Under the pieces are notes generated by a model. It was given only the letters and a program-made list of their open reading frames with translations. It made no database searches and was not told where the DNA came from. Made by a program: the position numbers and the translations under genes. A DNA stretch of 64,000 bases, from NCBI GenBank assembly GCA_944325105.1, contig CALUYW010000013.1:1-64000 (forward strand). The letters run 5' to 3'. Positions within the stretch are counted from its first letter, which is position 1; each line of letters starts with the position of its first letter. Of the stretch, positions 1-64,000 are shown piece after piece. Source of the stretch: Candidatus Gastranaerophilales bacterium (GTDB taxonomy: Bacteria > Cyanobacteriota > Vampirovibrionia > Gastranaerophilales > Gastranaerophilaceae).

Positions 1-1088
1 TTACCGCCACTACCTATCGTTATCTCAAACACATCCTTAGGCAGAACATTAATTGTCTTCTCCATCACAGCACCTGAAGAACCACCTGCGCCGGAGTAGT
101 TGTTGTATCTAGTTAATTCATGGATGCAGCGAACTGATACTGCTTCATTTTCTCTAAGGGAAGAATAGCTGAATAATGCGTATGCACCTCCCCAATAAAG
201 AGCTTGATTATTTGTGGCAATTGTTTTCCATGGTCCGCAATAGTCCCCAGCAGCGCCAAAGCATTTGTATGCAGGACAAATAGTTCTTTTGCCATCTGGC
301 GGATCACCCCCCATGCAGATATCAAGTTGTGAAGGATTTCCCCAATCGTCTTTGTATTTTATGAATTTATTCCACTCGTCACTATTAGGTAATCGATATT
401 GTCCAATTTTTGCTCGGTCTTTTCCGGTATGCACCCAGCTGCAAATAGTTATTGCTGCATTATATGTACAAGATGTTCTAATTCCGGGCCATTCCCAGCA
501 GCACTGTCCTGAGGTACAAAGCTTTGTAGGTTCTGTATAGGAATTTAATAGTGGAACAATTAAAAAACTCTCGTCTAAATCGTATGAATTTGGTGTTAAA
601 TTTGTTTTTTTCCAACACAAATCTCGTTCATTTACGCTTCCCCTTATCGCCAAAAACTCATCACTCAGGCATTTATCATTATAAACATTGGGGTTTTTTG
701 CATTTACACTCGGATTAGCACTTCCATTGCTTCCCCCTCCACCACCACCTGCTCCTGTGATAGTAAGAGTAACCTGGTTAACACCACTTGGTATTGTCCA
801 GTTAGCAGAAGAAGTAAAAGAAATACTCTTATCAACATAAGTAGAACCTCCTCCACCTCCAGCTCCTCCTGAACCTTGAATAAATAATGTATTAATACCG
901 ACAGGAACATCAAATGTATAAGTACCGGGATTGGTATATATCTCTAACCCCTCTCTATTATCAGTCTGTACGGTAATATTATCTTTCATCCTCTTTGTTA
1001 TAACAGGAGCTAACGCCACCATAATAACCGATATCACAAGTACTGCAGTAAGCAGTTCTGCCAAAGTAAATCCTTTCTTCTCACCCAT
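1..1088 (-). CDS. Type IV prepilin-like protein with glycine-rich domains (3' end beyond window)
   Basis: The reading frame is open from the start codon at 1088 to the left edge, so only the first ~362 residues are seen. The N-terminus is a class III prepilin signal: a short basic leader MGEKKG then FTLAELLTAVLVI, with cleavage expected after the Gly and Glu at +5, followed by one hydrophobic helix. Two glycine-rich stretches (GAGGGGGS and GAGGGGGGS) lie near residues 75 and 115, and another (YSGAGGSSGA) near the visible end. The middle is rich in Cys and Trp and contains RLPNSDEW, as in secreted proteins with a disulfide-bonded lectin-like or Fib_succ_major-type fold. The protein is probably a minor pilin or surface pseudopilin exported and processed by PilD. 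No assembly genes are adjacent. The class of the C-terminal domain is not certain. Confidence 0.8.
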   Translation of the reverse strand, partial: MGEKKGFTLAELLTAVLVISVIMVALAPVITKRMKDNITVQTDNREGLEIYTNPGTYTFDVPVGINTLFIQGSGGAGGGGGSTYVDKSISFTSSANWTIPSGVNQVTLTITGAGGGGGGSNGSANPSVNAKNPNVYNDKCLSDEFLAIRGSVNERDLCWKKTNLTPNSYDLDESFLIVPLLNSYTEPTKLCTSGQCCWEWPGIRTSCTYNAAITICSWVHTGKDRAKIGQYRLPNSDEWNKFIKYKDDWGNPSQLDICMGGDPPDGKRTICPAYKCFGAAGDYCGPWKTIATNNQALYWGGAYALFSYSSLRENEAVSVRCIHELTRYNNYSGAGGSSGAVMEKTINVLPKDVFEITIGSGG

Positions 1089-1108
1089 TAGCATAATTCT
1101 CCAGTTCC

Positions 1109-1158
1109 TTAATATTTGATATTAATAATATAGCAATAATATAACATGTATAGCAATA
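1109..1158. promoter_or_regulatory. Candidate operator region between prepilin and HTH gene
   Basis: The divergent intergenic region holds a 7-bp inverted repeat (TTAATAT at 1109-1115, ATATTAA at 1119-1125). It also holds a perfect 10-bp direct repeat TATAGCAATA at 1129-1138 and 1149-1158, spaced exactly 20 bp, which puts both copies on the same face of the helix. A small HTH-like gene starts 46 bp downstream. Repressor binding is inferred, not shown. Confidence 0.4.
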
Positions 1159-1204
1159 GTTTTTAAAATTGTCAATTGTTATAAATATAGGTAGCATTGA
1201 TATT

Positions 1205-1426
1205 ATGTTAAATATCAAACAAGAGATTCAAATACTTCTTTTAAGGCGTGGTTTATCAATGAGAAAGCTTCTTGTAAAAATGAAAGAAGCGGGCTATGAA
1301 ATGCCCGCATCAAGTAATTTTTCAGTAATGCTTTCAAAAAAAAGAATACGTTTTGAAACTGTGCAAGAAGTTTTGAATTTCTTGGGTTATGAATTTAAAA
1401 TAGTTGAAAAAACCTCTAGCGAATAA
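1205..1426 (+). CDS. Small helix-turn-helix (XRE-like) protein
   Basis: A 73-residue basic protein starting at the ATG that gives MLNIKQEIQILL; an upstream TTG at 1169 would add 12 unlikely residues. The layout (amphipathic helix, GLSMRKLLVKM, then NFSVMLSKKRIRFETVQEVLNFLGY) resembles the very short XRE/Cro-type HTH proteins common in Firmicutes and gut Melainabacteria, in which the middle segment is the recognition helix. It has no effector domain. It is divergent from the prepilin gene and next to paired repeats, so local regulation is plausible. Its last 11 bases overlap, tail to tail, the end of the next gene on the minus strand. Confidence 0.6.
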   Translation: MLNIKQEIQILLLRRGLSMRKLLVKMKEAGYEMPASSNFSVMLSKKRIRFETVQEVLNFLGYEFKIVEKTSSE

Positions 1427-2879
1427 TTTTTACCCTAAAGTCTTTTTCGAGTGCCTCAAGCACATGTGGACTTATTATGGATGAGGAACAATTTACAAAA
1501 CAGATGTTTTCAAGTTCCATAAAAAGTACAGACATAAGTGTATTTATGGAGCTTATTGAACAGGATGTGAAGAATAAATCTGTCTTTATGTTCATTTCTG
1601 CGCATTTATCAAGTGTGTATAAGAGTTTGTCGGATTCTATAGGGCAAGCAAGATTAATTACTTTTTTGTCGCCAAATTCCTGAATGTCGTCTTCTGTTGA
1701 GTTTTCGCCTACAACGATTACCACACTTTTGTCTTTAAGCTCTTGCAGAGTTTTTTCTATTTTTTCAAAATTGTGCTCAAACTCAAGGTATATGTTATTT
1801 TCTGACTTACTAAAGCCGTCCAATTTTAGTGCAGCCTCAATAAGCGGTTCGTAGTCTTTGTTTTTTATTTTGAACACTCTGTTTGGTGCGATTATTTTAT
1901 TTGAATACACTGTGCCTCTTAAAAGAGTGTCTATTTTTTGGCTGAAATTTTGTGTTATTAAAATCGCCCCCGGGAAGTTTGCAAAATCTACCTGTGCGTC
2001 TGATGTGCCGTAGTGGCCTATAAGGTTTTTGTACTTTTTAAATTTCGGATAACTGTGAGCTATAAACATTGTAGAGTTTGTGTAAATGTTAATCTCTCTT
2101 TTGCCTATAGCTTCAAGAAGTTCTTCAAGTTCAATAAGGTCAGGCCCGCTTATTAAAATTGATTTACCTTTCTTGGCATTTAAAAGAATTTTTGCGTTTT
2201 CTCTTTTGCCGTAGCGCTCCTCATAGAGCCTGTTTGTTTCTTTTTGGATTTCATATCCGATTTTAGAAAATTCCAAAATTCTTCTTTTTAGCTTTTCTGC
2301 TCTTGTAGAAAGGGAATTTGTAAGGGCGAAGAATCTAATAACTTCAAAGTCGTAGTATGAAGTATCTTCTTTAACTTTTTTTAAAAGCTCAAGAATAATG
2401 GAGCTTGTTTTTGCAAATACGGTTATAAGTTCAAAAAGTCTTTGTTTTTCAATACTTATGCCTTTGTATTTGTTCTGCATTTTGGCTTCGCCAATTTTAA
2501 TCATGGAGTTTATGGATTTATTTTCGCAAGTGTCGTAATCATAATCAATAAGTTCGCATGAAACATGATTTGCCTTACAGAAGTTTACATATCTTTCTTT
2601 TACGGATTTTTTGTCGCAGCAAAGTGCTTCAAGAAAATGCAGAAAATCTTCTTTGTCAAAACTTGTATTTATCATTATGACAGAAAGACCCTTTATGAGC
2701 CTGTTTTCTATCTCTCTGTTAACTTGTCCGAGTTCTCTTAGTTTTATTACATAAAAACTTATCTCTCTTATTTCCGAGAGTAAAAGTTCTTCAACGGCAC
2801 TTACCGTCGGGTCAATTGAACATATGCCCATACTTGAGCAGGTTGATTTATCGGATAAACTTTTTAAAAATTCAAACAT
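1416..2879 (-). CDS. Degenerate hybrid-cluster protein (Hcp/prismane) homologue lacking cluster ligands
   Basis: A 487-residue protein that aligns over most of its length with hydroxylamine reductase/NO reductase Hcp: N-terminal CSSMGICSIDP matches CxKxGVCGKDP, GKSILISGPDLIELEELL matches GKSILISGHDL, then IAHSYPKFKKYKNLIGHYG and NFPGAILIT. The metal ligands are mostly gone. Of the four N-terminal Cys of the cubane cluster only Cys14 and Cys20 remain (Glu3 and Lys6 replace the others). The hybrid-cluster His is Pro246, the Glu is Thr270 and a Cys is Phe312; the persulfide Cys is missing (VVVGENST), while Cys412 and Cys440 match two later Cys ligands. The C-terminal W-x-E-x-K region is also missing. 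The reading frame is intact, so it looks like a retained non-enzymatic paralogue rather than a fresh pseudogene. No Hcr reductase is adjacent. Confidence 0.75.
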   Translation of the reverse strand: MFEFLKSLSDKSTCSSMGICSIDPTVSAVEELLLSEIREISFYVIKLRELGQVNREIENRLIKGLSVIMINTSFDKEDFLHFLEALCCDKKSVKERYVNFCKANHVSCELIDYDYDTCENKSINSMIKIGEAKMQNKYKGISIEKQRLFELITVFAKTSSIILELLKKVKEDTSYYDFEVIRFFALTNSLSTRAEKLKRRILEFSKIGYEIQKETNRLYEERYGKRENAKILLNAKKGKSILISGPDLIELEELLEAIGKREINIYTNSTMFIAHSYPKFKKYKNLIGHYGTSDAQVDFANFPGAILITQNFSQKIDTLLRGTVYSNKIIAPNRVFKIKNKDYEPLIEAALKLDGFSKSENNIYLEFEHNFEKIEKTLQELKDKSVVIVVGENSTEDDIQEFGDKKVINLACPIESDKLLYTLDKCAEMNIKTDLFFTSCSISSINTLMSVLFMELENICFVNCSSSIISPHVLEALEKDFRVKIIR

Positions 2880-2953
2880 AATGCTTAAAGTTTATACTTG
2901 TTGAATTTTTTTGTTATCCGATAAAAGGGTAATTGATGTTTTAGCCTTTGGAG

Positions 2954-4387
2954 TTATTTTCTGCCCAGTGCATCAAGATAGAGGAGTTTATATTTAACTG
3001 CACTGTCTTGCCATGTGAACTTTGATGCTATAGCGTTTTTGATGATTTTATTAAAGTCGTCACGTCTGTCGATGTACGTCCAGACGGCGTTTTTAACCTC
3101 ATCAACCATAGAGCGCGCATCATAAGTTAAAAACTTAAATCCGTTAGCCTTTTCGTTAGGATAAGAAATTACGGTATCGTCTAATCCGCCTACTGCTCTT
3201 ACAATCGGAACAGTGCCGTATTTCATTGCTATCATTTGAGAAATACCGCAAGGTTCAAAAAGCGAAGGCATAAGGAACATATCCGCACCTTTGTATATGG
3301 TTTCGGATAAATCAGGCTTAAAGTCTATCCAAGCGCGCATATTGGATGAGTTGTTTGATACCCATATGAGCATATTTTCAAAGCCGTATTCGCCCGTTCC
3401 TAAAAATACAAAATCCGCAGGCAGATTCATTAAGTCAAATTTTGCGAAGTCAATTAAAGAAAGTCCTTTTTGATACACTAACCTTGAAATCATTGCAATA
3501 AGAGGTCTATCAGGGTTTTGCGGCAGACCAAACATTTGTTGCACTTTGGCTTTAAATTCGGGTTTAACTTTGGGGTCAAAGTCTTTTTTGTCGTAGTCCG
3601 TACCGTTTAAAATGCCGCAGAGTTTGTATGTTTGACCGCGAAGAGTGTAGTCCATACCTTCGCCAAACTCTGAGCCGAGAATTTCTCTTGCGTAGCGAGG
3701 CGACACCGTTACTATTTTATCTGAGCAATATATAGCGCCTTTTACCCAGTTTACTTTGCCGTAGTGCTCGACACATTGGTCATTGTATACACAATCCCAG
3801 CGCATATTTGCAAAATCTATAATAGATTTATCACATGAGCCCTGATATGCCAGATTATGTATTGCAAAGACCGTTTTTGTATTTGAATAAAATTCATCAA
3901 ATTTGTAGTTATTTTTAATGTAAACAGGCAGCATTGCAGTGTGCCAGTCATTAGCCTGAATGATATCGGGCTTAAAGTTAAGCAGTTTTGCATACTCAAG
4001 AACCGCAAGAGAAAATGATACATAGCGCTGCTGTTCATACATTTCATCCACCCATTGAGGATAGACAACATTAAAGCAGGAGAAGTATTTTGGGTTGTCT
4101 ACAAAAAACACGTTTATGTTTTTTGATTTGGGCAGTTTGCACATTTTTAATTTAAATACGTGGCGGGTATGCCCCATATCTATCTGAAGTTCTGAGTTTT
4201 CAAGCTCTTTTATACCCCATTTTTCTTGGTCTATTGAGCCGTATAGCGGGGTAAAAATAGCTATCTCGCAGTTTTCTTTTTCTAAATATACGGGGAGTTC
4301 TCCCACAACGTCAGCTAAGCCGCCGACTTTAGAGAACGGTGCAACTTCTGCGCTTGCAAAAAGCACTTTTAATTTTTTTTCTGCCAT
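2954..4387 (-). CDS. glgA: Glycogen synthase (ADP-glucose type, GT5)
   Basis: A 477-residue protein, the usual GlgA length. It transfers glucose from ADP-glucose to the non-reducing end of alpha-1,4-glucan. The ADP-glucose-binding K-x-G-G-L motif is at 20-24 (KVGGL), DWHT at 147-150, the conserved ISRLVYQKG hinge at 300-308, and the C-terminal catalytic FEPCGISQ at 377-384. The start has a Shine-Dalgarno (AAAGGA) 10 bases upstream. ruvA follows 11 bases downstream on the same strand. glgB, glgC and glgP are not in the window, but a GH77 glucanotransferase at 19.7 kb could act on the same polymer. Confidence 0.97.
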   Translation of the reverse strand: MAEKKLKVLFASAEVAPFSKVGGLADVVGELPVYLEKENCEIAIFTPLYGSIDQEKWGIKELENSELQIDMGHTRHVFKLKMCKLPKSKNINVFFVDNPKYFSCFNVVYPQWVDEMYEQQRYVSFSLAVLEYAKLLNFKPDIIQANDWHTAMLPVYIKNNYKFDEFYSNTKTVFAIHNLAYQGSCDKSIIDFANMRWDCVYNDQCVEHYGKVNWVKGAIYCSDKIVTVSPRYAREILGSEFGEGMDYTLRGQTYKLCGILNGTDYDKKDFDPKVKPEFKAKVQQMFGLPQNPDRPLIAMISRLVYQKGLSLIDFAKFDLMNLPADFVFLGTGEYGFENMLIWVSNNSSNMRAWIDFKPDLSETIYKGADMFLMPSLFEPCGISQMIAMKYGTVPIVRAVGGLDDTVISYPNEKANGFKFLTYDARSMVDEVKNAVWTYIDRRDDFNKIIKNAIASKFTWQDSAVKYKLLYLDALGRK

Positions 4388-4398
4388 TATTCTATCCT

Positions 4399-5016
4399 TT
4401 ATGAATTTGATAATATTTGAAGAGTTTGTCTTAAAATCTCTTGGGAATCGTCTTTTTTAGAATTTTTTGCGCTTATTTCAAGAGCGCCTTTGTACTCTTG
4501 CTGGCTGTAACCTAAAGATTGAAGTACACTTTGTACTTCAAGAATGGTTTCTTTGGATATGTTATTTGATATGGTGTTTATCTTTTCTGCCGTTATTTCG
4601 GATGATACATTCAGGCTTGTGAGTTTGTCTTTTAGCTCAAGGATGATTTTCTGAGCCATTTTTGCTCCGACGCCTTTTGTTCTTGAGATGAGTTTATAGT
4701 CCTCTTCAATAACCGCCCCTATGAGTTCTGAGCCTGAAAATTCATCCAAAAGGCACATTGCAACTTTTGTACCGATACCTGATACTGAAGTTAAAATATC
4801 AAAAATTGTCCTGTCTTCTCTGTGGCAAAAGCCGCAAAGAGTCATAGAATCTTCTTTGTGAATAAGCTTTGTATAGATTTTTGTTTCTTTATTTACATCA
4901 TCAAGCAGCCCTAAAGTCCTTGCGTTGCAGAAAATAGAATATCCTATGCCGTTATTTTCAATAACAGCGTAGGGGTGATTTTTAGATATTAAAGTTCCTT
5001 TGATGTAATCAAACAC
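4399..5016 (-). CDS. ruvA: Holliday junction branch migration protein RuvA
   Basis: A 205-residue protein. The N-terminal OB-fold (MFDYIKGTLI to about residue 65) contacts the junction. Two helix-hairpin-helix motifs follow (SVSGIGTKVA and RTKGVGAKMAQKI), and a C-terminal domain III that contacts RuvB lies around residues 145-205. RuvA forms tetramers that hold the junction while RuvB drives migration. The start overlaps the end of bioB by 8 bases, indicating co-transcription; glgA lies just downstream. ruvB and ruvC are not in the window. Confidence 0.96.
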   Translation of the reverse strand: MFDYIKGTLISKNHPYAVIENNGIGYSIFCNARTLGLLDDVNKETKIYTKLIHKEDSMTLCGFCHREDRTIFDILTSVSGIGTKVAMCLLDEFSGSELIGAVIEEDYKLISRTKGVGAKMAQKIILELKDKLTSLNVSSEITAEKINTISNNISKETILEVQSVLQSLGYSQQEYKGALEISAKNSKKDDSQEILRQTLQILSNS

Positions 5017-5917
5017 TTAGAGTTTTTCCTAATTTTTCAAGGGTTTTTATATCTTCCTCGGGTGTAATTCCTATTGTTGTAAGGTAGTTGCCGATTAGTA
5101 TCCCTTCAGCGCAACTGTCAAGCGCAAGTTCCATGTTTTCCCTAGACAGTCTTGCTTTTCTGCCTCCTGCAAACCTTACTATAGAATCAGGATTTGCAAT
5201 TTTAAATATTGCTGCCGTTCTTAAGATATTTTCTTCATCTATTTTATCGCCGTAATTTTCAAAAGGAGTCCCTTTAATTGGCGTTAAAATGTTAAAAGGG
5301 ATGGACTCGGGCTTAATTTGCGCAAGTTCAAGCGCCATTTCAACTCTTTGTTCAATTGTTTCGCCCATGCCGATTATTACTCCGCAGCAAAGTTCAAGCC
5401 CTGCTTCTTTAACCTTTCTTATGGTATCAAGCCTGTCTTCATAGGTGTGAGTGTGAGTAATATGAGGGTGATATGAGCGGCAGGTGTTTATATTGTGGTG
5501 AAACCTTACAAGCCCTGCTTCTTTTAGCATTTGTGCCTGTCCGTCTTTCAGAAGTCCTATTGAGGCGCAGCTTTTAAGGCCGAGTTTATTAATTTCCGAT
5601 ATCATCTCGCAAAAACGTGGCATATCTTTATCCAGAGGGCCTCTGCCCGATGTAACTATTGCAAATCTTGTTGCACCGTTGGCTTTTGCTTCACGAGCCA
5701 CTTTTATTACTTCTTGTGTTTCAACAAGCGGATGAGTGGGAATATTTGTCATGTAATAGGAACTTTGTGCGCAGTACTTGCAGCCTTCCTGACATTTGCC
5801 CGTTCTTGCGCTTATTAAAGAGCAAAACTCAACCGTGTTTTTTGTTTTTTCTTTAGCCAGAGCAAGTAATTCATTTAAGTCTGACGAATATAGTTCAATT
5901 AGAGTTTGTTTATCCAT
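5009..5917 (-). CDS. bioB: Biotin synthase (radical SAM)
   Basis: A 302-residue enzyme that inserts sulfur into dethiobiotin, using SAM, a [4Fe-4S] and a [2Fe-2S] cluster. The radical-SAM motif C42-x3-C46-x2-C49 is present (GKCQEGCKYC). The [2Fe-2S] ligands are also recognisable: the Cys in LKSCASIG, in NTCRSYHP and in LELCCGV, and the Arg in IVRFAGG. The chosen start gives MDKQTLIELY; an upstream ATG at 5950 would overlap the divergent TPR gene. A TATAAT box ends six bases before this ATG and there is no Shine-Dalgarno, so the message may be leaderless. It heads bioB-ruvA-glgA. The next biotin gene, bioD, is more than 50 kb away. Confidence 0.96.
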   Translation of the reverse strand: MDKQTLIELYSSDLNELLALAKEKTKNTVEFCSLISARTGKCQEGCKYCAQSSYYMTNIPTHPLVETQEVIKVAREAKANGATRFAIVTSGRGPLDKDMPRFCEMISEINKLGLKSCASIGLLKDGQAQMLKEAGLVRFHHNINTCRSYHPHITHTHTYEDRLDTIRKVKEAGLELCCGVIIGMGETIEQRVEMALELAQIKPESIPFNILTPIKGTPFENYGDKIDEENILRTAAIFKIANPDSIVRFAGGRKARLSRENMELALDSCAEGILIGNYLTTIGITPEEDIKTLEKLGKTLSV

Positions 5918-5923
5918 AGGATT

Positions 5924-5933
5924 ATTATACAAT
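5924..5933. promoter_or_regulatory. Overlapping divergent -10 boxes of bioB and the TPR gene
   Basis: The 22 bases between the divergent start codons hold TATAAT on the minus strand (5929-5924) and TACAAT on the plus strand (5928-5933). Each ends exactly six bases before its own ATG. The boxes overlap, so the two promoters should compete, and each -35 region would lie inside the other gene's coding sequence. Confidence 0.55.
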
Positions 5934-5939
5934 AAAAAT

Positions 5940-6632
5940 ATGTTTGGCATTAATATTTTTAAAGATTGGAAAAAATATTATAATAGAGCGCTTGACTACT
6001 ATAAAAAGAAAAATTACAAGAGTGCTTTAGAGCTTTTTGAGCAGGCAAAAAAACTCCAGCCGAAAAATTATAAAATCCCATATAACATGGCACTTTGCTA
6101 TCAGTATTTGGGAGAAGATTTGAAAGCACTCGAACTGTACAAAATCGCTTCTAAATTGTGCCCTGATGACCTCGATACGGTATTTAACATAGGATGTATT
6201 TTATTTTCCAAAAATAAAATAGAAGAGGCAATTGAAGAGTTTAAAAAAGTACTTGAAAAGGATGTCAAAAGCTATGATGCTAACTACGCCCTATCTATTT
6301 GTTATGCAAGTTTAGCGCAGTGGGAAAATTCTCAAAAATACTGTGAAGAGGCTCTCAGACTGCAAGAGCGATCACACAGGGCAAATAATCAAATGGGTTT
6401 GATATTTTATTCAATTGAAGATTGGGATAATGCGGTTAAATTTTTCAGAAAAGCGATAAAACTTAACCCGACACAGTTTCCAAAGTATTATTCAAATCTT
6501 GCCTTAACTTATGATAAAGTTGGCGACAATGAAAATGCTCTTAGAATTTACAATAAAATCAAGAAAAAATTTCCTGACTATCAGGGGCTTGATTTTATGA
6601 AAATGACTTTTGAAATTAAGTCGAAACCTTAA
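5940..6632 (+). CDS. TPR-repeat protein
   Basis: A 230-residue soluble protein made almost entirely of 34-residue TPR units, beginning near residue 11 (YYNRALDYYKKKNYKSALELFEQA) and repeating about five to six times with the usual W/L-G-Y-A-P pattern. No signal peptide or enzymatic domain is visible. It is probably a protein-protein scaffold with unknown partners. The ATG at 5940 is preceded by TACAAT plus six bases and no Shine-Dalgarno. Its 3' end overlaps the convergent TPR gene by 17 bases. Confidence 0.85.
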   Translation: MFGINIFKDWKKYYNRALDYYKKKNYKSALELFEQAKKLQPKNYKIPYNMALCYQYLGEDLKALELYKIASKLCPDDLDTVFNIGCILFSKNKIEEAIEEFKKVLEKDVKSYDANYALSICYASLAQWENSQKYCEEALRLQERSHRANNQMGLIFYSIEDWDNAVKFFRKAIKLNPTQFPKYYSNLALTYDKVGDNENALRIYNKIKKKFPDYQGLDFMKMTFEIKSKP

Positions 6633-7242
6633 GGTTATTAAGCGAATCAAGTATCTTTTGAGCCGCCTTGTCGTTGCCGAGCATTTTGTAGCAGTATGCA
6701 AGGTTAATGTAAAAGTCTTTTTCATCAGCTTTTATTGCTATTGCTTTTATAAGATACTTTTTTGCTTTTGAGTAGTTTTCTTTTGCCAAATAGCAGCTTG
6801 CAAGATTGTAATATGAATAGGCAAATTCTTTGTTACATTTAATGCTTAATTTAAAATTTTTCTCCGCAAGTGCATAGGATTTTTTCTTTAAGAGAATGCA
6901 ACCTATGTTGTAGTATGCTTTATAGGCTTTGTTATCTACGGTTGCAGCTTTATTAAAGTTCTCTATTGCAACTCCTCTTTGACCCATATCATCATATATA
7001 TTGCCTAAAACTACAAAAACATCACTGTCACGCCTGTTTTGAGGAATTTTGTTTATAAGCTCAAGTGCTTCTTTTTTGTTGTTTGTAGAGTAAAGTGCAA
7101 ATGCTTCGTTTTTGATATCCAGTATTTCTTTGTCACTAAGAAGTTCTGTACAATTTGCAAAAGAATAAAAACCGCAGAGAGATAATACAAGAATCAAACT
7201 TATAGATGATTTTAATGTTTTATTTTTTAATAAACTCTTCAT
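6616..7242 (-). CDS. Exported TPR-repeat protein
   Basis: A 208-residue protein starting at MKSLLKNKT. A basic N-terminus and a hydrophobic stretch (ISLILVLSLCGFYSFANC) form a signal peptide or lipoprotein-like leader, so it is likely periplasmic or membrane-attached. Residues from about 45 to the end form four or five TPR units (for example YYNIGCILLKKKSYALAEKNF). The longer upstream frame has a less convincing start. The partner is unknown; its convergent neighbour is also TPR. Confidence 0.8.
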   Translation of the reverse strand: MKSLLKNKTLKSSISLILVLSLCGFYSFANCTELLSDKEILDIKNEAFALYSTNNKKEALELINKIPQNRRDSDVFVVLGNIYDDMGQRGVAIENFNKAATVDNKAYKAYYNIGCILLKKKSYALAEKNFKLSIKCNKEFAYSYYNLASCYLAKENYSKAKKYLIKAIAIKADEKDFYINLAYCYKMLGNDKAAQKILDSLNNLKVST

Positions 7243-7371
7243 ATAAACCGTTTCCCTTATTGAAAACCGCTGCAATAAAATGTTAACATTTATTTAGTTT
7301 TATTTGCAACAAGTTTAATTTTTTATTTTTTTTAAAGTACAATTACATACAAATCACAAAAGAACAAAACC

Positions 7372-8667
7372 ATGAACAGAATGCTAGAAAAACCATCTTA
7401 TACATACACAAAGCCGTTGCCAAATATGCCGAAAAGAAGAAGAAAAACAAACCAAGCAAGCAGTTTTGTGCGTTCATTTTTAATAACGCTTGCAGTGCTT
7501 ACTTCGCTTGCTGCTATTGCATACAGAAGTGATGTTAAAAACGTCTTTTCTGATGTTATAGATACGCTTACGGGTAAACAGGCAGGCAGGATGGAGTTAA
7601 ATTTGCCGTTTTCTCCAAGACGTCAGAATATTTTGTTTATGGGTGTTGATGTTGCATTAAACGCTAAAGACCCTTTTAAAGGCAATCGTTCCGATACTAT
7701 GCTGCTTATAAGCATAGCACCTTACGGTAAAGATGTTAATGTTATTTCTATTCCTCGTGATTCAAAAGTTTATATTCCTGATAGAAATAAGCCTGATAAA
7801 ATTAACCATGCTTTTGCTTACGGCGGGCCCGATTTGTCGGTAAAAACGGTTGAAGAAACCTTTGGTGTCAGAATTGACCACTATATCGCCCTGAGTAATG
7901 AAGGTTTAATAAAATTTATTGATACAATAGGTGGTTTGCCGATATATATAGAAAAAGATATGCACTATAACGACTCAACTGCAGGTTTGCATATAAATCT
8001 TACCCAAGGCGAGCATGTGCTTAACGGAGAGCAAACAGAAGGGTATTTAAGATTTAGAAAAGATGCCCTTGGTGACATCGGTCGTATAAGACGCCAGCAG
8101 TGGTTCTTTAATGCGCTTGCGGCAAGACTTAAAGAGCCTTCGGTTCTTGTAAAAATTCCTGAAGTCTTAAAGATAATGCCCAAGTATATAGAAACAGATA
8201 TGTCCGTGTATGAGCTTTCTCAGTATGCAGCATTGGTAAAAAGCGTTGACATGTCATCAATTCAAGTGGCAACACTTCCGGGGACTCCTTCCACAAAAGG
8301 TGTGATTAGCTACTGGATTTTAGACCCCGATAAAACTCAAGATATAATAAATAAACTCGTTTACAGGGATAAACCGGCTCCGTTAACTGAAGCGCTGAGC
8401 GTTGGAATACTCTACACGCCAAACAGGGAGACTAACGCGCTTTCCCTAAAGGCTCAACTTGAGCAAAACGGTGCAGTTGTAAAAATGCAAAGCAGAAATA
8501 ACCTAACCCATGACCACATAGCAATTCATAATCTTGATGTACCTAAAGACACTCTTGATTCACTGAAGAAAATAATCCCTGAAATGAAAGAAAAACAGAC
8601 TGTTTATGACCCTGTAGGATTTAATAAAGCTGCAAAAGACTTTACAATAATTCTTGCAGGTTCTTAA
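7372..8667 (+). CDS. LytR-CpsA-Psr (LCP) family cell-envelope ligase
   Basis: A 431-residue type II membrane protein. A basic Pro-rich cytoplasmic tail (PKRRRKTNQ) precedes one membrane helix near residues 33-50. The LCP domain runs from QNILFMGVD (about residue 84) through SDTMLLISI, VISIPRDS, DKINHAFAYGG, GGLPIYI and YLRFRKDALGDIGRIRRQQ, and includes the Asp and Arg residues used to bind the polyprenyl pyrophosphate head group. A LytR_C-type domain follows (SVGILYTPNRETNALSLKAQL). LCP proteins transfer glycopolymers from a lipid carrier to peptidoglycan or protein; the polymer here is unknown. The ATG follows a roughly 20-base leader after a TACAAT box. Confidence 0.93.
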   Translation: MNRMLEKPSYTYTKPLPNMPKRRRKTNQASSFVRSFLITLAVLTSLAAIAYRSDVKNVFSDVIDTLTGKQAGRMELNLPFSPRRQNILFMGVDVALNAKDPFKGNRSDTMLLISIAPYGKDVNVISIPRDSKVYIPDRNKPDKINHAFAYGGPDLSVKTVEETFGVRIDHYIALSNEGLIKFIDTIGGLPIYIEKDMHYNDSTAGLHINLTQGEHVLNGEQTEGYLRFRKDALGDIGRIRRQQWFFNALAARLKEPSVLVKIPEVLKIMPKYIETDMSVYELSQYAALVKSVDMSSIQVATLPGTPSTKGVISYWILDPDKTQDIINKLVYRDKPAPLTEALSVGILYTPNRETNALSLKAQLEQNGAVVKMQSRNNLTHDHIAIHNLDVPKDTLDSLKKIIPEMKEKQTVYDPVGFNKAAKDFTIILAGS

Positions 8668-8763
8668 TTTGCTCTAAAAATCCTATAATCGGTGTAATTT
8701 CACGAGTTCAATATTATTCTAATGATTGATTTAATTTGCCCCATTGTGTAAGAGAATTTTTGT

Positions 8764-8952
8764 ATGTTGTCAAATTTAAATGAGAAGTATCTTCTCAAGT
8801 TTATTTCAAATGAGAATAATATTATAAAATCAGACAGTGACACATTTATAAAGCTGCTTGATTCTTTTGGCGTGAAGATAAAATTTGTCAGTACAAATCC
8901 TGTGTATGATATAATCGACAACTTAGAGTATGGCGGAATTGCATATGAATAA
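8764..8952 (+). CDS. Hypothetical small protein preceding the diguanylate cyclase
   Basis: A 62-residue hydrophilic frame (MLSNLNEKYLLKFIS...) with no recognised domain. Its end overlaps the start of the CHASE2-GGDEF gene, an arrangement typical of translational coupling. Composition is protein-like (charged, Ile/Asn/Lys-rich) and it fills an otherwise long gap after the LCP gene. The upstream -10 (GAGAAT, then six bases to the ATG) is weak. It could still be non-coding leader. Confidence 0.45.
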   Translation: MLSNLNEKYLLKFISNENNIIKSDSDTFIKLLDSFGVKIKFVSTNPVYDIIDNLEYGGIAYE

Positions 8953-10741
8953 AAAGAAACAAGTTTTTGACATAGTTGTATATGTTTTGATGTTTCTTGT
9001 TGTTTTTGGTTTTTTAATTTATGCAGGCAGATTTAACGCATTTGGAAAATTTGTCGGCAGTATGGAGTTTAAAACCTTTGATATAAGGCAAAATCTTATT
9101 CTCCCCCATAAAGAAAATAACAATGATATTGTAATAATAGCGGTTGATGACCCAAGTTATGAATATATAACCGAAAAGTTTGGTACTTGGCCTGTGCCAA
9201 GAAGTTTCTGGGCAAAGCTTATTAACGGGCTTGAAGTTGCAAATCCTAAGTTTATAGCTTTTGATTTGCTTTTTACAAAAAGATTGGGTGCGCTTGATGA
9301 GGGTGATTTAAAATTAATTGAAGCGGTTAAAAATAATCAAAATGTATACCTCTCGATGAATTTTGATAATTACCCATCAACCATAAGATTAGCACCGCAA
9401 TTACCTGAGGGGCTTGAGATTAATCTTAAAAACGGAGATATTATAAAAAACAGTCCGTTTTTGCATTTTAACAATTGCAGAAAAGCTATGGATGAGCTTT
9501 TGGATGTTACTTCAAACTTTGGTTTTATCAATGTTACCCGTGATGATGACGGTATAATAAGATACATTGCCCCGATGTTTTACTATAAGGATGCTTATTA
9601 TCCAAATTTAACAACGGCAATTGCTCTAAAGTACTTAAATATTGACCCAAATAATATATATGTAAAAAATAATACTTTGTATCTTGATGCCTTGCATAAA
9701 ATTCCTCTCAATCCTGACGGCAGGGCAACTATTAACTGGTATGGCAAGGAAGGAACTTTTGAGCATGTAGGTTTATGGCAGGTTGATGATGCTATAAATC
9801 GTGGCGATACAAAGTTTTTAAAAGAAAAATTTGAAAATAAAATAATATATATCGGTACAACTGTAACAGCATTAGCTGATATTAAAAGCACTCCTGTTTC
9901 TTTTATGTACCCCGGAGTTGAAACTCACGCTACATTTTTAAACAATATTTTAGATAATAATTTTATTGTTCATTCAACCTTTAGAACTGATATTGCAATA
10001 GCTGCGATACTTTGCTTTTTAATCGGATTTTTTATTTTGAAGCTGGATTCTGTTCCATATTCAATACTATGCTGTGTTGCTATACTTATTGCTTATTTGA
10101 TAATAACAGTTCTTGCTATGGAATATTTTAATCTTTGGCTTGGCATTATTCTGCCGCTTTTTTCTTCAACGCTTATTTTTATAGCGGCGTACATTACAAA
10201 ATATTTGCTTAAATCAAAGGATTATGAACACACCTACAAGCTTGCCGTAACCGATGGTTTAACAGAGATGTATAATCACAGATACTTCCAAGAGCAAATG
10301 ATAATGAATGTAGGTAATGTCGCAAGGTACGGGGGAAATTTCTCTCTTATTTTGATTGATATAGACTTCTTTAAAAAGTTTAACGATAAACACGGACACC
10401 AAAGCGGAGATGCCGTTTTAAGACAAGTTGCTCAGACTATTAAAAAAAATGTCAGGACAAGTGACATACCTTGCCGCTACGGTGGTGAAGAAATGTCTGT
10501 AATACTTACTAATACTAAAAAAGAAGATGCAATTACAACAGCTAAGAAAATTTGGAGCGCTGTTAGAGAGCGTAAGTTTGAACTGGCAGACGGTAACTGG
10601 GCTAATGTTACCATAAGTGTTGGCGTTGCAACCATGCCTGATAATGGCAATAACCCTCAAGAGCTTATAGAGTATGCAGATAAATGCCTCTATAAGGCAA
10701 AACAAAACGGCAGAGACCAGGTGGTAAGCGAGATTGACTAA
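8945..10741 (+). CDS. CHASE2-domain membrane diguanylate cyclase (GGDEF)
   Basis: 598 residues from MNKKKQ (an ATG at 8930 would add five). One N-terminal membrane helix (about 8-26) leads into an extracytoplasmic CHASE2 sensor (about 40-345, with IVIIAVDDPS and the IIYIGTT-PGVETHA core). Three helices follow (about 350-420), then a cytoplasmic GGDEF domain. The active-site signature is RYGGEEM (GGEE at 513-516), and an inhibitory I-site RTSD sits five residues upstream at 504-507. It should make c-di-GMP from two GTP with product inhibition. The CHASE2 ligand is unknown. No EAL or HD-GYP partner is in the window; an MshEN-like protein at 57.6 kb is a possible but doubtful receptor. Confidence 0.94.
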   Translation: MNKKKQVFDIVVYVLMFLVVFGFLIYAGRFNAFGKFVGSMEFKTFDIRQNLILPHKENNNDIVIIAVDDPSYEYITEKFGTWPVPRSFWAKLINGLEVANPKFIAFDLLFTKRLGALDEGDLKLIEAVKNNQNVYLSMNFDNYPSTIRLAPQLPEGLEINLKNGDIIKNSPFLHFNNCRKAMDELLDVTSNFGFINVTRDDDGIIRYIAPMFYYKDAYYPNLTTAIALKYLNIDPNNIYVKNNTLYLDALHKIPLNPDGRATINWYGKEGTFEHVGLWQVDDAINRGDTKFLKEKFENKIIYIGTTVTALADIKSTPVSFMYPGVETHATFLNNILDNNFIVHSTFRTDIAIAAILCFLIGFFILKLDSVPYSILCCVAILIAYLIITVLAMEYFNLWLGIILPLFSSTLIFIAAYITKYLLKSKDYEHTYKLAVTDGLTEMYNHRYFQEQMIMNVGNVARYGGNFSLILIDIDFFKKFNDKHGHQSGDAVLRQVAQTIKKNVRTSDIPCRYGGEEMSVILTNTKKEDAITTAKKIWSAVRERKFELADGNWANVTISVGVATMPDNGNNPQELIEYADKCLYKAKQNGRDQVVSEID

Positions 10742-10813
10742 TCTTTATATGAGTTTGCGCATAATTTTTATTCATACTATAATCAATTCAAAAGAATTTT
10801 GAAAGGTTATTAT

Positions 10814-11143
10814 ATGGTAAATTCGGTTGTAATAGTAGGTAGAGTCGGACAAGACCCTGAGATGAAGTACTTTGAAAGCGGTAAAGTTCGCACAAGCTTC
10901 TCTGTTGCGGTAAATCGCTGGAATGCCCGTACAAAAGAAGAGACAACCGATTGGTTTAATATTGAAGTTTGGGACAAACAGGCAGAAATTGTTGGCGAAT
11001 GGGTAAAAAAGGGACGCCTGGTAGGTGTTGAGGGTAGGTTAGCAGTGAATAAGTGGCAGACACCTGATGGCGAGATGGCGGAAAGATACCTTATAAGAGG
11101 TACAAATGTTCGCTTGATGGGTTCTAAAAAAGACGAGAATTAA
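10814..11143 (+). CDS. ssb: Single-stranded DNA-binding protein (short form)
   Basis: A 109-residue OB-fold protein: MVNSVVIVGRVGQDPEMKYFESGKVRTSFSVAV, with WFNIEVWDKQAE and a closing Arg/Met-rich strand. The start is the ATG preceded by GAAAGG eight bases upstream; the TTG at 10799 is rejected. It ends in KKDEN and lacks the acidic D-D-I-P-F tail with which bacterial SSBs recruit partners, so it is a compact type as in cyanobacteria or an accessory SSB. The kinase gene follows two bases after the stop. Confidence 0.92.
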   Translation: MVNSVVIVGRVGQDPEMKYFESGKVRTSFSVAVNRWNARTKEETTDWFNIEVWDKQAEIVGEWVKKGRLVGVEGRLAVNKWQTPDGEMAERYLIRGTNVRLMGSKKDEN

Positions 11144-11144
11144 A

Positions 11145-12464
11145 ATGATTTTATCAAGTACAATAGGTATTATCGCTGACGATTTAACCGGCGCAAATGA
11201 CACTGCTTTGCAGTTTTTCCTAAAAGGTTCAAATACCGAGATTTTACTTGATTACTCGGATGAATTGCAAAATCATGTAAATGTCGGCACTTGGGCTATT
11301 TCAACAGAATCAAGAAATATAGATAAAAATGATGCCGCAAAAATAGTCTATGATAGTGCTTTGATTTTAAAAGAAAAATTGAATGTAGAGCACTTTTATA
11401 AAAAAATAGATTCAACTCTTCGCGGTAACATTACTTATGAGATTTTTGCCGCACTTGAAGCAACGGGAAAAGACGCCGCTATTGTCGCCCCTGCTTTTGT
11501 GCAAGAGGGTAGAATTACAATAGGCGGCTATCAGCTCTCAAAAGGTGTTCCTATTGAAAGAACCGATGCCGCTCGTGACCCCGGTGCTCCTATTTATGAG
11601 TCATATGTGCCTGATATTTTAAAAAAACAGTTGGGCGATAATGCAAAAAATATGGTTGATTCAATTGAGCTAAATGTTGTGGCAAAAGGTGCCGGGCCTA
11701 TTGCTCAAAAAATAACCGAACTTGTCGAAGCTGGTAAAAAAATTATTGTTGTGGACTGTGTTTCTACGGTCGATTTTGAACAAATTGTACTTGCAATGCA
11801 AAAGTCCCCTTATGACCTTTTGCCTTGCGGTTCGGCGGGTCTTGCTCAGGCACTGGCGTCACACTGGCTTGAAGAAATTAAGGTAAATAAAGCTACAAAA
11901 AAAGTCCCGCGCTTGCCAAAACTCATTCTTTCGGGTTCTGCCACAACACTTAGTGCGCTGCAGCTGCAAAAACTGGAAAATGAAGACGACTTTTCAAATA
12001 AGTCTTATTTTCTTTGTTTGACACTAAAGGACATTATAAACGGCGTCAGTGAAAATATTGTAAGGAGAGTTTTGGATAATCTTGTTCAAGACAACATTGT
12101 CGCAGTTCATGTCTGCGGCGTACTTGAAGAGGTAAAAAACGAAGAGGGTAAAAACATTCTTATTGATGAGGGCATCACAAAAGAAGCGCTGTCAAAAAGA
12201 ATTACCAAGTATCTGGCCGAGCTTGTTTTGGAAATAAAGAAACAGGCTGAATTTATATTAATTACAATAGGCGGCGAGACCTCTCGCGCCTGCTGCAGTG
12301 CAATTGAGTCAAAATATCTGCAGGTGGCAGATGCCATTTTGCCCGCTATTCCTCTCTGTCTTGATTCAAGTGCGCAGCTTGTGGTTACAAAATCGGGCAA
12401 TTTAGGCACAACATCAACTCTTGTTGAGATTATTCAATACTTAGAGCACCACGAAAATGTATAA
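11145..12464 (+). CDS. Four-carbon acid sugar kinase family protein (DUF1537)
   Basis: 439 residues with the family's two-part structure. The N-terminal half begins GIIADDLTGANDTALQF and has KKIDSTLRGN, the sugar-acid binding core; the C-terminal ATP-binding part has LPCGSAGLAQAL, ILSGSAT and ITIGGETSRACC. Characterised relatives (DtnK, OtnK) phosphorylate D-threonate, L-threonate or erythronate at O4, and the product is oxidised by a PdxA2-type dehydrogenase. The next gene is exactly a PdxA homologue, overlapping by 8 bases, so that pairing is likely here. Substrate chirality cannot be read from the sequence. Confidence 0.88.
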   Translation: MILSSTIGIIADDLTGANDTALQFFLKGSNTEILLDYSDELQNHVNVGTWAISTESRNIDKNDAAKIVYDSALILKEKLNVEHFYKKIDSTLRGNITYEIFAALEATGKDAAIVAPAFVQEGRITIGGYQLSKGVPIERTDAARDPGAPIYESYVPDILKKQLGDNAKNMVDSIELNVVAKGAGPIAQKITELVEAGKKIIVVDCVSTVDFEQIVLAMQKSPYDLLPCGSAGLAQALASHWLEEIKVNKATKKVPRLPKLILSGSATTLSALQLQKLENEDDFSNKSYFLCLTLKDIINGVSENIVRRVLDNLVQDNIVAVHVCGVLEEVKNEEGKNILIDEGITKEALSKRITKYLAELVLEIKKQAEFILITIGGETSRACCSAIESKYLQVADAILPAIPLCLDSSAQLVVTKSGNLGTTSTLVEIIQYLEHHENV

Positions 12465-13335
12465 AATAGCCATAACAACAGGTGATATAAAGGGGATTGG
12501 CCCTGAAATTACAAAGAAAGCTTTGGATTTTTTAAATCTGCCAAAGTCTGATGTGGTTATAATAGGGCAGAAGATATCTGATATTTATGACACTATAGTT
12601 GTTGATGATTCAATAAATGGGGAATTTTGCTATAACACTTTAAAAATTGCATCAGAACTTGCTTTAGATAATAAAATAGGTGCAATAGTAACAGCACCTG
12701 TGTCAAAACTTGCACTTCTTGAAGCGGGGCATAATTTTTCGGGTCAGACAGAAGTTTTATCTACCCTTTTAAATAACGATGCCGAGATGTTATTTGTAGC
12801 GGATGACTTTAGGGTAATGCTTTTAACAAGACATCTTGCGCTCAAGGATGTAAAAATTACAAAAGAGATGATGATAGATAAAATCTCAAGACTGAATGAT
12901 TTTTTATTGAACCAATGTAGTATTAAAAATCCAAAAATTGCTCTATGTGCCCTAAACCCTCACGCAGGCGAGGGCGGGATGCTCGGCAGAGAAGAAATTG
13001 ATATTATGCTACCTGCCATAAATACTCTAAGACAAAAAGGCATAGACGTGCTAAACCCGATGAGTGCTGATGCTCTTTTTGCCAGAGTTGGTAAAAAATA
13101 TTTAAAAGGTGAAAAACAAGAGTATGACGCCGTTGTTGCCTGCTATCATGACCAGGGTTTATGTCCTGTTAAGGCGCTTTGTTTTGATAAAACGGTTAAC
13201 ACAACAATTGGTCTAAAAGTCATCCGCACTTCCCCCTCTTGTGGTACGGCGTATGATATAGCAGGAAAAAATATAGCCGACCCGACAAGCATGATAGAGG
13301 CTATTAAGCTTGCTTATAAACTTAACAAATCTTAA
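12457..13335 (+). CDS. pdxA: PdxA-family 4-phospho-hydroxy-acid dehydrogenase
   Basis: 292 residues, shorter than E. coli PdxA (329). The metal-binding His residues are kept in TRHLAL, NPHAGEGG and YHDQG, and the substrate Lys eight residues after the last one is kept (HDQGLCPVK). The usual D-H-G-T-A segment reads S-C-G-T-A (RTSPSCGTAYDIAG). The family oxidises 4-phosphohydroxy-threonine in vitamin B6 synthesis (PdxA) or 4-phospho-threonate/erythronate in catabolism (PdxA2). The coupled DUF1537 kinase favours the catabolic role; no pdxJ is present to support B6 synthesis. The symbol is a family label only. Confidence 0.87.
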   Translation: MYKIAITTGDIKGIGPEITKKALDFLNLPKSDVVIIGQKISDIYDTIVVDDSINGEFCYNTLKIASELALDNKIGAIVTAPVSKLALLEAGHNFSGQTEVLSTLLNNDAEMLFVADDFRVMLLTRHLALKDVKITKEMMIDKISRLNDFLLNQCSIKNPKIALCALNPHAGEGGMLGREEIDIMLPAINTLRQKGIDVLNPMSADALFARVGKKYLKGEKQEYDAVVACYHDQGLCPVKALCFDKTVNTTIGLKVIRTSPSCGTAYDIAGKNIADPTSMIEAIKLAYKLNKS

Positions 13336-13405
13336 TATACATGTACTACAATTGTAAAAAATAATGTATAATGAAAATGTAAAGTTTAGTTAAGAATGAG
13401 CAAGT

Positions 13406-13720
13406 ATGTCATTTAACATTAACGGACCTTCAAATAAACCTGTAATCCAAGAAGCCCAAAACATGATGAATAACGGTGGCGGCGGTAACTTGGGCTACTT
13501 TATGCGCGAAAATTCTGATGAAGCTATAAAATTTATAGACAACGAAGAAGAGGATTGTTTTGAAAAATCCGTTGAAATAGATGATGAAATTCAAGACAGC
13601 GAAGATTTGCTATTGGTAGATAGGGTTATTCGTTTTATAAAAAGGCTGTGGCGTGCTTTAATTTTGAAACTTACACACACAAAGACAACTTCGGGTGATG
13701 ATTTTATTTCTCAAAAATAG
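13406..13720 (+). CDS. Hypothetical acidic protein
   Basis: 104 residues without recognised domain. The N-terminus is Asn/Gly-rich (NMMNNGGGGNLGYF), the centre strongly acidic (DNEEEDCFEKSVEIDDEIQD), and a basic amphipathic helix follows (VDRVIRFIKRLWRALILKL) that could lie on a membrane. A TATAAT (13367-13372) lies about 33 bases before the ATG. The zinc-ribbon gene follows 34 bases later. Probably lineage-specific. Confidence 0.6.
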   Translation: MSFNINGPSNKPVIQEAQNMMNNGGGGNLGYFMRENSDEAIKFIDNEEEDCFEKSVEIDDEIQDSEDLLLVDRVIRFIKRLWRALILKLTHTKTTSGDDFISQK

Positions 13721-13754
13721 TTGACTTTATTTTCTAAAACCTTAAAAACAAACT

Positions 13755-14138
13755 ATGAAAAGTTTATTGGATTTGTTTTTAAGAAAATCAACTTGCGCTC
13801 ACACTCACGCGTTAATTAACGCAAATGAAGGTTATTGTCCTGACTGTGGCGCGTATTTAAAAAAATATTTTTATATAGTGCGCTGTCAAAGGTGTGATGT
13901 TAAGCGTGAGGCAAAAATATATTTTGGCGATGTTTTACCAAAGGAAAAATACTGTACAAACTGCGGTTCAAAAGAATATTATGTTGAAAAGCTTGATACA
14001 ATAAGCTTTATTGATATACCATATGCAATTCACACAAAAGAAACGGTTCCTCAAGACGAGTTTGAGTTTGCAAGCGCACAGATTTGGGTTGATTCCAATA
14101 ATGTAAAACCCGTCAGATATCTGACGGGCTCAGTTTAA
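13755..14138 (+). CDS. Zinc-ribbon protein of unknown function
   Basis: 127 residues with three C-x2-C knuckles: C28/C31 (YCPDCG), C44/C47 (RCQRCD) and C67/C70 (YCTNCG), enough for one or two zinc sites. The basic N-terminus (KSLLDLFLRKSTCAHTH) has additional Cys and His. The C-terminal 50 residues show no motif. A nucleic-acid or protein-binding role is possible but not shown. A perfect dyad sits in its last codons. Confidence 0.6.
   Translation: MKSLLDLFLRKSTCAHTHALINANEGYCPDCGAYLKKYFYIVRCQRCDVKREAKIYFGDVLPKEKYCTNCGSKEYYVEKLDTISFIDIPYAIHTKETVPQDEFEFASAQIWVDSNNVKPVRYLTGSV
14109..14128. terminator. Perfect 20-bp dyad at the convergent 3' ends
   Basis: CCCGTCA-GATATC-TGACGGG is a perfect palindrome inside the last codons of the zinc-ribbon gene, 13 bases before the end of the convergent metallopeptidase gene. 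It could fold as a 7-bp stem with six-base loop in either transcript. Neither side has a long T-run, so intrinsic termination would be weak. Confidence 0.35.
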
Positions 14139-14141
14139 GTA

Positions 14142-14801
14142 TTACAGATTTTCTTCAAACCCCGGAGAGCGCTCCGGCAGGTTTTGATAGCCTTTATTTG
14201 ACACAACAAATTTTCTTATATATGTGCTTGTGTAATCACCTTTTTCAAAGAGCTTCTTGATTACATTTTCTCTCTCTACAAGCGGGTGAGAGATGTTTTG
14301 TATTTTAGGATTGTCCTCGCTTAACTGTGTCCACACCGCAGCCTCAAGTGTCCAGGCGTATGTTTCTTCATTCAATGAATTAAGCTCGTCCTGATGAATT
14401 GCCTCATGTGCTAAAAGTGCTGCAAGTGCCTCTTTTGGAGCGTCTTTGTGTTTTTTGTTTATATAAATATAAAGCTTGCCGTTTTTCTTCCAACCTAAAG
14501 CATCAAAATTTGTGTAAGCAGGGTTAATTTCAGAGAGGTTTTTAAACTCTATTTTAATGGGTTTTTGTGTAAGGTTTTCTCCTAAAACCGCACGTCTTGA
14601 ATATTCTCCCGTTGTGTTTTTTAAAAGTTCAAGTGCTTCAACTACATTGTATTCGGTTGTGCTTTTTTTGTATGTTTTTAAAAGTTCTTCATTTATTGGT
14701 GCAACTTCAGCTTGCGGAGGCTCAACTATAGCGTAAGCGCAGTTAAGCGACAATGAAAGCGCAAGGGCTGCCAAATAAAATATTTTTTTATACTTTTTCA
14801 T
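14142..14801 (-). CDS. Exported putative zinc metallopeptidase (HExxH)
   Basis: 219 residues. The start gives MKKYKKIFYLAALALSLSLNCAYA, a clear signal peptide, with a GAGG Shine-Dalgarno about 10 bases upstream. The active-site signature is L-L-A-H-E-A-I-H (H132, E133, H136), followed by a Glu-Glu pair about ten residues later that could provide the third zinc ligand, as in gluzincins. The rest (for example KKNGKLYIYINKK) has no family I can name. A periplasmic peptidase or a peptidase-like structural protein; substrate unknown. Confidence 0.7.
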   Translation of the reverse strand: MKKYKKIFYLAALALSLSLNCAYAIVEPPQAEVAPINEELLKTYKKSTTEYNVVEALELLKNTTGEYSRRAVLGENLTQKPIKIEFKNLSEINPAYTNFDALGWKKNGKLYIYINKKHKDAPKEALAALLAHEAIHQDELNSLNEETYAWTLEAAVWTQLSEDNPKIQNISHPLVERENVIKKLFEKGDYTSTYIRKFVVSNKGYQNLPERSPGFEENL

Positions 14802-14872
14802 AATACTCATCCTCAAAAACTTCCATAATACATTATTGCATATTTATTTTATAAGGAAAGTTTTGTCGAAGT

Positions 14873-16096
14873 CTAAAGAGTTGTTTTTTGTTCTTGAGCG
14901 CCTGTTGAGAGGTCTTTTACCGTATAGAAACCTTTTTCTATTTCATCTTCACCAAGGATAATTGCATATTTAGAAATTTTTGCGGCTTTTTCAAGCTGTT
15001 TTGCAAATTTTCTGTTTTGCATGTCAAAATCACAGCTGTAGCCTTTGTTTCTTAATTCTTGACAGAGTTTTATTGCTTCTTTTGAGTATTTTGATACGAC
15101 AAAGTAGTCAAGCTTTGGTGTTTGTTGTTTTTCTACAAGTTCAAAAAGTCTTTCAACTCCCATTGCCCAGCCTACGGCAGGTGTTGGCGCACCGCCAAGC
15201 ATTTCAACCAATCCGTCATATCTTCCGCCTCCGCAGACTGCGTTTTGTGAACCAAGAGAGTTGCTTTTTATTTCAAAAACGGTGCGGTTATAGTAGTCAA
15301 GCCCGCGCACAAGCATTTTGTTTCTTGTGTATTTTATGTTAAGGGCGTTTAGGTATTCTTGAACTTTTTCAAAATGTTCACTGCACTCTTCACATATATA
15401 ATCGCTTAAAATTACATTTTTTATTTCATCCTGTTCAAAAATCTTCTGACAGTTTTCGTCTTTGCAGTCAAGAATTCTGAGCGGATTTTTTTCGTATCTA
15501 ACTTTGCAGTCGTCACAAAGCTTATCAAGATATGGTTTTAGAACTTCTTTTATTTGGTTTCTGTATTTTTCTCTGCATTTAGGGCAGCCAAGACTGTTAA
15601 GTTCCACTTCAAGATTGTCTACACCTGTTGATTTTAGGAATTCTTCCGCCATAAGTATGGCTTCAGCGTCAGCCGTGGGGCTTTCTACTCCAAAAAGTTC
15701 TATACCAATCTGGTGAAACTGTCTTTGGCGGCCTGCTTGCGGACGCTCGTAGCGAAACATCGGGCCAAAGTACCAAAACTTTTGCGGCGGAGATTGGCGC
15801 GATATGTTGTGTTCAATATATGCCCTTACTACTCCTGCAGTATTTTCGGGGCGAAGGGTGATAGAGTTTTCGCTTTTTTCTTTTCCGCCGACCGAGAATG
15901 TGTACATTTCCTTGTTAACGATGTCTGTTGAATCTCCGACACCTCTTTTAAAAAGTTCCGTTGCTTCAAAAATCGGTGTTCTTATTTCCTGATAATTTGC
16001 ACTTTGAAAAATGCGCCTTGCATTGTCTTGAATTTTTTGCCAAGTGAAAGTGTCTTCACCGATTATATCTTTTGTACCGCGTTGAGCTTTAATCAT
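14873..16096 (-). CDS. hisS: Histidyl-tRNA synthetase
   Basis: A 407-residue class II synthetase. Motif 2 is MFRYERPQAGRQRQFHQIG, the His-specific loops are LVRGLDYYNRTVFE and GGGRYDGL, motif 3 is AVGWAMGVERLF, and a short anticodon-binding domain follows. A Cys-rich insertion (CPKCREKY, CDDCKVRY, CKDENC, CEECSEHF) looks able to bind zinc, a form seen in some bacterial HisRS. The start MIKAQRGTKDI has an AAAGGGAAA Shine-Dalgarno. Confidence 0.97.
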   Translation of the reverse strand: MIKAQRGTKDIIGEDTFTWQKIQDNARRIFQSANYQEIRTPIFEATELFKRGVGDSTDIVNKEMYTFSVGGKEKSENSITLRPENTAGVVRAYIEHNISRQSPPQKFWYFGPMFRYERPQAGRQRQFHQIGIELFGVESPTADAEAILMAEEFLKSTGVDNLEVELNSLGCPKCREKYRNQIKEVLKPYLDKLCDDCKVRYEKNPLRILDCKDENCQKIFEQDEIKNVILSDYICEECSEHFEKVQEYLNALNIKYTRNKMLVRGLDYYNRTVFEIKSNSLGSQNAVCGGGRYDGLVEMLGGAPTPAVGWAMGVERLFELVEKQQTPKLDYFVVSKYSKEAIKLCQELRNKGYSCDFDMQNRKFAKQLEKAAKISKYAIILGEDEIEKGFYTVKDLSTGAQEQKTTL

Positions 16097-16135
16097 TTTA
16101 TTTCCCTTTTTGTGATTATTGTACTATAAACTTTT

Positions 16136-17240
16136 TTAATTCTTCTTCTCACCAAACCTCAAATACTCTTCGACAAACCCGTCTATCTCGCCGTTCATAA
16201 CAGCATCCACGTTACCCATTTCATACCCTGTTCTGTGGTCTTTAACAAGTTTATAGGGATGAAAAACATAAGAGCGAATTTGTGAGCCAAAGTTCACATC
16301 CATAGCCTCGCCCTTTAGGCCTGATAACTTTTGCTCATGCTCCATTTGCTTTATGGCTAAAAGCTTTGAAGCAAGCATTTGCATGGCGGTTTCTTTGTTT
16401 TGCAGCTGCGAGCGCTCCTGTTGACATTTGACAACAATTCCTGTCGGCTTGTGATAAATCCTTACCGCTGTTTCAACTTTGTTGACGTTTTGTCCGCCTG
16501 CGCCTCCCGAGCGCATGGTTTCAACTTCTATTTCATCGGGTGATATTGTAATTTTCTTTTCAAAATCTTCTATAACAGGCGTAACTTCAAGCGAGGCAAA
16601 ACTTGTTTGTCTTTTGCCGTTAGCATTAAAAGGAGAAATCCTAACCAGCCTGTGCACGCCTTTTTCGGCTTTTGAGTAGCCATAAGCCCATTTCCCCGAG
16701 ATTTTTATTATAGCAGATTTTATCCCTGCTTCTTCCCCCTCTGATCTGTCTAAAAGCTCGCATTCCCAGTTATGAATTTGCGCCCAGCGCATATACATTC
16801 TAAGGAGCATTTGCGCCCAGTCCTGAGCGTCAGTACCGCCGGCGCCCGAGTTTATTGTTAAAATCGCGTCATTTTTGTCATACTCGCCGCTTAGCATTTG
16901 CTCTAAATCAAACTTATCAAGAGCGGATTCAAGTTTTTTTATATTTTCAAAACTCTCTGAAATAAGCCCCTCATCATCAAGCTCCAAGCTTAATTGAGCG
17001 TCTTCAAAATCTCCGCACCAAGCGTTAAACTTCTCAAGAGTAGCTTTTATATCTTTTTGTTCCTTTAAAAGCTTTGAGGCAAGTTCTTGGTTATCCCATA
17101 TATCTTGCGCCTGAAGTTTTATATCAAGTTCATTTAGTGATTTTTTTAATTCCTCAGGGTCAAAGACACCTTTCTGCCGCGTCTAAGCGTGGCTTTAGGG
17201 TGTTGAGTTTTTGTTTTAATTCTTCTTTTGTTTCAGACAT
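16136..17240 (-). CDS. prfB: Peptide chain release factor 2 (programmed +1 frameshift)
   Basis: RF2 releases peptides at UGA and UAA. The gene starts at 17240 ([12 protein letters not shown]), reads 26 codons, meets an in-frame TGA at 17162-17160, and continues in the +1 frame to 16136 (367 residues in all). The site reads AGG-TGT-CTT-TGA-C with a Shine-Dalgarno-like AAAGG just upstream, the canonical autoregulatory RF2 shift site. The specificity motif SPF ([10 protein letters not shown]) and the catalytic GGQ ([12 protein letters not shown]) are both present. The start codon is preceded by TAAAAT plus six bases. hisS follows 39 bases downstream. Confidence 0.95.
17160..17171 (-). promoter_or_regulatory. 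Programmed +1 frameshift site in prfB
   Basis: In the minus direction the sequence is AGG TGT CTT TGA C. When RF2 is scarce the ribosome pauses at TGA and the tRNA on CTT slips to TTT, so that the next codon is GAC. The upstream AAAGG can pair with 16S rRNA to promote slippage. This is the established RF2 feedback loop; assignment here is by motif and by the in-frame continuation. Confidence 0.93.
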
Positions 17241-17246
17241 AAAATA

Positions 17247-17252
17247 ATTTTA
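17247..17252 (-). promoter_or_regulatory. -10 box of prfB (leaderless type)
   Basis: TAAAAT on the minus strand, ending six bases before the prfB ATG at 17240. No Shine-Dalgarno lies between them. No convincing -35 was seen at 16-18 bp. Confidence 0.45.
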
Positions 17253-17304
17253 CTATAAACATGTTTTTGATAGAATTAAAGACGGCTTAACATAGGAGTT
17301 CAAA

Positions 17305-17820
17305 ATGGAAGATATAAAAAAGATGATTAGGGATGTTCCCGATTTCCCTAAAAAAGGTATAATTTTTCGCGATATTACTACGGCTATAAAAGACGCTAAA
17401 ACAATGCAGAAAATAGTTGACCTTATGGCTCAAGAATACGCGGATGAAAAAATTGATTATGTTGCAGGCATTGAGTCTCGCGGTTTTATTTTTGGCATGC
17501 CAATAGCATACAAATTAGGCTGCGGTTTTATTCCCATAAGAAAACCGGGTAAACTCCCTGCTGAAACTATTTCTCAGGAATACAGTCTTGAATACGGCAC
17601 AGATAAAATAGAAATCCATAAAGACGCCATTAAAAAAGGCGATAGAGTTCTTATAGTAGATGACTTGCTTGCTACAGGCGGAACAGCTGCAGCTGCAGCT
17701 AAGCTTGTAAGCTCAACAGGTGAGCTTGTCGGTATTTCTTTCTTAATCGAATTGGAAGATTTAAAAGGAAGAGAAAAACTGCCTGCGGGTGTTAAAGTTT
17801 CATCTCTTGTAAAATACTAA
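17305..17820 (+). CDS. apt: Adenine phosphoribosyltransferase
   Basis: A 171-residue cytosolic salvage enzyme converting adenine and PRPP to AMP. Seen: the N-terminal [19 protein letters not shown] typical of Apt, base-site loop [19 protein letters not shown], and the PRPP-binding [14 protein letters not shown]. Length is typical. The start has TAGGAG nine bases upstream and a leader of about 30 bases after a TAGAAT, in contrast to the neighbouring flhB. Confidence 0.97.
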
Positions 17821-17843
17821 AAATCCCTTATAAAAATATAGGG

Positions 17844-17849
17844 TATAAT
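17844..17849 (+). promoter_or_regulatory. -10 box of flhB (leaderless type)
   Basis: TATAAT followed by six bases (TAAACT) and the flhB ATG at 17856. No Shine-Dalgarno and no clear -35. Confidence 0.5.
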
Positions 17850-17855
17850 TAAACT

Positions 17856-18959
17856 ATGGCTGATGAAGATAAGCAGTTTGAGGCTTCGCAGCAGAAGCTC
17901 AATAAGGCACGAAAAGAAGGTCAGGTCGTAAAGTCGAAAGACTTTTCGGTTGCGATTGGTCTTGTTGTGATGTTCAGCGGAATTTATGCCCTATCGCCTT
18001 TTATCTGGTCACAGATATCGGGACTTTTTACGCTTATTTACGAGCAGATACCTGAAGCTCATGTAGAACAAATAGGCTACGCGTATCTGCTATTTAGGAC
18101 ACTTGTACCTGCTGTTTTAATTATTGGGCCTATTCTTGCGCTTGCTTGGTTTGTTGGCATTATGGGAGACTTAATACAGGTGGGGCCTCTATTTACCATG
18201 ACTCCTCTTGCTCCAAAGTTTGACAAGCTCAACCCTACAAAATATTTTAAAAACCTTATGAGTCCAAAGACTCTTTTCGAGCTTGTTAAAAATATAGTAA
18301 AAGTAGCAATTTTAGGGATTGTAGGGTATGTGGTTTATATGGAGCATTTCCCCGATATTATTATGCTTGCTGCAATAGATAACCAGTTTGCGGTTCTAAT
18401 ACAGTTTGGTAAGTTGGTTGTAGATTTTGTGGTTAAAGCAACAATTGCCTTTTTGATAATCGCTGCGGCAGATTACGGTGTTACAAAGTGGAAATTTTTA
18501 CAAGACCAGAAAATGTCTTTTAAAGAGGTAAAAGATGAATACAAAAACACTGAAGGTGACCCGCATGTAAAAGCTGCACTAAGGCAAAGACGTCAGCAGC
18601 TTTTACAAAAAAAGATGATGGATGCCGTGCCTGATGCTGATTTTGTTGTAACTAACCCGACACACATTGCCTGTGCTCTTAAATATGACCAAAAAACAAT
18701 GCAATCACCCCGTCTTGTAGCTAAAGGTACAGAGCTTTTTGCAAAGAAAATAAGGGAAATAGCAGAGCTCCATGGTGTTCCTGTTATAGAAAATCCTCCC
18801 GTTGCCCGCGCGATATTCAGATTTGTTGATATAGACAGAGAAATTCCGCCCGATTTATACAAAGCGGTAGCTGAAATTCTTATATTTGTTTATAACCTTA
18901 AAAAGAAAAAAGCGCAAAATCTTAATATTGATAATTCTAATCCTACAGATAAAGTGTAA
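17856..18959 (+). CDS. flhB: FlhB-family type III export gate protein
   Basis: 367 residues. The N-terminus FEASQQKLNKARKEGQVVKSKDF is the conserved FlhB/SctU cytoplasmic start. Four membrane helices lie at about 31-50, 80-105, 145-165 and 185-210. The linker and autocleaving C-domain follow, with the N-P-T-H site at residues 267-270, as in flagellar FlhB. It switches export specificity from rod/hook to filament substrates. No other flagellar or injectisome gene is adjacent. The C-terminal tail is Lys-rich then Asn/Asp-rich. Flagellar rather than injectisome assignment is by similarity only. Confidence 0.93.
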   Translation: MADEDKQFEASQQKLNKARKEGQVVKSKDFSVAIGLVVMFSGIYALSPFIWSQISGLFTLIYEQIPEAHVEQIGYAYLLFRTLVPAVLIIGPILALAWFVGIMGDLIQVGPLFTMTPLAPKFDKLNPTKYFKNLMSPKTLFELVKNIVKVAILGIVGYVVYMEHFPDIIMLAAIDNQFAVLIQFGKLVVDFVVKATIAFLIIAAADYGVTKWKFLQDQKMSFKEVKDEYKNTEGDPHVKAALRQRRQQLLQKKMMDAVPDADFVVTNPTHIACALKYDQKTMQSPRLVAKGTELFAKKIREIAELHGVPVIENPPVARAIFRFVDIDREIPPDLYKAVAEILIFVYNLKKKKAQNLNIDNSNPTDKV

Positions 18960-19017
18960 TGTTTGCATTTAAAAGCAAAAGATAGTAAAATTTTTTTATA
19001 GAATTGTATATGGGAAA

Positions 19018-19695
19018 ATGGCTTCAACATTGCAATCAAATCTTAGTGATTACATAGATATAATTCAGAAAGTAGCACGGGTAGAATACAGGCGTATACC
19101 ATCGCATATGGTGGAGTGTGAGGAGCTTGTATCTATTGGTATTATTGCTATTCAAGCGTTAATAAAAAATAAAACCCCCGAGCAGCTTCAAAGATATAAC
19201 ACCTCCTACATCGCAACCGCGGTAAGGTGGGCAATTCGTAACGAGCTTAGAAACCGCTACAAGTGGTACACCTTAAAACACAAACGCGAAGAGGGTGAAG
19301 AAGAGGAATACGGTTCATCAGCAAATGACAACTCGAGTCTTGATGTTTCCCCGACAAAAGTTCGTGAAGCCATCTATGAAACCATACTTTCAATAGACTC
19401 GATTGCATCAGCATCTTCGGATAACGATTCTCCTTTTGATTTTATTAAGGATAATTCTGCAACTCCTGATGAAAAAGCTGAGATAAGCGAGTTAGGGAAA
19501 ATTATAAGAGAAGCCATTGCAACACTTCCGCAAAAAGACAGAACTATTGTGGAGTATAGATTTTACAGAAACATGCAGGTAAAACAAATTGCCGCGCAGG
19601 TTGGTTTATCAAGTTCAAGAATAACGCGTATAGTGCAAAGCAGTCTTAATACAGTTAGGGAGTATTTGCAAAAACGCGGTCTTACAAGTTATTAG
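19018..19695 (+). CDS. Sigma-70 family RNA polymerase sigma factor (SigF/FliA/SigB-like group)
   Basis: 225 residues. Region 2 is recognisable (VECEELVSIGIIAIQALI then YIATAVRWAIRNELRNRYKW), with a degraded, acidic region 3 (EEGEEEEYGSSANDNSS). Region 4 is LPQKDRTIVEYRFYRNMQVKQIAAQVGLSSSRITRIVQ. Short group 3/4 sigma factors of this type include FliA (motility) and stress sigmas. Position 58 bases after flhB suggests a link to motility or export genes, but promoter specificity cannot be read. No anti-sigma gene is adjacent. Confidence 0.88.
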   Translation: MASTLQSNLSDYIDIIQKVARVEYRRIPSHMVECEELVSIGIIAIQALIKNKTPEQLQRYNTSYIATAVRWAIRNELRNRYKWYTLKHKREEGEEEEYGSSANDNSSLDVSPTKVREAIYETILSIDSIASASSDNDSPFDFIKDNSATPDEKAEISELGKIIREAIATLPQKDRTIVEYRFYRNMQVKQIAAQVGLSSSRITRIVQSSLNTVREYLQKRGLTSY

Positions 19696-19720
19696 TAATG
19701 CTACGTAAATGAAAGGTTAA

Positions 19721-21613
19721 ATGATGTTGTGCAAAGATACCCCCGCATTATCGCAAGAATATAAAACTGCGGTTGCAGACGCTCTAAGGGTTTTAGATAA
19801 GAAAAATCTCGCCCTTATACTCCATGGTGTGAGTTTCCCCTCTTCTTTAGGTGAAAATACAGGTTTTGGTACATATAACTCAGACGGTGCAAAAAGAGTT
19901 TTTGATTTTATGCAAGGTATTTTTAGTGCACTTCAACTTGGCCCTGCAGGCAAAACAAAAATGTCCGACCCTTCTCCATACTGCGGTACGGTTTTTTCAA
20001 AAAATCCTCTTTTTATAAATTTAAAAGAACTGACAACAGGTGAATGGGAACATCTTTTAAGCGAAGCAACATTAGAAAATATAGTTGAAAATAACCCGAC
20101 AAAAGGTACAAACAGAGCTTCTTACGTTTATGCAATTCAAAGATGTGATGCTGCTATGAAAGAAGTTTATGAAAACTTTAAGAAAAAAGCCTCTTGGGGT
20201 TTAAAAAGAAAATTTGATAAATTTAAAAAAGAAAATGCTTACTGGCTGGATAATGATGCTTTATACGAAGCATTTTGTATAGAAAACGATTCAGACTACT
20301 GGCCTCAGTGGCAAAGCGAACTGGATAGAACTCTATTTGGCTCTGCAGATAAAAAAGAAGCTAAAAAAAGAATAGAAGAAATTTCTAAAAAATATAAGGA
20401 TGTAATAGAAAAATACAAGCTTGAGCAGTTTGTTGTAGCCCTTCAAGGCGAAAAGACTCTTGAATACGCTAAAGAACGTAATATAAAACTCATTGCAGAC
20501 AGACAGGTTGCGTTTTCCGACCGTGATAACTGGGCATATCAAGCACTGTTTAAAGACGGCTGGTCACTTGGCTGCCCTCCTGATTATTTCTCAAAAGACG
20601 GTCAGGCATGGGGCTTTAGTGTTGTTGACCCTGAAAAACTCTTTAATAAAGACGGTTCGCTTGGCCCTGCCGGAGAATTGCTTTTCAAATTGTATTTAAA
20701 AATGTTTAATGAAAACCCGGGCGGTGTTAGAATTGACCACACTGTAGGACTTATTGACCCGTGGGTATACAAACAAGGTTCACTTCCAAAAGTTGAAGAG
20801 GGTGCAGGCAGACTGTACTCTTCACCTCAGCATGAAGAACTTAAAAAGTATTCCATAGCAACTATGGAAGATGTAAACAATGAATTTGACCCTGATGAAG
20901 AAAAATGGATAAAACAGCTAAGTGATGAGCAAATCAAGCGCTATGGCGCTATGATAGAAAAAATCGTTATTGCATCCGCTCAAAAAGCAGGATTGGATAA
21001 AGACGCTATTGTTGCGGAGGACTTGGGTACCCTTACATATCCTGTAGAGAAAGTTATGGAAAAATACGGCTTGCAAGGTATGAAACTTGTTCAGTTTGTA
21101 GTAGCTGAAGAAGAAGACCACCCTTACCGTTGCAAAAATATTGTTCCGAATTCTTGGGCTATGGTTGGAACTCATGACAATGAGCCTATCAGAATGTGGG
21201 CGTCACAAATGGTAAATACTGATAAAATGCACCCGCATGTAAGAAACCTTATGGAAGATTTATTCAGAGAATTTGATAATCAGGATGAAATTCGACATAA
21301 ACTCTACACTGATGAAAAATTCCTTGCTTTTGCAAAACTTGTAGAGATTTTTGCTTCTCCTGCGCAAAATCTTCAAATATTCTTTACTGATTTCTTTGGA
21401 ATTAATGAAGTTTACAATAAGCCAGGTACATCAGGCGACCCTAACTGGACTTTAAGGCTTCCTGATAATTTTGAAGAATTTTATGCACAAAAAGTAAGTT
21501 CAGGCGACGCCTTAAATCTTCCTCTTGCCTTAATTTATGCTATAAAAGCGCGCGGAAGAGATTTTGCAAATCAAAATTCAGAACTAATTTCACGACTTGA
21601 AAAACTGGTATAA
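19721..21613 (+). CDS. malQ: 4-alpha-glucanotransferase (GH77)
   Basis: 630 residues, longer than the typical ~500 because of an inserted charged helical region (about residues 135-235, Lys/Glu-rich). The GH77 core is intact: LHGVSFPSSLG near the start, LIADRQVAF, the nucleophile Asp in GGVRIDHTVG, the acid/base Glu in IVAEDLGT, and the third acid in VGTHDNEP. It transfers alpha-1,4-glucan segments, in maltodextrin or glycogen metabolism, fitting the glgA in the window. Shine-Dalgarno GAAAGG precedes the start. The metallophosphoesterase gene begins one base after the stop. Confidence 0.95.
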   Translation: MMLCKDTPALSQEYKTAVADALRVLDKKNLALILHGVSFPSSLGENTGFGTYNSDGAKRVFDFMQGIFSALQLGPAGKTKMSDPSPYCGTVFSKNPLFINLKELTTGEWEHLLSEATLENIVENNPTKGTNRASYVYAIQRCDAAMKEVYENFKKKASWGLKRKFDKFKKENAYWLDNDALYEAFCIENDSDYWPQWQSELDRTLFGSADKKEAKKRIEEISKKYKDVIEKYKLEQFVVALQGEKTLEYAKERNIKLIADRQVAFSDRDNWAYQALFKDGWSLGCPPDYFSKDGQAWGFSVVDPEKLFNKDGSLGPAGELLFKLYLKMFNENPGGVRIDHTVGLIDPWVYKQGSLPKVEEGAGRLYSSPQHEELKKYSIATMEDVNNEFDPDEEKWIKQLSDEQIKRYGAMIEKIVIASAQKAGLDKDAIVAEDLGTLTYPVEKVMEKYGLQGMKLVQFVVAEEEDHPYRCKNIVPNSWAMVGTHDNEPIRMWASQMVNTDKMHPHVRNLMEDLFREFDNQDEIRHKLYTDEKFLAFAKLVEIFASPAQNLQIFFTDFFGINEVYNKPGTSGDPNWTLRLPDNFEEFYAQKVSSGDALNLPLALIYAIKARGRDFANQNSELISRLEKLV

Positions 21614-21614
21614 A

Positions 21615-22838
21615 ATGAACATTAAACAAACTGTCAGGAATTTTATATTAATAGCTTTTGTATTTCTTTTGGGATTTGCGCCATCAAGCGCATTTTCCAT
21701 AAGAAATATGTGTTTAAATGTCGTGCAGCTGAGTGACACACATATCTCAGACAGGGAAGATACTTCATATAAGATGTTGTCTTCTTCGAAAAAACTCCTT
21801 AAAGATGCCATAAATACCATAAACAATATGCAAGGCATAGACTTTGTTATGTTTACGGGTGATATGGTTGATAGGCCCTTGCTTGAGAGTTACAAGGACT
21901 TTTTTACAATATTGAGTGATTTAAACTATCCCTCGCTTTTAACATTTGGAAACCATGACAGTGCAATCTGCCCTCTTGATTCGGGCGAATGTTCACAGGG
22001 TCTCAAGATAGATGAAGTTGTTGATTTTGTTAAAAAGTGCAACGGTAACTACGTTTTTGATAAAACTTATTATGCCTTTACACCTAAAACTGATTATAGA
22101 ATTATAGTGCTTGACCCTGTAATTAGAAACGAAGTGACATCAAACGGTTTTTTGGATGATGAACAGCTTGCGTTTTTGGATAATGAGCTAAGTCAAAATC
22201 AAGATAAGGTTGTTGTTATATTTCAGCACCATCCTGTTGTTGAGCCTTTTGTAAGTGAAGACCACAGTGTAAAAAATGCTGCTGCTTATCTTGAGATTTT
22301 ACACAAGTACAAAAACCCTATTATAATCTGTTCGGGTCACTACCACGCTACAAAAATTACAAGAGATAAAAACCTCGTTTTTGTGAGCACCCCGTCTTTA
22401 GTTACCTACCCCAATGCTTTTCGTGTGATTAGAATAACAAATTATAAAGACAGAACGGCATTTGATATTAAAATTCAAGAAACTAACCTTAAGGATGTTC
22501 AGGAGAGAGCAAAGCTAAGCACCATTGCAGCCACTTCTTTTTATGGAACAGATAAGGACAGAAATATTTCTTTCATGATTAAAAAACCATACATAAAAAC
22601 CGAAAAACCGAAGAAAGAAAAAGTTAAAAAAGAAAAGAAAAAAAGAGATAAAAAGGCAAAACAAGAGTTTCAAGAAGAGATTCAAGGCTCTGATGTTCAA
22701 GATGCTGCAATTGACGAAAATGAGAGATTTGTAGATGAGAACATAGAAAGAATGAAAGAAAACTTTAACGACGATTTAATGCCAAATGTCGAAGAGGATG
22801 TATTGCAAAATGACCAACAAATTCAAAATCAAATTTAG
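21615..22838 (+). CDS. Exported calcineurin-like metallophosphoesterase
   Basis: 407 residues. An N-terminal signal sequence (NFILIAFVFLLGFAPSSAFS) precedes the metallophosphatase motifs: D41-x-H43 (QLSDTHI), FTGDMVD at 80-86, GNHD at 112-115, QHHP and CSGHYHATK, giving all dinuclear metal ligands. After residue ~330 comes a very Lys-rich segment (KKEKVKKEKKKRDKK) and an acidic tail. Family members hydrolyse cyclic nucleotides, phospholipid headgroups or UDP-diacylglucosamine; the substrate here is unknown. The end overlaps the following MBL gene by 29 bases. Confidence 0.88.
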   Translation: MNIKQTVRNFILIAFVFLLGFAPSSAFSIRNMCLNVVQLSDTHISDREDTSYKMLSSSKKLLKDAINTINNMQGIDFVMFTGDMVDRPLLESYKDFFTILSDLNYPSLLTFGNHDSAICPLDSGECSQGLKIDEVVDFVKKCNGNYVFDKTYYAFTPKTDYRIIVLDPVIRNEVTSNGFLDDEQLAFLDNELSQNQDKVVVIFQHHPVVEPFVSEDHSVKNAAAYLEILHKYKNPIIICSGHYHATKITRDKNLVFVSTPSLVTYPNAFRVIRITNYKDRTAFDIKIQETNLKDVQERAKLSTIAATSFYGTDKDRNISFMIKKPYIKTEKPKKEKVKKEKKKRDKKAKQEFQEEIQGSDVQDAAIDENERFVDENIERMKENFNDDLMPNVEEDVLQNDQQIQNQI

Positions 22839-23742
22839 AGGGGTTCGTGGTTCATACCCTACTCCAAAGGCAAATTTCCTTGCGTTTGGCGGGAATACGT
22901 CTTGTGTTGAGGTTAATTTAGGAAATAATCTTGTTGTGCTGGACGCTGGCACAGGGATTGTTGATTTAGGTACAGAGCTTGTGCGCGAGCATATTTTGAG
23001 CTCGTCTAATCCATCAGAAAGAGAGCCTATCTGTGCAACTATTTTGTTGAGCCATGTTCATCAAGACCACATACAAGGCCTGCAGTTTTTTAAGCCCGTT
23101 TTTGTAAGAGGCTCAAAAATAAACGTCTTTGGATTAAATATAAACAATGAAGATTTAAAAGACACTCTTCAAGACGTTCTTTTTGACAGGGTCTTTCCGT
23201 TAGGAATAGACGATGTTAAATGCTCTTTTGATATAGAAAATTTAAACGATTCAAAAGTTGTAATAATAAGGAAGACGGGCGAAGCTCAAATTATTGATGT
23301 GAGCGAATTTGACTTAAATGATTGCGCCAAAGAAGATGCAGTGATAACACTCTACAAAACTCCTGCACACCCCAAAAACGGCTGTTTGTGCATAAGAATA
23401 GACTATATGGGTAAATCTTTAGTCTATGCTACGGATAAGGAAAGTTATGTGGGTTCAGACAAGAGATTTATAGAGTTTGCACACGGATGTGATTTGTTAA
23501 TCCATGATGCTCAATACACTCATCAGGACTATGTTTCACCAATTTCACCCAAACAAGGATACGGGCACTCGACATTTCAAATGGCTCTTGAGAGTGCAAA
23601 ACTTTCTAAGGCAAAAAAAGTTTTATTTTTCCACTATGACCCAAATTATGATGACACCACTCTTGAAATGCTGGAGCGAGAATTTTCTGACCCGCAAAAC
23701 GGTGTAGAATTTGCAAAAGAGGGTGTCGAGATTGTACTTTAA
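22810..23742 (+). CDS. MBL-fold metallohydrolase
   Basis: 310 residues from MTNKFKIKF (ATG 22798 also possible). The N-terminus FRGVRGSYPTP...FGGNTSCVEV is typical of the RNase Z/PhnP-like branch of beta-lactamase-fold hydrolases. Metal ligands visible: H-x-H-x-D-H as LSHVHQDH, the Asp in LIHDAQYT, the His in GYGHSTF and in FFHYDP. These proteins cleave phosphodiesters such as cyclic nucleotides or RNA ends. It has no signal peptide, unlike its upstream partner, and is translationally coupled to both neighbours. Confidence 0.88.
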   Translation: MTNKFKIKFRGVRGSYPTPKANFLAFGGNTSCVEVNLGNNLVVLDAGTGIVDLGTELVREHILSSSNPSEREPICATILLSHVHQDHIQGLQFFKPVFVRGSKINVFGLNINNEDLKDTLQDVLFDRVFPLGIDDVKCSFDIENLNDSKVVIIRKTGEAQIIDVSEFDLNDCAKEDAVITLYKTPAHPKNGCLCIRIDYMGKSLVYATDKESYVGSDKRFIEFAHGCDLLIHDAQYTHQDYVSPISPKQGYGHSTFQMALESAKLSKAKKVLFFHYDPNYDDTTLEMLEREFSDPQNGVEFAKEGVEIVL

Positions 23743-24304
23743 GTATTTTTTTGTTTCTGTTTTATTGTTGTTTTTTATTAACGCTGCAAAGTGCGAAATC
23801 ACCCCTGTTGATGCTGCAAGAAATGCAAAGGAGCATAATAATCAGGGTGTAATTTTTATGCGCGAGGGAGATTATCTGGCTGCAATTAAAGAATTTAAAA
23901 TCGCTATCGGTATAAATCCAAAGGCGCAATCAACAAGTGTTTATTACAATAACCTCGGGCAAGCGTATATGAAAATATACGAAATAAATAAAAACCGCCT
24001 GTTGCCTGTCTGGGCGCAGAGTTGTTTTGAAAATGCCCTAATGGGTGATTGTATGAATATCACCTACTACAAAAATCTTGTAAGTGCTTACGAGGCAAGA
24101 GGTGTACTGTCTTCAAAGGCCTCGCAGCTATTAGCGAGAAAAAATGAAAATCCATACAATGCAGTGACTGTGGGGCTCATATATTTAAGACAGAATAAAA
24201 TCGGGGCTGCGGTTACAATGTTGGATACATTTTGTTCCGAATACCCCGATTTAATTATTACTGATGATATCAAGCGTATTATTGCCAAATACGAGTTTAT
24301 TTAA
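23732..24304 (+). CDS. Exported TPR-repeat protein
   Basis: About 190 residues from the TTG at 23732 (GAGG 10 bases upstream); GTG 23723 and TTG 23711 are alternatives. A hydrophobic leader (FVSVLLLFFINAAKC) suggests export. TPR units follow (NNQGVIFMREGDYLAAIKEFKIAI, VYYNNLGQAYMKIYE). No enzymatic motif. The start overlaps the MBL gene by about 11 bases, and the end overlaps the convergent purA by 8. It may be a partner of the exported metallophosphoesterase in the same operon, which is inference. Confidence 0.72.
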   Translation: MYFKYFFVSVLLLFFINAAKCEITPVDAARNAKEHNNQGVIFMREGDYLAAIKEFKIAIGINPKAQSTSVYYNNLGQAYMKIYEINKNRLLPVWAQSCFENALMGDCMNITYYKNLVSAYEARGVLSSKASQLLARKNENPYNAVTVGLIYLRQNKIGAAVTMLDTFCSEYPDLIITDDIKRIIAKYEFI

Positions 24305-25586
24305 AAATTGTCTGGTCTCTGTCCGGCCCTACACTTATTATTTTAATAGGTACTTCAAGAATTTCTTCCAATCTGCTCAAATAAACTTTTGCTTCTTCAG
24401 GTAATTCTTCATAAGTTTTTATGTTTGAAATACTTTTTTTCCAACCCTTGAATCTTTCAAATACGGGTTCATAGTTGTAGTGTGTTGCAACTTTTGTCGG
24501 ATATTGTCTTATAATCTCGCAAGTTTTTTTGTTTTTGTAGCCCGTGCAGATTTTGATTTCATCAAAAGTATCAAAAACATCGAGTTTTGTAATCGCTGCG
24601 GCGCTTAAACCGCCAACAAGAACACTGTATTTTGCAAATACACCGTCAAACCAACCGCAACGTCTTGCTCTGCCCGTTGTAACGCCAAATTCTGCCCCTA
24701 TTTGCTGAATAAGTTTTCCTGTATCGTCTGTAAGTTCAGTTACAAAAGGCCCTTCGCCAACTCGTGTTACGTATGCTTTGAATACTCCTATAACCTCTTG
24801 AATTGCAAGAGGGCCCATGGAGCCGCCAACCGCAGCACCGCCTGCAATAGGGTTAGAGCTTGTGACATAGGGGTAAGTACCGTAGTCAATATCGAGCATT
24901 ACACCTTGCGCACCTTCAAAAAGTATTGTTTTATTCTTTTTGGCATCAGAAAGCAACTCTTGCCAGTTAAAGCAAACGTAAGGTGTAAAAATCTCTTTGT
25001 ATTCTTTGCAAATTTTTAGGATTTCTTCTTTTGTATACGTTTTTAAACCGTACACATGTTCAAGCTCGCGGTTTTTCTTTGGCAGAATTACATCGAGTTT
25101 ATCTGATAAAAGTTTTTCATCGAATAAATCCTCAACCCTTATGCCTATTCTTGCATACTTGTCTGTATATGTAGGGCCTATACCTTTTTTTGTTGTACCT
25201 ATTTTTTTCTCACCTAAGTTTGATTCGTTCCCGCCGTCAATTTCTCTGTGATACGGCATTGTAACATGTGCCAGAGGACTTATTCTAAGGCTTTTTCTTA
25301 TTTGGTCGAAATCCACACCCTGAGAGATAATCTCATCTACTTCCTTTTTAAAATCTTCAGGACAAATGACTACTCCTGCGCCCATAAAGCAGATTTTGCC
25401 GGGGTATAGGATGCCTGAAGGGATTAGGTGAAATTTGTATTTTTTGTCGTCAACTACTACGGTGTGACCTGCATTTGAACCGCCTTGATAACGGATAATA
25501 AAATCAGCCTGATGAGCCAGAAGGTCAGTGATTTTCGCCTTTCCTTCATCGCCAAACTGTGCTCCAACTACAACAGTGTTTTTCAT
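24297..25586 (-). CDS. purA: Adenylosuccinate synthetase
   Basis: 429 residues. It makes adenylosuccinate from IMP, Asp and GTP, the first committed step to AMP. Start MKNTVVVGAQFGDEGKAKITDLL has the GDEGK P-loop, with GGGAG five bases upstream. Further family motifs: YQGGSNAGHTVV, TTKKGIGPTY, LFEGAQGVMLDID, GTYPYVTSSNP, TTGRARRCGWFD and TKLDV. Normal length. Monocistronic, transcribed away from cysS. Confidence 0.97.
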   Translation of the reverse strand: MKNTVVVGAQFGDEGKAKITDLLAHQADFIIRYQGGSNAGHTVVVDDKKYKFHLIPSGILYPGKICFMGAGVVICPEDFKKEVDEIISQGVDFDQIRKSLRISPLAHVTMPYHREIDGGNESNLGEKKIGTTKKGIGPTYTDKYARIGIRVEDLFDEKLLSDKLDVILPKKNRELEHVYGLKTYTKEEILKICKEYKEIFTPYVCFNWQELLSDAKKNKTILFEGAQGVMLDIDYGTYPYVTSSNPIAGGAAVGGSMGPLAIQEVIGVFKAYVTRVGEGPFVTELTDDTGKLIQQIGAEFGVTTGRARRCGWFDGVFAKYSVLVGGLSAAAITKLDVFDTFDEIKICTGYKNKKTCEIIRQYPTKVATHYNYEPVFERFKGWKKSISNIKTYEELPEEAKVYLSRLEEILEVPIKIISVGPDRDQTIFK

Positions 25587-25642
25587 AAATACTCCCAAAA
25601 AACTTTATCTCAATAGCTATTTTAATATAAAATTGTTTATAT

Positions 25643-25648
25643 TAGAAT
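25643..25648 (+). promoter_or_regulatory. -10 box of cysS (leaderless type)
   Basis: TAGAAT followed by six bases and the cysS ATG at 25655. No Shine-Dalgarno; -35 unclear. Confidence 0.42.
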
Positions 25649-25654
25649 ATATGT

Positions 25655-27061
25655 ATGCTTAAATTTCACAATTCATTATCAAATAAACTTGAAGAGTTCA
25701 TCCCGCTTGAGGAAAATAAGGTCAAAATGTATGTTTGTGGCCCTACGGTGTACGACAAAGCGCACCTTGGTCATGCAAGATGTTACATAACCTGGGATGT
25801 TCTGTATCGTTATTTAAAGTTCTTAGGTTATAATGCCACATACTGCCGAAATGTAACCGATGTAGACGATAAAATCCTCAAAAAGGCTGATATGCAAGGG
25901 GTTGAGCCTGAGGTTATTACAAAAGAATTTTATGACTCTTTTAGTGCGTCGATGAAAGGTTTAAATTGCCTAAAACCTGACATTGAGCCGCGCGCAACAA
26001 AAACCATCGGTGAGATGATTGCAATGGTTAAAAAACTCATCGAAAAAGGTTTTGCCTACGAATCAGATGGTGATGTTTATTTTAGTGTAGAAAAATACAA
26101 AAAATACGGACAACTCTCTAAGCAGCCGCTTGATGACCTTATGGCAGGAGCTAGAGTTGACACCGATGAAAAGAAAAAATCACCTCTTGATTTTGCGCTT
26201 TGGAAAAAAGATGAAAAGCACGGCTACAAGAGCCCTTGGGGACTTGGTCGTCCAGGGTGGCACATTGAATGTTCGGCAATGAGTAAAAAATTCCTTGGCG
26301 ATAGTATTGACATCCACGCAGGCGGTGCGGATTTGACTTTCCCTCATCATGAAAACGAACTGGCACAGAGCGAGTGCGCTAACGGATGCGATTTTGTTAA
26401 ATACTGGCTGCATAACGGCTTTGTTACCATTAACAAAGAAAAAATGTCAAAATCGCTGAATAACTTTTTAACAATTGATGATTTGCTCAAAAAATACGAT
26501 TCAAATGCTATAAGATTTTTTATCCTTACAAATCACTACAGAATGCCCGTAGAATTTAATGACGAGGCGCTAAATTCTGCTTCAGCCGGTGCAAAAAGAC
26601 TTATAAATTCTGCAGCAGGATATGAAAAAACTCAAAATTTAGATGAAGAATCCGTTAATGCTTTTAAAGACGCTATGAACGACGACCTGAACACTTCAAA
26701 GGCGCTCGCGGTTCTTTTTTCTCTTGCAGACAAAATTAAAAAAGCAAAAGATACAAAAGATGTTCAAATTTTTGCCTCGACACTTATTACTCTGGGTGAG
26801 GTCTTAGGGTTCGATTTTTCTCTATCTCAAAAAGAAATAAGTAATGATGAGCTTAAAACTCTAATTGAGCCTTTGTATAAGACTTTTGAAATTTCATCTT
26901 CTCTTGAACCTAAAAAAGCGCTTGATGAAATAATATCAATAAGAAAAGCTGCCCGCGATAATAAAGACTGGGCAAAGTCCGATTTAATCCGTGATGAGCT
27001 TGATAAGGCGGGAATTTTGCTTAAAGATTCTAAAGAGGGTACAACTTGGCAGGTGAAATAG
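25655..27061 (+). CDS. cysS: Cysteinyl-tRNA synthetase
   Basis: A 468-residue class I enzyme. The zinc Cys and HIGH-like motif are in [18 protein letters not shown]. Other motifs: the WHIECSAMS zinc ligand, [12 protein letters not shown] and [10 protein letters not shown] (KMSKS). The C-terminal DALR helical bundle ends with the typical [20 protein letters not shown]. It overlaps rsmI by 16 bases. Confidence 0.97.
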
Positions 27062-27858
27062 AAACCGCACTTTATAGTGTTGCAACACCTATAGGCAACC
27101 TGGGGGATATTACCCTGCGTGCGCTTGAGGTGCTAAAAGGGGTGGATATAATAGCTTGTGAAGATACAAGAGTTACAATGCGCTTGTGTGAAAAATACGA
27201 CATCAAAACCCGCCTTGTAAGTTATCATAAATTTTGCGAAACAAAGCGCGTGGAGCTGTTTTTAGGGTATTTAAGAGAGGGTAAAAGCATAGCGCTTGTG
27301 TCCGATGCGGGTACTCCTTTAATATCTGACCCCGGGGAAATTCTCGTAAAAAGCGTTTTTGAGGCAGGTTATAGAGTAATCCCGATTTGCGGCGCAAGTG
27401 CTGTTATTTCTCTTCTTCAAGCGTGCCCAAGAGAAAAAGAAAGTTTTAAATTTATAGGCTTTTTGCCTAGAGTTTCAAATCAAATAGAAGAAATATTTTT
27501 GAAAAACAAAAGTGAAAATCTTGTTTTTTACGAGAGCCCGAACAGAATTAAAAAGACTCTTCAAACTCTTTTAAAAGTCCGCCCTGATGCGGTTGTTACA
27601 ATAGGTAGGGAACTTACCAAAAAATTTGAAGAAATTAAAACCGCTCTGGTTTGCGAGATTTTAGATAATCTTGTCGAAAAAGGGGAGTTTGTCTGCATGG
27701 TTTGTGCTTCAAATACACCTGACGTGACTTTTGAAATAACGCAAAAAGCCTCAACTCTAAAGAGTTTAAGGCTTTGCGATAAAGATATAGTCAATGTTTT
27801 ATCTGCTCTATATGATTTTCCCAAAAATAAAATTAAGGAAGTTTTGTTTAAACTATAG
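27046..27858 (+). CDS. rsmI: 16S rRNA (cytidine-1402-2'-O)-methyltransferase
   Basis: 270 residues. A tetrapyrrole-methylase-fold SAM enzyme that methylates C1402 in the decoding centre. Seen: ALYSVATPIGNLGDITLRALEVL, ACEDTRVT, LVSDAGTPLISDPG, CGASAVISLLQA, FIGFLPR, YESPNRI and GRELTKKFEE. No ATG is available near the N-terminus, so the TTG at 27046, inside the end of cysS, is the likely start. Tail-to-tail overlap of 6 bases with alaS. Confidence 0.95.
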   Translation: MAGEIETALYSVATPIGNLGDITLRALEVLKGVDIIACEDTRVTMRLCEKYDIKTRLVSYHKFCETKRVELFLGYLREGKSIALVSDAGTPLISDPGEILVKSVFEAGYRVIPICGASAVISLLQACPREKESFKFIGFLPRVSNQIEEIFLKNKSENLVFYESPNRIKKTLQTLLKVRPDAVVTIGRELTKKFEEIKTALVCEILDNLVEKGEFVCMVCASNTPDVTFEITQKASTLKSLRLCDKDIVNVLSALYDFPKNKIKEVLFKL

Positions 27859-30468
27859 GCTTGATAAGATGTTTTTTTCAACTTCAGCAAGTATTTCATC
27901 AGCCCTGCTGGCGTCTTTTCCTGCACCTTGAGCAAGCTGAGGTCTGCCGCCTCCACCTCCGCCCATTTTGCGGGTGATTTCACCTACAATTTTTCCTGCC
28001 TGTATTCCTTTTTTAACAAAGCTGTCGCTTACATTTGCAATAACAAATGCGCTTCCGTCTTGTTTAATTGAACACAATACAATAATGCACTCGCCAAGTT
28101 TCTTTGAAATCATCTCAACGCCTGCTTTTATGGCATTGGGGGCAAATTCTTCAATTTTTGTAATGAAGAGTTTTCCGCCCTCGATGTCTTTTGCTTTTGA
28201 AATAAATGTCGAGAAACTTGATTGAGCAATTTTTGCCTCAAGTTCTTCTATTTTTGCATTTAATTCGCGGTTTTGAGTTTCGATTTTTTCAATTTTATCT
28301 TCAATTTGAGTGTATGGGATTTTATTTTTTTGAGCTATTTCATCGATTGCACAGGCTTTTTGATTTAAGAAGTCAAAAGCAGCGCTTGAGCATAAAATCT
28401 CAATACGCCTTACACCTGCTGCAATAGCGCTTTCTGATACAATTTTTGCAAGGCGCAGGTCTTTTGTGTTATCAACGTGGCAGCCGCCGCAAAGTTCTTT
28501 TGAAATGCACTCGTCTGTACCAAAGCTTACCACGCGGACTGTTTCGCCGTATTTTTCGCCAAACAGTGCCATAGCGCCAGTAAGTCTGGCTTCTTCTATT
28601 CCCATAACCTCTGTTTTTCGCTCTATGCCTTGATTAATCCAGTCATTGATAATTTCTTCAACCTTTTTAATCTCATCTTTTGTCATAGCACGAGAGAGTG
28701 AAAAGTCATATCTTGTGCGGTTTTTCTCAACTTGAGAACCTGCCTGATGAACTTCATCTCCAAGGACTTTAATCAAAGCCGCTTGCAGCAGGTGCGCCAG
28801 CGAGTGGTGTTTTTGAGTTTCTTGTCTTTTTATAACATCAATTTTTGCTGTTATTTTATCTGAAATTTTTATGTCGGATTTTTTAACCCTGTGAACAAAA
28901 ACATCCTGCACTTTAAAGGTTTCAAGTACTTCAATTTTTGTACCGTCAGCTTTTATAAACACACCCGTATCGCCCTCTTGACCTCCGCTTTGAGCGTAGA
29001 ATACGGTTTTATCAAGAATAACGTCAAGTGTATCTTCATTTTCTATTATGTTGATAACTTTTGATGTGCAAGTATTTTTTTCATAACCCAAAAATTCTGT
29101 CTGAGGGTTATTCACATACACCAAGTCATCAACAAGGCTTATTTTTTGTACCGATGCTCTTGCACGGTCTTTTTGCTCCTGCATATGAGCCTTAAAGCCT
29201 TCTTCATCTACCTTTAGGTTGTTTTCATCGGCTATTTCTTTTGTAAGCTCATATGGGAATCCGTAGGTATCATAGAGTTTAAAGGCTTCTTCACCTGATA
29301 TTTCGTTTTTGTTATTTTCTTTAATCTTTTTAATCAACTCTTCAATGTGGCTCCAGCCGCGCTTAAGAGTAAGATTAAATCTTTCTTCTTCTTTCAAAAT
29401 AACATCTTGAATTTTGTCCCTGTTTTGACCAAGCTCGGGGTAGGCATCTTTGTAGATATCAACTACCTTATCAATAATCGGTTTCATAAAGGGAAGTTCT
29501 AATCCTAAAATGTAGCCGTGGCGAAGAGCACGTCTTAAAATCATTCTTAAAACATAGCCCCTGCCTTCGTTAGATGGAAGTATGCCATCTGCTATCATAA
29601 AGCTTACGCAGCGCGCGTGGTCTGTTATTATCCTTAAAGAAATGTCGTTTTTAGGATTTTCTTTGTATTTTTTGCCTGTTATTTCACAGATTTTAGACAA
29701 AATCTGTTTCAGCAGGTCTGTTTCAAAAGTCGAATCCACGCCCTGACAAACCATTGCAATGCGCTCTAGGCCCATACCTGTATCTACGTTTTTCTTCTCG
29801 AGAGGAGAAAGATTACCCTCTTCATCTTGGAAAAGTTCGGTAAACACCAAGTTCCAAATTTCAACCCATCTGTTACATTCGCAAGTTGCAATTGAACAGT
29901 CATCAGAGCATTTTAGATGTTCGCCCAAGTCATAGTGAATTTCACTGCATGGCCCGCAAGAGCCTGAAGTGCCGACAGGACCCCAGAAGTTGTCTTTTTT
30001 GCCTTTTTTTATAATTCTTTCTTTGGGGACACCGACTTTTTGCCAGATTTCTCCTGCTTCATCATCGTCCTCATAGATTGTTATCCAAAGTCTGTTTTTA
30101 TCAAGTTTTAGATAATTGGTTACAAAATCCCAAGACCAAGGTATGACTTCTTCTTTGAAATAATCTCCAAAGCTGAAGTTTCCGAGCATTTCAAAGAAAG
30201 TATGGTGGCGAGGTGTTCTGCCTACGTTTTCTATGTCAGAATCCTTACCGCCGGCTCTTGCGCATTTTTGACAAGATGTGGCTCTTGGCGGGTTGTAGGG
30301 GAATTTTTCCAATCCCAAAAAATACGGTATAAACTGCACCATACCTGCCGTGGTTAAAAGAATAGTAGGATTATCAGGTATAAGTGAAGAGCTTTTCACT
30401 CTTTTTGAATTGTGTTTTTTCTCAAAAAAACTTAAAAAATCTTCTCTAATTTCATCAACTGTTTTCAT
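27853..30468 (-). CDS. alaS: Alanyl-tRNA synthetase
   Basis: 871 residues, standard length. The class II catalytic core (HNSKRVKSSSLIP, FEMLGNFSFGDYFKEE, MGLERIAMV) is followed by the tRNA-recognition region. The editing domain has zinc motifs KHHSLAHLLQAAL and CGGCHVDNT, and the C-Ala domain ends GGGGGRPQLAQGAGKD. A Cys-rich insert (CSDDCSIATCECNRW) replaces the usual short loop. The upstream region holds a strong terminator-like hairpin in the same orientation. Confidence 0.97.
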   Translation of the reverse strand: MKTVDEIREDFLSFFEKKHNSKRVKSSSLIPDNPTILLTTAGMVQFIPYFLGLEKFPYNPPRATSCQKCARAGGKDSDIENVGRTPRHHTFFEMLGNFSFGDYFKEEVIPWSWDFVTNYLKLDKNRLWITIYEDDDEAGEIWQKVGVPKERIIKKGKKDNFWGPVGTSGSCGPCSEIHYDLGEHLKCSDDCSIATCECNRWVEIWNLVFTELFQDEEGNLSPLEKKNVDTGMGLERIAMVCQGVDSTFETDLLKQILSKICEITGKKYKENPKNDISLRIITDHARCVSFMIADGILPSNEGRGYVLRMILRRALRHGYILGLELPFMKPIIDKVVDIYKDAYPELGQNRDKIQDVILKEEERFNLTLKRGWSHIEELIKKIKENNKNEISGEEAFKLYDTYGFPYELTKEIADENNLKVDEEGFKAHMQEQKDRARASVQKISLVDDLVYVNNPQTEFLGYEKNTCTSKVINIIENEDTLDVILDKTVFYAQSGGQEGDTGVFIKADGTKIEVLETFKVQDVFVHRVKKSDIKISDKITAKIDVIKRQETQKHHSLAHLLQAALIKVLGDEVHQAGSQVEKNRTRYDFSLSRAMTKDEIKKVEEIINDWINQGIERKTEVMGIEEARLTGAMALFGEKYGETVRVVSFGTDECISKELCGGCHVDNTKDLRLAKIVSESAIAAGVRRIEILCSSAAFDFLNQKACAIDEIAQKNKIPYTQIEDKIEKIETQNRELNAKIEELEAKIAQSSFSTFISKAKDIEGGKLFITKIEEFAPNAIKAGVEMISKKLGECIIVLCSIKQDGSAFVIANVSDSFVKKGIQAGKIVGEITRKMGGGGGGRPQLAQGAGKDASRADEILAEVEKNILSSL

Positions 30469-30520
30469 AATACGCTTAATTTAGCACAAACAAAAAAAAC
30501 ATGCTTTAAAAAAATAAAAA

Positions 30521-30546
30521 AAGTAAATCACTCTCTTGATTTACTT
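30521..30546 (-). terminator. Terminator-like hairpin upstream of alaS
   Basis: In the minus direction a perfect 10-bp stem (AAGTAAATCA/TGATTTACTT) with a six-base loop is followed by TTTTTTTATTTTTTT (30520-30506), a textbook intrinsic terminator. It lies 53 bases before the alaS ATG with no minus-strand gene upstream of it, so it is either an alaS attenuator or a barrier isolating the fixC promoter region. Confidence 0.6.
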
Positions 30547-30555
30547 ATTAAATCG

Positions 30556-30584
30556 TTGTCAGTGTTTCATAAAGTCTGTATAAT
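30556..30584 (+). promoter_or_regulatory. Sigma-70 promoter of the fixC-like operon
   Basis: TTGTCA (30556-30561), 17-bp spacer, TATAAT (30579-30584), then six bases to the ATG at 30591. This is the clearest full promoter of the leaderless type in the window: the transcription start should fall on or next to the start codon. Confidence 0.72.
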
Positions 30585-30590
30585 TATGCT

Positions 30591-31907
30591 ATGGAGGAAA
30601 AAGAAGTACAAAAATTTGATGTGATAGTAGTCGGTGCGGGCCCGTCAGGAGTTGCTGCCGCCATTACCGTTGCAAGGGGTGGGGCGAGAGTTTTGCTCAT
30701 TGAGCGCTCAAGTGCTGCAGGTACAAAAAACATGATAGGCGGTGCGGTATTTTTAAGTGCCGTAAAAGACCTCTTCCCTGACTGTTGGCAGGAAGCACCG
30801 TATGAAAGATTTATAAACAGTCATACTTGGTCACTTTTGGGTGATGATACAAGTGTTAATATTTCTTGTGATTTTCCAAATGAAAATAAAAGTGCAAGTA
30901 TTTACCGTTCAAAATTTGACTCTTGGCTTGTTCAAAAGGCAAAAGATGAGGGGGTTTATTTTGCTCCGTCTACTTTAGTAAAACATCTTGTTATCAAGCA
31001 AGACAGAGTGTGTGGTGTTAAAACCGAATTTGAAGAAATTTACGCCGACGTTGTAATTATAGCAGACGGCGTTAATTCCCTTTTGGCAAAAGAAACAGGC
31101 TTAAGACATGACTACGACCCGACGGATATGGTATTGAGTATAAAGGAAACCCATAAGCTTTCGCGCGAAGTTGTGGAGGAGCGCTTTAATTTGAAAAAAG
31201 GTACCCAACAAGGCGCTGCAAGAAACTTTATAGGCGGGCTTAAGCTTGAGGAGGCTCCTTTTGCACTTGGTTTTATGTACACTTATCTTGATTCAATATC
31301 TATAGGTCTTGGTGTAAACCTCAACGATTTAAGCGCTCTTGGGCTTAATCCCTCTGATTTGCTTGAAAGATTAAAAGAGCATCCTGTTGTAAAACCTATA
31401 ATTGAGGGTTCTGAAATGTTGGAATACAGTGCTCATTTAATTCCCGAGGGCGGATATAAAAAACTTCCTAAACTCTATGATAACGGGGTAATACTTGCGG
31501 GAGACGCTGCAGGGTTTGTAAACGGGGTGCACTTTGAGGGAACAAATTTTGCGCTGATGAGCGGAAAATACGCAGGTGAAACAGCACTTAGCGCTGTTAA
31601 AATAAAGAATTTTGATAAGAAAACACTTAAGCTCTATGAGAAAAAGCTTGAGCGTTCGTTTATTCTTAAAGATTTAAAATCTTATAAGGATGTAATAGAA
31701 AATCTCTGCAAGAGAAAAGATTCTCTTATGAACTATTATCCTAAAAAAGCAGCCGAGTTTTTCAGGATATTTACAGGTGCAAGTTGTAAACCCAAGAGAG
31801 ATGAGTTTAGAAAATTTATTGCAGATTTTATCGGACAGAGGAAATTAAGAGAATTATTTAAGGACTTTTGGGCTTTTGTGTCAAGTGTTTTCGGGGTTTT
31901 AAAATGA
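30591..31907 (+). CDS. fixC: FixC-like FAD-dependent electron-transfer flavoprotein dehydrogenase
   Basis: 438 residues. An N-terminal Rossmann FAD site (FDVIVVGAGPSGVAAAITVARGG) leads into IERSSAAGTKNMIGGAVF, typical of the ETF-quinone oxidoreductase/FixC/geranylgeranyl-reductase group. A second FAD motif is ILAGDAAGFVNGVHFEGTNFALMSG. FixC with FixX passes electrons from FixAB (bifurcating ETF) to quinone or ferredoxin acceptors. fixX follows with an ATGA overlap, but fixA and fixB are absent from the window. No signal peptide; likely membrane-associated. Confidence 0.9.
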   Translation: MEEKEVQKFDVIVVGAGPSGVAAAITVARGGARVLLIERSSAAGTKNMIGGAVFLSAVKDLFPDCWQEAPYERFINSHTWSLLGDDTSVNISCDFPNENKSASIYRSKFDSWLVQKAKDEGVYFAPSTLVKHLVIKQDRVCGVKTEFEEIYADVVIIADGVNSLLAKETGLRHDYDPTDMVLSIKETHKLSREVVEERFNLKKGTQQGAARNFIGGLKLEEAPFALGFMYTYLDSISIGLGVNLNDLSALGLNPSDLLERLKEHPVVKPIIEGSEMLEYSAHLIPEGGYKKLPKLYDNGVILAGDAAGFVNGVHFEGTNFALMSGKYAGETALSAVKIKNFDKKTLKLYEKKLERSFILKDLKSYKDVIENLCKRKDSLMNYYPKKAAEFFRIFTGASCKPKRDEFRKFIADFIGQRKLRELFKDFWAFVSSVFGVLK

Positions 31908-32200
31908 GCGGTGAAGAAAATAAAAAATCAATAGAGGACAAATTGACAACAATAAAGTATAATTGTTGCAGAGAGGCACATCTTAAGGTAAATCAAGAGC
32001 TCTGTAAGAAGTGCGAAAGTCGATGCTGTACGTATATTTGTCCGGCAAAAGTATATTCTTATAATGAAAATACAAATGAAATCGAAGTTGAATACGAAAA
32101 TTGTCTGGAATGCGGTGCTTGCCGTATAGCTTGCCCTCTAAATGCTATAGATTGGGAGTATCCAAAGGGCGATTATGGAGTAATTTATAAAAACAGTTAG
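31904..32200 (+). CDS. fixX: FixX-like ferredoxin
   Basis: 98 residues starting in the ATGA overlap with fixC. Cys pattern: CKKCESRCCTYICPAKVY, then CLECGACRIACPLNAIDWEYPKGDYGV. The second cluster motif C-x2-C-x2-C-x3-C-P is complete; the first half resembles the FixX/ETF-QO N-terminal motif with fewer standard spacings, so one [4Fe-4S] is certain and a second uncertain. It is the partner of the FixC-like protein. Confidence 0.9.
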   Translation: MSGEENKKSIEDKLTTIKYNCCREAHLKVNQELCKKCESRCCTYICPAKVYSYNENTNEIEVEYENCLECGACRIACPLNAIDWEYPKGDYGVIYKNS

Positions 32201-32215
32201 TATAAAGGAGAAGTA

Positions 32216-32665
32216 ATGAACGAACATTTTTCACGCTGGTATGACAAAGACCCTGTTCTTTCCATGTCTATGCGTACGCTTTCCACATCGGACGAACCAA
32301 GTCAGATAGCAGTGGCACTTAATTTGATTAAAGTCATTATTGAGCACAACATTCAAGATCATAAGTATGAAAATGTCGAAGATATTATGAATGCTGTTGA
32401 AGACGGTAGAATACAAAGAGGTCAAAGGCGCTGGTATGATATTGATTCGACTGTAAGAACAGCAATACAAATGCTTGAGAAGTGTTCGCCTGAGACAAAA
32501 CAAAAAGTAGCACTCGATATGGCGCAGCTTGTTATAGAAAAAATCATCCAAGATGTTGATGATGATGAGTTGGAAGAAGAAGCTAAAAACCCTGTAATTA
32601 CAACAGATGAAGACGGCAGCACCATATTGGATTTAGACGCTCAAATGCAAGATAGCAATGAATGA
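32216..32665 (+). CDS. Hypothetical protein with an internal RWYD repeat
   Basis: 149 residues, no recognised family. Two ~40-residue units can be aligned: residues 7-46 (RWYDKDPVLSMSMRTL...IKVIIEHNI) and 72-111 (RWYDIDSTVRTAIQML...AQLVIEKII), both R-W-Y-D-x-D-x-V, a Leu-rich helix, a short charged turn and a second helix. The C-terminal 35 residues are acidic and probably disordered. The start has a strong AAAGGAG. It lies between fixX (15 bases) and a TPR gene (8-base overlap), so it belongs to the operon. Function unknown. Confidence 0.8.
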   Translation: MNEHFSRWYDKDPVLSMSMRTLSTSDEPSQIAVALNLIKVIIEHNIQDHKYENVEDIMNAVEDGRIQRGQRRWYDIDSTVRTAIQMLEKCSPETKQKVALDMAQLVIEKIIQDVDDDELEEEAKNPVITTDEDGSTILDLDAQMQDSNE

Positions 32666-33611
32666 TATTCAAAGGTTTGAAAATTTAAAAAAAACCATTG
32701 AAAACGACCCTACGAATTTTCAAGCTCGTAGGGAGCTTGCCGTGCTGTGTCTTGATTTGGGTTTTGAGCAAGTTGCAATGAAACACCTGAGTTATTTGAT
32801 TGGCGTGTTTCCAAATGATGCAAATTTATACTATAACGCAGGTATATGCTGGGAGAAACTAAAGCACCCCGAATATGCTCTTAATGCTTATAAAAAAGCG
32901 GTCGAGCTAAAAGGTGATGACCCTGATTTTTTATATAATCTTGCTCTGGCTTATGAAGATAACGGGCTTGACGATGAAGCGATTTTAAATTTAAAAAAGG
33001 TAATTTGTATAAAAAACGATGATTCAAATGCGTTTTTTTCAATAGGTATTCTCTATGCCAAAAGGGGAGAAAATGAAAATGCCATAAAGTGCTTTAAAAA
33101 GGCAATTGTAAATAACTACAGTGATTATTTTGCACATTTTCATCTTGCACAAGAGTATAAAAAGACAGGGAAAATTGATTTAGCACTTGAAGAGTATTCA
33201 AAAGTAATAGAACTTTCACCCGACTATTCTTGGGCGTATTATAACATTGCTCAGATATATTGGGAAAGAAACGATACGCAAAATGCGATTTTAATGTTGA
33301 GAAAAACAATAGAAAAAAATAAAAAAGATATTGACGCTTGCAGATTGCTTGCGAATATCTATATTAACAGTGGAGACGAAAAGCAGGCGTTGAGATTTAT
33401 AGCTGCAGTATTGAAGCAGTTTGGGCATAACGGTGATTTTTATTATTTGACTGCAAAAGTATATGAGAAAATAAAAAACTATGAACTATATGCGCAAAAT
33501 CTCGAATTGGCGCTTAGCCACCCGCAGTCACTCAGCTATAATCATACTCTTGTTCAAAAAGAGCTTATGCAATTGAGGAATAATGCTCAAAATGCAACAA
33601 AGAATGTTTAA
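32658..33611 (+). CDS. TPR-repeat protein
   Basis: A 317-residue soluble protein with about seven or eight consecutive TPR units starting near residue 35 (NLYYNAGICWEKLKHPEYALNAYKKAVEL, FYLYNLALAYEDNGLDDEAI-type units, SWAYYNIAQIYWERNDTQNAILML). No signal peptide or fused domain. It overlaps the RWYD-repeat gene by 8 bases and dprA by 29, so it is translated from the same message. Likely a scaffold, partner unknown. Confidence 0.87.
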   Translation: MNDIQRFENLKKTIENDPTNFQARRELAVLCLDLGFEQVAMKHLSYLIGVFPNDANLYYNAGICWEKLKHPEYALNAYKKAVELKGDDPDFLYNLALAYEDNGLDDEAILNLKKVICIKNDDSNAFFSIGILYAKRGENENAIKCFKKAIVNNYSDYFAHFHLAQEYKKTGKIDLALEEYSKVIELSPDYSWAYYNIAQIYWERNDTQNAILMLRKTIEKNKKDIDACRLLANIYINSGDEKQALRFIAAVLKQFGHNGDFYYLTAKVYEKIKNYELYAQNLELALSHPQSLSYNHTLVQKELMQLRNNAQNATKNV

Positions 33612-34698
33612 GTCGGATAATACCAAATACTACTGCGCCTCTCTTGCACTGGAGGGTGTTTCTCCTTATTTTAAAGCAAGGTTGTTTGAATTTTTCAACT
33701 GTGATATCGAGCTTTTTTGGAACTCTAAAAAAGCTGATATTGAGGAGTTTAGTATAAATAATCCCGATGTTAAAATTCCAAAAACTTTTTTGTCTAAAAA
33801 AGAAAAAATTAACCCTGATTTGGAGTTTGAAAATGCTTTTAAAAAGGGATATAAGATTTTAAAATACGATGATGAAAAGTATCCTGAATTACTTAAACAA
33901 ATTGCAGATTACCCTTTGGCGCTTTATTATAAGGGGGAACTTTCAGGTATTAATTTTAACTCGACAATAGCCGTAGTGGGCTCAAGAAAGGCAAGCAATA
34001 ACGCTAAAGAATCACTGGCATCAATAATTTCAGGGATGAAAAATACCGATGTCACTATTGTTTCGGGGCTTGCTTACGGAATAGACGCTAAGGCGCACGA
34101 GTGTGCCATAAAAAATAATCTAAAAACAATAGCCATAATAGGCTCAGGGCTTGATTTTGAATACCCATCATCAAATAAGGACTTGTATAGAGAAATTTAT
34201 GAAGGTGCCGGGGTAATATTTAGCGAATACCCGCCCTCAACTCCTCCTGTTTCGTATAATTTTCCTGCCAGAAACAGAATAGTAACAGGTCTTTCTTTTG
34301 GTACGATTGTTGCTGAAGCTGCCAAAAAAAGCGGTGCCATGATTAGCGCAAATTATACATTTGAGCAAAACAGAGAATTAATGTGTATACCCGGGTTAAT
34401 CTCTAATCCAAACTGTGAGGGGATTTATCACCTTATAAAAAACGGCGCAAGCGTTATTACATCTGCTCAAGATGTTTTTGAGTGTTTGGGGTGGGATTTT
34501 AATCAGGATGATGCGCAAATAAAACTTACGGGTATAGAAAAAAATATTTTTGATACAATACAGATTGAACCCATGAGTTTTGATACATTATCTTTAAAAC
34601 TCGGTATTGATGACTCTGAGCTTATGGTCTGCTTGACAGGCATGGAATTAAAGGGTTTAATTAAACAGACTAATACTAAATATTATATTTCAAATTAA
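33583..34698 (+). CDS. dprA: DNA-processing protein DprA
   Basis: 371 residues. The Rossmann-like DprA core is clear: ALYYKGEL, IAVVGSRKASNNAKE, TIVSGLAYGIDAKAHECAI, IIGSGLDFEYPSSN, SEYPPSTPPVSYNFPARNRIVTGLS, VAEAAKKSGAMISANYTFEQNRELMCIPG. A C-terminal winged-helix follows (IEPMSFDTLSLKLGIDDSELMVCLTGMELKGLI). DprA loads RecA on incoming single-stranded DNA in natural transformation and is also linked to topA in many genomes, as here. Start could be any of three closely spaced ATGs. Confidence 0.95.
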   Translation: MLKMQQRMFKSDNTKYYCASLALEGVSPYFKARLFEFFNCDIELFWNSKKADIEEFSINNPDVKIPKTFLSKKEKINPDLEFENAFKKGYKILKYDDEKYPELLKQIADYPLALYYKGELSGINFNSTIAVVGSRKASNNAKESLASIISGMKNTDVTIVSGLAYGIDAKAHECAIKNNLKTIAIIGSGLDFEYPSSNKDLYREIYEGAGVIFSEYPPSTPPVSYNFPARNRIVTGLSFGTIVAEAAKKSGAMISANYTFEQNRELMCIPGLISNPNCEGIYHLIKNGASVITSAQDVFECLGWDFNQDDAQIKLTGIEKNIFDTIQIEPMSFDTLSLKLGIDDSELMVCLTGMELKGLIKQTNTKYYISN

Positions 34699-34709
34699 AG
34701 AGAGAATTA

Positions 34710-36986
34710 ATGGCGGCAAAAACCACAAAAAAAGAAAATAATAAAGCCCTTGTGATAGTTGAGTCACCTGCAAAATCAAAAACCATAAAGAAGATTTTGG
34801 GTAACAACTATATAATAGAAGCTTCTATGGGTCACATCAGAGATTTGCCCTCAAAGGGTCTTGGTTTTGATATAGATAATGACTTTAAACCTACTTTTGA
34901 GATAATTCCCGAGAAGAAAAAAGTTGTAGATAACCTCAATAAAATTGCAAAAACCGTAGACAGAGTGTATCTTGCATCCGACCCTGACCGTGAGGGAGAG
35001 GCTATAGCTTGGCATGTAAGCCAAGTATTAAAAGTGCCTAAAGATAATATTTTTAGAATTGTATTTAATGAAATTACACCTAAGGCAATAAAAGAAGCGG
35101 TTGAAAACTACGGGCAGATTGATATGCTAAAAGTTCAAGCGCAGCAAACCCGTCAGATACTTGATAAGCTTGTAGGTTTTAAAATTAGCCCTATTTTATG
35201 GGAAAAGCTTCGCAACTACAGGCTTTCTGCAGGTCGTGTTCAATCTGTAGCACTTAGAATGATTTGCGAGCGCGAAGATGAAATTGAAGCTTTTGTGCCT
35301 GTTGAGTACTGGAGCTTAGGTGCTGTTTTATCAAAAAATAACTTTGAATTTGAAGCTCAGCTTGCAAGAAAAGTAAATGAAAAAGACAAAGACGAAAAAC
35401 TTGAGATAAAAAACAAAGAAGAAATAGATAAAATCCTAAAAGACCTTGAGGACGCAAAATATAAAGTTGCAAAAATTACACCGCGCGATTCTCAAAGAAA
35501 ACCTCAAGCGCCTTTTATAACATCAACTCTTCAAAGGGAAGCAAGCTCAAAATTGGGCTATGGTGTTTCAAAAACCATGCAAATAGCGCAAAAACTTTAT
35601 GAAGGTATTGAGCTAGGTGAAGATGGTGCAGTGGGTTTAATTACTTATATGAGAACAGACTCCGTTAGGATTTCAGATGACGCTCAAGCAGCAGCGAAAG
35701 AGTATATTACATATAATTTTGGTGAAAAATACTATCCAAACACGCCAAATGACTATGCTAAATCCAAAAAGAAAAATGTTCAAGACGCTCACGAGGCAAT
35801 AAGACCCTCATATGTTGAAAAAACACCCGAGAGCATAAAAAAATATTTAACCTCCGAACAGTATAAACTCTATAAGCTTATATGGTCGAGGTTTATGGCC
35901 TCACAAATGTCAAATGCGCAAGTAAAAAATTTGACGGTTGATATCCAAGCAAAGGATTATATCTTTAAAATCGGCTCTTCAAAAGTCGTTTTTGACGGCT
36001 TTTTGAAAGTTTATCAGGATGATGAGGAAGAAGTAATTCAAAAGTTCCCCGAACTTGAAGTGGGAGATGAGCTTAAACTTGTTAAACTTAACCCGGAGCA
36101 GCACTTTACTCAGCCGCCGCCGAGGTATTCTGAGGCAAGTCTTGTAAAAGCGCTTGAAGAGTACGGTATAGGTCGACCCTCTACTTATGCTCCGATTATT
36201 ACTAAAATTCAACAAAGAGGCTATGTAGAAAAACTCGATAAGGCGCTTAAACCTACCATACTTGGCCGTACGGTTTGTGCTCAGCTTGTGAAACATTTTA
36301 GCGACATTATGGACTATAAATTTACTGCCTCAATGGAGCTTAAACTGGATGATATAGCAGAAGATAAGGCTCAGTCGGTTAAGGTTTTAAAAGACTTTTG
36401 GAAACCTTTTTCAAAAACGGTTGATGATGCTAAGGCTAATATGGAAAATGTTGTCATAGAATCCGAGGTAAAATGCCCCAACTGTGGTAAAAAAATGGTT
36501 ATTAAAACAAGCAGATACGGCAAACAGTTTTTGGCATGTTCAGGGTATCCCGAGTGCAAGACCGCTCTCCCGCTTGACGGTCAGGCAAAAGAGCCTCCGC
36601 AGGATGAGCCTACGGATTATAAATGCGAAAAATGCGGCTCTCAAACCGTTATAAAAACAGGCCCGTACGGAAAATATTATCAATGCCTAAACGAAAACTG
36701 CAAGGCAAGAAAAGGTATCGTTGTCTCTTCGGGTGTAAAATGTCCAAAATGCCAAGAAGAGGGCAGGGACGGCGAATTAATACAAAGAAAATCAAGATAC
36801 GGCAAGTTATTTTGGGGATGTTCAAAATATCCTGACTGCAACTTTGTTGTCTGGGCAGAACCAACGGGCGAAAAGTGTCCCGAGTGTGGCAGCTTGCTTG
36901 TGAAGAAATTCTTAAAGCGTGGCAATAAAATCGACTGCTCAAATAAAGAATGTAAGTATTCAAGACCTATGGATGAGGATGTTTAA
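34710..36986 (+). CDS. topA: DNA topoisomerase I
   Basis: A 758-residue type IA topoisomerase relaxing negative supercoils. Toprim domain: ALVIVESPAKSKTIKKILG and LASDPDREGEAIAWH. The active Tyr is in ITYMRTDSVRIS. The C-terminus carries four four-Cys zinc ribbons (CPNCGKKM...CSGYPEC, CEKCGSQT...CLNENC, CPKCQEE...CSKYPDC, CPECGSLL...CSNKEC) that bind single strands. Follows dprA by 11 bases and shares one base with aroE. Confidence 0.97.
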   Translation: MAAKTTKKENNKALVIVESPAKSKTIKKILGNNYIIEASMGHIRDLPSKGLGFDIDNDFKPTFEIIPEKKKVVDNLNKIAKTVDRVYLASDPDREGEAIAWHVSQVLKVPKDNIFRIVFNEITPKAIKEAVENYGQIDMLKVQAQQTRQILDKLVGFKISPILWEKLRNYRLSAGRVQSVALRMICEREDEIEAFVPVEYWSLGAVLSKNNFEFEAQLARKVNEKDKDEKLEIKNKEEIDKILKDLEDAKYKVAKITPRDSQRKPQAPFITSTLQREASSKLGYGVSKTMQIAQKLYEGIELGEDGAVGLITYMRTDSVRISDDAQAAAKEYITYNFGEKYYPNTPNDYAKSKKKNVQDAHEAIRPSYVEKTPESIKKYLTSEQYKLYKLIWSRFMASQMSNAQVKNLTVDIQAKDYIFKIGSSKVVFDGFLKVYQDDEEEVIQKFPELEVGDELKLVKLNPEQHFTQPPPRYSEASLVKALEEYGIGRPSTYAPIITKIQQRGYVEKLDKALKPTILGRTVCAQLVKHFSDIMDYKFTASMELKLDDIAEDKAQSVKVLKDFWKPFSKTVDDAKANMENVVIESEVKCPNCGKKMVIKTSRYGKQFLACSGYPECKTALPLDGQAKEPPQDEPTDYKCEKCGSQTVIKTGPYGKYYQCLNENCKARKGIVVSSGVKCPKCQEEGRDGELIQRKSRYGKLFWGCSKYPDCNFVVWAEPTGEKCPECGSLLVKKFLKRGNKIDCSNKECKYSRPMDEDV

Positions 36987-37843
36987 TGACTGACAGCTAC
37001 AAACTTGCGATAATAGGCTACCCTCTTTCTCATTCCATGAGTAAAGTAATTCAGGAAACTGCACTTAAAAGCTGTGGTTTGGCGGGAACTTATGATGTTT
37101 TGCCGACTGAACCCGAGAATCTTATCACGAGAATAAAAAGGTTAAAAGTCGAGGGGTATCACGGGTTTAATGTTACTATACCTCATAAAGTGCCGATAAC
37201 TCTTTTTTTGAGCAAGTTTGATACAAATGCAGACCTTATAGGCTCAGTTAATACTGTAAAAATTATGGAAGATAAAAGTCTTGAGGGTTCAAACACTGAT
37301 ATTTACGGGTTTGTAAAGGCAATACCCGATGATGTTAAAACAAATTTAAAAGACAAAAATGCTGTTGTTCTTGGAACAGGCGGAGCTGCAAGGGCAATTT
37401 GTGCGGGGCTTGTAAGTCTTGGAGTAAAAGAAATTACTTTTTATTCAAGAAATGTTATTGACTCACACCCCCATGTTGAAGTTTTAAGACAAAAATTTCC
37501 CAAAACTAAAATAGAACTTAAACCCTATTCTTTACTTGAGAATTTAAAGGGTTGTAAAATTCTTGTAAACACTACCCCTGTGGGCATGAAAAACTTCCTT
37601 GAGGGAGCTTCGCCTATTGACTTTGAAGTTGTAAAAGGGCTTGACGATGATGTTTTAGTTTATGATATTGTTTACAACCCTGTTAAAACGCGTCTTATAA
37701 AACATGCTGAATTTTGCGGTAAGCGCTATGTTGGCGGGCTTGATATGCTTGTATATCAAGCAGAAAAAGCATTTGAAATTTGGACAGGTCAAGCACCTGA
37801 CACCACTGCTATGAAAATAGCCGCACTTGAGAGTTTGGCGTAG
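36986..37843 (+). CDS. aroE: Shikimate dehydrogenase
   Basis: 285 residues. Reduces 3-dehydroshikimate to shikimate with NADPH. Seen: IIGYPLSHSMSKVIQ, the catalytic Lys in GFNVTIPHKVPI, the Asp in GSNTDIYGF, the dinucleotide site VVLGTGGAARAICAGL, NTTPVGM and DIVYNPVKTRL, closing with GLDMLVYQAEKAFEIWTG. Last gene of the fixC-to-aroE run; the repeat block lies immediately downstream. Confidence 0.96.
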   Translation: MTDSYKLAIIGYPLSHSMSKVIQETALKSCGLAGTYDVLPTEPENLITRIKRLKVEGYHGFNVTIPHKVPITLFLSKFDTNADLIGSVNTVKIMEDKSLEGSNTDIYGFVKAIPDDVKTNLKDKNAVVLGTGGAARAICAGLVSLGVKEITFYSRNVIDSHPHVEVLRQKFPKTKIELKPYSLLENLKGCKILVNTTPVGMKNFLEGASPIDFEVVKGLDDDVLVYDIVYNPVKTRLIKHAEFCGKRYVGGLDMLVYQAEKAFEIWTGQAPDTTAMKIAALESLA

Positions 37844-37869
37844 TAAGTTTACTATCTTGTGCGCCTATC

Positions 37870-37920
37870 GCGCCTGCGGTCTTGCTCATCGCAAGCCCTT
37901 AGGCTCACTCTGGCTTACGC
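37870..37920 (+). repeat. 51-bp direct repeat, copy 1
   Basis: Begins GCGCCTGCGGTCTTGC and ends CTCTGGCTTACGC; identical over all 51 bases to 38083-38133. It contains nested inverted repeats (CTTGC-TCATC-GCAAG; AGCC-CTTA-GGCT; GCCT...AGGC), so each copy can fold. Confidence 0.9.
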
Positions 37921-37933
37921 TATGCTCCTGTGG
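37912..37933 (+). repeat. 22-bp direct repeat, copy 1
   Basis: GGCTTACGCTATGC...TGTGG overlaps the end of the first 51-bp unit and recurs exactly at 38012-38033. It is followed by a perfect 7-bp hairpin (AGTTTTG at 37934-37940, CAAAACT at 37944-37950). Confidence 0.85.
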
Positions 37934-38011
37934 AGTTTTGCTTCAAAACTCTTACGTCGCTTTCGTAGTGCTCCATTACGCCGGCTCGTCGCCGTCGTCA
38001 TTGGGAGCACC

Positions 38012-38033
38012 GGCTTACGCTATGCTCCTGTGG
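38012..38033 (+). repeat. 22-bp direct repeat, copy 2
   Basis: Exact copy of 37912-37933, 100 bp downstream. It is preceded by the right arm of a 7-bp inverted repeat (GTGCTCC at 37968-37974, GGAGCAC at 38004-38010). Confidence 0.85.
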
Positions 38034-38082
38034 GTATCTCGCGCCGTTGCGCTCGATTATCCTACGTCGCCTATCAACAGTT

Positions 38083-38133
38083 GCGCCTGCGGTCTTGCTC
38101 ATCGCAAGCCCTTAGGCTCACTCTGGCTTACGC
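38083..38133 (+). repeat. 51-bp direct repeat, copy 2
   Basis: Perfect copy of 37870-37920, 213 bp downstream in the same orientation. The flanks differ after the final CGC: copy 1 continues into TATGCTCCTGTGG, copy 2 into an A-rich stretch. Confidence 0.9.
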
Positions 38134-38291
38134 AAAGAAAAAGCCGCCTTTTGGGCGACCGAGAATAAAAATCTGTATATGGAGGAAGGAGTGGAAAGAG
38201 AAGAACTAATCTACTATTACTATTCCATATATCAAAAATATATAACATTGATATCGTTTTCTTTTTAACATTCTTAATAAATTTTTTGTGA

Positions 38292-38297
38292 CATAAT
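38292..38297 (+). promoter_or_regulatory. -10 box of uvrA (leaderless type)
   Basis: CATAAT followed by six bases (ATAGTC) and the uvrA ATG at 38304. No Shine-Dalgarno. TATAGT at 38297-38302 is an alternative, too close to the start to give a leader either way. No SOS-box-like element was recognised. Confidence 0.42.
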
Positions 38298-38303
38298 ATA
38301 GTC

Positions 38304-41129
38304 ATGAATGACAAAATTGTTATATCAGGTGCAAAAGAGCACAATTTACAAAATGTTTCGCTTGAGCTTCCAAAAGGCGAGTTAATTGTCTTTACCGGAG
38401 TTTCAGGTTCAGGCAAGAGCTCTCTTGCATTTGATACTATTTTTGCGGAAGGACAAAGGCGCTACGTAGAGAGCCTTTCGACCTACGCCCGCCAGTTTTT
38501 GGGGCAAATGGATAAGCCTGATATTGAACACATTGACGGGCTCTCTCCTGCAATATCAATTGACCAAAAATCAACAACCAACAACCCCCGCTCAACCGTG
38601 GGTACAATAACCGAGATTTACGATTACTTAAGACTTTTGTACGCAAGAGTAGGCACTCCTCATTGTCCTGAGTGTGGAGAGCTTATTGTTCCTCAAACAA
38701 TAGATGAAATAGTTTCAAAAATTATGGCTTTAGGCGAGGGGACAAAAATTCAAATAATTGCGCCCATTATTCGCGGCAAAAAAGGTGAATACACACAAAC
38801 AATTCAGGCTCTTAAGTCTGAGGGCTTTGTAAGAGTAAGAGTTGACGGGCAAATATACAATCTTGATGAAGATGAGATTGAACTTGATAAAACAAAAAAA
38901 CATACAATTGATGTCGTTATAGATAGAATTGTTGTAAAAGAGTCTGCCAAATCTCGTATTTTTGACAGTGCACAAATGGCTCTGCAGCGCTCTGACGGGC
39001 TGATGGTTTTAGATGTTATAGGCAAAGGTGAACAAATTTTCTCTGAAAAATTAGCCTGTCCGAATTGTAATATTAGCTTTGAAGAGCTCACGCCGAGGAT
39101 GTTGAGTTTTAATAACCCCTATGGTGCTTGCAAAGTGTGTAACGGTTTAGGGGCTCATTTTGAAATGTCACCTGAGCTTATCGTTCCTGACCCTGCTAAA
39201 TCAATTAATCAAGGAGCAATTTATCCTTGGGCAAAAACAGGTAATCAGTACTATAATGACGTACTAAATTCAGTCTGTGAACACTACGACATTGACCCTG
39301 ATGTTCCGTTTAAAAGCCTTTCGCCCTCTCAAAAAGGAATAATCTTATACGGTAACGGCGATGAGCGAATTAAAATGCGCTATGCTGATTTTGGTACAAA
39401 AAACTACAGAACTCACTACGCGGCCTACCCCGGTGTTATACCCTATCTTACAAAAAGATATGAAAGTTCTGATTCTGACCTTATAAGAGGCGAGTATCAA
39501 AAGTATATGACCTCAATCCCCTGTAAAGCTTGTAAGGGCGCTCGTTTAAATCCCTTTGCTTTAGCTGTTACAATAATGGATAAAAACATATACGAGTTTT
39601 GTCTTTTATCTGTTAGTAAAGCGTATGAATTTATACAGGAAGTGTACTTAAATCTTGATGATTTTAAGTTAACCATAGCAAAACAGATACTTGATGAAAT
39701 AAGACTTCGTTTGAAGTTTTTAATCGATGTGGGACTTGGATACTTAAACCTTGCAAGAAACGCAGGGACACTATCGGGTGGAGAGGCACAGAGAATAAGA
39801 CTTGCAACGCAGATAGGTTCAGGGCTCTCGGGTGTGCTTTATGTCCTTGATGAACCATCAATTGGTTTGCATCAAAGAGATAATGACATGCTGATAAATA
39901 CCCTTGTTAAGCTCCGCAATCTGGGAAATACGCTTATTGTTGTTGAGCACGATGAAGACACCATAAAAGCTGCAGACTACATCGTGGACATTGGCCCAAA
40001 GGCAGGTGTTGAGGGTGGCAAGATTGTAGCGTACGGTACTCAAAAAGATATAGAGAAAGCAAAAGAATCTATAACAGGCAAGTATTTAAGCGGTGAGTTA
40101 AAAATTCCTGTCCCAAAGGAAAGGCGGCTTGGAAACGGTAATTTTTTAGAAGTTAAAAACGCAAGTTTGAATAACCTGAAAAATATTGATGTAAATATTC
40201 CGCTTGGAAAAATCGTAGCTGTTACAGGTGTTTCAGGCAGCGGAAAGTCTACTTTGGTGGATGATATAATAAACGAATACGCTCTTCACAAGCTGCGCTC
40301 AAACAGGCCAAAACCTCTCGGGGTGGATGAAATAAAGGGATTTGAAAATATTGATAAGATAGTCTGTGTCGACCAAAGTCCCATAGGCAGAACTCCAAGG
40401 TCAAACCCTGCAACTTATACGGAAGTTTTTACACATATAAGAGATTTATTTGCCCAGACAAACGAAGCAAAAGTAAGAGGCTATAAACAGGGAAGATTTT
40501 CTTTCAATGTTAAAGGCGGAAGATGTGAAAAATGTAAGGGTGACGGCGTATTAAAAATAGAGATGAATTTCCTCTCGGATGTTTATGTTAAATGCGATGT
40601 CTGCAAAGGAAAACGCTATAATCAAGAAACCCTTGAAGTTAAATATAAAGGCAAAAGTATATCAGATGTGCTTGATATGACGGTCGGAGAGGCGCTTGAA
40701 TTTTTTAAAAATGTTCCTCGAATTGCAACTCGCCTGCAAACACTCTATGATGTGGGTCTTGACTACATTAAACTCGGGCAGAGTGCAACTACTCTTTCAG
40801 GCGGTGAAGCTCAAAGAGTTAAACTTGCGCTTGAACTCAACAAACGCGCAACGGGCAAAACTCTTTATCTGATGGATGAACCCTCTGTAGGATTGCATTG
40901 GTACGATATAGATAAACTTGTAAAAATTCTGCACCAGCTGGCCGATAGCGGAAATACCGTTTTAATTATCGAGCACAATTTAGATATTATAAAATGTGCC
41001 GATTATATAATTGACCTTGGCCCTGAGGGCGGTGAAGGCGGCGGAACTATAGTTGCAAAAGGTACACCCGAGCAGGTTGCAAAATGCAAAAATTCATACA
41101 CAGGCAAGTATCTTGCAAGACTTTTATAA
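38304..41129 (+). CDS. uvrA: Excinuclease ABC subunit A
   Basis: 941 residues, normal length. Damage-recognition ATPase of nucleotide excision repair. Two ABC modules: Walker A FTGVSGSGKSSLAFDTIFAEGQ near 31 and VTGVSGSGKSTLVDDII near 640; signatures LSGGEAQRIRLATQIGSGL and LSGGEAQRVKLALEL. Zinc motifs are CPECGE, CPNC...CKVC, and GGRCEKCKGDG...CDVCKGKRY. Monocistronic, ending one base before the convergent unknown gene. Confidence 0.98.
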   Translation: MNDKIVISGAKEHNLQNVSLELPKGELIVFTGVSGSGKSSLAFDTIFAEGQRRYVESLSTYARQFLGQMDKPDIEHIDGLSPAISIDQKSTTNNPRSTVGTITEIYDYLRLLYARVGTPHCPECGELIVPQTIDEIVSKIMALGEGTKIQIIAPIIRGKKGEYTQTIQALKSEGFVRVRVDGQIYNLDEDEIELDKTKKHTIDVVIDRIVVKESAKSRIFDSAQMALQRSDGLMVLDVIGKGEQIFSEKLACPNCNISFEELTPRMLSFNNPYGACKVCNGLGAHFEMSPELIVPDPAKSINQGAIYPWAKTGNQYYNDVLNSVCEHYDIDPDVPFKSLSPSQKGIILYGNGDERIKMRYADFGTKNYRTHYAAYPGVIPYLTKRYESSDSDLIRGEYQKYMTSIPCKACKGARLNPFALAVTIMDKNIYEFCLLSVSKAYEFIQEVYLNLDDFKLTIAKQILDEIRLRLKFLIDVGLGYLNLARNAGTLSGGEAQRIRLATQIGSGLSGVLYVLDEPSIGLHQRDNDMLINTLVKLRNLGNTLIVVEHDEDTIKAADYIVDIGPKAGVEGGKIVAYGTQKDIEKAKESITGKYLSGELKIPVPKERRLGNGNFLEVKNASLNNLKNIDVNIPLGKIVAVTGVSGSGKSTLVDDIINEYALHKLRSNRPKPLGVDEIKGFENIDKIVCVDQSPIGRTPRSNPATYTEVFTHIRDLFAQTNEAKVRGYKQGRFSFNVKGGRCEKCKGDGVLKIEMNFLSDVYVKCDVCKGKRYNQETLEVKYKGKSISDVLDMTVGEALEFFKNVPRIATRLQTLYDVGLDYIKLGQSATTLSGGEAQRVKLALELNKRATGKTLYLMDEPSVGLHWYDIDKLVKILHQLADSGNTVLIIEHNLDIIKCADYIIDLGPEGGEGGGTIVAKGTPEQVAKCKNSYTGKYLARLL

Positions 41130-41594
41130 TTAAGCCATAACGTCAAGTGCTTTAACTTTTATTTTGACTCTTCCTTTTTCTGACTTATCAACATTAACTA
41201 TTGATAATTTTTTACCTTGCATAGAAGTTGCATCAAAATAAATTGCAGCCTGTCTTTTTGCTTTTTTAGGCTGCAATAATATTTGTGTTAAATTGTGTTT
41301 TTTATCTTCGCTATGATTCAGCGCGTCGTAAGACTGCTTTGTCAGTTCTGCACTCTGGGCATTTTCGCCTCTAAGAATGAAAACATCATTTTCTGATGTA
41401 TTGAGCGCAAGTTGTTTTTTGTTGTTATGCCTTTGGGGTGTGTTCTCTCGGAAAAAACTTCGCACTATCCCTTGCGATTCTTCCGAACTTATCGGACCGC
41501 TGCTTGTAACATAAACCTCGTGTCCTTTGGTTCTAAATGTGATTGGTGGTTTACTCGAGTACGGATTGTTGACTCGCTTAAAACTTATTTCCAA
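41130..41594 (-). CDS. Hypothetical protein
   Basis: 154 residues, Lys/Ser/Asn-rich, no signal peptide and no recognised domain; a strand-rich basic end (KGRVKIKVKALDVMA). No ATG is available: the start is TTG at 41594, with AGAGGA eight bases upstream, a good ribosome site. Stop codons of this gene and uvrA abut exactly. Probably lineage-specific. Confidence 0.6.
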   Translation of the reverse strand: MEISFKRVNNPYSSKPPITFRTKGHEVYVTSSGPISSEESQGIVRSFFRENTPQRHNNKKQLALNTSENDVFILRGENAQSAELTKQSYDALNHSEDKKHNLTQILLQPKKAKRQAAIYFDATSMQGKKLSIVNVDKSEKGRVKIKVKALDVMA

Positions 41595-41757
41595 TTTTTT
41601 TTCCTCTTGTTTTTAAGATTAGGTGTATAGTATACCATAAAAAAATTTTTCAAGCATCATATTTTAAAATTATTAATAATTGTTAACATGTTTAGTTTTG
41701 TGTCTGATAAAAAAAATACCAAAATTGCTCAAAATACCTTTAAGAAAGGAGTTAGCT

Positions 41758-42021
41758 ATGTGTAAGACTTTTGAGGCTATTCATAAATTGGCTAAAAAAA
41801 TGGACTCAGACTCGGTTATGGTGTGGGTCGGACTAAAAAAAATCTCGGGCAGACTCTATACTTGTGAAGACGGAAAATGCTTAGATGAAGTAGTTACTCT
41901 TCAAGACGCCGTTGTAGAAGACTGCAACCATCCTGACGGCTGCCAGTTTCGTGAGTATAAGTGGTTAAATATACCATCACACAAGATAAATGCTTTCACG
42001 TTTAAATGCTGTGTAAGATAA
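41758..42021 (+). CDS. Hypothetical small Cys-containing protein
   Basis: 87 residues from an ATG with a strong AAAGGAG site. Seven Cys (2, 36, 41, 56, 62, 84, 85) and His58 in YTCEDGKCLD, EDCNHPDGCQF and FKCCVR could bind metal. Upstream is an AT-rich leader with a 14-bp palindrome AATTATTAATAATT at 41668-41681. It has its own strong terminator, so it is a well-defined single-gene unit. No family recognised. Confidence 0.65.
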   Translation: MCKTFEAIHKLAKKMDSDSVMVWVGLKKISGRLYTCEDGKCLDEVVTLQDAVVEDCNHPDGCQFREYKWLNIPSHKINAFTFKCCVR

Positions 42022-42032
42022 TTTATCAAAAT

Positions 42033-42064
42033 AAAGGCATGGGTTTTCTAACCTGTGCCTTTTT
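42033..42064 (+). terminator. Intrinsic terminator of the small Cys protein gene
   Basis: Stem AAAGGCA/TGCCTTT with an inner GGTT-TTCT-AACC, followed by TTTTT. It sits 12 bases after the stop codon. Confidence 0.85.
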
Positions 42065-42068
42065 ATGA

Positions 42069-42074
42069 TATTAT
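42069..42074 (+). promoter_or_regulatory. -10 box of the U32-family gene (leaderless type)
   Basis: TATTAT followed by six bases (TATCTT) and the ATG at 42081, immediately after the preceding terminator. No Shine-Dalgarno. Confidence 0.4.
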
Positions 42075-42080
42075 TATCTT

Positions 42081-43310
42081 ATGAGTGAACTTTTAATGCC
42101 TGCGGGCAATATAGAAAAAATGAAATACGCTTTTGCCTACGGGGCAGACGCTTGCTATTTGGGACTTGTTGATTATTCTCTTCGTACTATGAGAAAAGGC
42201 GAGCTTATTACAAGAGAAAATTTAAAATCTGCAATTGATACCGCTCGCTCATTAAATAAAAAAGCCTATCTTACACTAAATATTTTTGCGTACGACGATG
42301 ATATTAAAAGTCTTGAAGGCACACTTGAAGTTATAAAGGACGCCAATCCGCACGCTATTATACTGAGCGATTTTGGGGTTTATAATCTTGTAAAAAAATT
42401 CTTGCCTGATATTGATATACATATTTCAACTCAAACAAATATTCTAAATACTGAAGCTGTGAAATTTTGGCGTGATATAGGCGCAACAAGGGTAATTCTT
42501 GCTCGTGAGTTGTCACTTAAACAAATAGAAGCAATTAAAAAAGCGGTTCCTGAAATAGAGGTTGAAATTTTTGTCCATGGGTCACAGTGCATGTCATACT
42601 CGGGCAGATGCCTTTTGAGTGACTATATGACAAAAGGAGAAAGAAAGGCAAACCACGGTGGTTGTGCGCAGCCTTGCAGGTGGAGCTATAAGCTCTTAGA
42701 AGAAACCCGCCCGGGTGAGTATTATGAAATAGTTCAAGATGAAAGAGGCTCTCATATCCTTTCTCCAAAGGATTTGTGCCTTGTAAGATACATAGATGAG
42801 CTTATGGATATTGGGGTAGATTCTTTTAAAGCCGAGGGCAGAACAAAGAGTTTATATTATGTAAGTGCGGTAGCAAAAGCCTACAGGGCAGTTATGGACG
42901 GTAAAATTTCAACCGATGAGGCATTTTTAGAGCTTAAAAAAGTCGGTAACCGCGGCTTTACGGAAGGGTTTTTTATGGGCAATAATGACTCTTCAAGCTA
43001 CAGTTATGAAATATCCAAAGGGCTTGCAGGGGCTGATTTTTTATGTATTTTCCTTGATAAGAAAGAAAATCTCTATAAGGTTGTAATAAAAAATAAAATG
43101 CTCCTTAACGACGAGTTTGAAATTATTACACCTAATTTTAAATCTACGGTTAGAGTAAAATCGATTTATAACGATAAAGAAGGTGACGTTGATGTTGCCA
43201 ACACAAATGATGAAGTATGGATGGAATTAACAGGTGATGACCACTGGCAAAACGAGTGGCAGTGGGCACTTGGCAGAACGGTAGGTATAAAAAATGAGAC
43301 TCAAGCCTGA
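42081..43310 (+). CDS. Peptidase U32-family protein (TrhP/YegQ-like tRNA hydroxylation)
   Basis: 409 residues. Seen: LLMPAGNIEKMKYAFAYGADACYLG, HISTQTNILN, the U32 signature EIFVHGSQCMSYSGRCLLSDYM, and the Cys cluster NHGGCAQPCRW, as in the YegQ/TrhP group, which forms 5-hydroxyuridine at tRNA position 34 with prephenate-derived chemistry and an Fe-S cluster; a related protein (RlhA) acts on 23S rRNA. Length favours TrhP over RlhA. It overlaps the HAD phosphatase gene by 17 bases. Confidence 0.85.
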   Translation: MSELLMPAGNIEKMKYAFAYGADACYLGLVDYSLRTMRKGELITRENLKSAIDTARSLNKKAYLTLNIFAYDDDIKSLEGTLEVIKDANPHAIILSDFGVYNLVKKFLPDIDIHISTQTNILNTEAVKFWRDIGATRVILARELSLKQIEAIKKAVPEIEVEIFVHGSQCMSYSGRCLLSDYMTKGERKANHGGCAQPCRWSYKLLEETRPGEYYEIVQDERGSHILSPKDLCLVRYIDELMDIGVDSFKAEGRTKSLYYVSAVAKAYRAVMDGKISTDEAFLELKKVGNRGFTEGFFMGNNDSSSYSYEISKGLAGADFLCIFLDKKENLYKVVIKNKMLLNDEFEIITPNFKSTVRVKSIYNDKEGDVDVANTNDEVWMELTGDDHWQNEWQWALGRTVGIKNETQA

Positions 43311-43773
43311 TATAAATATAAAATCAATTTATGATATTAATATTTTTAATTTAAAAGCATGCGAGATTGAGGCTATATTTTTTGATTTGGATTCTACCGT
43401 AATGCGCTCAAAAAGCGGGGTTTTTGAGCCAAAGATGCTTGAGTTTTTGGCAAGACTCCAAAATCATTTTAAACTTGCAATTATTTCAAATAATAAAAAT
43501 GAAGATTATATAAATAAAGCCCGCTCGCAGGTTAAGTTTCCGGTTATAGGCAGAGCTGCAAAGCCTGATACAAAAGTGCTTTTAAAAACTTGTGAAGAAA
43601 TGAAAGTGAACCCGAGAAACTGTGCTTTTGTGGGTGACAGACCTCTAACAGACATACTTTGCGCTAAGCGCGCCTGCATGTTCTCTATTCTCGTGGATTC
43701 AATTTCTTGTGATGAAGAAAAAAAAGTTGTGCGCTTTGTAAGGTTTTTAGAGAGATTAAGTATAAAAAAATAA
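43294..43773 (+). CDS. YqeG-family HAD-IIIA phosphatase
   Basis: 159 residues. HAD motif I is FFDLDSTVM (nucleophile Asp and the second Asp), motif II IISNN, the Lys in KPDTK, and motif III FVGDRPLTDILCAKR. The order matches B. subtilis YqeG and cyanobacterial/plant homologues (a mitochondrial PGP phosphatase relative), so a phosphatidylglycerophosphate or small phosphate ester is possible. Not certain. Ends in a bidirectional terminator. Confidence 0.85.
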   Translation: MRLKPDINIKSIYDINIFNLKACEIEAIFFDLDSTVMRSKSGVFEPKMLEFLARLQNHFKLAIISNNKNEDYINKARSQVKFPVIGRAAKPDTKVLLKTCEEMKVNPRNCAFVGDRPLTDILCAKRACMFSILVDSISCDEEKKVVRFVRFLERLSIKK

Positions 43774-43800
43774 AAGGCTGCCTTTGAGCCTTTTATTTTT
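43772..43800. terminator. Bidirectional terminator between HAD gene and secG
   Basis: AAAAGGCT - GCCTTTG - AGCCTTTT with A-rich DNA on the left and TTATTTTT on the right, so both converging transcripts would meet an intrinsic terminator. Confidence 0.85.
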
Positions 43801-43813
43801 ATGTTGAAAAAAG

Positions 43814-44038
43814 TTATTTTATTATGCCGAAACCAAGCATTAAAGTGGTTAAAATAAACACCGCTCCAACAATGTAAGTTACTTTGTTAAGCCCTTTTTC
43901 AGCGCTTTTTTGAGATGAGAAAAGCTGACTTGCAGAGCCGATGGATGCTATACCATCTCCTTTTGGCGAGTGTAAAAGTACAAGCATTATAAGTAAAAGT
44001 GCTGATATTATTTGTATTATGTAGAAAAAAGTAACCAT
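43814..44038 (-). CDS. secG: Preprotein translocase subunit SecG
   Basis: 74 residues with two membrane helices (about 4-22 and 52-70) flanking the conserved loop LHSPKGDGIASIGSASQLFSSQKSAEKGLNKVT. It assists SecYE. Shine-Dalgarno AAAGGGA is seven bases upstream. The preceding gene on the same strand is the TIM-barrel protein; secY is not in the window. Confidence 0.95.
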   Translation of the reverse strand: MVTFFYIIQIISALLLIMLVLLHSPKGDGIASIGSASQLFSSQKSAEKGLNKVTYIVGAVFILTTLMLGFGIIK

Positions 44039-44094
44039 TTTTATCCCTTTATAATATTACTATATCGGTTTATAGCATAAATATATTTTTTTGT

Positions 44095-44916
44095 CTAATT
44101 AATGGATTGCCAGTAGTCTTTTAAGATTTTGCAATCTGTTTCTATATTTGGGCTTTCGCAAACTATAACGCCCTTAACGTCAAAGGTTTTAAAAGCTTTA
44201 AGGAGGTCTTTGTAGTTAAAATCACTTTCTTCAAAAATCAAATGGTGTTTTTCGCCTTTTTGCGAGTAGGCAATGCCTGCCATATGCGCATGAAAGTTGT
44301 TTATAGGAACATCCCCAAGGCCTTTTGCGATTTTTTCAAATATTGTGCAAAACTCGTCATACGTGTTAAACTCTCCGTTTGTGCGCGCATGAATATGGGC
44401 AAAATCCACACACGGCAGGACGTTTTTATAGTTTTTGCAAAGCTCTATTATCTCGTCTATATCGCCCCATTGAGTTCCTTTACCAGTGGTTTCGGGTCTT
44501 ATCCAGATATTGTTATTTTCTTTTTCTAAAATTTCTACAATTTCATCGTGCTTTTGAAGAATTGTTTTAAAGGTGTCTTCCTTGCTTGAACCCATGTAAA
44601 ATCCGGCATGGTAGACAATTGAATATGCTCCAAGACGTTTTGCCATTCTTGCCGTGTCTAAAATCCTTACTACACTTGCCTTTTGTTTATCTTCTTCCTT
44701 TGAATTAAGATTAATATAATAAGGCCCGTGAGAGGTCAAAATCATGTCTTTTTTTTGATTTAAAACTATATCTTGAGTTTTATCGCTCATTCTGACGCCA
44801 TGGACAAACTCTATTTCAAGTCCGTCAAGGTTCATTTCTTCAAGCTTTGAAAACGCATCGGAGTAATCCTTCGCACTAAGTGGTATTCCGGCTGTTAAAA
44901 AGTTAAGTTTATCCAT
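44095..44916 (-). CDS. Endonuclease IV-like TIM-barrel protein
   Basis: 273 residues of the AP_endonuc_2 fold. Candidate metal ligands in family order: His in SHGPYYINL, His in YHAGFYMG, Glu in RPETTGKGTQWG, Asp and His in VDFAHIHARTNG, His in NFHAHMAG, and the late Glu in VCESPNIE. These match Nfo, which cleaves DNA 5' to abasic sites, and the archaeal-type deoxyribonuclease IV relatives. Sugar isomerase/epimerase activity is the alternative. It starts one base after the formyltransferase stop. Confidence 0.82.
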   Translation of the reverse strand: MDKLNFLTAGIPLSAKDYSDAFSKLEEMNLDGLEIEFVHGVRMSDKTQDIVLNQKKDMILTSHGPYYINLNSKEEDKQKASVVRILDTARMAKRLGAYSIVYHAGFYMGSSKEDTFKTILQKHDEIVEILEKENNNIWIRPETTGKGTQWGDIDEIIELCKNYKNVLPCVDFAHIHARTNGEFNTYDEFCTIFEKIAKGLGDVPINNFHAHMAGIAYSQKGEKHHLIFEESDFNYKDLLKAFKTFDVKGVIVCESPNIETDCKILKDYWQSIN

Positions 44917-44917
44917 A

Positions 44918-45853
44918 TCAGTTAAAATTTTCTCCCACAGTTGGTCTAAAAATGTCTATAAAGCTTTCTGTATCGAATATTCCCCAGCTCCCGCACTGCA
45001 TACATTTAGGGTATATATAGCCATCTTGTGCGGCAATTTCAAGGGTGTTTTTTTCAACTTTTGTAATAACACCTACATCAAGATTGTGTGCTTGTTCTTT
45101 ATATTTTAAGCAGAATATTTTTATGGGTGCGCCTCTAAAGTTAAGATATACCGTATAGAAAGGGTTTGACGCACGAGTGATTTTATCCAATTGTGTACAT
45201 TTTTGATTCAGGTCAAGTTTTGTTGTGCCCGATATTTTCGGTGCTTTTATAAAATCCCCTTTTTCTTGAGGTTTAGAGTCAATTTTGCCTGTTTGTTGAA
45301 AATTATCCAGTACTTCACAGAGCATATCCGCTATTAGAAAATTTGACCTGTTAAAAAGCGTTCCTATGGTTTCGTTTTTATCTAAAATAATATTTCTTTG
45401 TGCAATTATCTCGCCGCTGTCAAAATGCTCGTTTGCAAAGTGCAGAGTAACACCGCTTAGGTTCTCACCATTGTTAATTATGTGATAATATGGGTTTGCG
45501 CCTCTATACATAGGTAAAAGCGAGGGGTGACAGTTGATGTAGCCAAGTTTTGCAGTTTTTAAAAAATTCTTGCCTAAGAGTTTGTCAAAAGAACAAATAA
45601 TGCCGACATCAGCCTTTTTAGCGGCGATTTTTTTAATCATATCAGGGTTATTCGGGTTGCCGTCATACTCAAAAACTTCAAGGTTAAAGCTTTTAGCATA
45701 TTCAATAAAACCTCTTGAAGTGGGGTTAGAGTTTGGCGGAGGAATAACTGCCGCTATTTCAAAGCCCTTTTGTATAAGCGCATCAAGGCATACATTTGCC
45801 ATATCGGGCATACCGCAGAATATTATTTTTATTTTTTCAGAACTGTTTTGCAA
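44918..45853 (-). CDS. Formyltransferase family protein (Fmt-like)
   Basis: About 311 residues from TTG 45853 (GGGGG upstream), overlapping crcB by 17. N10-formyl-THF binding core: YINCHPSLLPMYRGANPYY with Asn and His at 107 and 109 and HFDSGEII with Asp145, equal to the N-H-D triad of Fmt (E. coli 106/108/144). A C-terminal domain of Fmt-like size follows. The N-terminal loop (IPPPNSNPTSRGFIEYAK) and NCHPSLLP are closer to some sugar formyltransferases, so either initiator-tRNA formylation or formylation of a surface sugar is possible. No def or polysaccharide cluster lies next to it. Confidence 0.8.
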   Translation of the reverse strand: MQNSSEKIKIIFCGMPDMANVCLDALIQKGFEIAAVIPPPNSNPTSRGFIEYAKSFNLEVFEYDGNPNNPDMIKKIAAKKADVGIICSFDKLLGKNFLKTAKLGYINCHPSLLPMYRGANPYYHIINNGENLSGVTLHFANEHFDSGEIIAQRNIILDKNETIGTLFNRSNFLIADMLCEVLDNFQQTGKIDSKPQEKGDFIKAPKISGTTKLDLNQKCTQLDKITRASNPFYTVYLNFRGAPIKIFCLKYKEQAHNLDVGVITKVEKNTLEIAAQDGYIYPKCMQCGSWGIFDTESFIDIFRPTVGENFN

Positions 45854-46208
45854 CCAAAACCCCCAGAGCCAGTGCACCAACGGATAATATCAAGCTTAAT
45901 ATTATATATAATATTGCTTTGTAAATTTCTCCCGATAAAAATAAATTCCAAACATCAAGAGAAAATGTGGAAAATGTGGTTAATCCGCCGCAAAATCCTA
46001 CTGTCAAAAAAAGTTTTACTTCATTTGGCACGGCAATTTTTTCTAAAAACATATAAAATCCAAAACCCATAATGAAACTTCCAAGGATGTTTACACTAAG
46101 GGTTCCCAAGGGAAAAGACGAGCATACTTTTGAACACAAAAGTCCCACAGAGTACCTTAAAAGCGCTCCCAAGCCTCCTCCAAAGAATATAGCAAAAAAT
46201 TTAACCAT
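45837..46208 (-). CDS. crcB: CrcB/Fluc fluoride channel
   Basis: 123 residues, four membrane helices. Signature elements: GGGLGALLRYSVG, the filter-side PLGTLSVNILGSF (Asn), and the Na-site loop VGFCGGLTTFSTFSLD with the conserved T-T-F-S-T-F. Fluc works as a dual-topology dimer; only one copy is here, so a homodimer is expected. A TAATAT lies six bases before the start. No fluoride riboswitch was recognised in the upstream 130 bases. Confidence 0.94.
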   Translation of the reverse strand: MVKFFAIFFGGGLGALLRYSVGLLCSKVCSSFPLGTLSVNILGSFIMGFGFYMFLEKIAVPNEVKLFLTVGFCGGLTTFSTFSLDVWNLFLSGEIYKAILYIILSLILSVGALALGVLVAKQF

Positions 46209-46214
46209 ATAAGT

Positions 46215-46220
46215 ATATTA
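46215..46220 (-). promoter_or_regulatory. Possible -10 box of crcB (leaderless type)
   Basis: TAATAT on the minus strand, six bases before the ATG at 46208. Four of six consensus positions; the weakest member of the leaderless set. Confidence 0.3.
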
Positions 46221-46277
46221 ACATAAGTATAGAATTTTGAAGTATTGTAACAAAATTATAAGTATAAAAATTTAGTG

Positions 46278-46306
46278 TTGACGAGAAAATTTGTTTGTAA
46301 TAAGTT
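46278..46306 (+). promoter_or_regulatory. Likely promoter of the S10 cluster
   Basis: TTGACG (46278-46283), 17-bp spacer, TAAGTT (46301-46306). It leaves a leader of about 30 bases carrying a purine-rich Shine-Dalgarno (AAGTAAGG) before rpsJ, unlike the leaderless units. Confidence 0.5.
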
Positions 46307-46344
46307 TATGAATACTGAATGAAACTAGAAGAAGTAAGGCAATT

Positions 46345-46665
46345 ATGACTACGACAGCAAAAAGACAAAGAATAAGAGTATGCCTGAAAGCATATGACCA
46401 TCAGTTAATCGATTTGAGTGCGCAGAAAATTGTCGACACCGCAAAAAGAACTGATGCAAGTGTATCAGGTCCTATCCCTCTGCCTACAAAACGCAGAGTA
46501 TACTGTGTTCTTCGCTCGCCCCACGTACATAAAAAATCTCGTGAGCACTTTGAAATGAGAACACACAAGAGAATCATAGACATCTATGATCCCACACAAC
46601 AAACTACGGAAGAATTAACAAGAATGGACTTACCCTCGGGTGTAGACATTGAAATTAAGCTGTAG
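46345..46665 (+). CDS. rpsJ: 30S ribosomal protein S10
   Basis: 106 residues: [75 protein letters not shown], all standard S10. First gene of the cluster. 133 bases separate it from rplC, with a possible GAGA-ACGCAAGC-TCTC hairpin near the end of the gap, the position of the L4-controlled leader in some bacteria, although here it lies after rpsJ. Confidence 0.97.
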
Positions 46666-46798
46666 TTAACCGAACGCTTTAGCACAATCAAAATTGAATA
46701 TTGAATGTGATCTGGCAAAGTAGGCAGAGTTTAGTTTTTAAACAAAGCCAAAAGTGAAACAACCGAGAACGCAAGCTCTCACAACAGAAAGGTAGAAA

Positions 46799-47434
46799 AT
46801 GACATTAGGTGTTATTGGACAAAAACTTGGAATGACACAAATTTATGACGAGCAAGGACTTTGCATCCCCGTTACGGTAATCAAAGTTGACCCTGCCGTT
46901 GTGACTCAAGTTAAAACTGTTGAAACAGACGGATACAACGCTATTCAAGTAGGTGTTATCCCTGCAAAAGAAAAACATTTAACAAAAGCTCAAATTGGTC
47001 ATTTCAAAAAGAATAATCTTGAAAACTTCAGACATTTACAAGAGTTCAGAGTAGAAAATCCTGCTGATTACACGGTAGGTCAAAAAATCGATTTATCGGT
47101 TTTATCTGAAATAACTAAAGTAGATGTTACAGGAAAATCAATAGGTAAAGGTTTTCAAGGTACCGTTAAAAGACACAACTTCGGAAGAGGCCCCATGGCT
47201 CACGGTTCAAAAAACCACAGAGAGCCCGGTTCAATCGGTGCAGGTACTACTCCCGGTCGTGTAATCAAAGGTAAAAAAATGGCAGGAAATATGGGTAATG
47301 AAAGAGTTACCGTTTCTAAACTCACGGTAGTTAGAGTTGATGCCGACAAAAATCTGTTATTAATCAAGGGCTCAGTTCCGGGTCCTGAAGGTAAATTGGT
47401 CACAGTTAAACCTTCAAGAACAAAATGGAATTAG
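46799..47434 (+). CDS. rplC: 50S ribosomal protein L3
   Basis: 211 residues, MTLGVIGQKLGMTQIYDEQG start, the GFQGTVKRHNFGRGPMAHGSKNHREPGSIG loop that reaches the peptidyl transferase centre, and the KKMAGNMGNERVT motif. GAAAGGTAG ribosome site. Followed by rplD after nine bases. Confidence 0.98.
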   Translation: MTLGVIGQKLGMTQIYDEQGLCIPVTVIKVDPAVVTQVKTVETDGYNAIQVGVIPAKEKHLTKAQIGHFKKNNLENFRHLQEFRVENPADYTVGQKIDLSVLSEITKVDVTGKSIGKGFQGTVKRHNFGRGPMAHGSKNHREPGSIGAGTTPGRVIKGKKMAGNMGNERVTVSKLTVVRVDADKNLLLIKGSVPGPEGKLVTVKPSRTKWN

Positions 47435-47443
47435 AGGTATAAG

Positions 47444-48094
47444 ATGACTGAAAATACAAAAACTCAAACAGTAAAATTACTTAGCACTTCAGGAAGTCAA
47501 TTAGGTGAATTGAGTCTTGACGGTAAAGTATTTGGTGTTGAACCGAATATCCACGTTATGCACCTTGCACTTAAAAGACAGTTAAATAACGCACGTCGCG
47601 GTACTGCTTGCGCTAAAACAAGAGCAGAAGTATCAGGTGGCGGTAAAAAACCTTGGAAACAAAAAGGTACAGGCAGAGCAAGAGCCGGTTCAATCAGATC
47701 ACCATTGTTCGCTGGCGGCGGTGTTGTATTTGGCCCTAAACCAAGGTCATATGAAACAAATCTGCCTCAAAAGGCAAGAAAGCTTGCTCTTAAATCTGCG
47801 CTAAGCGCTAAACTTGAAGCAATGATAGTTGTTAAAGATTTTTCAGAATTAACTGAAGCTAAAACAAAAGCTATGGCAAAAATCTTAAAAGATTTGAACG
47901 CTCAAGGTAAAATCTTAATCATTGCAGATTTAAAAGCAGAAGAAAACAAAAATCTTGCACTAAGTGCCAGAAACCTTGCAAACGTAAAATTATTACTTCC
48001 TTCAAACTTAAATGTAAAAGATTTAATTGAAGCTGACAGTCTGATTGTTTGCGAGGCTGCGATTAACGAAATTACTGAAAGGTTGGCGAAATAA
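47444..48094 (+). CDS. rplD: 50S ribosomal protein L4
   Basis: 216 residues. The long tunnel loop KTRAEVSGGGKKPWKQKGTGRARAGSIRSPLFAGGG and VFGPKPRSY are diagnostic. In gammaproteobacteria L4 also represses its own operon; nothing here shows that directly. One-base overlap with rplW. Confidence 0.98.
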   Translation: MTENTKTQTVKLLSTSGSQLGELSLDGKVFGVEPNIHVMHLALKRQLNNARRGTACAKTRAEVSGGGKKPWKQKGTGRARAGSIRSPLFAGGGVVFGPKPRSYETNLPQKARKLALKSALSAKLEAMIVVKDFSELTEAKTKAMAKILKDLNAQGKILIIADLKAEENKNLALSARNLANVKLLLPSNLNVKDLIEADSLIVCEAAINEITERLAK

Positions 48095-48402
48095 TGGCAA
48101 ACACTAGAACCAACAAAGAAAAATTATACGATATTATCAAAAAGCCTGTTATTACAGAAAAATCAATGGCTAATACCGTTAATAACGTATACACTTTTGA
48201 AGTTGCAAAAGACGCTTCAAAGGTAGAAATCGCGCAAGCAATTGAACTTGCTTACCCGAATCGCAAAGTTAAGAAAGTAAGGACTGTATATATGCCCTCT
48301 CATCAAAAAAGAATGGGCTTAAAGTTCGGTAGAACCCAATCAGGTAAAAAAGCCATCGTTACAATCGTTGGCGATCCTATTGAAGAATTGACAGGAGTGT
48401 AG
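48094..48402 (+). CDS. rplW: 50S ribosomal protein L23
   Basis: 102 residues; IIKKPVITEKSM near the start and NRKVKKVRTVYMPSHQKRMG are the L23 core and extended loop. It forms the exit-tunnel docking site for trigger factor and SRP. The ATG overlaps the rplD stop by one base. Confidence 0.97.
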   Translation: MANTRTNKEKLYDIIKKPVITEKSMANTVNNVYTFEVAKDASKVEIAQAIELAYPNRKVKKVRTVYMPSHQKRMGLKFGRTQSGKKAIVTIVGDPIEELTGV

Positions 48403-48408
48403 ATAACA

Positions 48409-49236
48409 ATGGCAACTCGTAAAATTAATCCAACTTCGCCCGGTCAACGCGGTATGACAAGAGCAGATTTTTCGGAAATAACAACAGACACACCTGAAAA
48501 ATCACTTTTGAAACCGTTAAGAAAAAAAGGCGGTAGAAATAATACAGGTAGAATAACTACAAGACATCAAGGCGGCGGTCACAAACAAGCTTACCGTGTA
48601 ATTGATTTCAAAAGAAACAAAGTAGGCGTTGTAGGTTTTGTTAAAACCGTTGAATATGACCCTAACAGAAACGTAAGAATTTCTCTTGTAGTATACGCTG
48701 ATGGTGAAAAAAGATATATATTAACACCTGAAAATCTAAACGTAGGTGATACTATTATCTCAGGCCCTGATGCAGATATCAAACCAGGAAACGCTCTTCC
48801 TTTAGAAGCTATTCCTTTGGGTACCATGGTTCACAATGTTGAATTATTCCCAGGACGTGGCGGCAAAATGGTTCGCTCGGCAGGTATGAGTGCTCAGCTA
48901 ATGGCTAAAGAAGGCGACTATGTAACTCTAAAACTTCCATCATCTGAAATGAGAATGGTTAGAAAAGAATGCTACGCTACAGTCGGAACTTTGGGTAACT
49001 CAGAGTTTAAAAACCTTTCAACCGGTAAAGCAGGCAGAACTCGCTATTTAGGTGTAAGACCTACAGTTCGTGGTGTTACAATGAACCCTGTTGATCACCC
49101 TCACGGTGGTGGTGAAGGTAAAACCGGCCCAGGCGGTAACCCGAAAACTCCTTGGGGAAGACCTGCTCTTGGACAAAAGACAAGAAACCCCAACAAGGCA
49201 TCATCTAAATTAATAGTAAGAAGAAGAAAAAAATAA
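48409..49236 (+). CDS. rplB: 50S ribosomal protein L2
   Basis: 275 residues with [47 protein letters not shown], and the catalytic-centre loop [19 protein letters not shown] including the conserved His. Basic C-terminus RRRKK. Six bases after rplW. Confidence 0.98.
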
Positions 49237-49260
49237 AATAAGTAAGGAGAACACAAGTAG

Positions 49261-49542
49261 ATGGCTCGTTCATTAAAAAAAGGTCCATTCGTACATGAAT
49301 CTTTAGAAAAGAAAATAAATAAACTAAACGAAACTCAGGAAAAGAAAGTTATTAAAACTTGGTCCAGAGCATCTATGATTGTGCCTGATATGTTAGGTCA
49401 CACTATTGCTGTTCACAACGGTAAAACTCACGTTCCCGTTTATGTTACAGAACAAATGGTTGGTCACAAATTAGGTGAATTCGCGGCAACTCGTTCATTT
49501 AGAGGTCACGCGGGTCAAGATAAAACAGCTAAAAGGAAATAA
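49261..49542 (+). CDS. rpsS: 30S ribosomal protein S19
   Basis: 93 residues: [67 protein letters not shown], the standard S19 sequence, in its usual place between L2 and L22. AAGGAG precedes the start. Confidence 0.98.
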
Positions 49543-49571
49543 GTTTTAAATAAGCCATAAGGAATATAGAT

Positions 49572-49907
49572 ATGCAACAAGCGACAGCTAAACAAACGAA
49601 TATAAAAATGACTGCAAGAAAATTACGCAGAGTAATTAATCTTGTAAGAGGTAAAAATGCCCTCGAAGCTCAAAAAATGCTTAAATTTATGCCTTATTTT
49701 GCAGCAAGAGTGGTAGAAAAAAACCTCAACGCAGCTATTGCAAATGCGTCTGAAAAATTCGGCGCAAAAGCTGACGTGTTGAAAATCTCTGAAATTTTCG
49801 CCGATGAGAGTGTTACTTACAAAAGAGTAAGACCTCGCGCTCAAGGCAGAATGTACAAGAGATTCAAAAGAACATCACATTTAACAGTTAAGTTAACAAG
49901 AAACTAG
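49572..49907 (+). CDS. rplV: 50S ribosomal protein L22
   Basis: 111 residues, with [26 protein letters not shown], and the C-terminal tunnel hairpin [28 protein letters not shown]. This loop is where macrolide-resistance insertions occur in other species; it looks normal. AAGGAA precedes the start. Confidence 0.98.
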
Positions 49908-49917
49908 GAGAAGAACT

Positions 49918-50664
49918 TTGGGACAGAAGACACATCCAACCGGATTTAGAATCGGAATAATTGAACCATGGGTTAGCACATGGTTTGCAAATAAAAAGAA
50001 ATATGCTGAATTTATAGCTGAAGATGCAAAAATCAGAAAATTTGTTAAAAAGAAACTCTACACTGCTGGTGTTTCAAGAATTAACATCGCAAGAAAAGCA
50101 CAGAATGTTAATATAACTGTTGTTACAGCTAAACCCGGTATCGTTGTGGGTAGAGGCGGTCAAGGTATTGACGACTTAAGAGTTGCCGTCCAAAACCTTA
50201 TTAACAACAAAAATGTGTCGATTGATGTTGTAGAAGTTGCAAGAATTGATGTTGATGCTCAACTTGTTGCAGAAAATATCGCACTTCAACTTGAAAAACG
50301 TATCGCATTCAGACGTGCTATGAAACAAGCTATGCAAAGAACTATGCGCGCAGGCGTTCAAGGTATCAAAGTTATGGTGTCCGGCCGTTTGGGCGGCGCT
50401 GAAATTGCAAGAAGCGAATGGGCTAAGGAAGGTAGAATTCCTCTACAAACACTAAGAGCCGATGTTCAATACGGTTTTGCTGAAGCTGATACGGTTATGG
50501 GTAAAATCGGTGTTAAGGTTTGGGTATTCAAAGGTGATTTAATGCCTGGTGAAAAAGCAGACCAAAACATTAAAACAAAAAAAGCAACAAATAAAGATAA
50601 CGCGCGTTTTACTAATAGAAGAAAACGCAACGAAGAAGCACAAGAAGACAAGGCTCAAGCCTAG
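49918..50664 (+). CDS. rpsC: 30S ribosomal protein S3
   Basis: 248 residues from a TTG start with GGAGAAG upstream ([12 protein letters not shown] follows Met). A KH RNA-binding loop is seen as [16 protein letters not shown]; the C-terminal domain has [17 protein letters not shown] and [10 protein letters not shown]. The last 35 residues are a Lys/Asn/Glu-rich extension. Confidence 0.98.
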
Positions 50665-50692
50665 TTGATTGAAATAATAGGAGCAAATCACA

Positions 50693-51097
50693 ATGTTAAT
50701 GCCTAAAAAAACTAAATTTCGTAAAAAAATGAAAGGCAATATGAAAGGGACTGAAACAAGAGGCACAACTCTTGAATTCGGTAGCTACGGATTACAATCC
50801 CTTGAACCTGCTTGGATTACAAGCCGCCAAATAGAAGCAGCACGTCGTGCGATGACAAGACAAATCAAACGTGGTGGTAATGTTTGGATTAAGATTTTCC
50901 CCGATAAGCCTATTACTGCAAAACCCGCTGAAACTCGTATGGGTAAAGGTAAAGGTAACCCTGAATATTGGGTAGCTGTTGTAAAACCCGGCAGAATGCT
51001 TTTTGAAATCGAATATTCTGTTAGAGAAGATGCAATCAAAGCACTTACACTTGCGGCACAAAAATTGCCAATCAAAGTAAGAGTGGTAGAAAAATAG
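50693..51097 (+). CDS. rplP: 50S ribosomal protein L16
   Basis: 134 residues; [15 protein letters not shown] start, [30 protein letters not shown], and [24 protein letters not shown] including the conserved Arg of the A-site tip. ATAGGAG site supports the first ATG. Confidence 0.98.
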
Positions 51098-51106
51098 GTG
51101 AGTAAG

Positions 51107-51304
51107 ATGAAACTTCAAGAAATAAAAGAAAAATCAATTGCCGAGCTTAAGGATTTAATTCTTAATTCAAAAAAAGAATTATTTAGCTTAAGAATGAAAC
51201 ATAACAAAATGAACCAGCTGGAAAATCCTGCTCAAATTAAACAAACCAAGCGTTTAATTGCAAGATTGAAGACTGTTCTAAGACAAAAAGAATTAAATGT
51301 ATAG
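51107..51304 (+). CDS. rpmC: 50S ribosomal protein L29
   Basis: 65 residues from [18 protein letters not shown], with AGGTGAG as ribosome site; a GTG nine bases earlier is less likely. The second helix has [19 protein letters not shown]29 sits at the exit tunnel. Confidence 0.96.
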
Positions 51305-51332
51305 GTTATAAAATAACAAAGGAAATAATAAA

Positions 51333-51578
51333 ATGCCCAAGAAAGTTAAACAAGGTACAGTTGTTAGCGACAAAATGGAAAAAACAGTTGTCGTTGAAGT
51401 AGCTGAACACAAAACTCATAAAAAATATAAAAAAGCTATGGTTTTCACAAAAAACTACAAAGTACATGATGCTCAAAACAAATCGAAAGTAGGCGATGTT
51501 GTTACTATCGTTGAATCAAGACCTATCTCAGGTTCGGTTCGTTTTGTTCTTGACAAAGTGGTTGAAGAAGCCAAGTAG
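51333..51578 (+). CDS. rpsQ: 30S ribosomal protein S17
   Basis: 81 residues: KQGTVVSDKMEKTVVVEVAEHKTHKKYKKAM and a KVGDVVTIVESRPISGSVRFVLDKVVE close, typical of S17. AAAGGAA 10 bases upstream. Confidence 0.97.
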   Translation: MPKKVKQGTVVSDKMEKTVVVEVAEHKTHKKYKKAMVFTKNYKVHDAQNKSKVGDVVTIVESRPISGSVRFVLDKVVEEAK

Positions 51579-51614
51579 ACTAAAGGGCAGTATTTAAATA
51601 TAAGGTAAAGAGAA

Positions 51615-51983
51615 ATGATACAACAAGAAACCAGATTACAGGTGGCAGATAACACAGGTGCTAAAGAACTTTTAGTTATCCGTGTTATGGGCAGCTCAAA
51701 TAAAAAATATGCATCGGTTGGCGATGTTGTTGTTGCTACCGTAAAACAAGCAACTCCAAATATGACTGTTAAAAAATCTGATGTAGTAAGCGCTGTTATA
51801 GTAAGAACAAAAGCTGACATCAAGAGAAATGACGGTTCTGTTATTCGCTTCGATGACAACGCTGCGGTAATAATAAACAAAGACGGCAACCCCAGAGGTA
51901 CTCGTGTTTTTGGTCCCGTAGCAAGAGAACTCCGTGATAAAAACTATATGAAAATAGTTTCACTAGCTCCGGAAGTTATTTAA
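51615..51983 (+). CDS. rplN: 50S ribosomal protein L14
   Basis: 122 residues, [26 protein letters not shown] start and [32 protein letters not shown], the invariant L14 core. Standard length. First gene of the spc part, 36 bases after rpsQ. Confidence 0.98.
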
Positions 51984-52014
51984 CGGTAATTAATAAAAAA
52001 TAGGAAATATAGAA

Positions 52015-52362
52015 ATGTCAAAAACCAATTCAGATAAGAAAACTTCAATTCACACCAAAGTAGGTGACAGAGTTGTAGTAACTTCAGGAAAAGACAAAGG
52101 CAAAATGGGCAATGTAAAAGAAGTTATCACAAAAGATGGCACAGTGCTTGTTGAAGGTGTTAACATCGTAACAAAAGCTCAAAAGGCAAACCCGATGGCA
52201 GGTATTCAAGGCGGACTTAACAAAATGGAAGCTCCCCTTAATGCTTCAAAAGTAATGGTAGTTTGTCCTGCTTGCGAAAAAGCAACAAGAGTAAAACACG
52301 AAGTAAGAAACGACAAAAAAGTTCGTGTTTGCAAAAAATGCAACGAAACAATTGATGTTTAG
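52015..52362 (+). CDS. rplX: 50S ribosomal protein L24
   Basis: 115 residues. KOW motif VGDRVVVTSGKDKGKMGNVKEV; a C-terminal C-x2-C pair (CPACEKATRV and CKKCNE) suggests bound zinc, as in many L24. A structured 77-base gap separates it from rplE. Confidence 0.97.
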   Translation: MSKTNSDKKTSIHTKVGDRVVVTSGKDKGKMGNVKEVITKDGTVLVEGVNIVTKAQKANPMAGIQGGLNKMEAPLNASKVMVVCPACEKATRVKHEVRNDKKVRVCKKCNETIDV

Positions 52363-52363
52363 A

Positions 52364-52417
52364 CCGCAAAGTGCGGGGCATTGAGATTTGACAGGTTGCA
52401 AGGCGACAAAATCTCAA
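52364..52417 (+). promoter_or_regulatory. Two hairpins between rplX and rplE (candidate S8 autoregulatory site)
   Basis: Hairpin 1: CCGCA/TGCGG (52364-52376). Hairpin 2: a perfect 9-bp stem TTGAGATTT (52381-52389)/AAATCTCAA (52409-52417) with a 19-base top. The rplE ribosome site (AAGGAAAG) lies just beyond. In E. coli protein S8 represses the spc operon by binding mRNA at this same L24-L5 junction. Binding here is inferred from position only. Confidence 0.45.
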
Positions 52418-52439
52418 AGGCTAAGATAAGGAAAGTAAA

Positions 52440-52994
52440 ATGAGTAAAACACTTACAAGAAATCTAAAAGATAAATACAACGAAGAAGTTCGCTCAAAAT
52501 TAAAAGAAGAGTTCAAATATGCAAATGACTTGCAAATTCCTAAATTGAGCAAAATTGTTATTAACATGGGTGTTGGTGAAGCTTGCCACAACTCAAAATT
52601 AGCTGAATCAATCGTTCAACAGTTAACAAAAATCGCTGGTCAAAAAGCTGTTGTAACAAAGGCTAAAAAATCAATTTCTGCTTTTAAATTAAGAGAAGGT
52701 ATGCCAGTTGGTTCGATGGTTACTCTTCGCGGTGAGAGAATGTACGATTTCCTTCAAAAGTTAATCTGCGTTGTTCTCCCCAGAATTCGTGACTTCAGAG
52801 GTGTTTCAAAAAATTCTTTTGACGGCCGCGGAAACTACACATTCGGTCTAAAAGAACAATCACTCTTCCCTGAAATTCACTATGAAGAAGTTGATGTAGT
52901 TAAAGGTATGAACATTTCAATAATCACAACAGCAACTACCGACGAAGAAGCAAGAAGCTTACTTGCAGCTTTGGGTATGCCGTTTAAAAAATAA
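52440..52994 (+). CDS. rplE: 50S ribosomal protein L5
   Basis: 184 residues; [72 protein letters not shown] are diagnostic. L5 binds 5S rRNA and the central protuberance. Its start is preceded by AAGGAAAG after the structured gap. Confidence 0.98.
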
Positions 52995-53018
52995 GTAAAC
53001 AACAGGAGAAATTAGAAA

Positions 53019-53225
53019 ATGGCTAAAAAAGCAATGATAAATAAAGAACAAACAAGAGAAATGCTTGCTGCTAAAGGAAAATATCCTAAAGTAAGACTTC
53101 ACAATCGTTGTTCTATATGCGGCAGACCTCATGGTTTCCACAGAGATTTCGGTCTTTGCAGAATTCACTTGAGAGAATTTGCCCACCGCGGTTTATTGCC
53201 GGGTGTAACAAAATCTTCTTGGTAG
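53019..53225 (+). CDS. rpsN: 30S ribosomal protein S14 (zinc type, CxxC...CxxH)
   Basis: 68 residues, the short zinc-binding form. The motif reads [33 protein letters not shown]: the usual last Cys of C-x2-C...C-x2-C is His, giving a C3H site. His can still hold zinc, so function is probably intact. Most cyanobacteria carry the longer non-zinc S14. A strong hairpin and T-rich tract follow. Confidence 0.96.
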
Positions 53226-53237
53226 TTAACAATTTTG

Positions 53238-53282
53238 CCGCAGCAATGTTGCATTGTCTGCGGCTTTATAATATTATATTTT
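53238..53282 (+). terminator. Terminator-like hairpin between rpsN and rpsH
   Basis: GCCGCAG-CAATG (53238-53249), three-base loop, CATTG-T-CTGCGGC (53253-53265), then an AT-rich tract ending in TTTTTTG. About 12 bp of stem: the strongest hairpin in the ribosomal cluster. Partial termination or attenuation inside the spc cluster is expected. Confidence 0.65.
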
Positions 53283-53310
53283 TTGTCTTAGAAATAAGGC
53301 TTTGTATACA
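53283..53310 (+). promoter_or_regulatory. Candidate internal promoter before rpsH
   Basis: TTGTCT (53283-53288), 16-bp spacer, TATACA (53305-53310), directly after the terminator-like hairpin and about 40 bases before rpsH. It would let rpsH-rplF-rplR be expressed separately. Confidence 0.45.
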
Positions 53311-53351
53311 CTAAACTGCAAGATGTGCTTGCAAGTAGGAAGGAAATTAAA

Positions 53352-53747
53352 ATGACAGTAACTGACCCTATTGCTGATGCTCTAACACGTATCAGAAACG
53401 CAAATCAAGTTAATCACTCAAATGTAACCATCCCCGCTTCAAAATTAAAAGTTGAGTTAATTAAACTTCTTAAAGAAGAAGGCTATATTGAAAATTATGA
53501 ACTCAAAGAAGAAAAAGGTTTTAAAGTAATTGACGTAACTTTAAAATACTTCAACAAAAAACCGGTTATCACAAACCTTAAAAGAGTTTCTACTCCCGGT
53601 TTAAGAACATACTCAAAAGCAAAAAATCTTCCCAGAGTTTTTGATGGTATGGGTATTGCAGTTGTTTCAACAAGCAAAGGCTTAATGACTGATAAAGCAG
53701 CACGCAGCCAAAACTTAGGTGGCGAAGTTCTTTGCTACGTATGGTAG
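53352..53747 (+). CDS. rpsH: 30S ribosomal protein S8
   Basis: 131 residues from MTVTDPIADALTRIRNANQ, ending KGLMTDKAARSQNLGGEVLCYVW, all typical. AGGAAGG lies upstream. S8 is the autorepressor of the spc operon in E. coli. Preceded by its own terminator-promoter gap. Confidence 0.98.
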   Translation: MTVTDPIADALTRIRNANQVNHSNVTIPASKLKVELIKLLKEEGYIENYELKEEKGFKVIDVTLKYFNKKPVITNLKRVSTPGLRTYSKAKNLPRVFDGMGIAVVSTSKGLMTDKAARSQNLGGEVLCYVW

Positions 53748-53825
53748 TTATAAGTTTTTACACAATGGGTTAATTTGCTTATTTTAAGCGAAGCGTTCCC
53801 GCATGAATGCAAAAGGAGAAAAATA

Positions 53826-54365
53826 ATGTCCAGAATAGGAAAATTGCCGGTAGTAATTCCGGATGGTGTCGACGTAAAAGTCGAAAATAATCTTGTAACA
53901 GCTAAAGGCCCCATGGGTACCGAATCTGTACAAATTAGAGACGAGATTGAAGTTAAAGTTGAAGGTAAAGAAATTATCGTTACAAGAAAAAACGATGACA
54001 GAAAATCTCGCTCACTTCATGGTCTATCAAGAACACTTGTTCAAAATGTTGTCACAGGTGTTAAAGATGGATTTACTAAAAAACTTGAAATCCAAGGGGT
54101 AGGTTATAGGGCTCAAATGCAAGGCAACGCTATAAATCTTCAACTTGGTTACTCTCACCCTGTTGTTATTGAACCTCCTGAAGGTATTAAAATTGCAGTT
54201 GAAGCAAACACAAAAATCACCATAACAGGTTCAAACAAGCAAATGGTTGGTGATGTAGCGGCTCAAATTCGCTCTAAACGTCCTCCTGAAGTTTATAAAG
54301 GAAAGGGTGTACGATATGAAGGCGAATACGTAAGAAGAAAAGCCGGTAAAGCTGGTAAAAAATAG
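53826..54365 (+). CDS. rplF: 50S ribosomal protein L6
   Basis: 179 residues from MSRIGKLPVVIPDGV with AAAAGGAG upstream. Diagnostic: LHGLSRTLVQNVVTGVKDGFTKKLEIQGVGYRAQ and RPPEVYKGKGVRYEGEYVRRKAGKAGKK. Normal length. Confidence 0.98.
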   Translation: MSRIGKLPVVIPDGVDVKVENNLVTAKGPMGTESVQIRDEIEVKVEGKEIIVTRKNDDRKSRSLHGLSRTLVQNVVTGVKDGFTKKLEIQGVGYRAQMQGNAINLQLGYSHPVVIEPPEGIKIAVEANTKITITGSNKQMVGDVAAQIRSKRPPEVYKGKGVRYEGEYVRRKAGKAGKK

Positions 54366-54380
54366 TAAGTAAGCCAATAT

Positions 54381-54408
54381 GAACCGAGCCTTATTAGGAT
54401 AGCGGTTC
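54381..54408 (+). promoter_or_regulatory. Hairpin between rplF and rplR
   Basis: GAACCG ... CGGTTC with an inner CCT-TATT-AGG and an asymmetric internal loop (AG against ATAG). It ends just before the rplR ribosome site (GAAAGG). A regulatory or processing element is possible. Confidence 0.35.
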
Positions 54409-54428
54409 TGGTGAAAGGAAAAATAAAA

Positions 54429-54791
54429 ATGATTAAACAAATTAACAGAAAAGAACAAACAAGAAAAAGACATCAAAGAGTAAGACTTAAAATCGAAGGC
54501 ACTCAAGAATACCCGAGATTGGCAGTTTATCGTTCTATTAAACACATCTATGCTCAAATCATTGATGATACAAAAGGTGTTACATTGGTTTCATCTTCAT
54601 CTAAAGTAAAAGAACTAGGTCTTAAACACGGCGGTAATATAGAAGCTGCAAAAGTTGTAGGTGCTGACCTTGCAAAAAAAGCTTTAGACAAAGGTATCAA
54701 AGGCGTGGTGTTTGACAGAGGCGGTTTCTTATTCCACGGAAGAGTAGCAGCACTTGCTGATGCAGCTCGTGAAGTAGGTCTTGAATTTTAA
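54429..54791 (+). CDS. rplR: 50S ribosomal protein L18
   Basis: 120 residues: [42 protein letters not shown] and the closing [26 protein letters not shown]. Binds 5S rRNA. It is the last ribosomal gene; rpsE, rpmD, rplO and secY do not follow. Confidence 0.98.
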
Positions 54792-54810
54792 TAAAACAAA
54801 AATAATTTTT

Positions 54811-54838
54811 ACCCGCACTTGAGTGCGGGTAATTTTTT
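54811..54838 (+). terminator. Intrinsic terminator of the ribosomal protein cluster
   Basis: ACCCGCAC - TTGA - GTGCGGGT followed by AATTTTTTG; a perfect 8-bp GC-rich stem 19 bases after the rplR stop. Confirms that the cluster truly ends here. Confidence 0.93.
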
Positions 54839-54846
54839 GTCAAAAG

Positions 54847-54875
54847 TTGCATATTTATTAATTTCTATATAAAAT
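54847..54875 (+). promoter_or_regulatory. Promoter of the PBP gene (leaderless type)
   Basis: TTGCAT (54847-54852), 17-bp spacer, TAAAAT (54870-54875), then six bases (ATTCTC) to the ATG at 54882. No Shine-Dalgarno. Confidence 0.62.
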
Positions 54876-54881
54876 ATTCTC

Positions 54882-56993
54882 ATGGCTAGAAATATTAGGA
54901 AAAAACAAACAAAAAGAGGGGTTAAGAAGAGAAACTTTTTTCTCTATTTTTGCATGATGGTGTTCTCTGCTTTTCTTGCAGCAGTTGCAGCATTTAATCT
55001 TTATTTGGCGTCTTTGCCCCCTATATCAAACTTTGACGATATTAAACCAAACCCTGTTACAAGTATCTACTCTCTTGACGGTGAGGTAATAAAGACTTTT
55101 ACGGTATTTAGATTTGAAAAGGTTTCGATAGATGAAATCCCTGCAAAGCTTAAAAACGCCGTTATTGCAACGGAGGATAAAAATTTCTATAAGCACAGAG
55201 GTTTTGACACACTTGGTCTTGTGCGCTCTGTTTTTGCAAACATAAAGGCAGGTTCTTTGAAGCAGGGTGCAAGTACGATTACTCAACAGTTGGCAAGGAT
55301 TTTGTTCTTGTCTAATGAGAGAACTTTTGACAGGAAAATAAAAGAGTTAATAATCGCTCACAGGATTGAAAAAACAATCTCTAAAAATGAAATACTTGAG
55401 TTGTATCTGAATTCTGTTTATTTAGGCTCTGGCACATACGGTGTTCAAAGTGCTTCAAAAACTTACTTTGATAAGGAATTAAGCGAACTGACTCTTGCTG
55501 AGGCTGCTCTTATTGCAGGTTTGCCTCAGGCACCCAGCGTTTATTCGCCTTTCCAAAATCCTGATGCTGCAATGAATAGGCGCAATCAAGTACTAAAGAG
55601 AATGTATAAAACAGGCTACATTACAAAAGATGAATATAAAGCCGCGCTTGATGAAGAGCTGCACCTGAGCAAAAAACCCAGGCTGTATTCCTTTAACAAA
55701 GCTCCTTATTTTATAGATTTAGTCTTAAATGAGCTTGAAAAACTTGGTTTTGAAGAGCAGGAAATTTCTCAAGGTGGTTTAAAAATTTATACAACTCTTG
55801 ATTTAAAATCTCAAAACGCAGCACAAGATGCTATTGTAAACGACCTTAATGCTTACGGCTTAAGGTCTAAAAAAACTCAAATGGCTTTATTTTCTTTTTC
55901 GCCCACGACTGGTAGAATTTATGCTTACGTTGGCGGTAAAAACTATGAAGAAAGTCAGTACGACAGAATTACAAACGCAATAAGACCTCCGGGCTCTGCT
56001 TTTAAGCCTTTTGTTTATACGGCTGCTTTGCAGCAGGGTGTTGGAGTGGATGATATTATTGATGATTCCCCTATTTCATTTAAAAACTGGTCACCAAGAA
56101 ACTACGGTAATAAATACAGGGGCAAAATGCCCATCTGGAAAGCACTTGCTATTTCATCAAACGTGGCTGCAGTCAGGCTCATAAAAAAAACGGGCGCTGA
56201 TGCAGTTATTGCAACTGCAAGAGAAATGGGCATAACAACACCTTTACAAAATGACCTTACTATTGCTCTTGGCTCAAACGGCGTAAAGCTTTACGATATG
56301 GTTGTAGCATACGGTGCTTTTGCAAACGGCGGGTTTAGAGTTCGCCCTTATGCGGTCGAAAGAGTTGAGAACTCTCGCGGTGTTGTAATCTATGAAAATT
56401 CGGGGCCAAAAATCGTTAAAGTTATAAGTTTTGATACCGCTGCAGGTATGACCTATATGCTAAGAAAAGTAGTCGAAGCCGGCACGGGTCGTGCAGCAAA
56501 TATTTCCAAGGCAACAGCCGGTAAAACGGGTACAACAGATGATTATAGAGATGCTTGGTTTGTAGGTTATACCCCTGATATTGTAACAGGTGTTTGGCTG
56601 GGAAATGACGATAACTCAAAGCTTCCCGGTATAACAGGAGGAGGCTTGCCTGCTAAAGTTTGGGCAGATTATATGAGGGTTGCAATAACAAATTTTGCGG
56701 ATTCTGTTTTTGATTATCCTAAGTTAAACGGTTCTGAAGAGTCAAAGCCAAAAGAGATAACAGATACTGAAGAAAATCAAAAAGATGACGAAGAGTTGCT
56801 GGAGGGCTTTGATACAGATGAACAAAGTACTCAAGTTCAAAATCAAAATACCCCTAATACACCTGCAACAGAAGCGCCAAAGAGTGAAGAGAAGGCTGAG
56901 ATTCAAAAGCCAAAAAGACCTTTTAGTACTAACGAGCCCCCTGTGCCACAAAGTGCTCCACTCCCTCAGGCGGCACCACTGCCGGGTGCTTAA
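54882..56993 (+). CDS. Class A penicillin-binding protein (PBP1A type)
   Basis: 703 residues. A basic cytoplasmic tail and one membrane helix (about 20-43) precede the GT51 glycosyltransferase (ATEDKNFYKHRG at 96-107 with the catalytic Glu; GASTITQQLARI). The transpeptidase domain has S372-x-x-K375 (GSAFK), S-S-N at 425-427 and K-T-G-T at 548-551. It polymerises and cross-links peptidoglycan. The C-terminal 90 residues are low-complexity, Glu/Gln/Pro-rich. Overlaps bioD tail to tail by four bases. Confidence 0.96.
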   Translation: MARNIRKKQTKRGVKKRNFFLYFCMMVFSAFLAAVAAFNLYLASLPPISNFDDIKPNPVTSIYSLDGEVIKTFTVFRFEKVSIDEIPAKLKNAVIATEDKNFYKHRGFDTLGLVRSVFANIKAGSLKQGASTITQQLARILFLSNERTFDRKIKELIIAHRIEKTISKNEILELYLNSVYLGSGTYGVQSASKTYFDKELSELTLAEAALIAGLPQAPSVYSPFQNPDAAMNRRNQVLKRMYKTGYITKDEYKAALDEELHLSKKPRLYSFNKAPYFIDLVLNELEKLGFEEQEISQGGLKIYTTLDLKSQNAAQDAIVNDLNAYGLRSKKTQMALFSFSPTTGRIYAYVGGKNYEESQYDRITNAIRPPGSAFKPFVYTAALQQGVGVDDIIDDSPISFKNWSPRNYGNKYRGKMPIWKALAISSNVAAVRLIKKTGADAVIATAREMGITTPLQNDLTIALGSNGVKLYDMVVAYGAFANGGFRVRPYAVERVENSRGVVIYENSGPKIVKVISFDTAAGMTYMLRKVVEAGTGRAANISKATAGKTGTTDDYRDAWFVGYTPDIVTGVWLGNDDNSKLPGITGGGLPAKVWADYMRVAITNFADSVFDYPKLNGSEESKPKEITDTEENQKDDEELLEGFDTDEQSTQVQNQNTPNTPATEAPKSEEKAEIQKPKRPFSTNEPPVPQSAPLPQAAPLPGA

Positions 56994-57628
56994 GATAAAA
57001 TTGAAGCAAGTTTTGTAAAGTCTGTTTGTCCTTGGTATATGATATCAAGGACTTTTATATCGCAAAAACTTTCAATCATCTCTTTTGCTCTTAAAATTAC
57101 AGGGTCTTTTGTTTGATTAGGATAATTGGAAATAACTATACCTATAATTTCTACACCCTTGTTTTTCAGGCATTCAATACTCATCAAAGTGTGGTTAATT
57201 GTTCCTAAGTTTGGCCTTGCAACTAAAAGTGTCGGCAGATTGAGGTATTTAATTACATCAATCATAAGCACATCTTTTTTTGTCGGCACATAAAGCCCGC
57301 CTGAACCCTCAACCATTGTTATATCGGAGTTTTTGGACAATTCTAAGTAATCTTTTTTTACAACTTCAAGGTCATATTCAACTCCGTCAATTTCAGAACT
57401 TATTAAAGGAGTAGCGGGAGTTTTTGTAATATAAGTGCTTTTTGTAATGACATCTTCTGAAGTCTTTTTTACCTGAAGTGCGTCAGAGTCAATGTTTTCT
57501 TCAATGCCGCTTTGAAAAGGTTTTAGATAAGACACTTTTTTGCCGTTTTTTACAAATGTCTTTGCAAGATATCTGCAAACGTAACTTTTGCCGACATCTG
57601 TGTCAGTTCCCGCTACAAAGAAATTCAT
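56990..57628 (-). CDS. bioD: Dethiobiotin synthetase
   Basis: 212 residues. P-loop FVAGTDTDVGKSYVCRYL, KPFQSGIE and VEGSGGLYVP are diagnostic. Forms dethiobiotin from DAPA, CO2 and ATP, the step before BioB. Its start overlaps the end of the secretion-ATPase-like gene by four bases, so it is the last gene of the histidine kinase operon, a surprising context. Confidence 0.95.
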   Translation of the reverse strand: MNFFVAGTDTDVGKSYVCRYLAKTFVKNGKKVSYLKPFQSGIEENIDSDALQVKKTSEDVITKSTYITKTPATPLISSEIDGVEYDLEVVKKDYLELSKNSDITMVEGSGGLYVPTKKDVLMIDVIKYLNLPTLLVARPNLGTINHTLMSIECLKNKGVEIIGIVISNYPNQTKDPVILRAKEMIESFCDIKVLDIIYQGQTDFTKLASILS

Positions 57629-59016
57629 ACCAGATATTTCTCCAATTCTTCTTTATCAAAAAATTCAATACTGTCTTTGTTATGTATAAAAATAAGGCAT
57701 GATATAACCGATTTAAACATGGAAAATTCGCTAAATTCAAATTTTCTTCTTAAATCTCCCATATTATCTGCCAGAAATTCAGTAATAAGAGTTTTGTTTT
57801 TAAGAGTTAGTGATGTGAAAAAGTCCAGCCCCTCTTTTGTTGAAATACCTTCAAAGTATATGATATCAGGGCTTTGAAACTCAATAAATCTCATTGCTTT
57901 ATCAAGGTTAAAACCGATGTTTTCATTAAGCTCGCACTGTGATACGTTGCTTAGTTTGTATTTAGCGATTGATTCAAGTGACATAACAGTTTTGTTTTTT
58001 GGTATTATGCCTGATGATAAAATCGAATAAATAAGGTGTGTTTTACCGCTCAGTGATGAGCCGCAGATTAGCACAACCCCCGGTTTATTGAGGTTTTCAC
58101 TGAGTATATTTATTTTATCGGGAGATATGCCAAGTTCTGTGAGTTTTTTTGGCGGGTGATAAATTTTAAGAGAAATTCTCTCGCCGTTAATTGTCGGAAA
58201 CGCAGAAATGCTCGCGGTTAGTTCACAGTTGTCAACATTAAAATTAAGTTTGCCAAGCTGCGGTATTTCATACACATTTGGGTCAAGCCCGCAGAGAGTT
58301 TTTAAAATTTGTATAAAAGGATTTATTAAAAGCTCAGGGATTGAACCTGTTAAATACACTTCTTGAGGTTTTTTGAAAAATACACTTAAACCCTCTTGAG
58401 TTGATTCAAAGTAGAGCTCATGCACCCCTTGAATAATAGCGTGTTTTAAAATCGCCCTAAATAATGACCTTATGTGCTCTTCGCTTATATCTTCACTGTG
58501 CAGTTCGTCTTGCCAGTGGAAATTTTTGTTTTTTTCAAGGTTAATATCTTGAACTTTACCTTTTGTTTCATAGTATTCGTTAATCTTTTTTAGAATACTT
58601 TTTTCGCTTGAAATAATAGGGTCAATATTTTTGCCTGTTCTTTCAATTATTTTATCTATTGCAAACAAATCAAGAGGGTCTGCCATAGCAACAGAGAGCG
58701 TATCTTCGATTAGAAAAAGAGGAAGAATTTTATAGCTCATTGCCTCTTGATAGCTGATAAGATTTAAACATTTTTTATCTATTTCGTAATCTTCAAGATT
58801 AACTGATGGTATATGAAGTTTTTCTTGAAGAAATTCAAGAAGCTTTTCTTCACTGATAAGAGAAGAAGAAATTAAAACCTGACCTATGTTTGTATTTTGA
58901 GCATTAGCCATCTCGCTTGCTTTTTCAAGGTCTTCAAAAGTTACAAGATTATCTCTTACAAGGTCGTATTTAAGTTTATCAATTGTTTTATTATCTACTT
59001 TTGTATCGGAATACAT
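57625..59016 (-). CDS. Divergent GspE/PilB-like ATPase with MshEN-type N-domain
   Basis: 463 residues. The N-terminal ~150 (NIGQVLISSSLISEEKLLEFLQEK, ILPLFLIEDTLSVAMADPLD) matches the MshEN/T2SSE_N domain of PilB-type ATPases, but the c-di-GMP motif R-L-G-x-x-L-x-x-x-G is changed (N-I-G, S-S-S). AFPTINGERISLKIY (272-286) aligns with the conserved TLPTxxGERxxLRIL, and Walker A is GSSLSGKT (319-326). The Walker B G-E-I-R-D is replaced by YFEGISTKEG, the His box by LITEFLADN, and the four-Cys C-module is missing. Probably not a working pilus motor. Shares one base with the response regulator upstream. Confidence 0.78.
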   Translation of the reverse strand: MYSDTKVDNKTIDKLKYDLVRDNLVTFEDLEKASEMANAQNTNIGQVLISSSLISEEKLLEFLQEKLHIPSVNLEDYEIDKKCLNLISYQEAMSYKILPLFLIEDTLSVAMADPLDLFAIDKIIERTGKNIDPIISSEKSILKKINEYYETKGKVQDINLEKNKNFHWQDELHSEDISEEHIRSLFRAILKHAIIQGVHELYFESTQEGLSVFFKKPQEVYLTGSIPELLINPFIQILKTLCGLDPNVYEIPQLGKLNFNVDNCELTASISAFPTINGERISLKIYHPPKKLTELGISPDKINILSENLNKPGVVLICGSSLSGKTHLIYSILSSGIIPKNKTVMSLESIAKYKLSNVSQCELNENIGFNLDKAMRFIEFQSPDIIYFEGISTKEGLDFFTSLTLKNKTLITEFLADNMGDLRRKFEFSEFSMFKSVISCLIFIHNKDSIEFFDKEELEKYLV

Positions 59017-59378
59017 TATTTTATATACCTGTTAATTGCTTCAACTATGTCATTAAACTCAAAGGGTTTTGTAATATATTCATCTGCCCCTGTTTCTTCG
59101 CCGATTTCTTTGTCTTCTTCCTGACTTCTTGCAGTTACCATAATTATCGGGATATTTTTGTACTTGCTGTCATATTTCAAAAGACGACAGATTTTGTACC
59201 CGTTAATTTTTGGCATCATAACATCAAGAATGATTAAATCGGGAGAACATTCTTTTGCAAGTTTTAGACCCTCTTCGCCATCATAAGCGCAAATACACTC
59301 AAAACCTTTTGCTTTTAGCATAAAAGCAAGGGTTTCTACAATATCTCTTTCATCATCAACTATTAAAATCTTTTTCAT
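59016..59378 (-). CDS. Single-domain response regulator (CheY-like)
   Basis: 120 residues, receiver domain only: acidic pair in LIVDDERD, phospho-Asp in LIILDVMMPKINGY, Thr in MVTAR, Lys in ITKPFEF. No output domain, so it must act by protein contact; the overlapping ATPase-like protein downstream is the obvious candidate. Shine-Dalgarno AAGGAAG. Cognate kinase 21 bases upstream. Confidence 0.95.
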   Translation of the reverse strand: MKKILIVDDERDIVETLAFMLKAKGFECICAYDGEEGLKLAKECSPDLIILDVMMPKINGYKICRLLKYDSKYKNIPIIMVTARSQEEDKEIGEETGADEYITKPFEFNDIVEAINRYIK

Positions 59379-59399
59379 TTTACTTCCTTTTAGGTGTGG

Positions 59400-61421
59400 C
59401 TATAAATCTATCTTGTTTAAAATTTTTAAAAGCTCTTTACCGTCTTGATTTGAAGATGCCTTTTTTAATACTATAGCACATTTTTCCCACTCGGGCTTTT
59501 GTGATTCTTGTATTATTGATTTTTGCATAAAATCAAGAGCGCTTTGCGACGTGTCGGGTAAAAGTACAAAATAATCGTTGTCTTTTTTGTATTCTTTAGA
59601 TTTTTTTGTGAGTTTAATAAGTTTTTGCTCGCAAATATGCACAATAAAACCGCAAGAGGGGTTTTCTTTTATGTGTAAAATCGCTGTTTCTTCGCTACTT
59701 GACAGAGCATGGTTAATATCCATGATAAATATTTTTTTATCATCCAAAACGGGAATAAAGAAGGAGAAATCAGAGCCTTTATTTTCTTCGCTTATAACGC
59801 TTATTGCTCCAAGATGCGCATCAAGAAGCTCTTTTGTAATAGAAAGTCCGAGCCCTACCCCGCCTATGTTTCTTGTAAGGGAGTTTTCAATTTGCGAGAA
59901 TTTTTCAAATATTTTTGGAATATTTTCTTTTTTAATACCTATACCTGTATCGATAACTGAAATTTTTATATATTTGCCTTGAATTTTTTGTATGGGAGAA
60001 ATAAGATTTTCTGTATCAATTTCACCCTCTTCAACTGTTTTTGCAATTATTTTTATGCTGCCGTCTTTTGGTGTAAACTTAAGCGCATTTGAAACAAGGT
60101 TTGATATAATCTGCTCAATCCTGTGAGTATCTGCATAGACATCAGGTAGATTATTTTTAATTTCAAGAGATACGTTGATGTTTTTTTCCCCCGATACTTG
60201 CTCAAAAGTTTTTTGAATAAGTTCAAGTGATGGAGTAAGATTTGTAATTTTATATTTAAAATCAAGCTTGCCTGTTTGAACTCTTGATAAGTCAAGCAAG
60301 TCCTCAATAATGCCCGATAGTCTTGAGACATTTCTTTTTGCCATGTTAATAAAGTTTCTGGCATCTTGCGATATTTCGCCTGTTTGACCGCTTAAAACTA
60401 TCTCAAGCGAGTTGTTAATAGGGGTAAGCGGAGTTCTAAGTTCATGAGATACTATAGATACAAAATCAGACTTTAGTCTTTCAAGTTTTTCAAGTTTTAT
60501 GTTGGTGTTCTTAATTTCTTCATATAATGTCGCACTCCTTAGCGGCAGTGCTACCTGATGAACTATGGATTGAAAACATGTGACATCTTCTTTTGTAAAA
60601 GGGGTGCTTCTAAAAAGTTCAATTACTCCAAAGAAGTGCTCACCTACTTTTATCGGAGCAAAAAGACTATCGTAGTTTAAAATTCTTAAATCAAAAATAT
60701 TTTGAATATGAGAGGGTTTTACATTTTGAATAATTTCCATGCCTTCAAGATTTATATTGTATGGCAGAGGCTGATTTTCAAAAAGATTTTTATACTCAAG
60801 CCCCACTCTTAGAGCCAGAGCTTTTTTAAGGCTTTCCGTAGGTTCATAAAGCGAATTAATATAGAACTTGCTTTCTCCCTCCATGCCAAAAACAAGCGCT
60901 GATGAGATATCAAAGCTTAGAGTTTTTTCAAGAGATTCAAGCATGATGTTATAGAGTTTGTTTTTATCAAGAGTGCCTGCAAACTGGGAGCTTGTGTTGT
61001 AGAGCACATTTAGTTGATACAAGCTTCTTGCAAGTTCCCTGTTGTTTTCATTTAGCTGCTCAAGAGATTTTTTTATTTTTATGTGTGAATTAATAGTGTG
61101 AATTAAAATGTTTTTACATACAGGAGTTGTTACAAAGCCGTCGGCAAAGTTTAGAAAATCAATATCTTTGCCTTTTTCAAGCAAGAGCAACACTTGTGTG
61201 TTTTGCTGAATTGTTTTTGATTTTATTTGCTTGGTTAAAATCTCACAGTCATTATATTTTGTATCAATCAGAACTATATCAGGATTATAAAGCTCAATCT
61301 GAGAAAGTATGTTCTCAGGTGTTTTTTCGCTTAAGATACACTCGCTCTCAGAGTTTGTAAGAGTGTATATTATATCTTTGCTAAATTCCGATAATTCTGA
61401 TATGAGTAAAATTTTAGACAT
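59400..61421 (-). CDS. Soluble sensor histidine kinase (receiver-like, GAF, HisKA, HATPase)
   Basis: 673 residues, no membrane segment. N-terminal 1-115 is receiver-like with Asp53 (IVLIDT) but no acidic pair and no conserved Lys (TTPV), so likely a pseudoreceiver. A GAF-type sensor spans about 145-295. HisKA has the phospho-His326 (VSHELRTP); HATPase_c has N445 (NLVSNALKFTP), DTGIG at 491-495 and GVGLGLSI. The last ~110 residues form an unrecognised extra domain. It heads the kinase-regulator-ATPase-bioD operon and its ATG follows TAAAAT plus six bases. Confidence 0.93.
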   Translation of the reverse strand: MSKILLISELSEFSKDIIYTLTNSESECILSEKTPENILSQIELYNPDIVLIDTKYNDCEILTKQIKSKTIQQNTQVLLLLEKGKDIDFLNFADGFVTTPVCKNILIHTINSHIKIKKSLEQLNENNRELARSLYQLNVLYNTSSQFAGTLDKNKLYNIMLESLEKTLSFDISSALVFGMEGESKFYINSLYEPTESLKKALALRVGLEYKNLFENQPLPYNINLEGMEIIQNVKPSHIQNIFDLRILNYDSLFAPIKVGEHFFGVIELFRSTPFTKEDVTCFQSIVHQVALPLRSATLYEEIKNTNIKLEKLERLKSDFVSIVSHELRTPLTPINNSLEIVLSGQTGEISQDARNFINMAKRNVSRLSGIIEDLLDLSRVQTGKLDFKYKITNLTPSLELIQKTFEQVSGEKNINVSLEIKNNLPDVYADTHRIEQIISNLVSNALKFTPKDGSIKIIAKTVEEGEIDTENLISPIQKIQGKYIKISVIDTGIGIKKENIPKIFEKFSQIENSLTRNIGGVGLGLSITKELLDAHLGAISVISEENKGSDFSFFIPVLDDKKIFIMDINHALSSSEETAILHIKENPSCGFIVHICEQKLIKLTKKSKEYKKDNDYFVLLPDTSQSALDFMQKSIIQESQKPEWEKCAIVLKKASSNQDGKELLKILNKIDL

Positions 61422-61427
61422 AGTGAA

Positions 61428-61433
61428 ATTTTA
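61428..61433 (-). promoter_or_regulatory. -10 box of the histidine kinase operon (leaderless type)
   Basis: TAAAAT on the minus strand followed by TTCACT and the ATG at 61421. A CTGGCA lies 18 bp upstream as a possible -35 (four of six). Confidence 0.45.
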
Positions 61434-61467
61434 GCAAAATAAGCTTTTTTATGCCAGTTTTTAACAA

Positions 61468-62781
61468 TTAGTAATCCCTTTTTAAAAACTCTATAAGCTC
61501 TTTTGAGTTTTTGATATTGTTTTTAAGTACAACATCGGCTATACACATGCCATGCTCAAGTAGTGAAAAAGCACAATTTAAGTAGTGTTTTTCTTCTTGA
61601 GGGAGATTTTGTTTTGCAATTTCAAAGAGTTTTTTTGTAAAGTCTTTTGCGCTAAAGTTTTTGTATTTAAAATTTGTTCCGTACCTTGCTGCAAGAAAGC
61701 CCATGATTTCTATGTCATTGGTATTTATATCTTTAAAATAGCTTAAAATCTCATTGTAATCGCTGTTTAAAATACCTTTGTAAAAAGCGCATACGGATAG
61801 AGCAAAAGGCAGATTTTGACTATCATGGTTTCTTATTTCAATGCATTTTTTAAGTCTTATGTCAGGGAAGCAAAGACTTGAGTGCAATATGTAGTCTTCA
61901 AGAGTGGCAAAATGCTCCTGATATCCGTTTTTCATAAAATCGTAAAAATTTATCTCTCCGTTTATCGGTATTTTTTTACCTTCTCTTTCTATAAAGAGCA
62001 TGGGCACATCCAAAATCGCATTTATATAATCGTCAAATGTGGCGTTTTTTTTATCCAATAGGTTTTTATAAAAAAGCCCGCATCTGTCTTTGCCCGTATA
62101 TTTCCAAGCAAAAGCTCTAAAACTTTTAAAGCCTGATAGGTTATTGTTTCTTATTGGAGAATTAGCATAAAAACCTGTTAAAAAAGGTGAGATAAAAGAA
62201 AGAAGTTTTATTTTTTCAATAGCGTCATCTTCGCTTTTATAATCCACATTTAGCTGCACACCTGCTGTTTCTCTCATCATTACAGGGGCAAGTTTTGCGC
62301 GCTTTGGCAGATATTCTGCCATAATTTCATATCTTTGTTTTTTTACTATATTTATATTTTCGTAAGTTGAATATGGTGTTATCCCGCAGTTTAGAAATTC
62401 TACATTGTAAAATTTTGCAATTCTTTGAGTAAGTGAAAAAATCTCTTTTGCACTTTTTTCAATATCTGCTATATTCTCTTTTGCCTCAAGGCTAAGTTCA
62501 AACTGACACCCGGGCTCAAGTGAAACCGATGAACCCTCGCCAAGCGCCCCTATTATAGTTTTGTCATCATATAAAACACCCCAACCTTTCATGTGCGAAA
62601 AGTTTTTTATGATTTTTTCCATATAATCATAACTTGCGTTTTTATATGTAGTCGAATCTATGGCAATTTTTTCATACTCAAGGCCATACATGCTTTTTTG
62701 TTTGCATGAACTTTGATAATAATCTCTAATTTGTGTAAAATTTAGTTTATTTAAGGTTTTTGAGTTTTTGTAATTTAGCAT
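61468..62781 (-). CDS. gshA: Glutamate-cysteine ligase (GCS2/plant type)
   Basis: 437 residues. Diagnostic of the GCS2 fold used by plants, alphaproteobacteria and some cyanobacteria: YGLEYEKIAID, GALGEGSSVSLEPGCQFELSL, CGITPYSTYENI, MRETAGVQLNVDYKSEDDAIEKI, CIEIRNHDSQ. It makes gamma-glutamylcysteine, the first step to glutathione. gshB is not in the window. The ATG follows TAAAAT plus six bases. Divergent from rsmA. Confidence 0.88.
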   Translation of the reverse strand: MLNYKNSKTLNKLNFTQIRDYYQSSCKQKSMYGLEYEKIAIDSTTYKNASYDYMEKIIKNFSHMKGWGVLYDDKTIIGALGEGSSVSLEPGCQFELSLEAKENIADIEKSAKEIFSLTQRIAKFYNVEFLNCGITPYSTYENINIVKKQRYEIMAEYLPKRAKLAPVMMRETAGVQLNVDYKSEDDAIEKIKLLSFISPFLTGFYANSPIRNNNLSGFKSFRAFAWKYTGKDRCGLFYKNLLDKKNATFDDYINAILDVPMLFIEREGKKIPINGEINFYDFMKNGYQEHFATLEDYILHSSLCFPDIRLKKCIEIRNHDSQNLPFALSVCAFYKGILNSDYNEILSYFKDINTNDIEIMGFLAARYGTNFKYKNFSAKDFTKKLFEIAKQNLPQEEKHYLNCAFSLLEHGMCIADVVLKNNIKNSKELIEFLKRDY

Positions 62782-62787
62782 GATTTA

Positions 62788-62793
62788 ATTTTA
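62788..62793 (-). promoter_or_regulatory. -10 box of the glutamate-cysteine ligase gene (leaderless type)
   Basis: TAAAAT on the minus strand, then TAAATC and the ATG at 62781. No Shine-Dalgarno; -35 unclear. The divergent rsmA -10 lies 42 bp away. Confidence 0.45.
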
Positions 62794-62834
62794 CCAGAGG
62801 CAAAATTAAATAACACCTAGCCGAGTGTTCCATG

Positions 62835-62840
62835 TATAAT
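62835..62840 (+). promoter_or_regulatory. -10 box of rsmA (leaderless type)
   Basis: TATAAT followed by AACTTT and the ATG at 62847. It overlaps the second codon of the alternative start at 62832, which argues for the downstream ATG. Confidence 0.5.
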
Positions 62841-62846
62841 AACTTT

Positions 62847-63686
62847 ATGGATTATTTTTTAAGAGCAAAGAAGTTCAGAGCAAAAAAACGCCTCGGGCAA
62901 AATTTTTTGGTCGACGAGCGTGTTATAGATGAAATTTTGTCAAATGTCAAAAGTGATGATAGTGTTTTTGAAATAGGCCCGGGGCTTGGTTTTGTCACAG
63001 AAAGATTGATAGACAAAGCGAAAGACACCGTGGCTGTCGAGATTGATAAAGACGCAATTGAAATATTAAACAAAAATTTAGGCGACAAAGAAAACTTTAA
63101 ACTGATAGAAAAAGATATTTTAAAAGTTAATCTTTGTGATATTTATCCCGAGGGTAAAAAAATAAAAATAGTAGCAAATATTCCCTACTACATAACAAGC
63201 CCCATACTTGTTCATCTTTTGGGAGAAATTGATGATATAAACAACTCCAACCGCTCTTTTATAGATGAAATTATCCTTATGGTTCAATTTGAAGTTGCAA
63301 AAAGAATTTGTGCCAATGAAAATTCACAAAACAAAGAATACGGCATGCTCTCTATCCTTTCACAGTTTTATTGTGATTGTGAAATTATAAAAAAAGTTTC
63401 AAAGCGCTCTTTTTACCCATCGCCAAAGGTTGATTCAGCTTTAGTCAGGATTAAAAACAATAACAAACCTCGCATTTTAAACCCTTCAGTCATGCTCAAA
63501 AGAACAATAAAAGCAGCATTTAATACAAGAAGAAAAAATATAAAAAACTCTTTGCTGTCGACAGGGATTTTAGGGGTTAATGAGGCTCTTTCAAAACTTA
63601 ATTGGGATACAAATTTAAGAGGTGAAAAACTCTCTGTTGAAGATTTTAACAAACTGGCATGCGCTCTTGAGGAGTATAATTTATGA
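62847..63686 (+). CDS. rsmA: 16S rRNA (adenine1518/1519-N6)-dimethyltransferase
   Basis: 279 residues (KsgA). SAM site FEIGPGLGFVTERLI and VAVEIDKDA; catalytic N-I-P-Y in VANIPYYITSPI; KRLGQNFLVDERV and SFYPSPKVDSALVRI are family-specific. Dimethylates two adenines near the 3' end of 16S rRNA. Overlaps ispE in ATGA. Confidence 0.97.
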   Translation: MDYFLRAKKFRAKKRLGQNFLVDERVIDEILSNVKSDDSVFEIGPGLGFVTERLIDKAKDTVAVEIDKDAIEILNKNLGDKENFKLIEKDILKVNLCDIYPEGKKIKIVANIPYYITSPILVHLLGEIDDINNSNRSFIDEIILMVQFEVAKRICANENSQNKEYGMLSILSQFYCDCEIIKKVSKRSFYPSPKVDSALVRIKNNNKPRILNPSVMLKRTIKAAFNTRRKNIKNSLLSTGILGVNEALSKLNWDTNLRGEKLSVEDFNKLACALEEYNL

Positions 63687-64000
63687 AAACAATAAAAATA
63701 ATCGCTCCGGCAAAAATTAACCTCTCCCTTAAAGTAGGTAAAAAACGCCCCGACGGCTTTCACCCCATTGAAAGTATCATGCAGGCAATAAGCCTTTGTG
63801 ATTATCTTGATATACAAACAAAAGAGGGCATGGGTCATATAATACTTGATGGTACAAGCAGGGAAATTCCATATGACGAAAACAACATTGCCTACAAGGC
63901 TGCAAAAAAGTTCATGGAAGTTTCAGGTAAAAATTTTGACGTAAACATATATATAGAAAAAAACATTCCCGTTTGCGCCGGTCTTGCAGGAGGCTCAACA
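63683..64000 (+). CDS. ispE: 4-diphosphocytidyl-2-C-methyl-D-erythritol kinase (5' part)
   Basis: The first 106 residues are inside the window; the gene runs off the right edge. IIAPAKINLSLKVGKKRPDGFHPIESIMQAI is the IspE signature, and VCAGLAGGST is the GHMP-kinase ATP loop. Shows that isoprenoids are made by the MEP pathway. Translationally coupled to rsmA, a common arrangement. Confidence 0.95.
   Translation, partial: MKTIKIIAPAKINLSLKVGKKRPDGFHPIESIMQAISLCDYLDIQTKEGMGHIILDGTSREIPYDENNIAYKAAKKFMEVSGKNFDVNIYIEKNIPVCAGLAGGST

Follow-up and report, generated by a model that had tools for sequence, protein, structure and literature searches.

A histidine kinase, lone receiver and PilB-like protein encoded in a conserved gene block of Gastranaerophilales

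A response regulator that has no output domain raises the question of what it acts on. In the 64,000-nucleotide stretch of Candidatus Gastranaerophilales DNA analysed here (the window), the gene for such a regulator lies between those for a sensor histidine kinase and a PilB/GspE-like protein, and a dethiobiotin synthetase gene follows. A first-pass annotation of the DNA proposed that the four genes form one coupled unit and that the ATPase-like protein, described there as decayed, is the likely target of the regulator.

Gene order and its conservation

The features of the locus, in window positions, are as follows.

61468..62781, minus strand, GCS2-family glutamate-cysteine ligase (family match)
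59400..61421, minus strand, HK, sensor histidine kinase of 673 aa (HisKA, HATPase_c and a weak GAF match)
61077..61421, minus strand, N-terminal receiver-like domain of HK (alignment and structural model)
59016..59378, minus strand, REC, single-domain response regulator of 120 aa (Response_reg only)
57625..59016, minus strand, PilB/GspE-like protein of 463 aa (MshEN and T2SSE), here PilB-like
58561..58992, minus strand, MshEN domain of PilB-like, its best-conserved part across the order
58039..58062, minus strand, Walker A motif of PilB-like, GSSLSGKT, residues 319-326 (alignment)
57838..57873, minus strand, Walker B region of PilB-like, residues 382-393 (alignment)
56990..57628, minus strand, bioD, dethiobiotin synthetase of 212 aa (TIGR00347 above cut-off)

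The ORF coordinates in the window bear out the close packing first described. All four genes from HK to bioD are on the minus strand; a 21-base gap separates HK from REC, REC and the PilB-like gene overlap by 1 base (TAATG), and the PilB-like gene and bioD overlap by 4 bases. The upstream GCS2 gene stops 46 bp short of HK, which means that the transcription unit may begin earlier than HK. At the other end, a PBP gene (54882-56993) convergent to bioD shares 4 bases with it. A promoter and terminator scan of the locus returned the same counts as shuffled sequence.

The gene order is not unique to this genome and recurs throughout Gastranaerophilales. Of 131 genomes sampled from the order, 129 (about 98%) have the PilB-like protein, and none of those sampled from the rest of the phylum has it; the best 80 matches in a scan of genome contigs were titled Gastranaerophilales, Cyanobacteria or unclassified MAG. 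In 44 of 50 assessable loci, and in every named locus that could be assessed, REC directly adjoins the PilB-like gene, and the spacing of 1 base or near zero between them is kept order-wide as the flanks change. The recurrence of the HK-REC-PilB-like order across families, with changing flanks, makes the arrangement more than chance. The conserved unit is HK-REC-PilB-like, window positions 57625-61421 on the minus strand.

All three genes are missing from G003, G207, G264 and G304. This co-loss was rejected as functional evidence because missing contigs can explain the absences: G003 also lacks bioD, and G207 lacks the triad-adjoining flhB copy of its genus.

The bioD product scores 155.6 bits against a TIGR00347 cut-off of 83.3, which identifies it as BioD. 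The gene adjoins the module in the home genus and in two further named loci (L102, L125) and sits elsewhere in most other genera; bioB lies 51 kb away in a ruvA/glycogen-synthase neighbourhood. GCS2 is beside HK in the home genus and g44 only. Of the four-gene unit first proposed, a functional link of the ATPase-like gene with HK and REC is supported, and bioD is a bystander, a local neighbour and not a module member. The speculation of a role for the module in sensing or controlling biotin or CO2/ATP status could point to the 4-base overlap in the home genus and to L102 and L125, but across most of the order bioD does not accompany the module, and its evolution is far faster than that of REC and the PilB-like gene; a functional tie is extremely improbable.

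The kinase, the receiver and a PilB-like protein lacking catalytic residues

HK comprises a receiver-like region (residues 1-115), a coil, a GAF-like domain (146-296), HisKA (317-384) with H326, HATPase_c (431-558) and a poorly conserved C-terminal tail (561-673). The H-box SHELRTP, the N box NLxxNAxKFT and the G boxes DxGIGI and GGxGLGL, which mark a two-component histidine kinase, are all present and are invariant or nearly so. HK is most likely, by prediction, a soluble kinase. The model of its N-terminal domain matches receiver domains (Z about 18, rmsd 1.6-1.9 Å), and the list of fold matches to HK is dominated by the kinase core and receivers and says nothing on the C-terminal tail. PF00072 gave no match at E<=1 to this domain in the window protein and a match in 14 of 23 family members. 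The acceptor Asp and acidic pocket are unconserved in the alignment, and the domain is therefore probably a pseudo-receiver.

REC is a lone receiver without an output domain, as the first-pass annotation held. Its phospho-acceptor pocket is intact, with D8, D9, D52, T82 and K104 at 100% in 45 sequences. Covariation was calculated from 105 triplets (Neff 70). The top HK-REC pairs fall on REC alpha1 (14, 16, 22) and 108, and the HK DHp is over-represented (10 of 25 pairs, about 2 expected), as it is for cognate pairs. Covariation between REC and the PilB-like protein was weaker, with a domain spread near background that picked out no single domain. The covariation is consistent with HK and REC being a cognate pair, and gives that pairing indirect support.

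The PilB-like protein consists of MshEN (residues 9-152), N2D (179-288) and a truncated P-loop domain (289-463). PF05157 and PF00437 both score above cut-off, as they do in 36 of 36 family members, and in the structural model the fold is that of PilB (Z 24.0 to 5tsh_E, 282 residues, 3.0 Å), with an MshEN domain at Z about 15. Mean pairwise identity across the order is 57-60% for MshEN versus 46-49% for the ATPase domains. About 50 of 54 family members retain Walker A; it is gone in L070 and in family f6, which lost the P-loop wholly and retains MshEN. The Walker B catalytic Glu position is variable (Gly in 32, Glu in 14, other residues in the rest), and the Gly that precedes it is replaced by an invariant Glu (E389, 54/54); E348 and K352 are also invariant. 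The His-box position has no His (Leu in 35, and others), and the Arg-finger position is Ser in 39 and Ile in 7. The T2SSE profile match covers positions 5-216 of 370 versus 3-370 in the PilB of the same genome, and the complete C-terminal domain of PilB/GspE ATPases is absent.

The MshEN domain was also compared with the c-di-GMP motif, two copies of RLGxx(L/V/I)(L/V/I)xxG...LxxxLxxQ (PMC5013675). The Arg positions are K16 (50/54) and N43 (47/54), and the Gln positions A37 (45) and K66 (46). Most c-di-GMP contact residues are thus replaced by family-specific ones and the two motifs are not present, while imperfect MshEN motifs may still bind c-di-GMP (PMC5013675).

Judged by these residues, the PilB-like protein is a conserved non-motor that has lost its catalytic parts, a pseudo-PilB, which agrees with the first reading of it as a non-motor MshEN/P-loop protein. 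It probably still binds nucleotide in most species and would not go through a normal motor cycle. An active atypical ATPase that uses Glu389 and Glu348 to drive its own pilus or secretion machine would account for the retained Walker A and the invariance of E348, E389 and K352. Against it stand the catalytic Glu, His-box and Arg-finger positions, the shortened T2SSE match and the P-loop loss in f6 and L070, and there is no platform or secretin of its own beside the gene in the flanks examined; such a motor is very improbable.

The term decayed does not fit the gene. Mean dN is 0.054 for the PilB-like gene versus 0.123 for rsmA and 0.211 for bioD, and REC and the PilB-like gene have the lowest dN of 7 neighbouring genes compared; dS is saturated in most pairs of the dN/dS comparison. 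Purifying selection on the PilB-like gene is strong.

The output of the module

The home genome encodes a type IV pilus set of PilB, PilC, two PilT-like ATPases and a secretin, with secretin-pilB-pilC on another contig (C5). Pilus machine genes are present in nearly all genomes checked. Across the order-wide loci, no pilus gene is a recurrent neighbour of the module and the flanks are mostly housekeeping genes. The PilB-like gene is beside pilus genes only as two PilT neighbours; it is thus not encoded with pilus genes as PilB/GspE ATPases are, and relatives do not place it in the pilus cluster that would have spoken against the first proposal. Two genera have an flhB-sigma block next to the triad, with a different order in each. 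The flhB-sigma and pilT neighbours of a few genera are post hoc hints.

We tentatively favour, at slightly less than an even chance, a dedicated signalling module in which HK, REC and pseudo-PilB act on the type IV pilus. Soluble HK, with its pseudo-receiver and GAF input, would autophosphorylate at H326 and phosphorylate D52 of REC. Since it lacks an output domain, REC would signal its phosphorylation state by binding a partner directly, and the most probable partner is the MshEN domain of the neighbouring pseudo-PilB. The most likely target of pseudo-PilB would be the type IV pilus machine, whose genes lie elsewhere and on which it would act in trans; it might, for instance, join PilB at the platform or take its place. 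Phosphotransfer, REC-pseudo-PilB binding and the pilus as target are what we infer. A more specific form, an order-specific phospho-switch, is rather unlikely: kinase and lone receiver would steer a dedicated pseudo-PilB, which would insert itself into the pilus motor or cap it, and a paralogue without catalytic activity would set pilus extension in place of c-di-GMP or direct inhibition of PilB.

The relay may be real and its output something other than the pilus, with pseudo-PilB repurposed as a scaffold or regulator in another process, such as polysaccharide export, flagella or the control of transcription. The scarcity of pilus neighbours, the flhB-sigma block and the loss of the P-loop from an f6 protein that kept MshEN point this way, as does M. 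xanthus PilB, which is reported to be a signalling intermediary in exopolysaccharide control (PMC5544727). We consider this unlikely, as the fold and domain order are still those of PilB, nearly all genomes checked have the pilus machine, and the flhB neighbourhood is a post hoc observation from 2 genera among dozens. Less probable again is that HK and REC are cognate, the PilB-like gene is only a co-transcribed neighbour, and REC has its role elsewhere, perhaps shuttling phosphate among the receiver domains of the genome or serving as a sink for it. HK-REC is still paired in families f2/f3, where the PilB-like gene moved away, and in G046, G055, G049, G052 and G035 HK and REC are together and the PilB-like gene apart, all three genes still being present; the home genome has about 20 receiver domains, and covariation favours HK-REC over REC-PilB-like. 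However, in G015 and G023, which also retain all three genes, it is HK that is apart and REC and the PilB-like gene that stay together. Their order-wide near-zero spacing amid changing flanks and their shared lowest dN also argue that the two belong together. The retention of all three genes in the genomes checked where the block is broken up speaks for the favoured module.

Relation to known systems

The nearest parallel to the favoured pilus-directed module is EmvR, a single-domain regulator of Xanthomonas oryzae pv. oryzicola that binds PilB and inhibits its ATPase, with a sensor kinase (ColS) upstream (PMC11973254). The target of EmvR is a working PilB, whereas here it would be a separate paralogue without catalytic residues, and kinase, receiver and paralogue form one conserved gene block. 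Within the same phylum, the PATAN-REC regulators PixE, PixG and LsiR are phospho-receiver proteins whose target is the type IV pilus motor (PilB1/PilC) (PMC7690835, PMC12288463), and PATAN regulators bind PilB1 in Synechocystis (PMC12288463). The module differs in having no PATAN domain, and no report of a dedicated pseudo-PilB was found for Synechocystis. Bd2402 of Bdellovibrio, an MshEN-containing response regulator that binds c-di-GMP (PMC5013675), also ties response-regulator signalling to MshEN, but does so in one protein; here the domains are in separate proteins and the c-di-GMP motif is degenerate.

TfpB and PilU are accessory pilus ATPases. Like the PilB-like protein, each is an additional homologue of the ATPase family with a presumed modulating effect on the main motor (PMC11656802). 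They have standard ATPase motifs and are not known to be part of a kinase-receiver operon, and no orthology is claimed. The PilB-like protein shares with the PilB/GspE/MshE extension ATPases the order MshEN, N2D, P-loop and the fold (Z 24 to 5tsh), and is unlike them in the missing catalytic Glu, His box, Arg-finger residue and C-terminal part and in the replacement of most c-di-GMP contacts. Its MshEN is its most conserved region, whereas in PilB homologues it is the N1D that varies most (PMC11656802). No paper describing an HK-REC-pseudo-PilB module was found in the literature searches made.

Gastranaerophilales live in the gut and are non-photosynthetic cyanobacteria whose regulation is little known. 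The module occurs in about 98% of the genomes sampled from this order and in none of those sampled from the rest of the phylum, which makes it a candidate core regulator. If the proposed mechanism is correct, a phospho-switched pseudo-motor would be an additional way of controlling type IV pili and would bear on why bacteria keep extra PilB homologues, a question raised in PMC11656802.

Gene block and its conservation across the order

The four minus-strand genes of the block have clear family assignments by sequence, and the tight spacing described in the first-pass annotation holds.

Genes of the block
61421-59400, minus strand: sensor histidine kinase (HK), HisKA/HATPase_c with a weak GAF match
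59378-59016, minus strand: single-domain receiver (REC), receiver domain only, 21-base gap after HK
59016-57625, minus strand: PilB-like gene, MshEN + T2SSE, 1-base overlap with REC
57628-56990, minus strand: bioD, above the curated family cut-off, 4-base overlap with the PilB-like gene

HK is preceded on its own strand, at a distance of 46 bp, by a GCS2 glutamate-cysteine ligase gene; at the other end of the block, bioD and a convergent PBP gene share 4 bases.

Orthologues of the PilB-like protein occur in 54 of 57 sampled Gastranaerophilales genomes, and in the remaining 3 the same query finds nothing but a distant PilB-type match. Sampling the phylum evenly with a 1e-70 threshold finds the protein in 129/131 genomes of the order and in none of the sampled genomes outside it; a class-wide draw agrees. 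Among the best 80 matches listed, the named ones are Gastranaerophilales or unclassified MAGs, and the genomes compared are very largely MAGs. REC directly adjoins the PilB-like gene in 44 of the 50 assessable cases among 53 order loci, with HK upstream in most. In 80 named loci REC adjoins the PilB-like gene wherever room exists, the single computed miss (L098) being an ORF-start artefact, as L043 from the same species shows. All three genes are kept where HK-REC and the PilB-like gene lie on different contigs (families f2/f3) and where HK is separated from the other two (genomes G015, G023). Apparent joint absence in G003, G207, G264 and G304 was not counted as evidence because missing contigs explain or could explain it. 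No description of the three-gene module was found in the open-access literature. In three f3 loci (L068, L069, L080), where HK-REC is on a separate contig, glmS and atpD-atpC flank the PilB-like gene. Genome G043 has the complete module twice (L066, L067); one copy may be foreign because the bin is 7% contaminated.

Genes flanking the module differ from genus to genus and are mostly housekeeping. GCS2 adjoins it in the home genus and in genus g44. bioD, originally annotated as part of the operon, comes after the module only in the home genus, L102 and L125, and is a bystander. The biotin genes of this genome are dispersed, with bioB at 5009-5950 beside ruvA and a glycogen synthase-like gene. 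An overlapping pair at 11145-13335 resembles, by eye, a DUF1537-type four-carbon acid sugar kinase and a PdxA-like dehydrogenase.

The PilB-like protein

The PilB-like model (pLDDT 83.7) has a PilB fold, superposing on 5tsh_E over 282 residues (Z 24.0, 3.0 Å), and also contains an MshEN domain (Z about 15). Walker A is retained in about 50 of 54 sequences. Across this set the residue at the Walker B Glu position is Gly or varies, the position before it is always Glu, the His-box residue is missing, and the Arg-finger position is mostly Ser. The match to the T2SSE profile stops at position 216 of 370; the genome's own PilB covers the whole profile. Family f6 (L081, L082, L083) has lost the P-loop and kept MshEN and the adjoining HK and REC. 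Within-genus dN, the safer figure because dS is saturated in most pairs, is lowest among seven neighbouring genes for REC (0.034) and the PilB-like gene (0.054), followed by PBP (0.088), rsmA (0.123), HK (0.137), GCS (0.209) and bioD (0.211). The first-pass description of a decayed pilus ATPase stands as to a non-motor MshEN/P-loop protein and fails as to decay; judged from its sequence, this is a conserved non-motor protein.

MshEN is its most conserved part (57-60% versus 46-49% for the ATPase domains), the reverse of the pattern reported for PilB homologues (PMC11656802). At the positions where MshE contacts c-di-GMP through Arg and Gln, this family has Lys/Asn and Ala/Lys instead, and these replacements are themselves conserved. 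Absent c-di-GMP synthesis genes do not account for this loss, because the genome encodes GGDEF proteins; synthesis is likely given at least six strong GGDEF matches, including the protein at 8930-10741. The latter is a CHASE2-like sensor protein whose GGDEF domain carries GGEEM.

Kinase, receiver and candidate output

The H, N and G boxes of HK are intact. Its N-terminus adopts a receiver-like fold in the model (Z about 18) and is probably a pseudo-receiver because the acceptor and acidic residues are unconserved. The C-terminal tail (59403-59741) is poorly conserved (25%) and missing from some species; some carry an SxYPxDxxTxEEL stretch resembling the end of a GGDEF domain, and PF00990 matches weakly in 2/23 members. 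As a lead only, the tail may be a degenerate GGDEF domain. The receiver is the one family matched in REC, confirming the lack of an output domain. REC averages 72% identity across the order, with α3 and α4 at 85-86% and α5 at 41%.

Covariation was analyzed in 105 HK-REC-PilB-like triplets (Neff 70). Among HK-REC pairs, the strongest involve REC 14, 16, 22 and 108, which lie in the usual docking region of receivers on kinases; the HK DHp occurs more often than expected (10/25 versus about 2; the pairs are not independent). REC-PilB-like pairs are weaker and near background by domain. That the PilB-like protein is an unlinked neighbour of HK-REC is unlikely, set against an adjacency kept across the order.

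Elsewhere in the genome are a secretin-PilB-PilC block, on contig C5, and genes for two PilT-like ATPases; the PilB-like gene lies apart from them. Output to a non-pilus process is the strongest of the alternatives and still somewhat unlikely. An active atypical motor would fit the retained Walker A and is very unlikely beside the altered Walker B, His-box and Arg-finger positions. A biotin link, suggested by the bioD overlap, can practically be dismissed since bioD lies elsewhere in most other genera.

Several loci have other neighbours of note. Post hoc, pilT lies near the module in two loci, and an flhB-sigma block lies beside it, on opposite sides, in genera g43 (L237, L238) and g13 (L051). 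Prepilin-like N-termini (FTLAEVLITLxIIGVVAALTIP) occur in nearby genes of some genera (L045, L048, L052). In the window, the flhB-sigma block falls within a run of genes at 17305-21613: apt, flhB, a sigma-70-family factor and a 4-alpha-glucanotransferase-like gene.

Single-domain response regulators work through partner binding. The best reading, tentative and drawn by analogy, is a path from HK through REC and the pseudo-PilB to the pilus machine. EmvR binds PilB and reduces its ATPase activity (PMC11973254), and PilB1 and PilC are interaction partners of PATAN regulators (PMC12288463). The step from HK to REC has indirect support; we infer that REC would then act on the pseudo-PilB, which in turn would act on the pilus machine.
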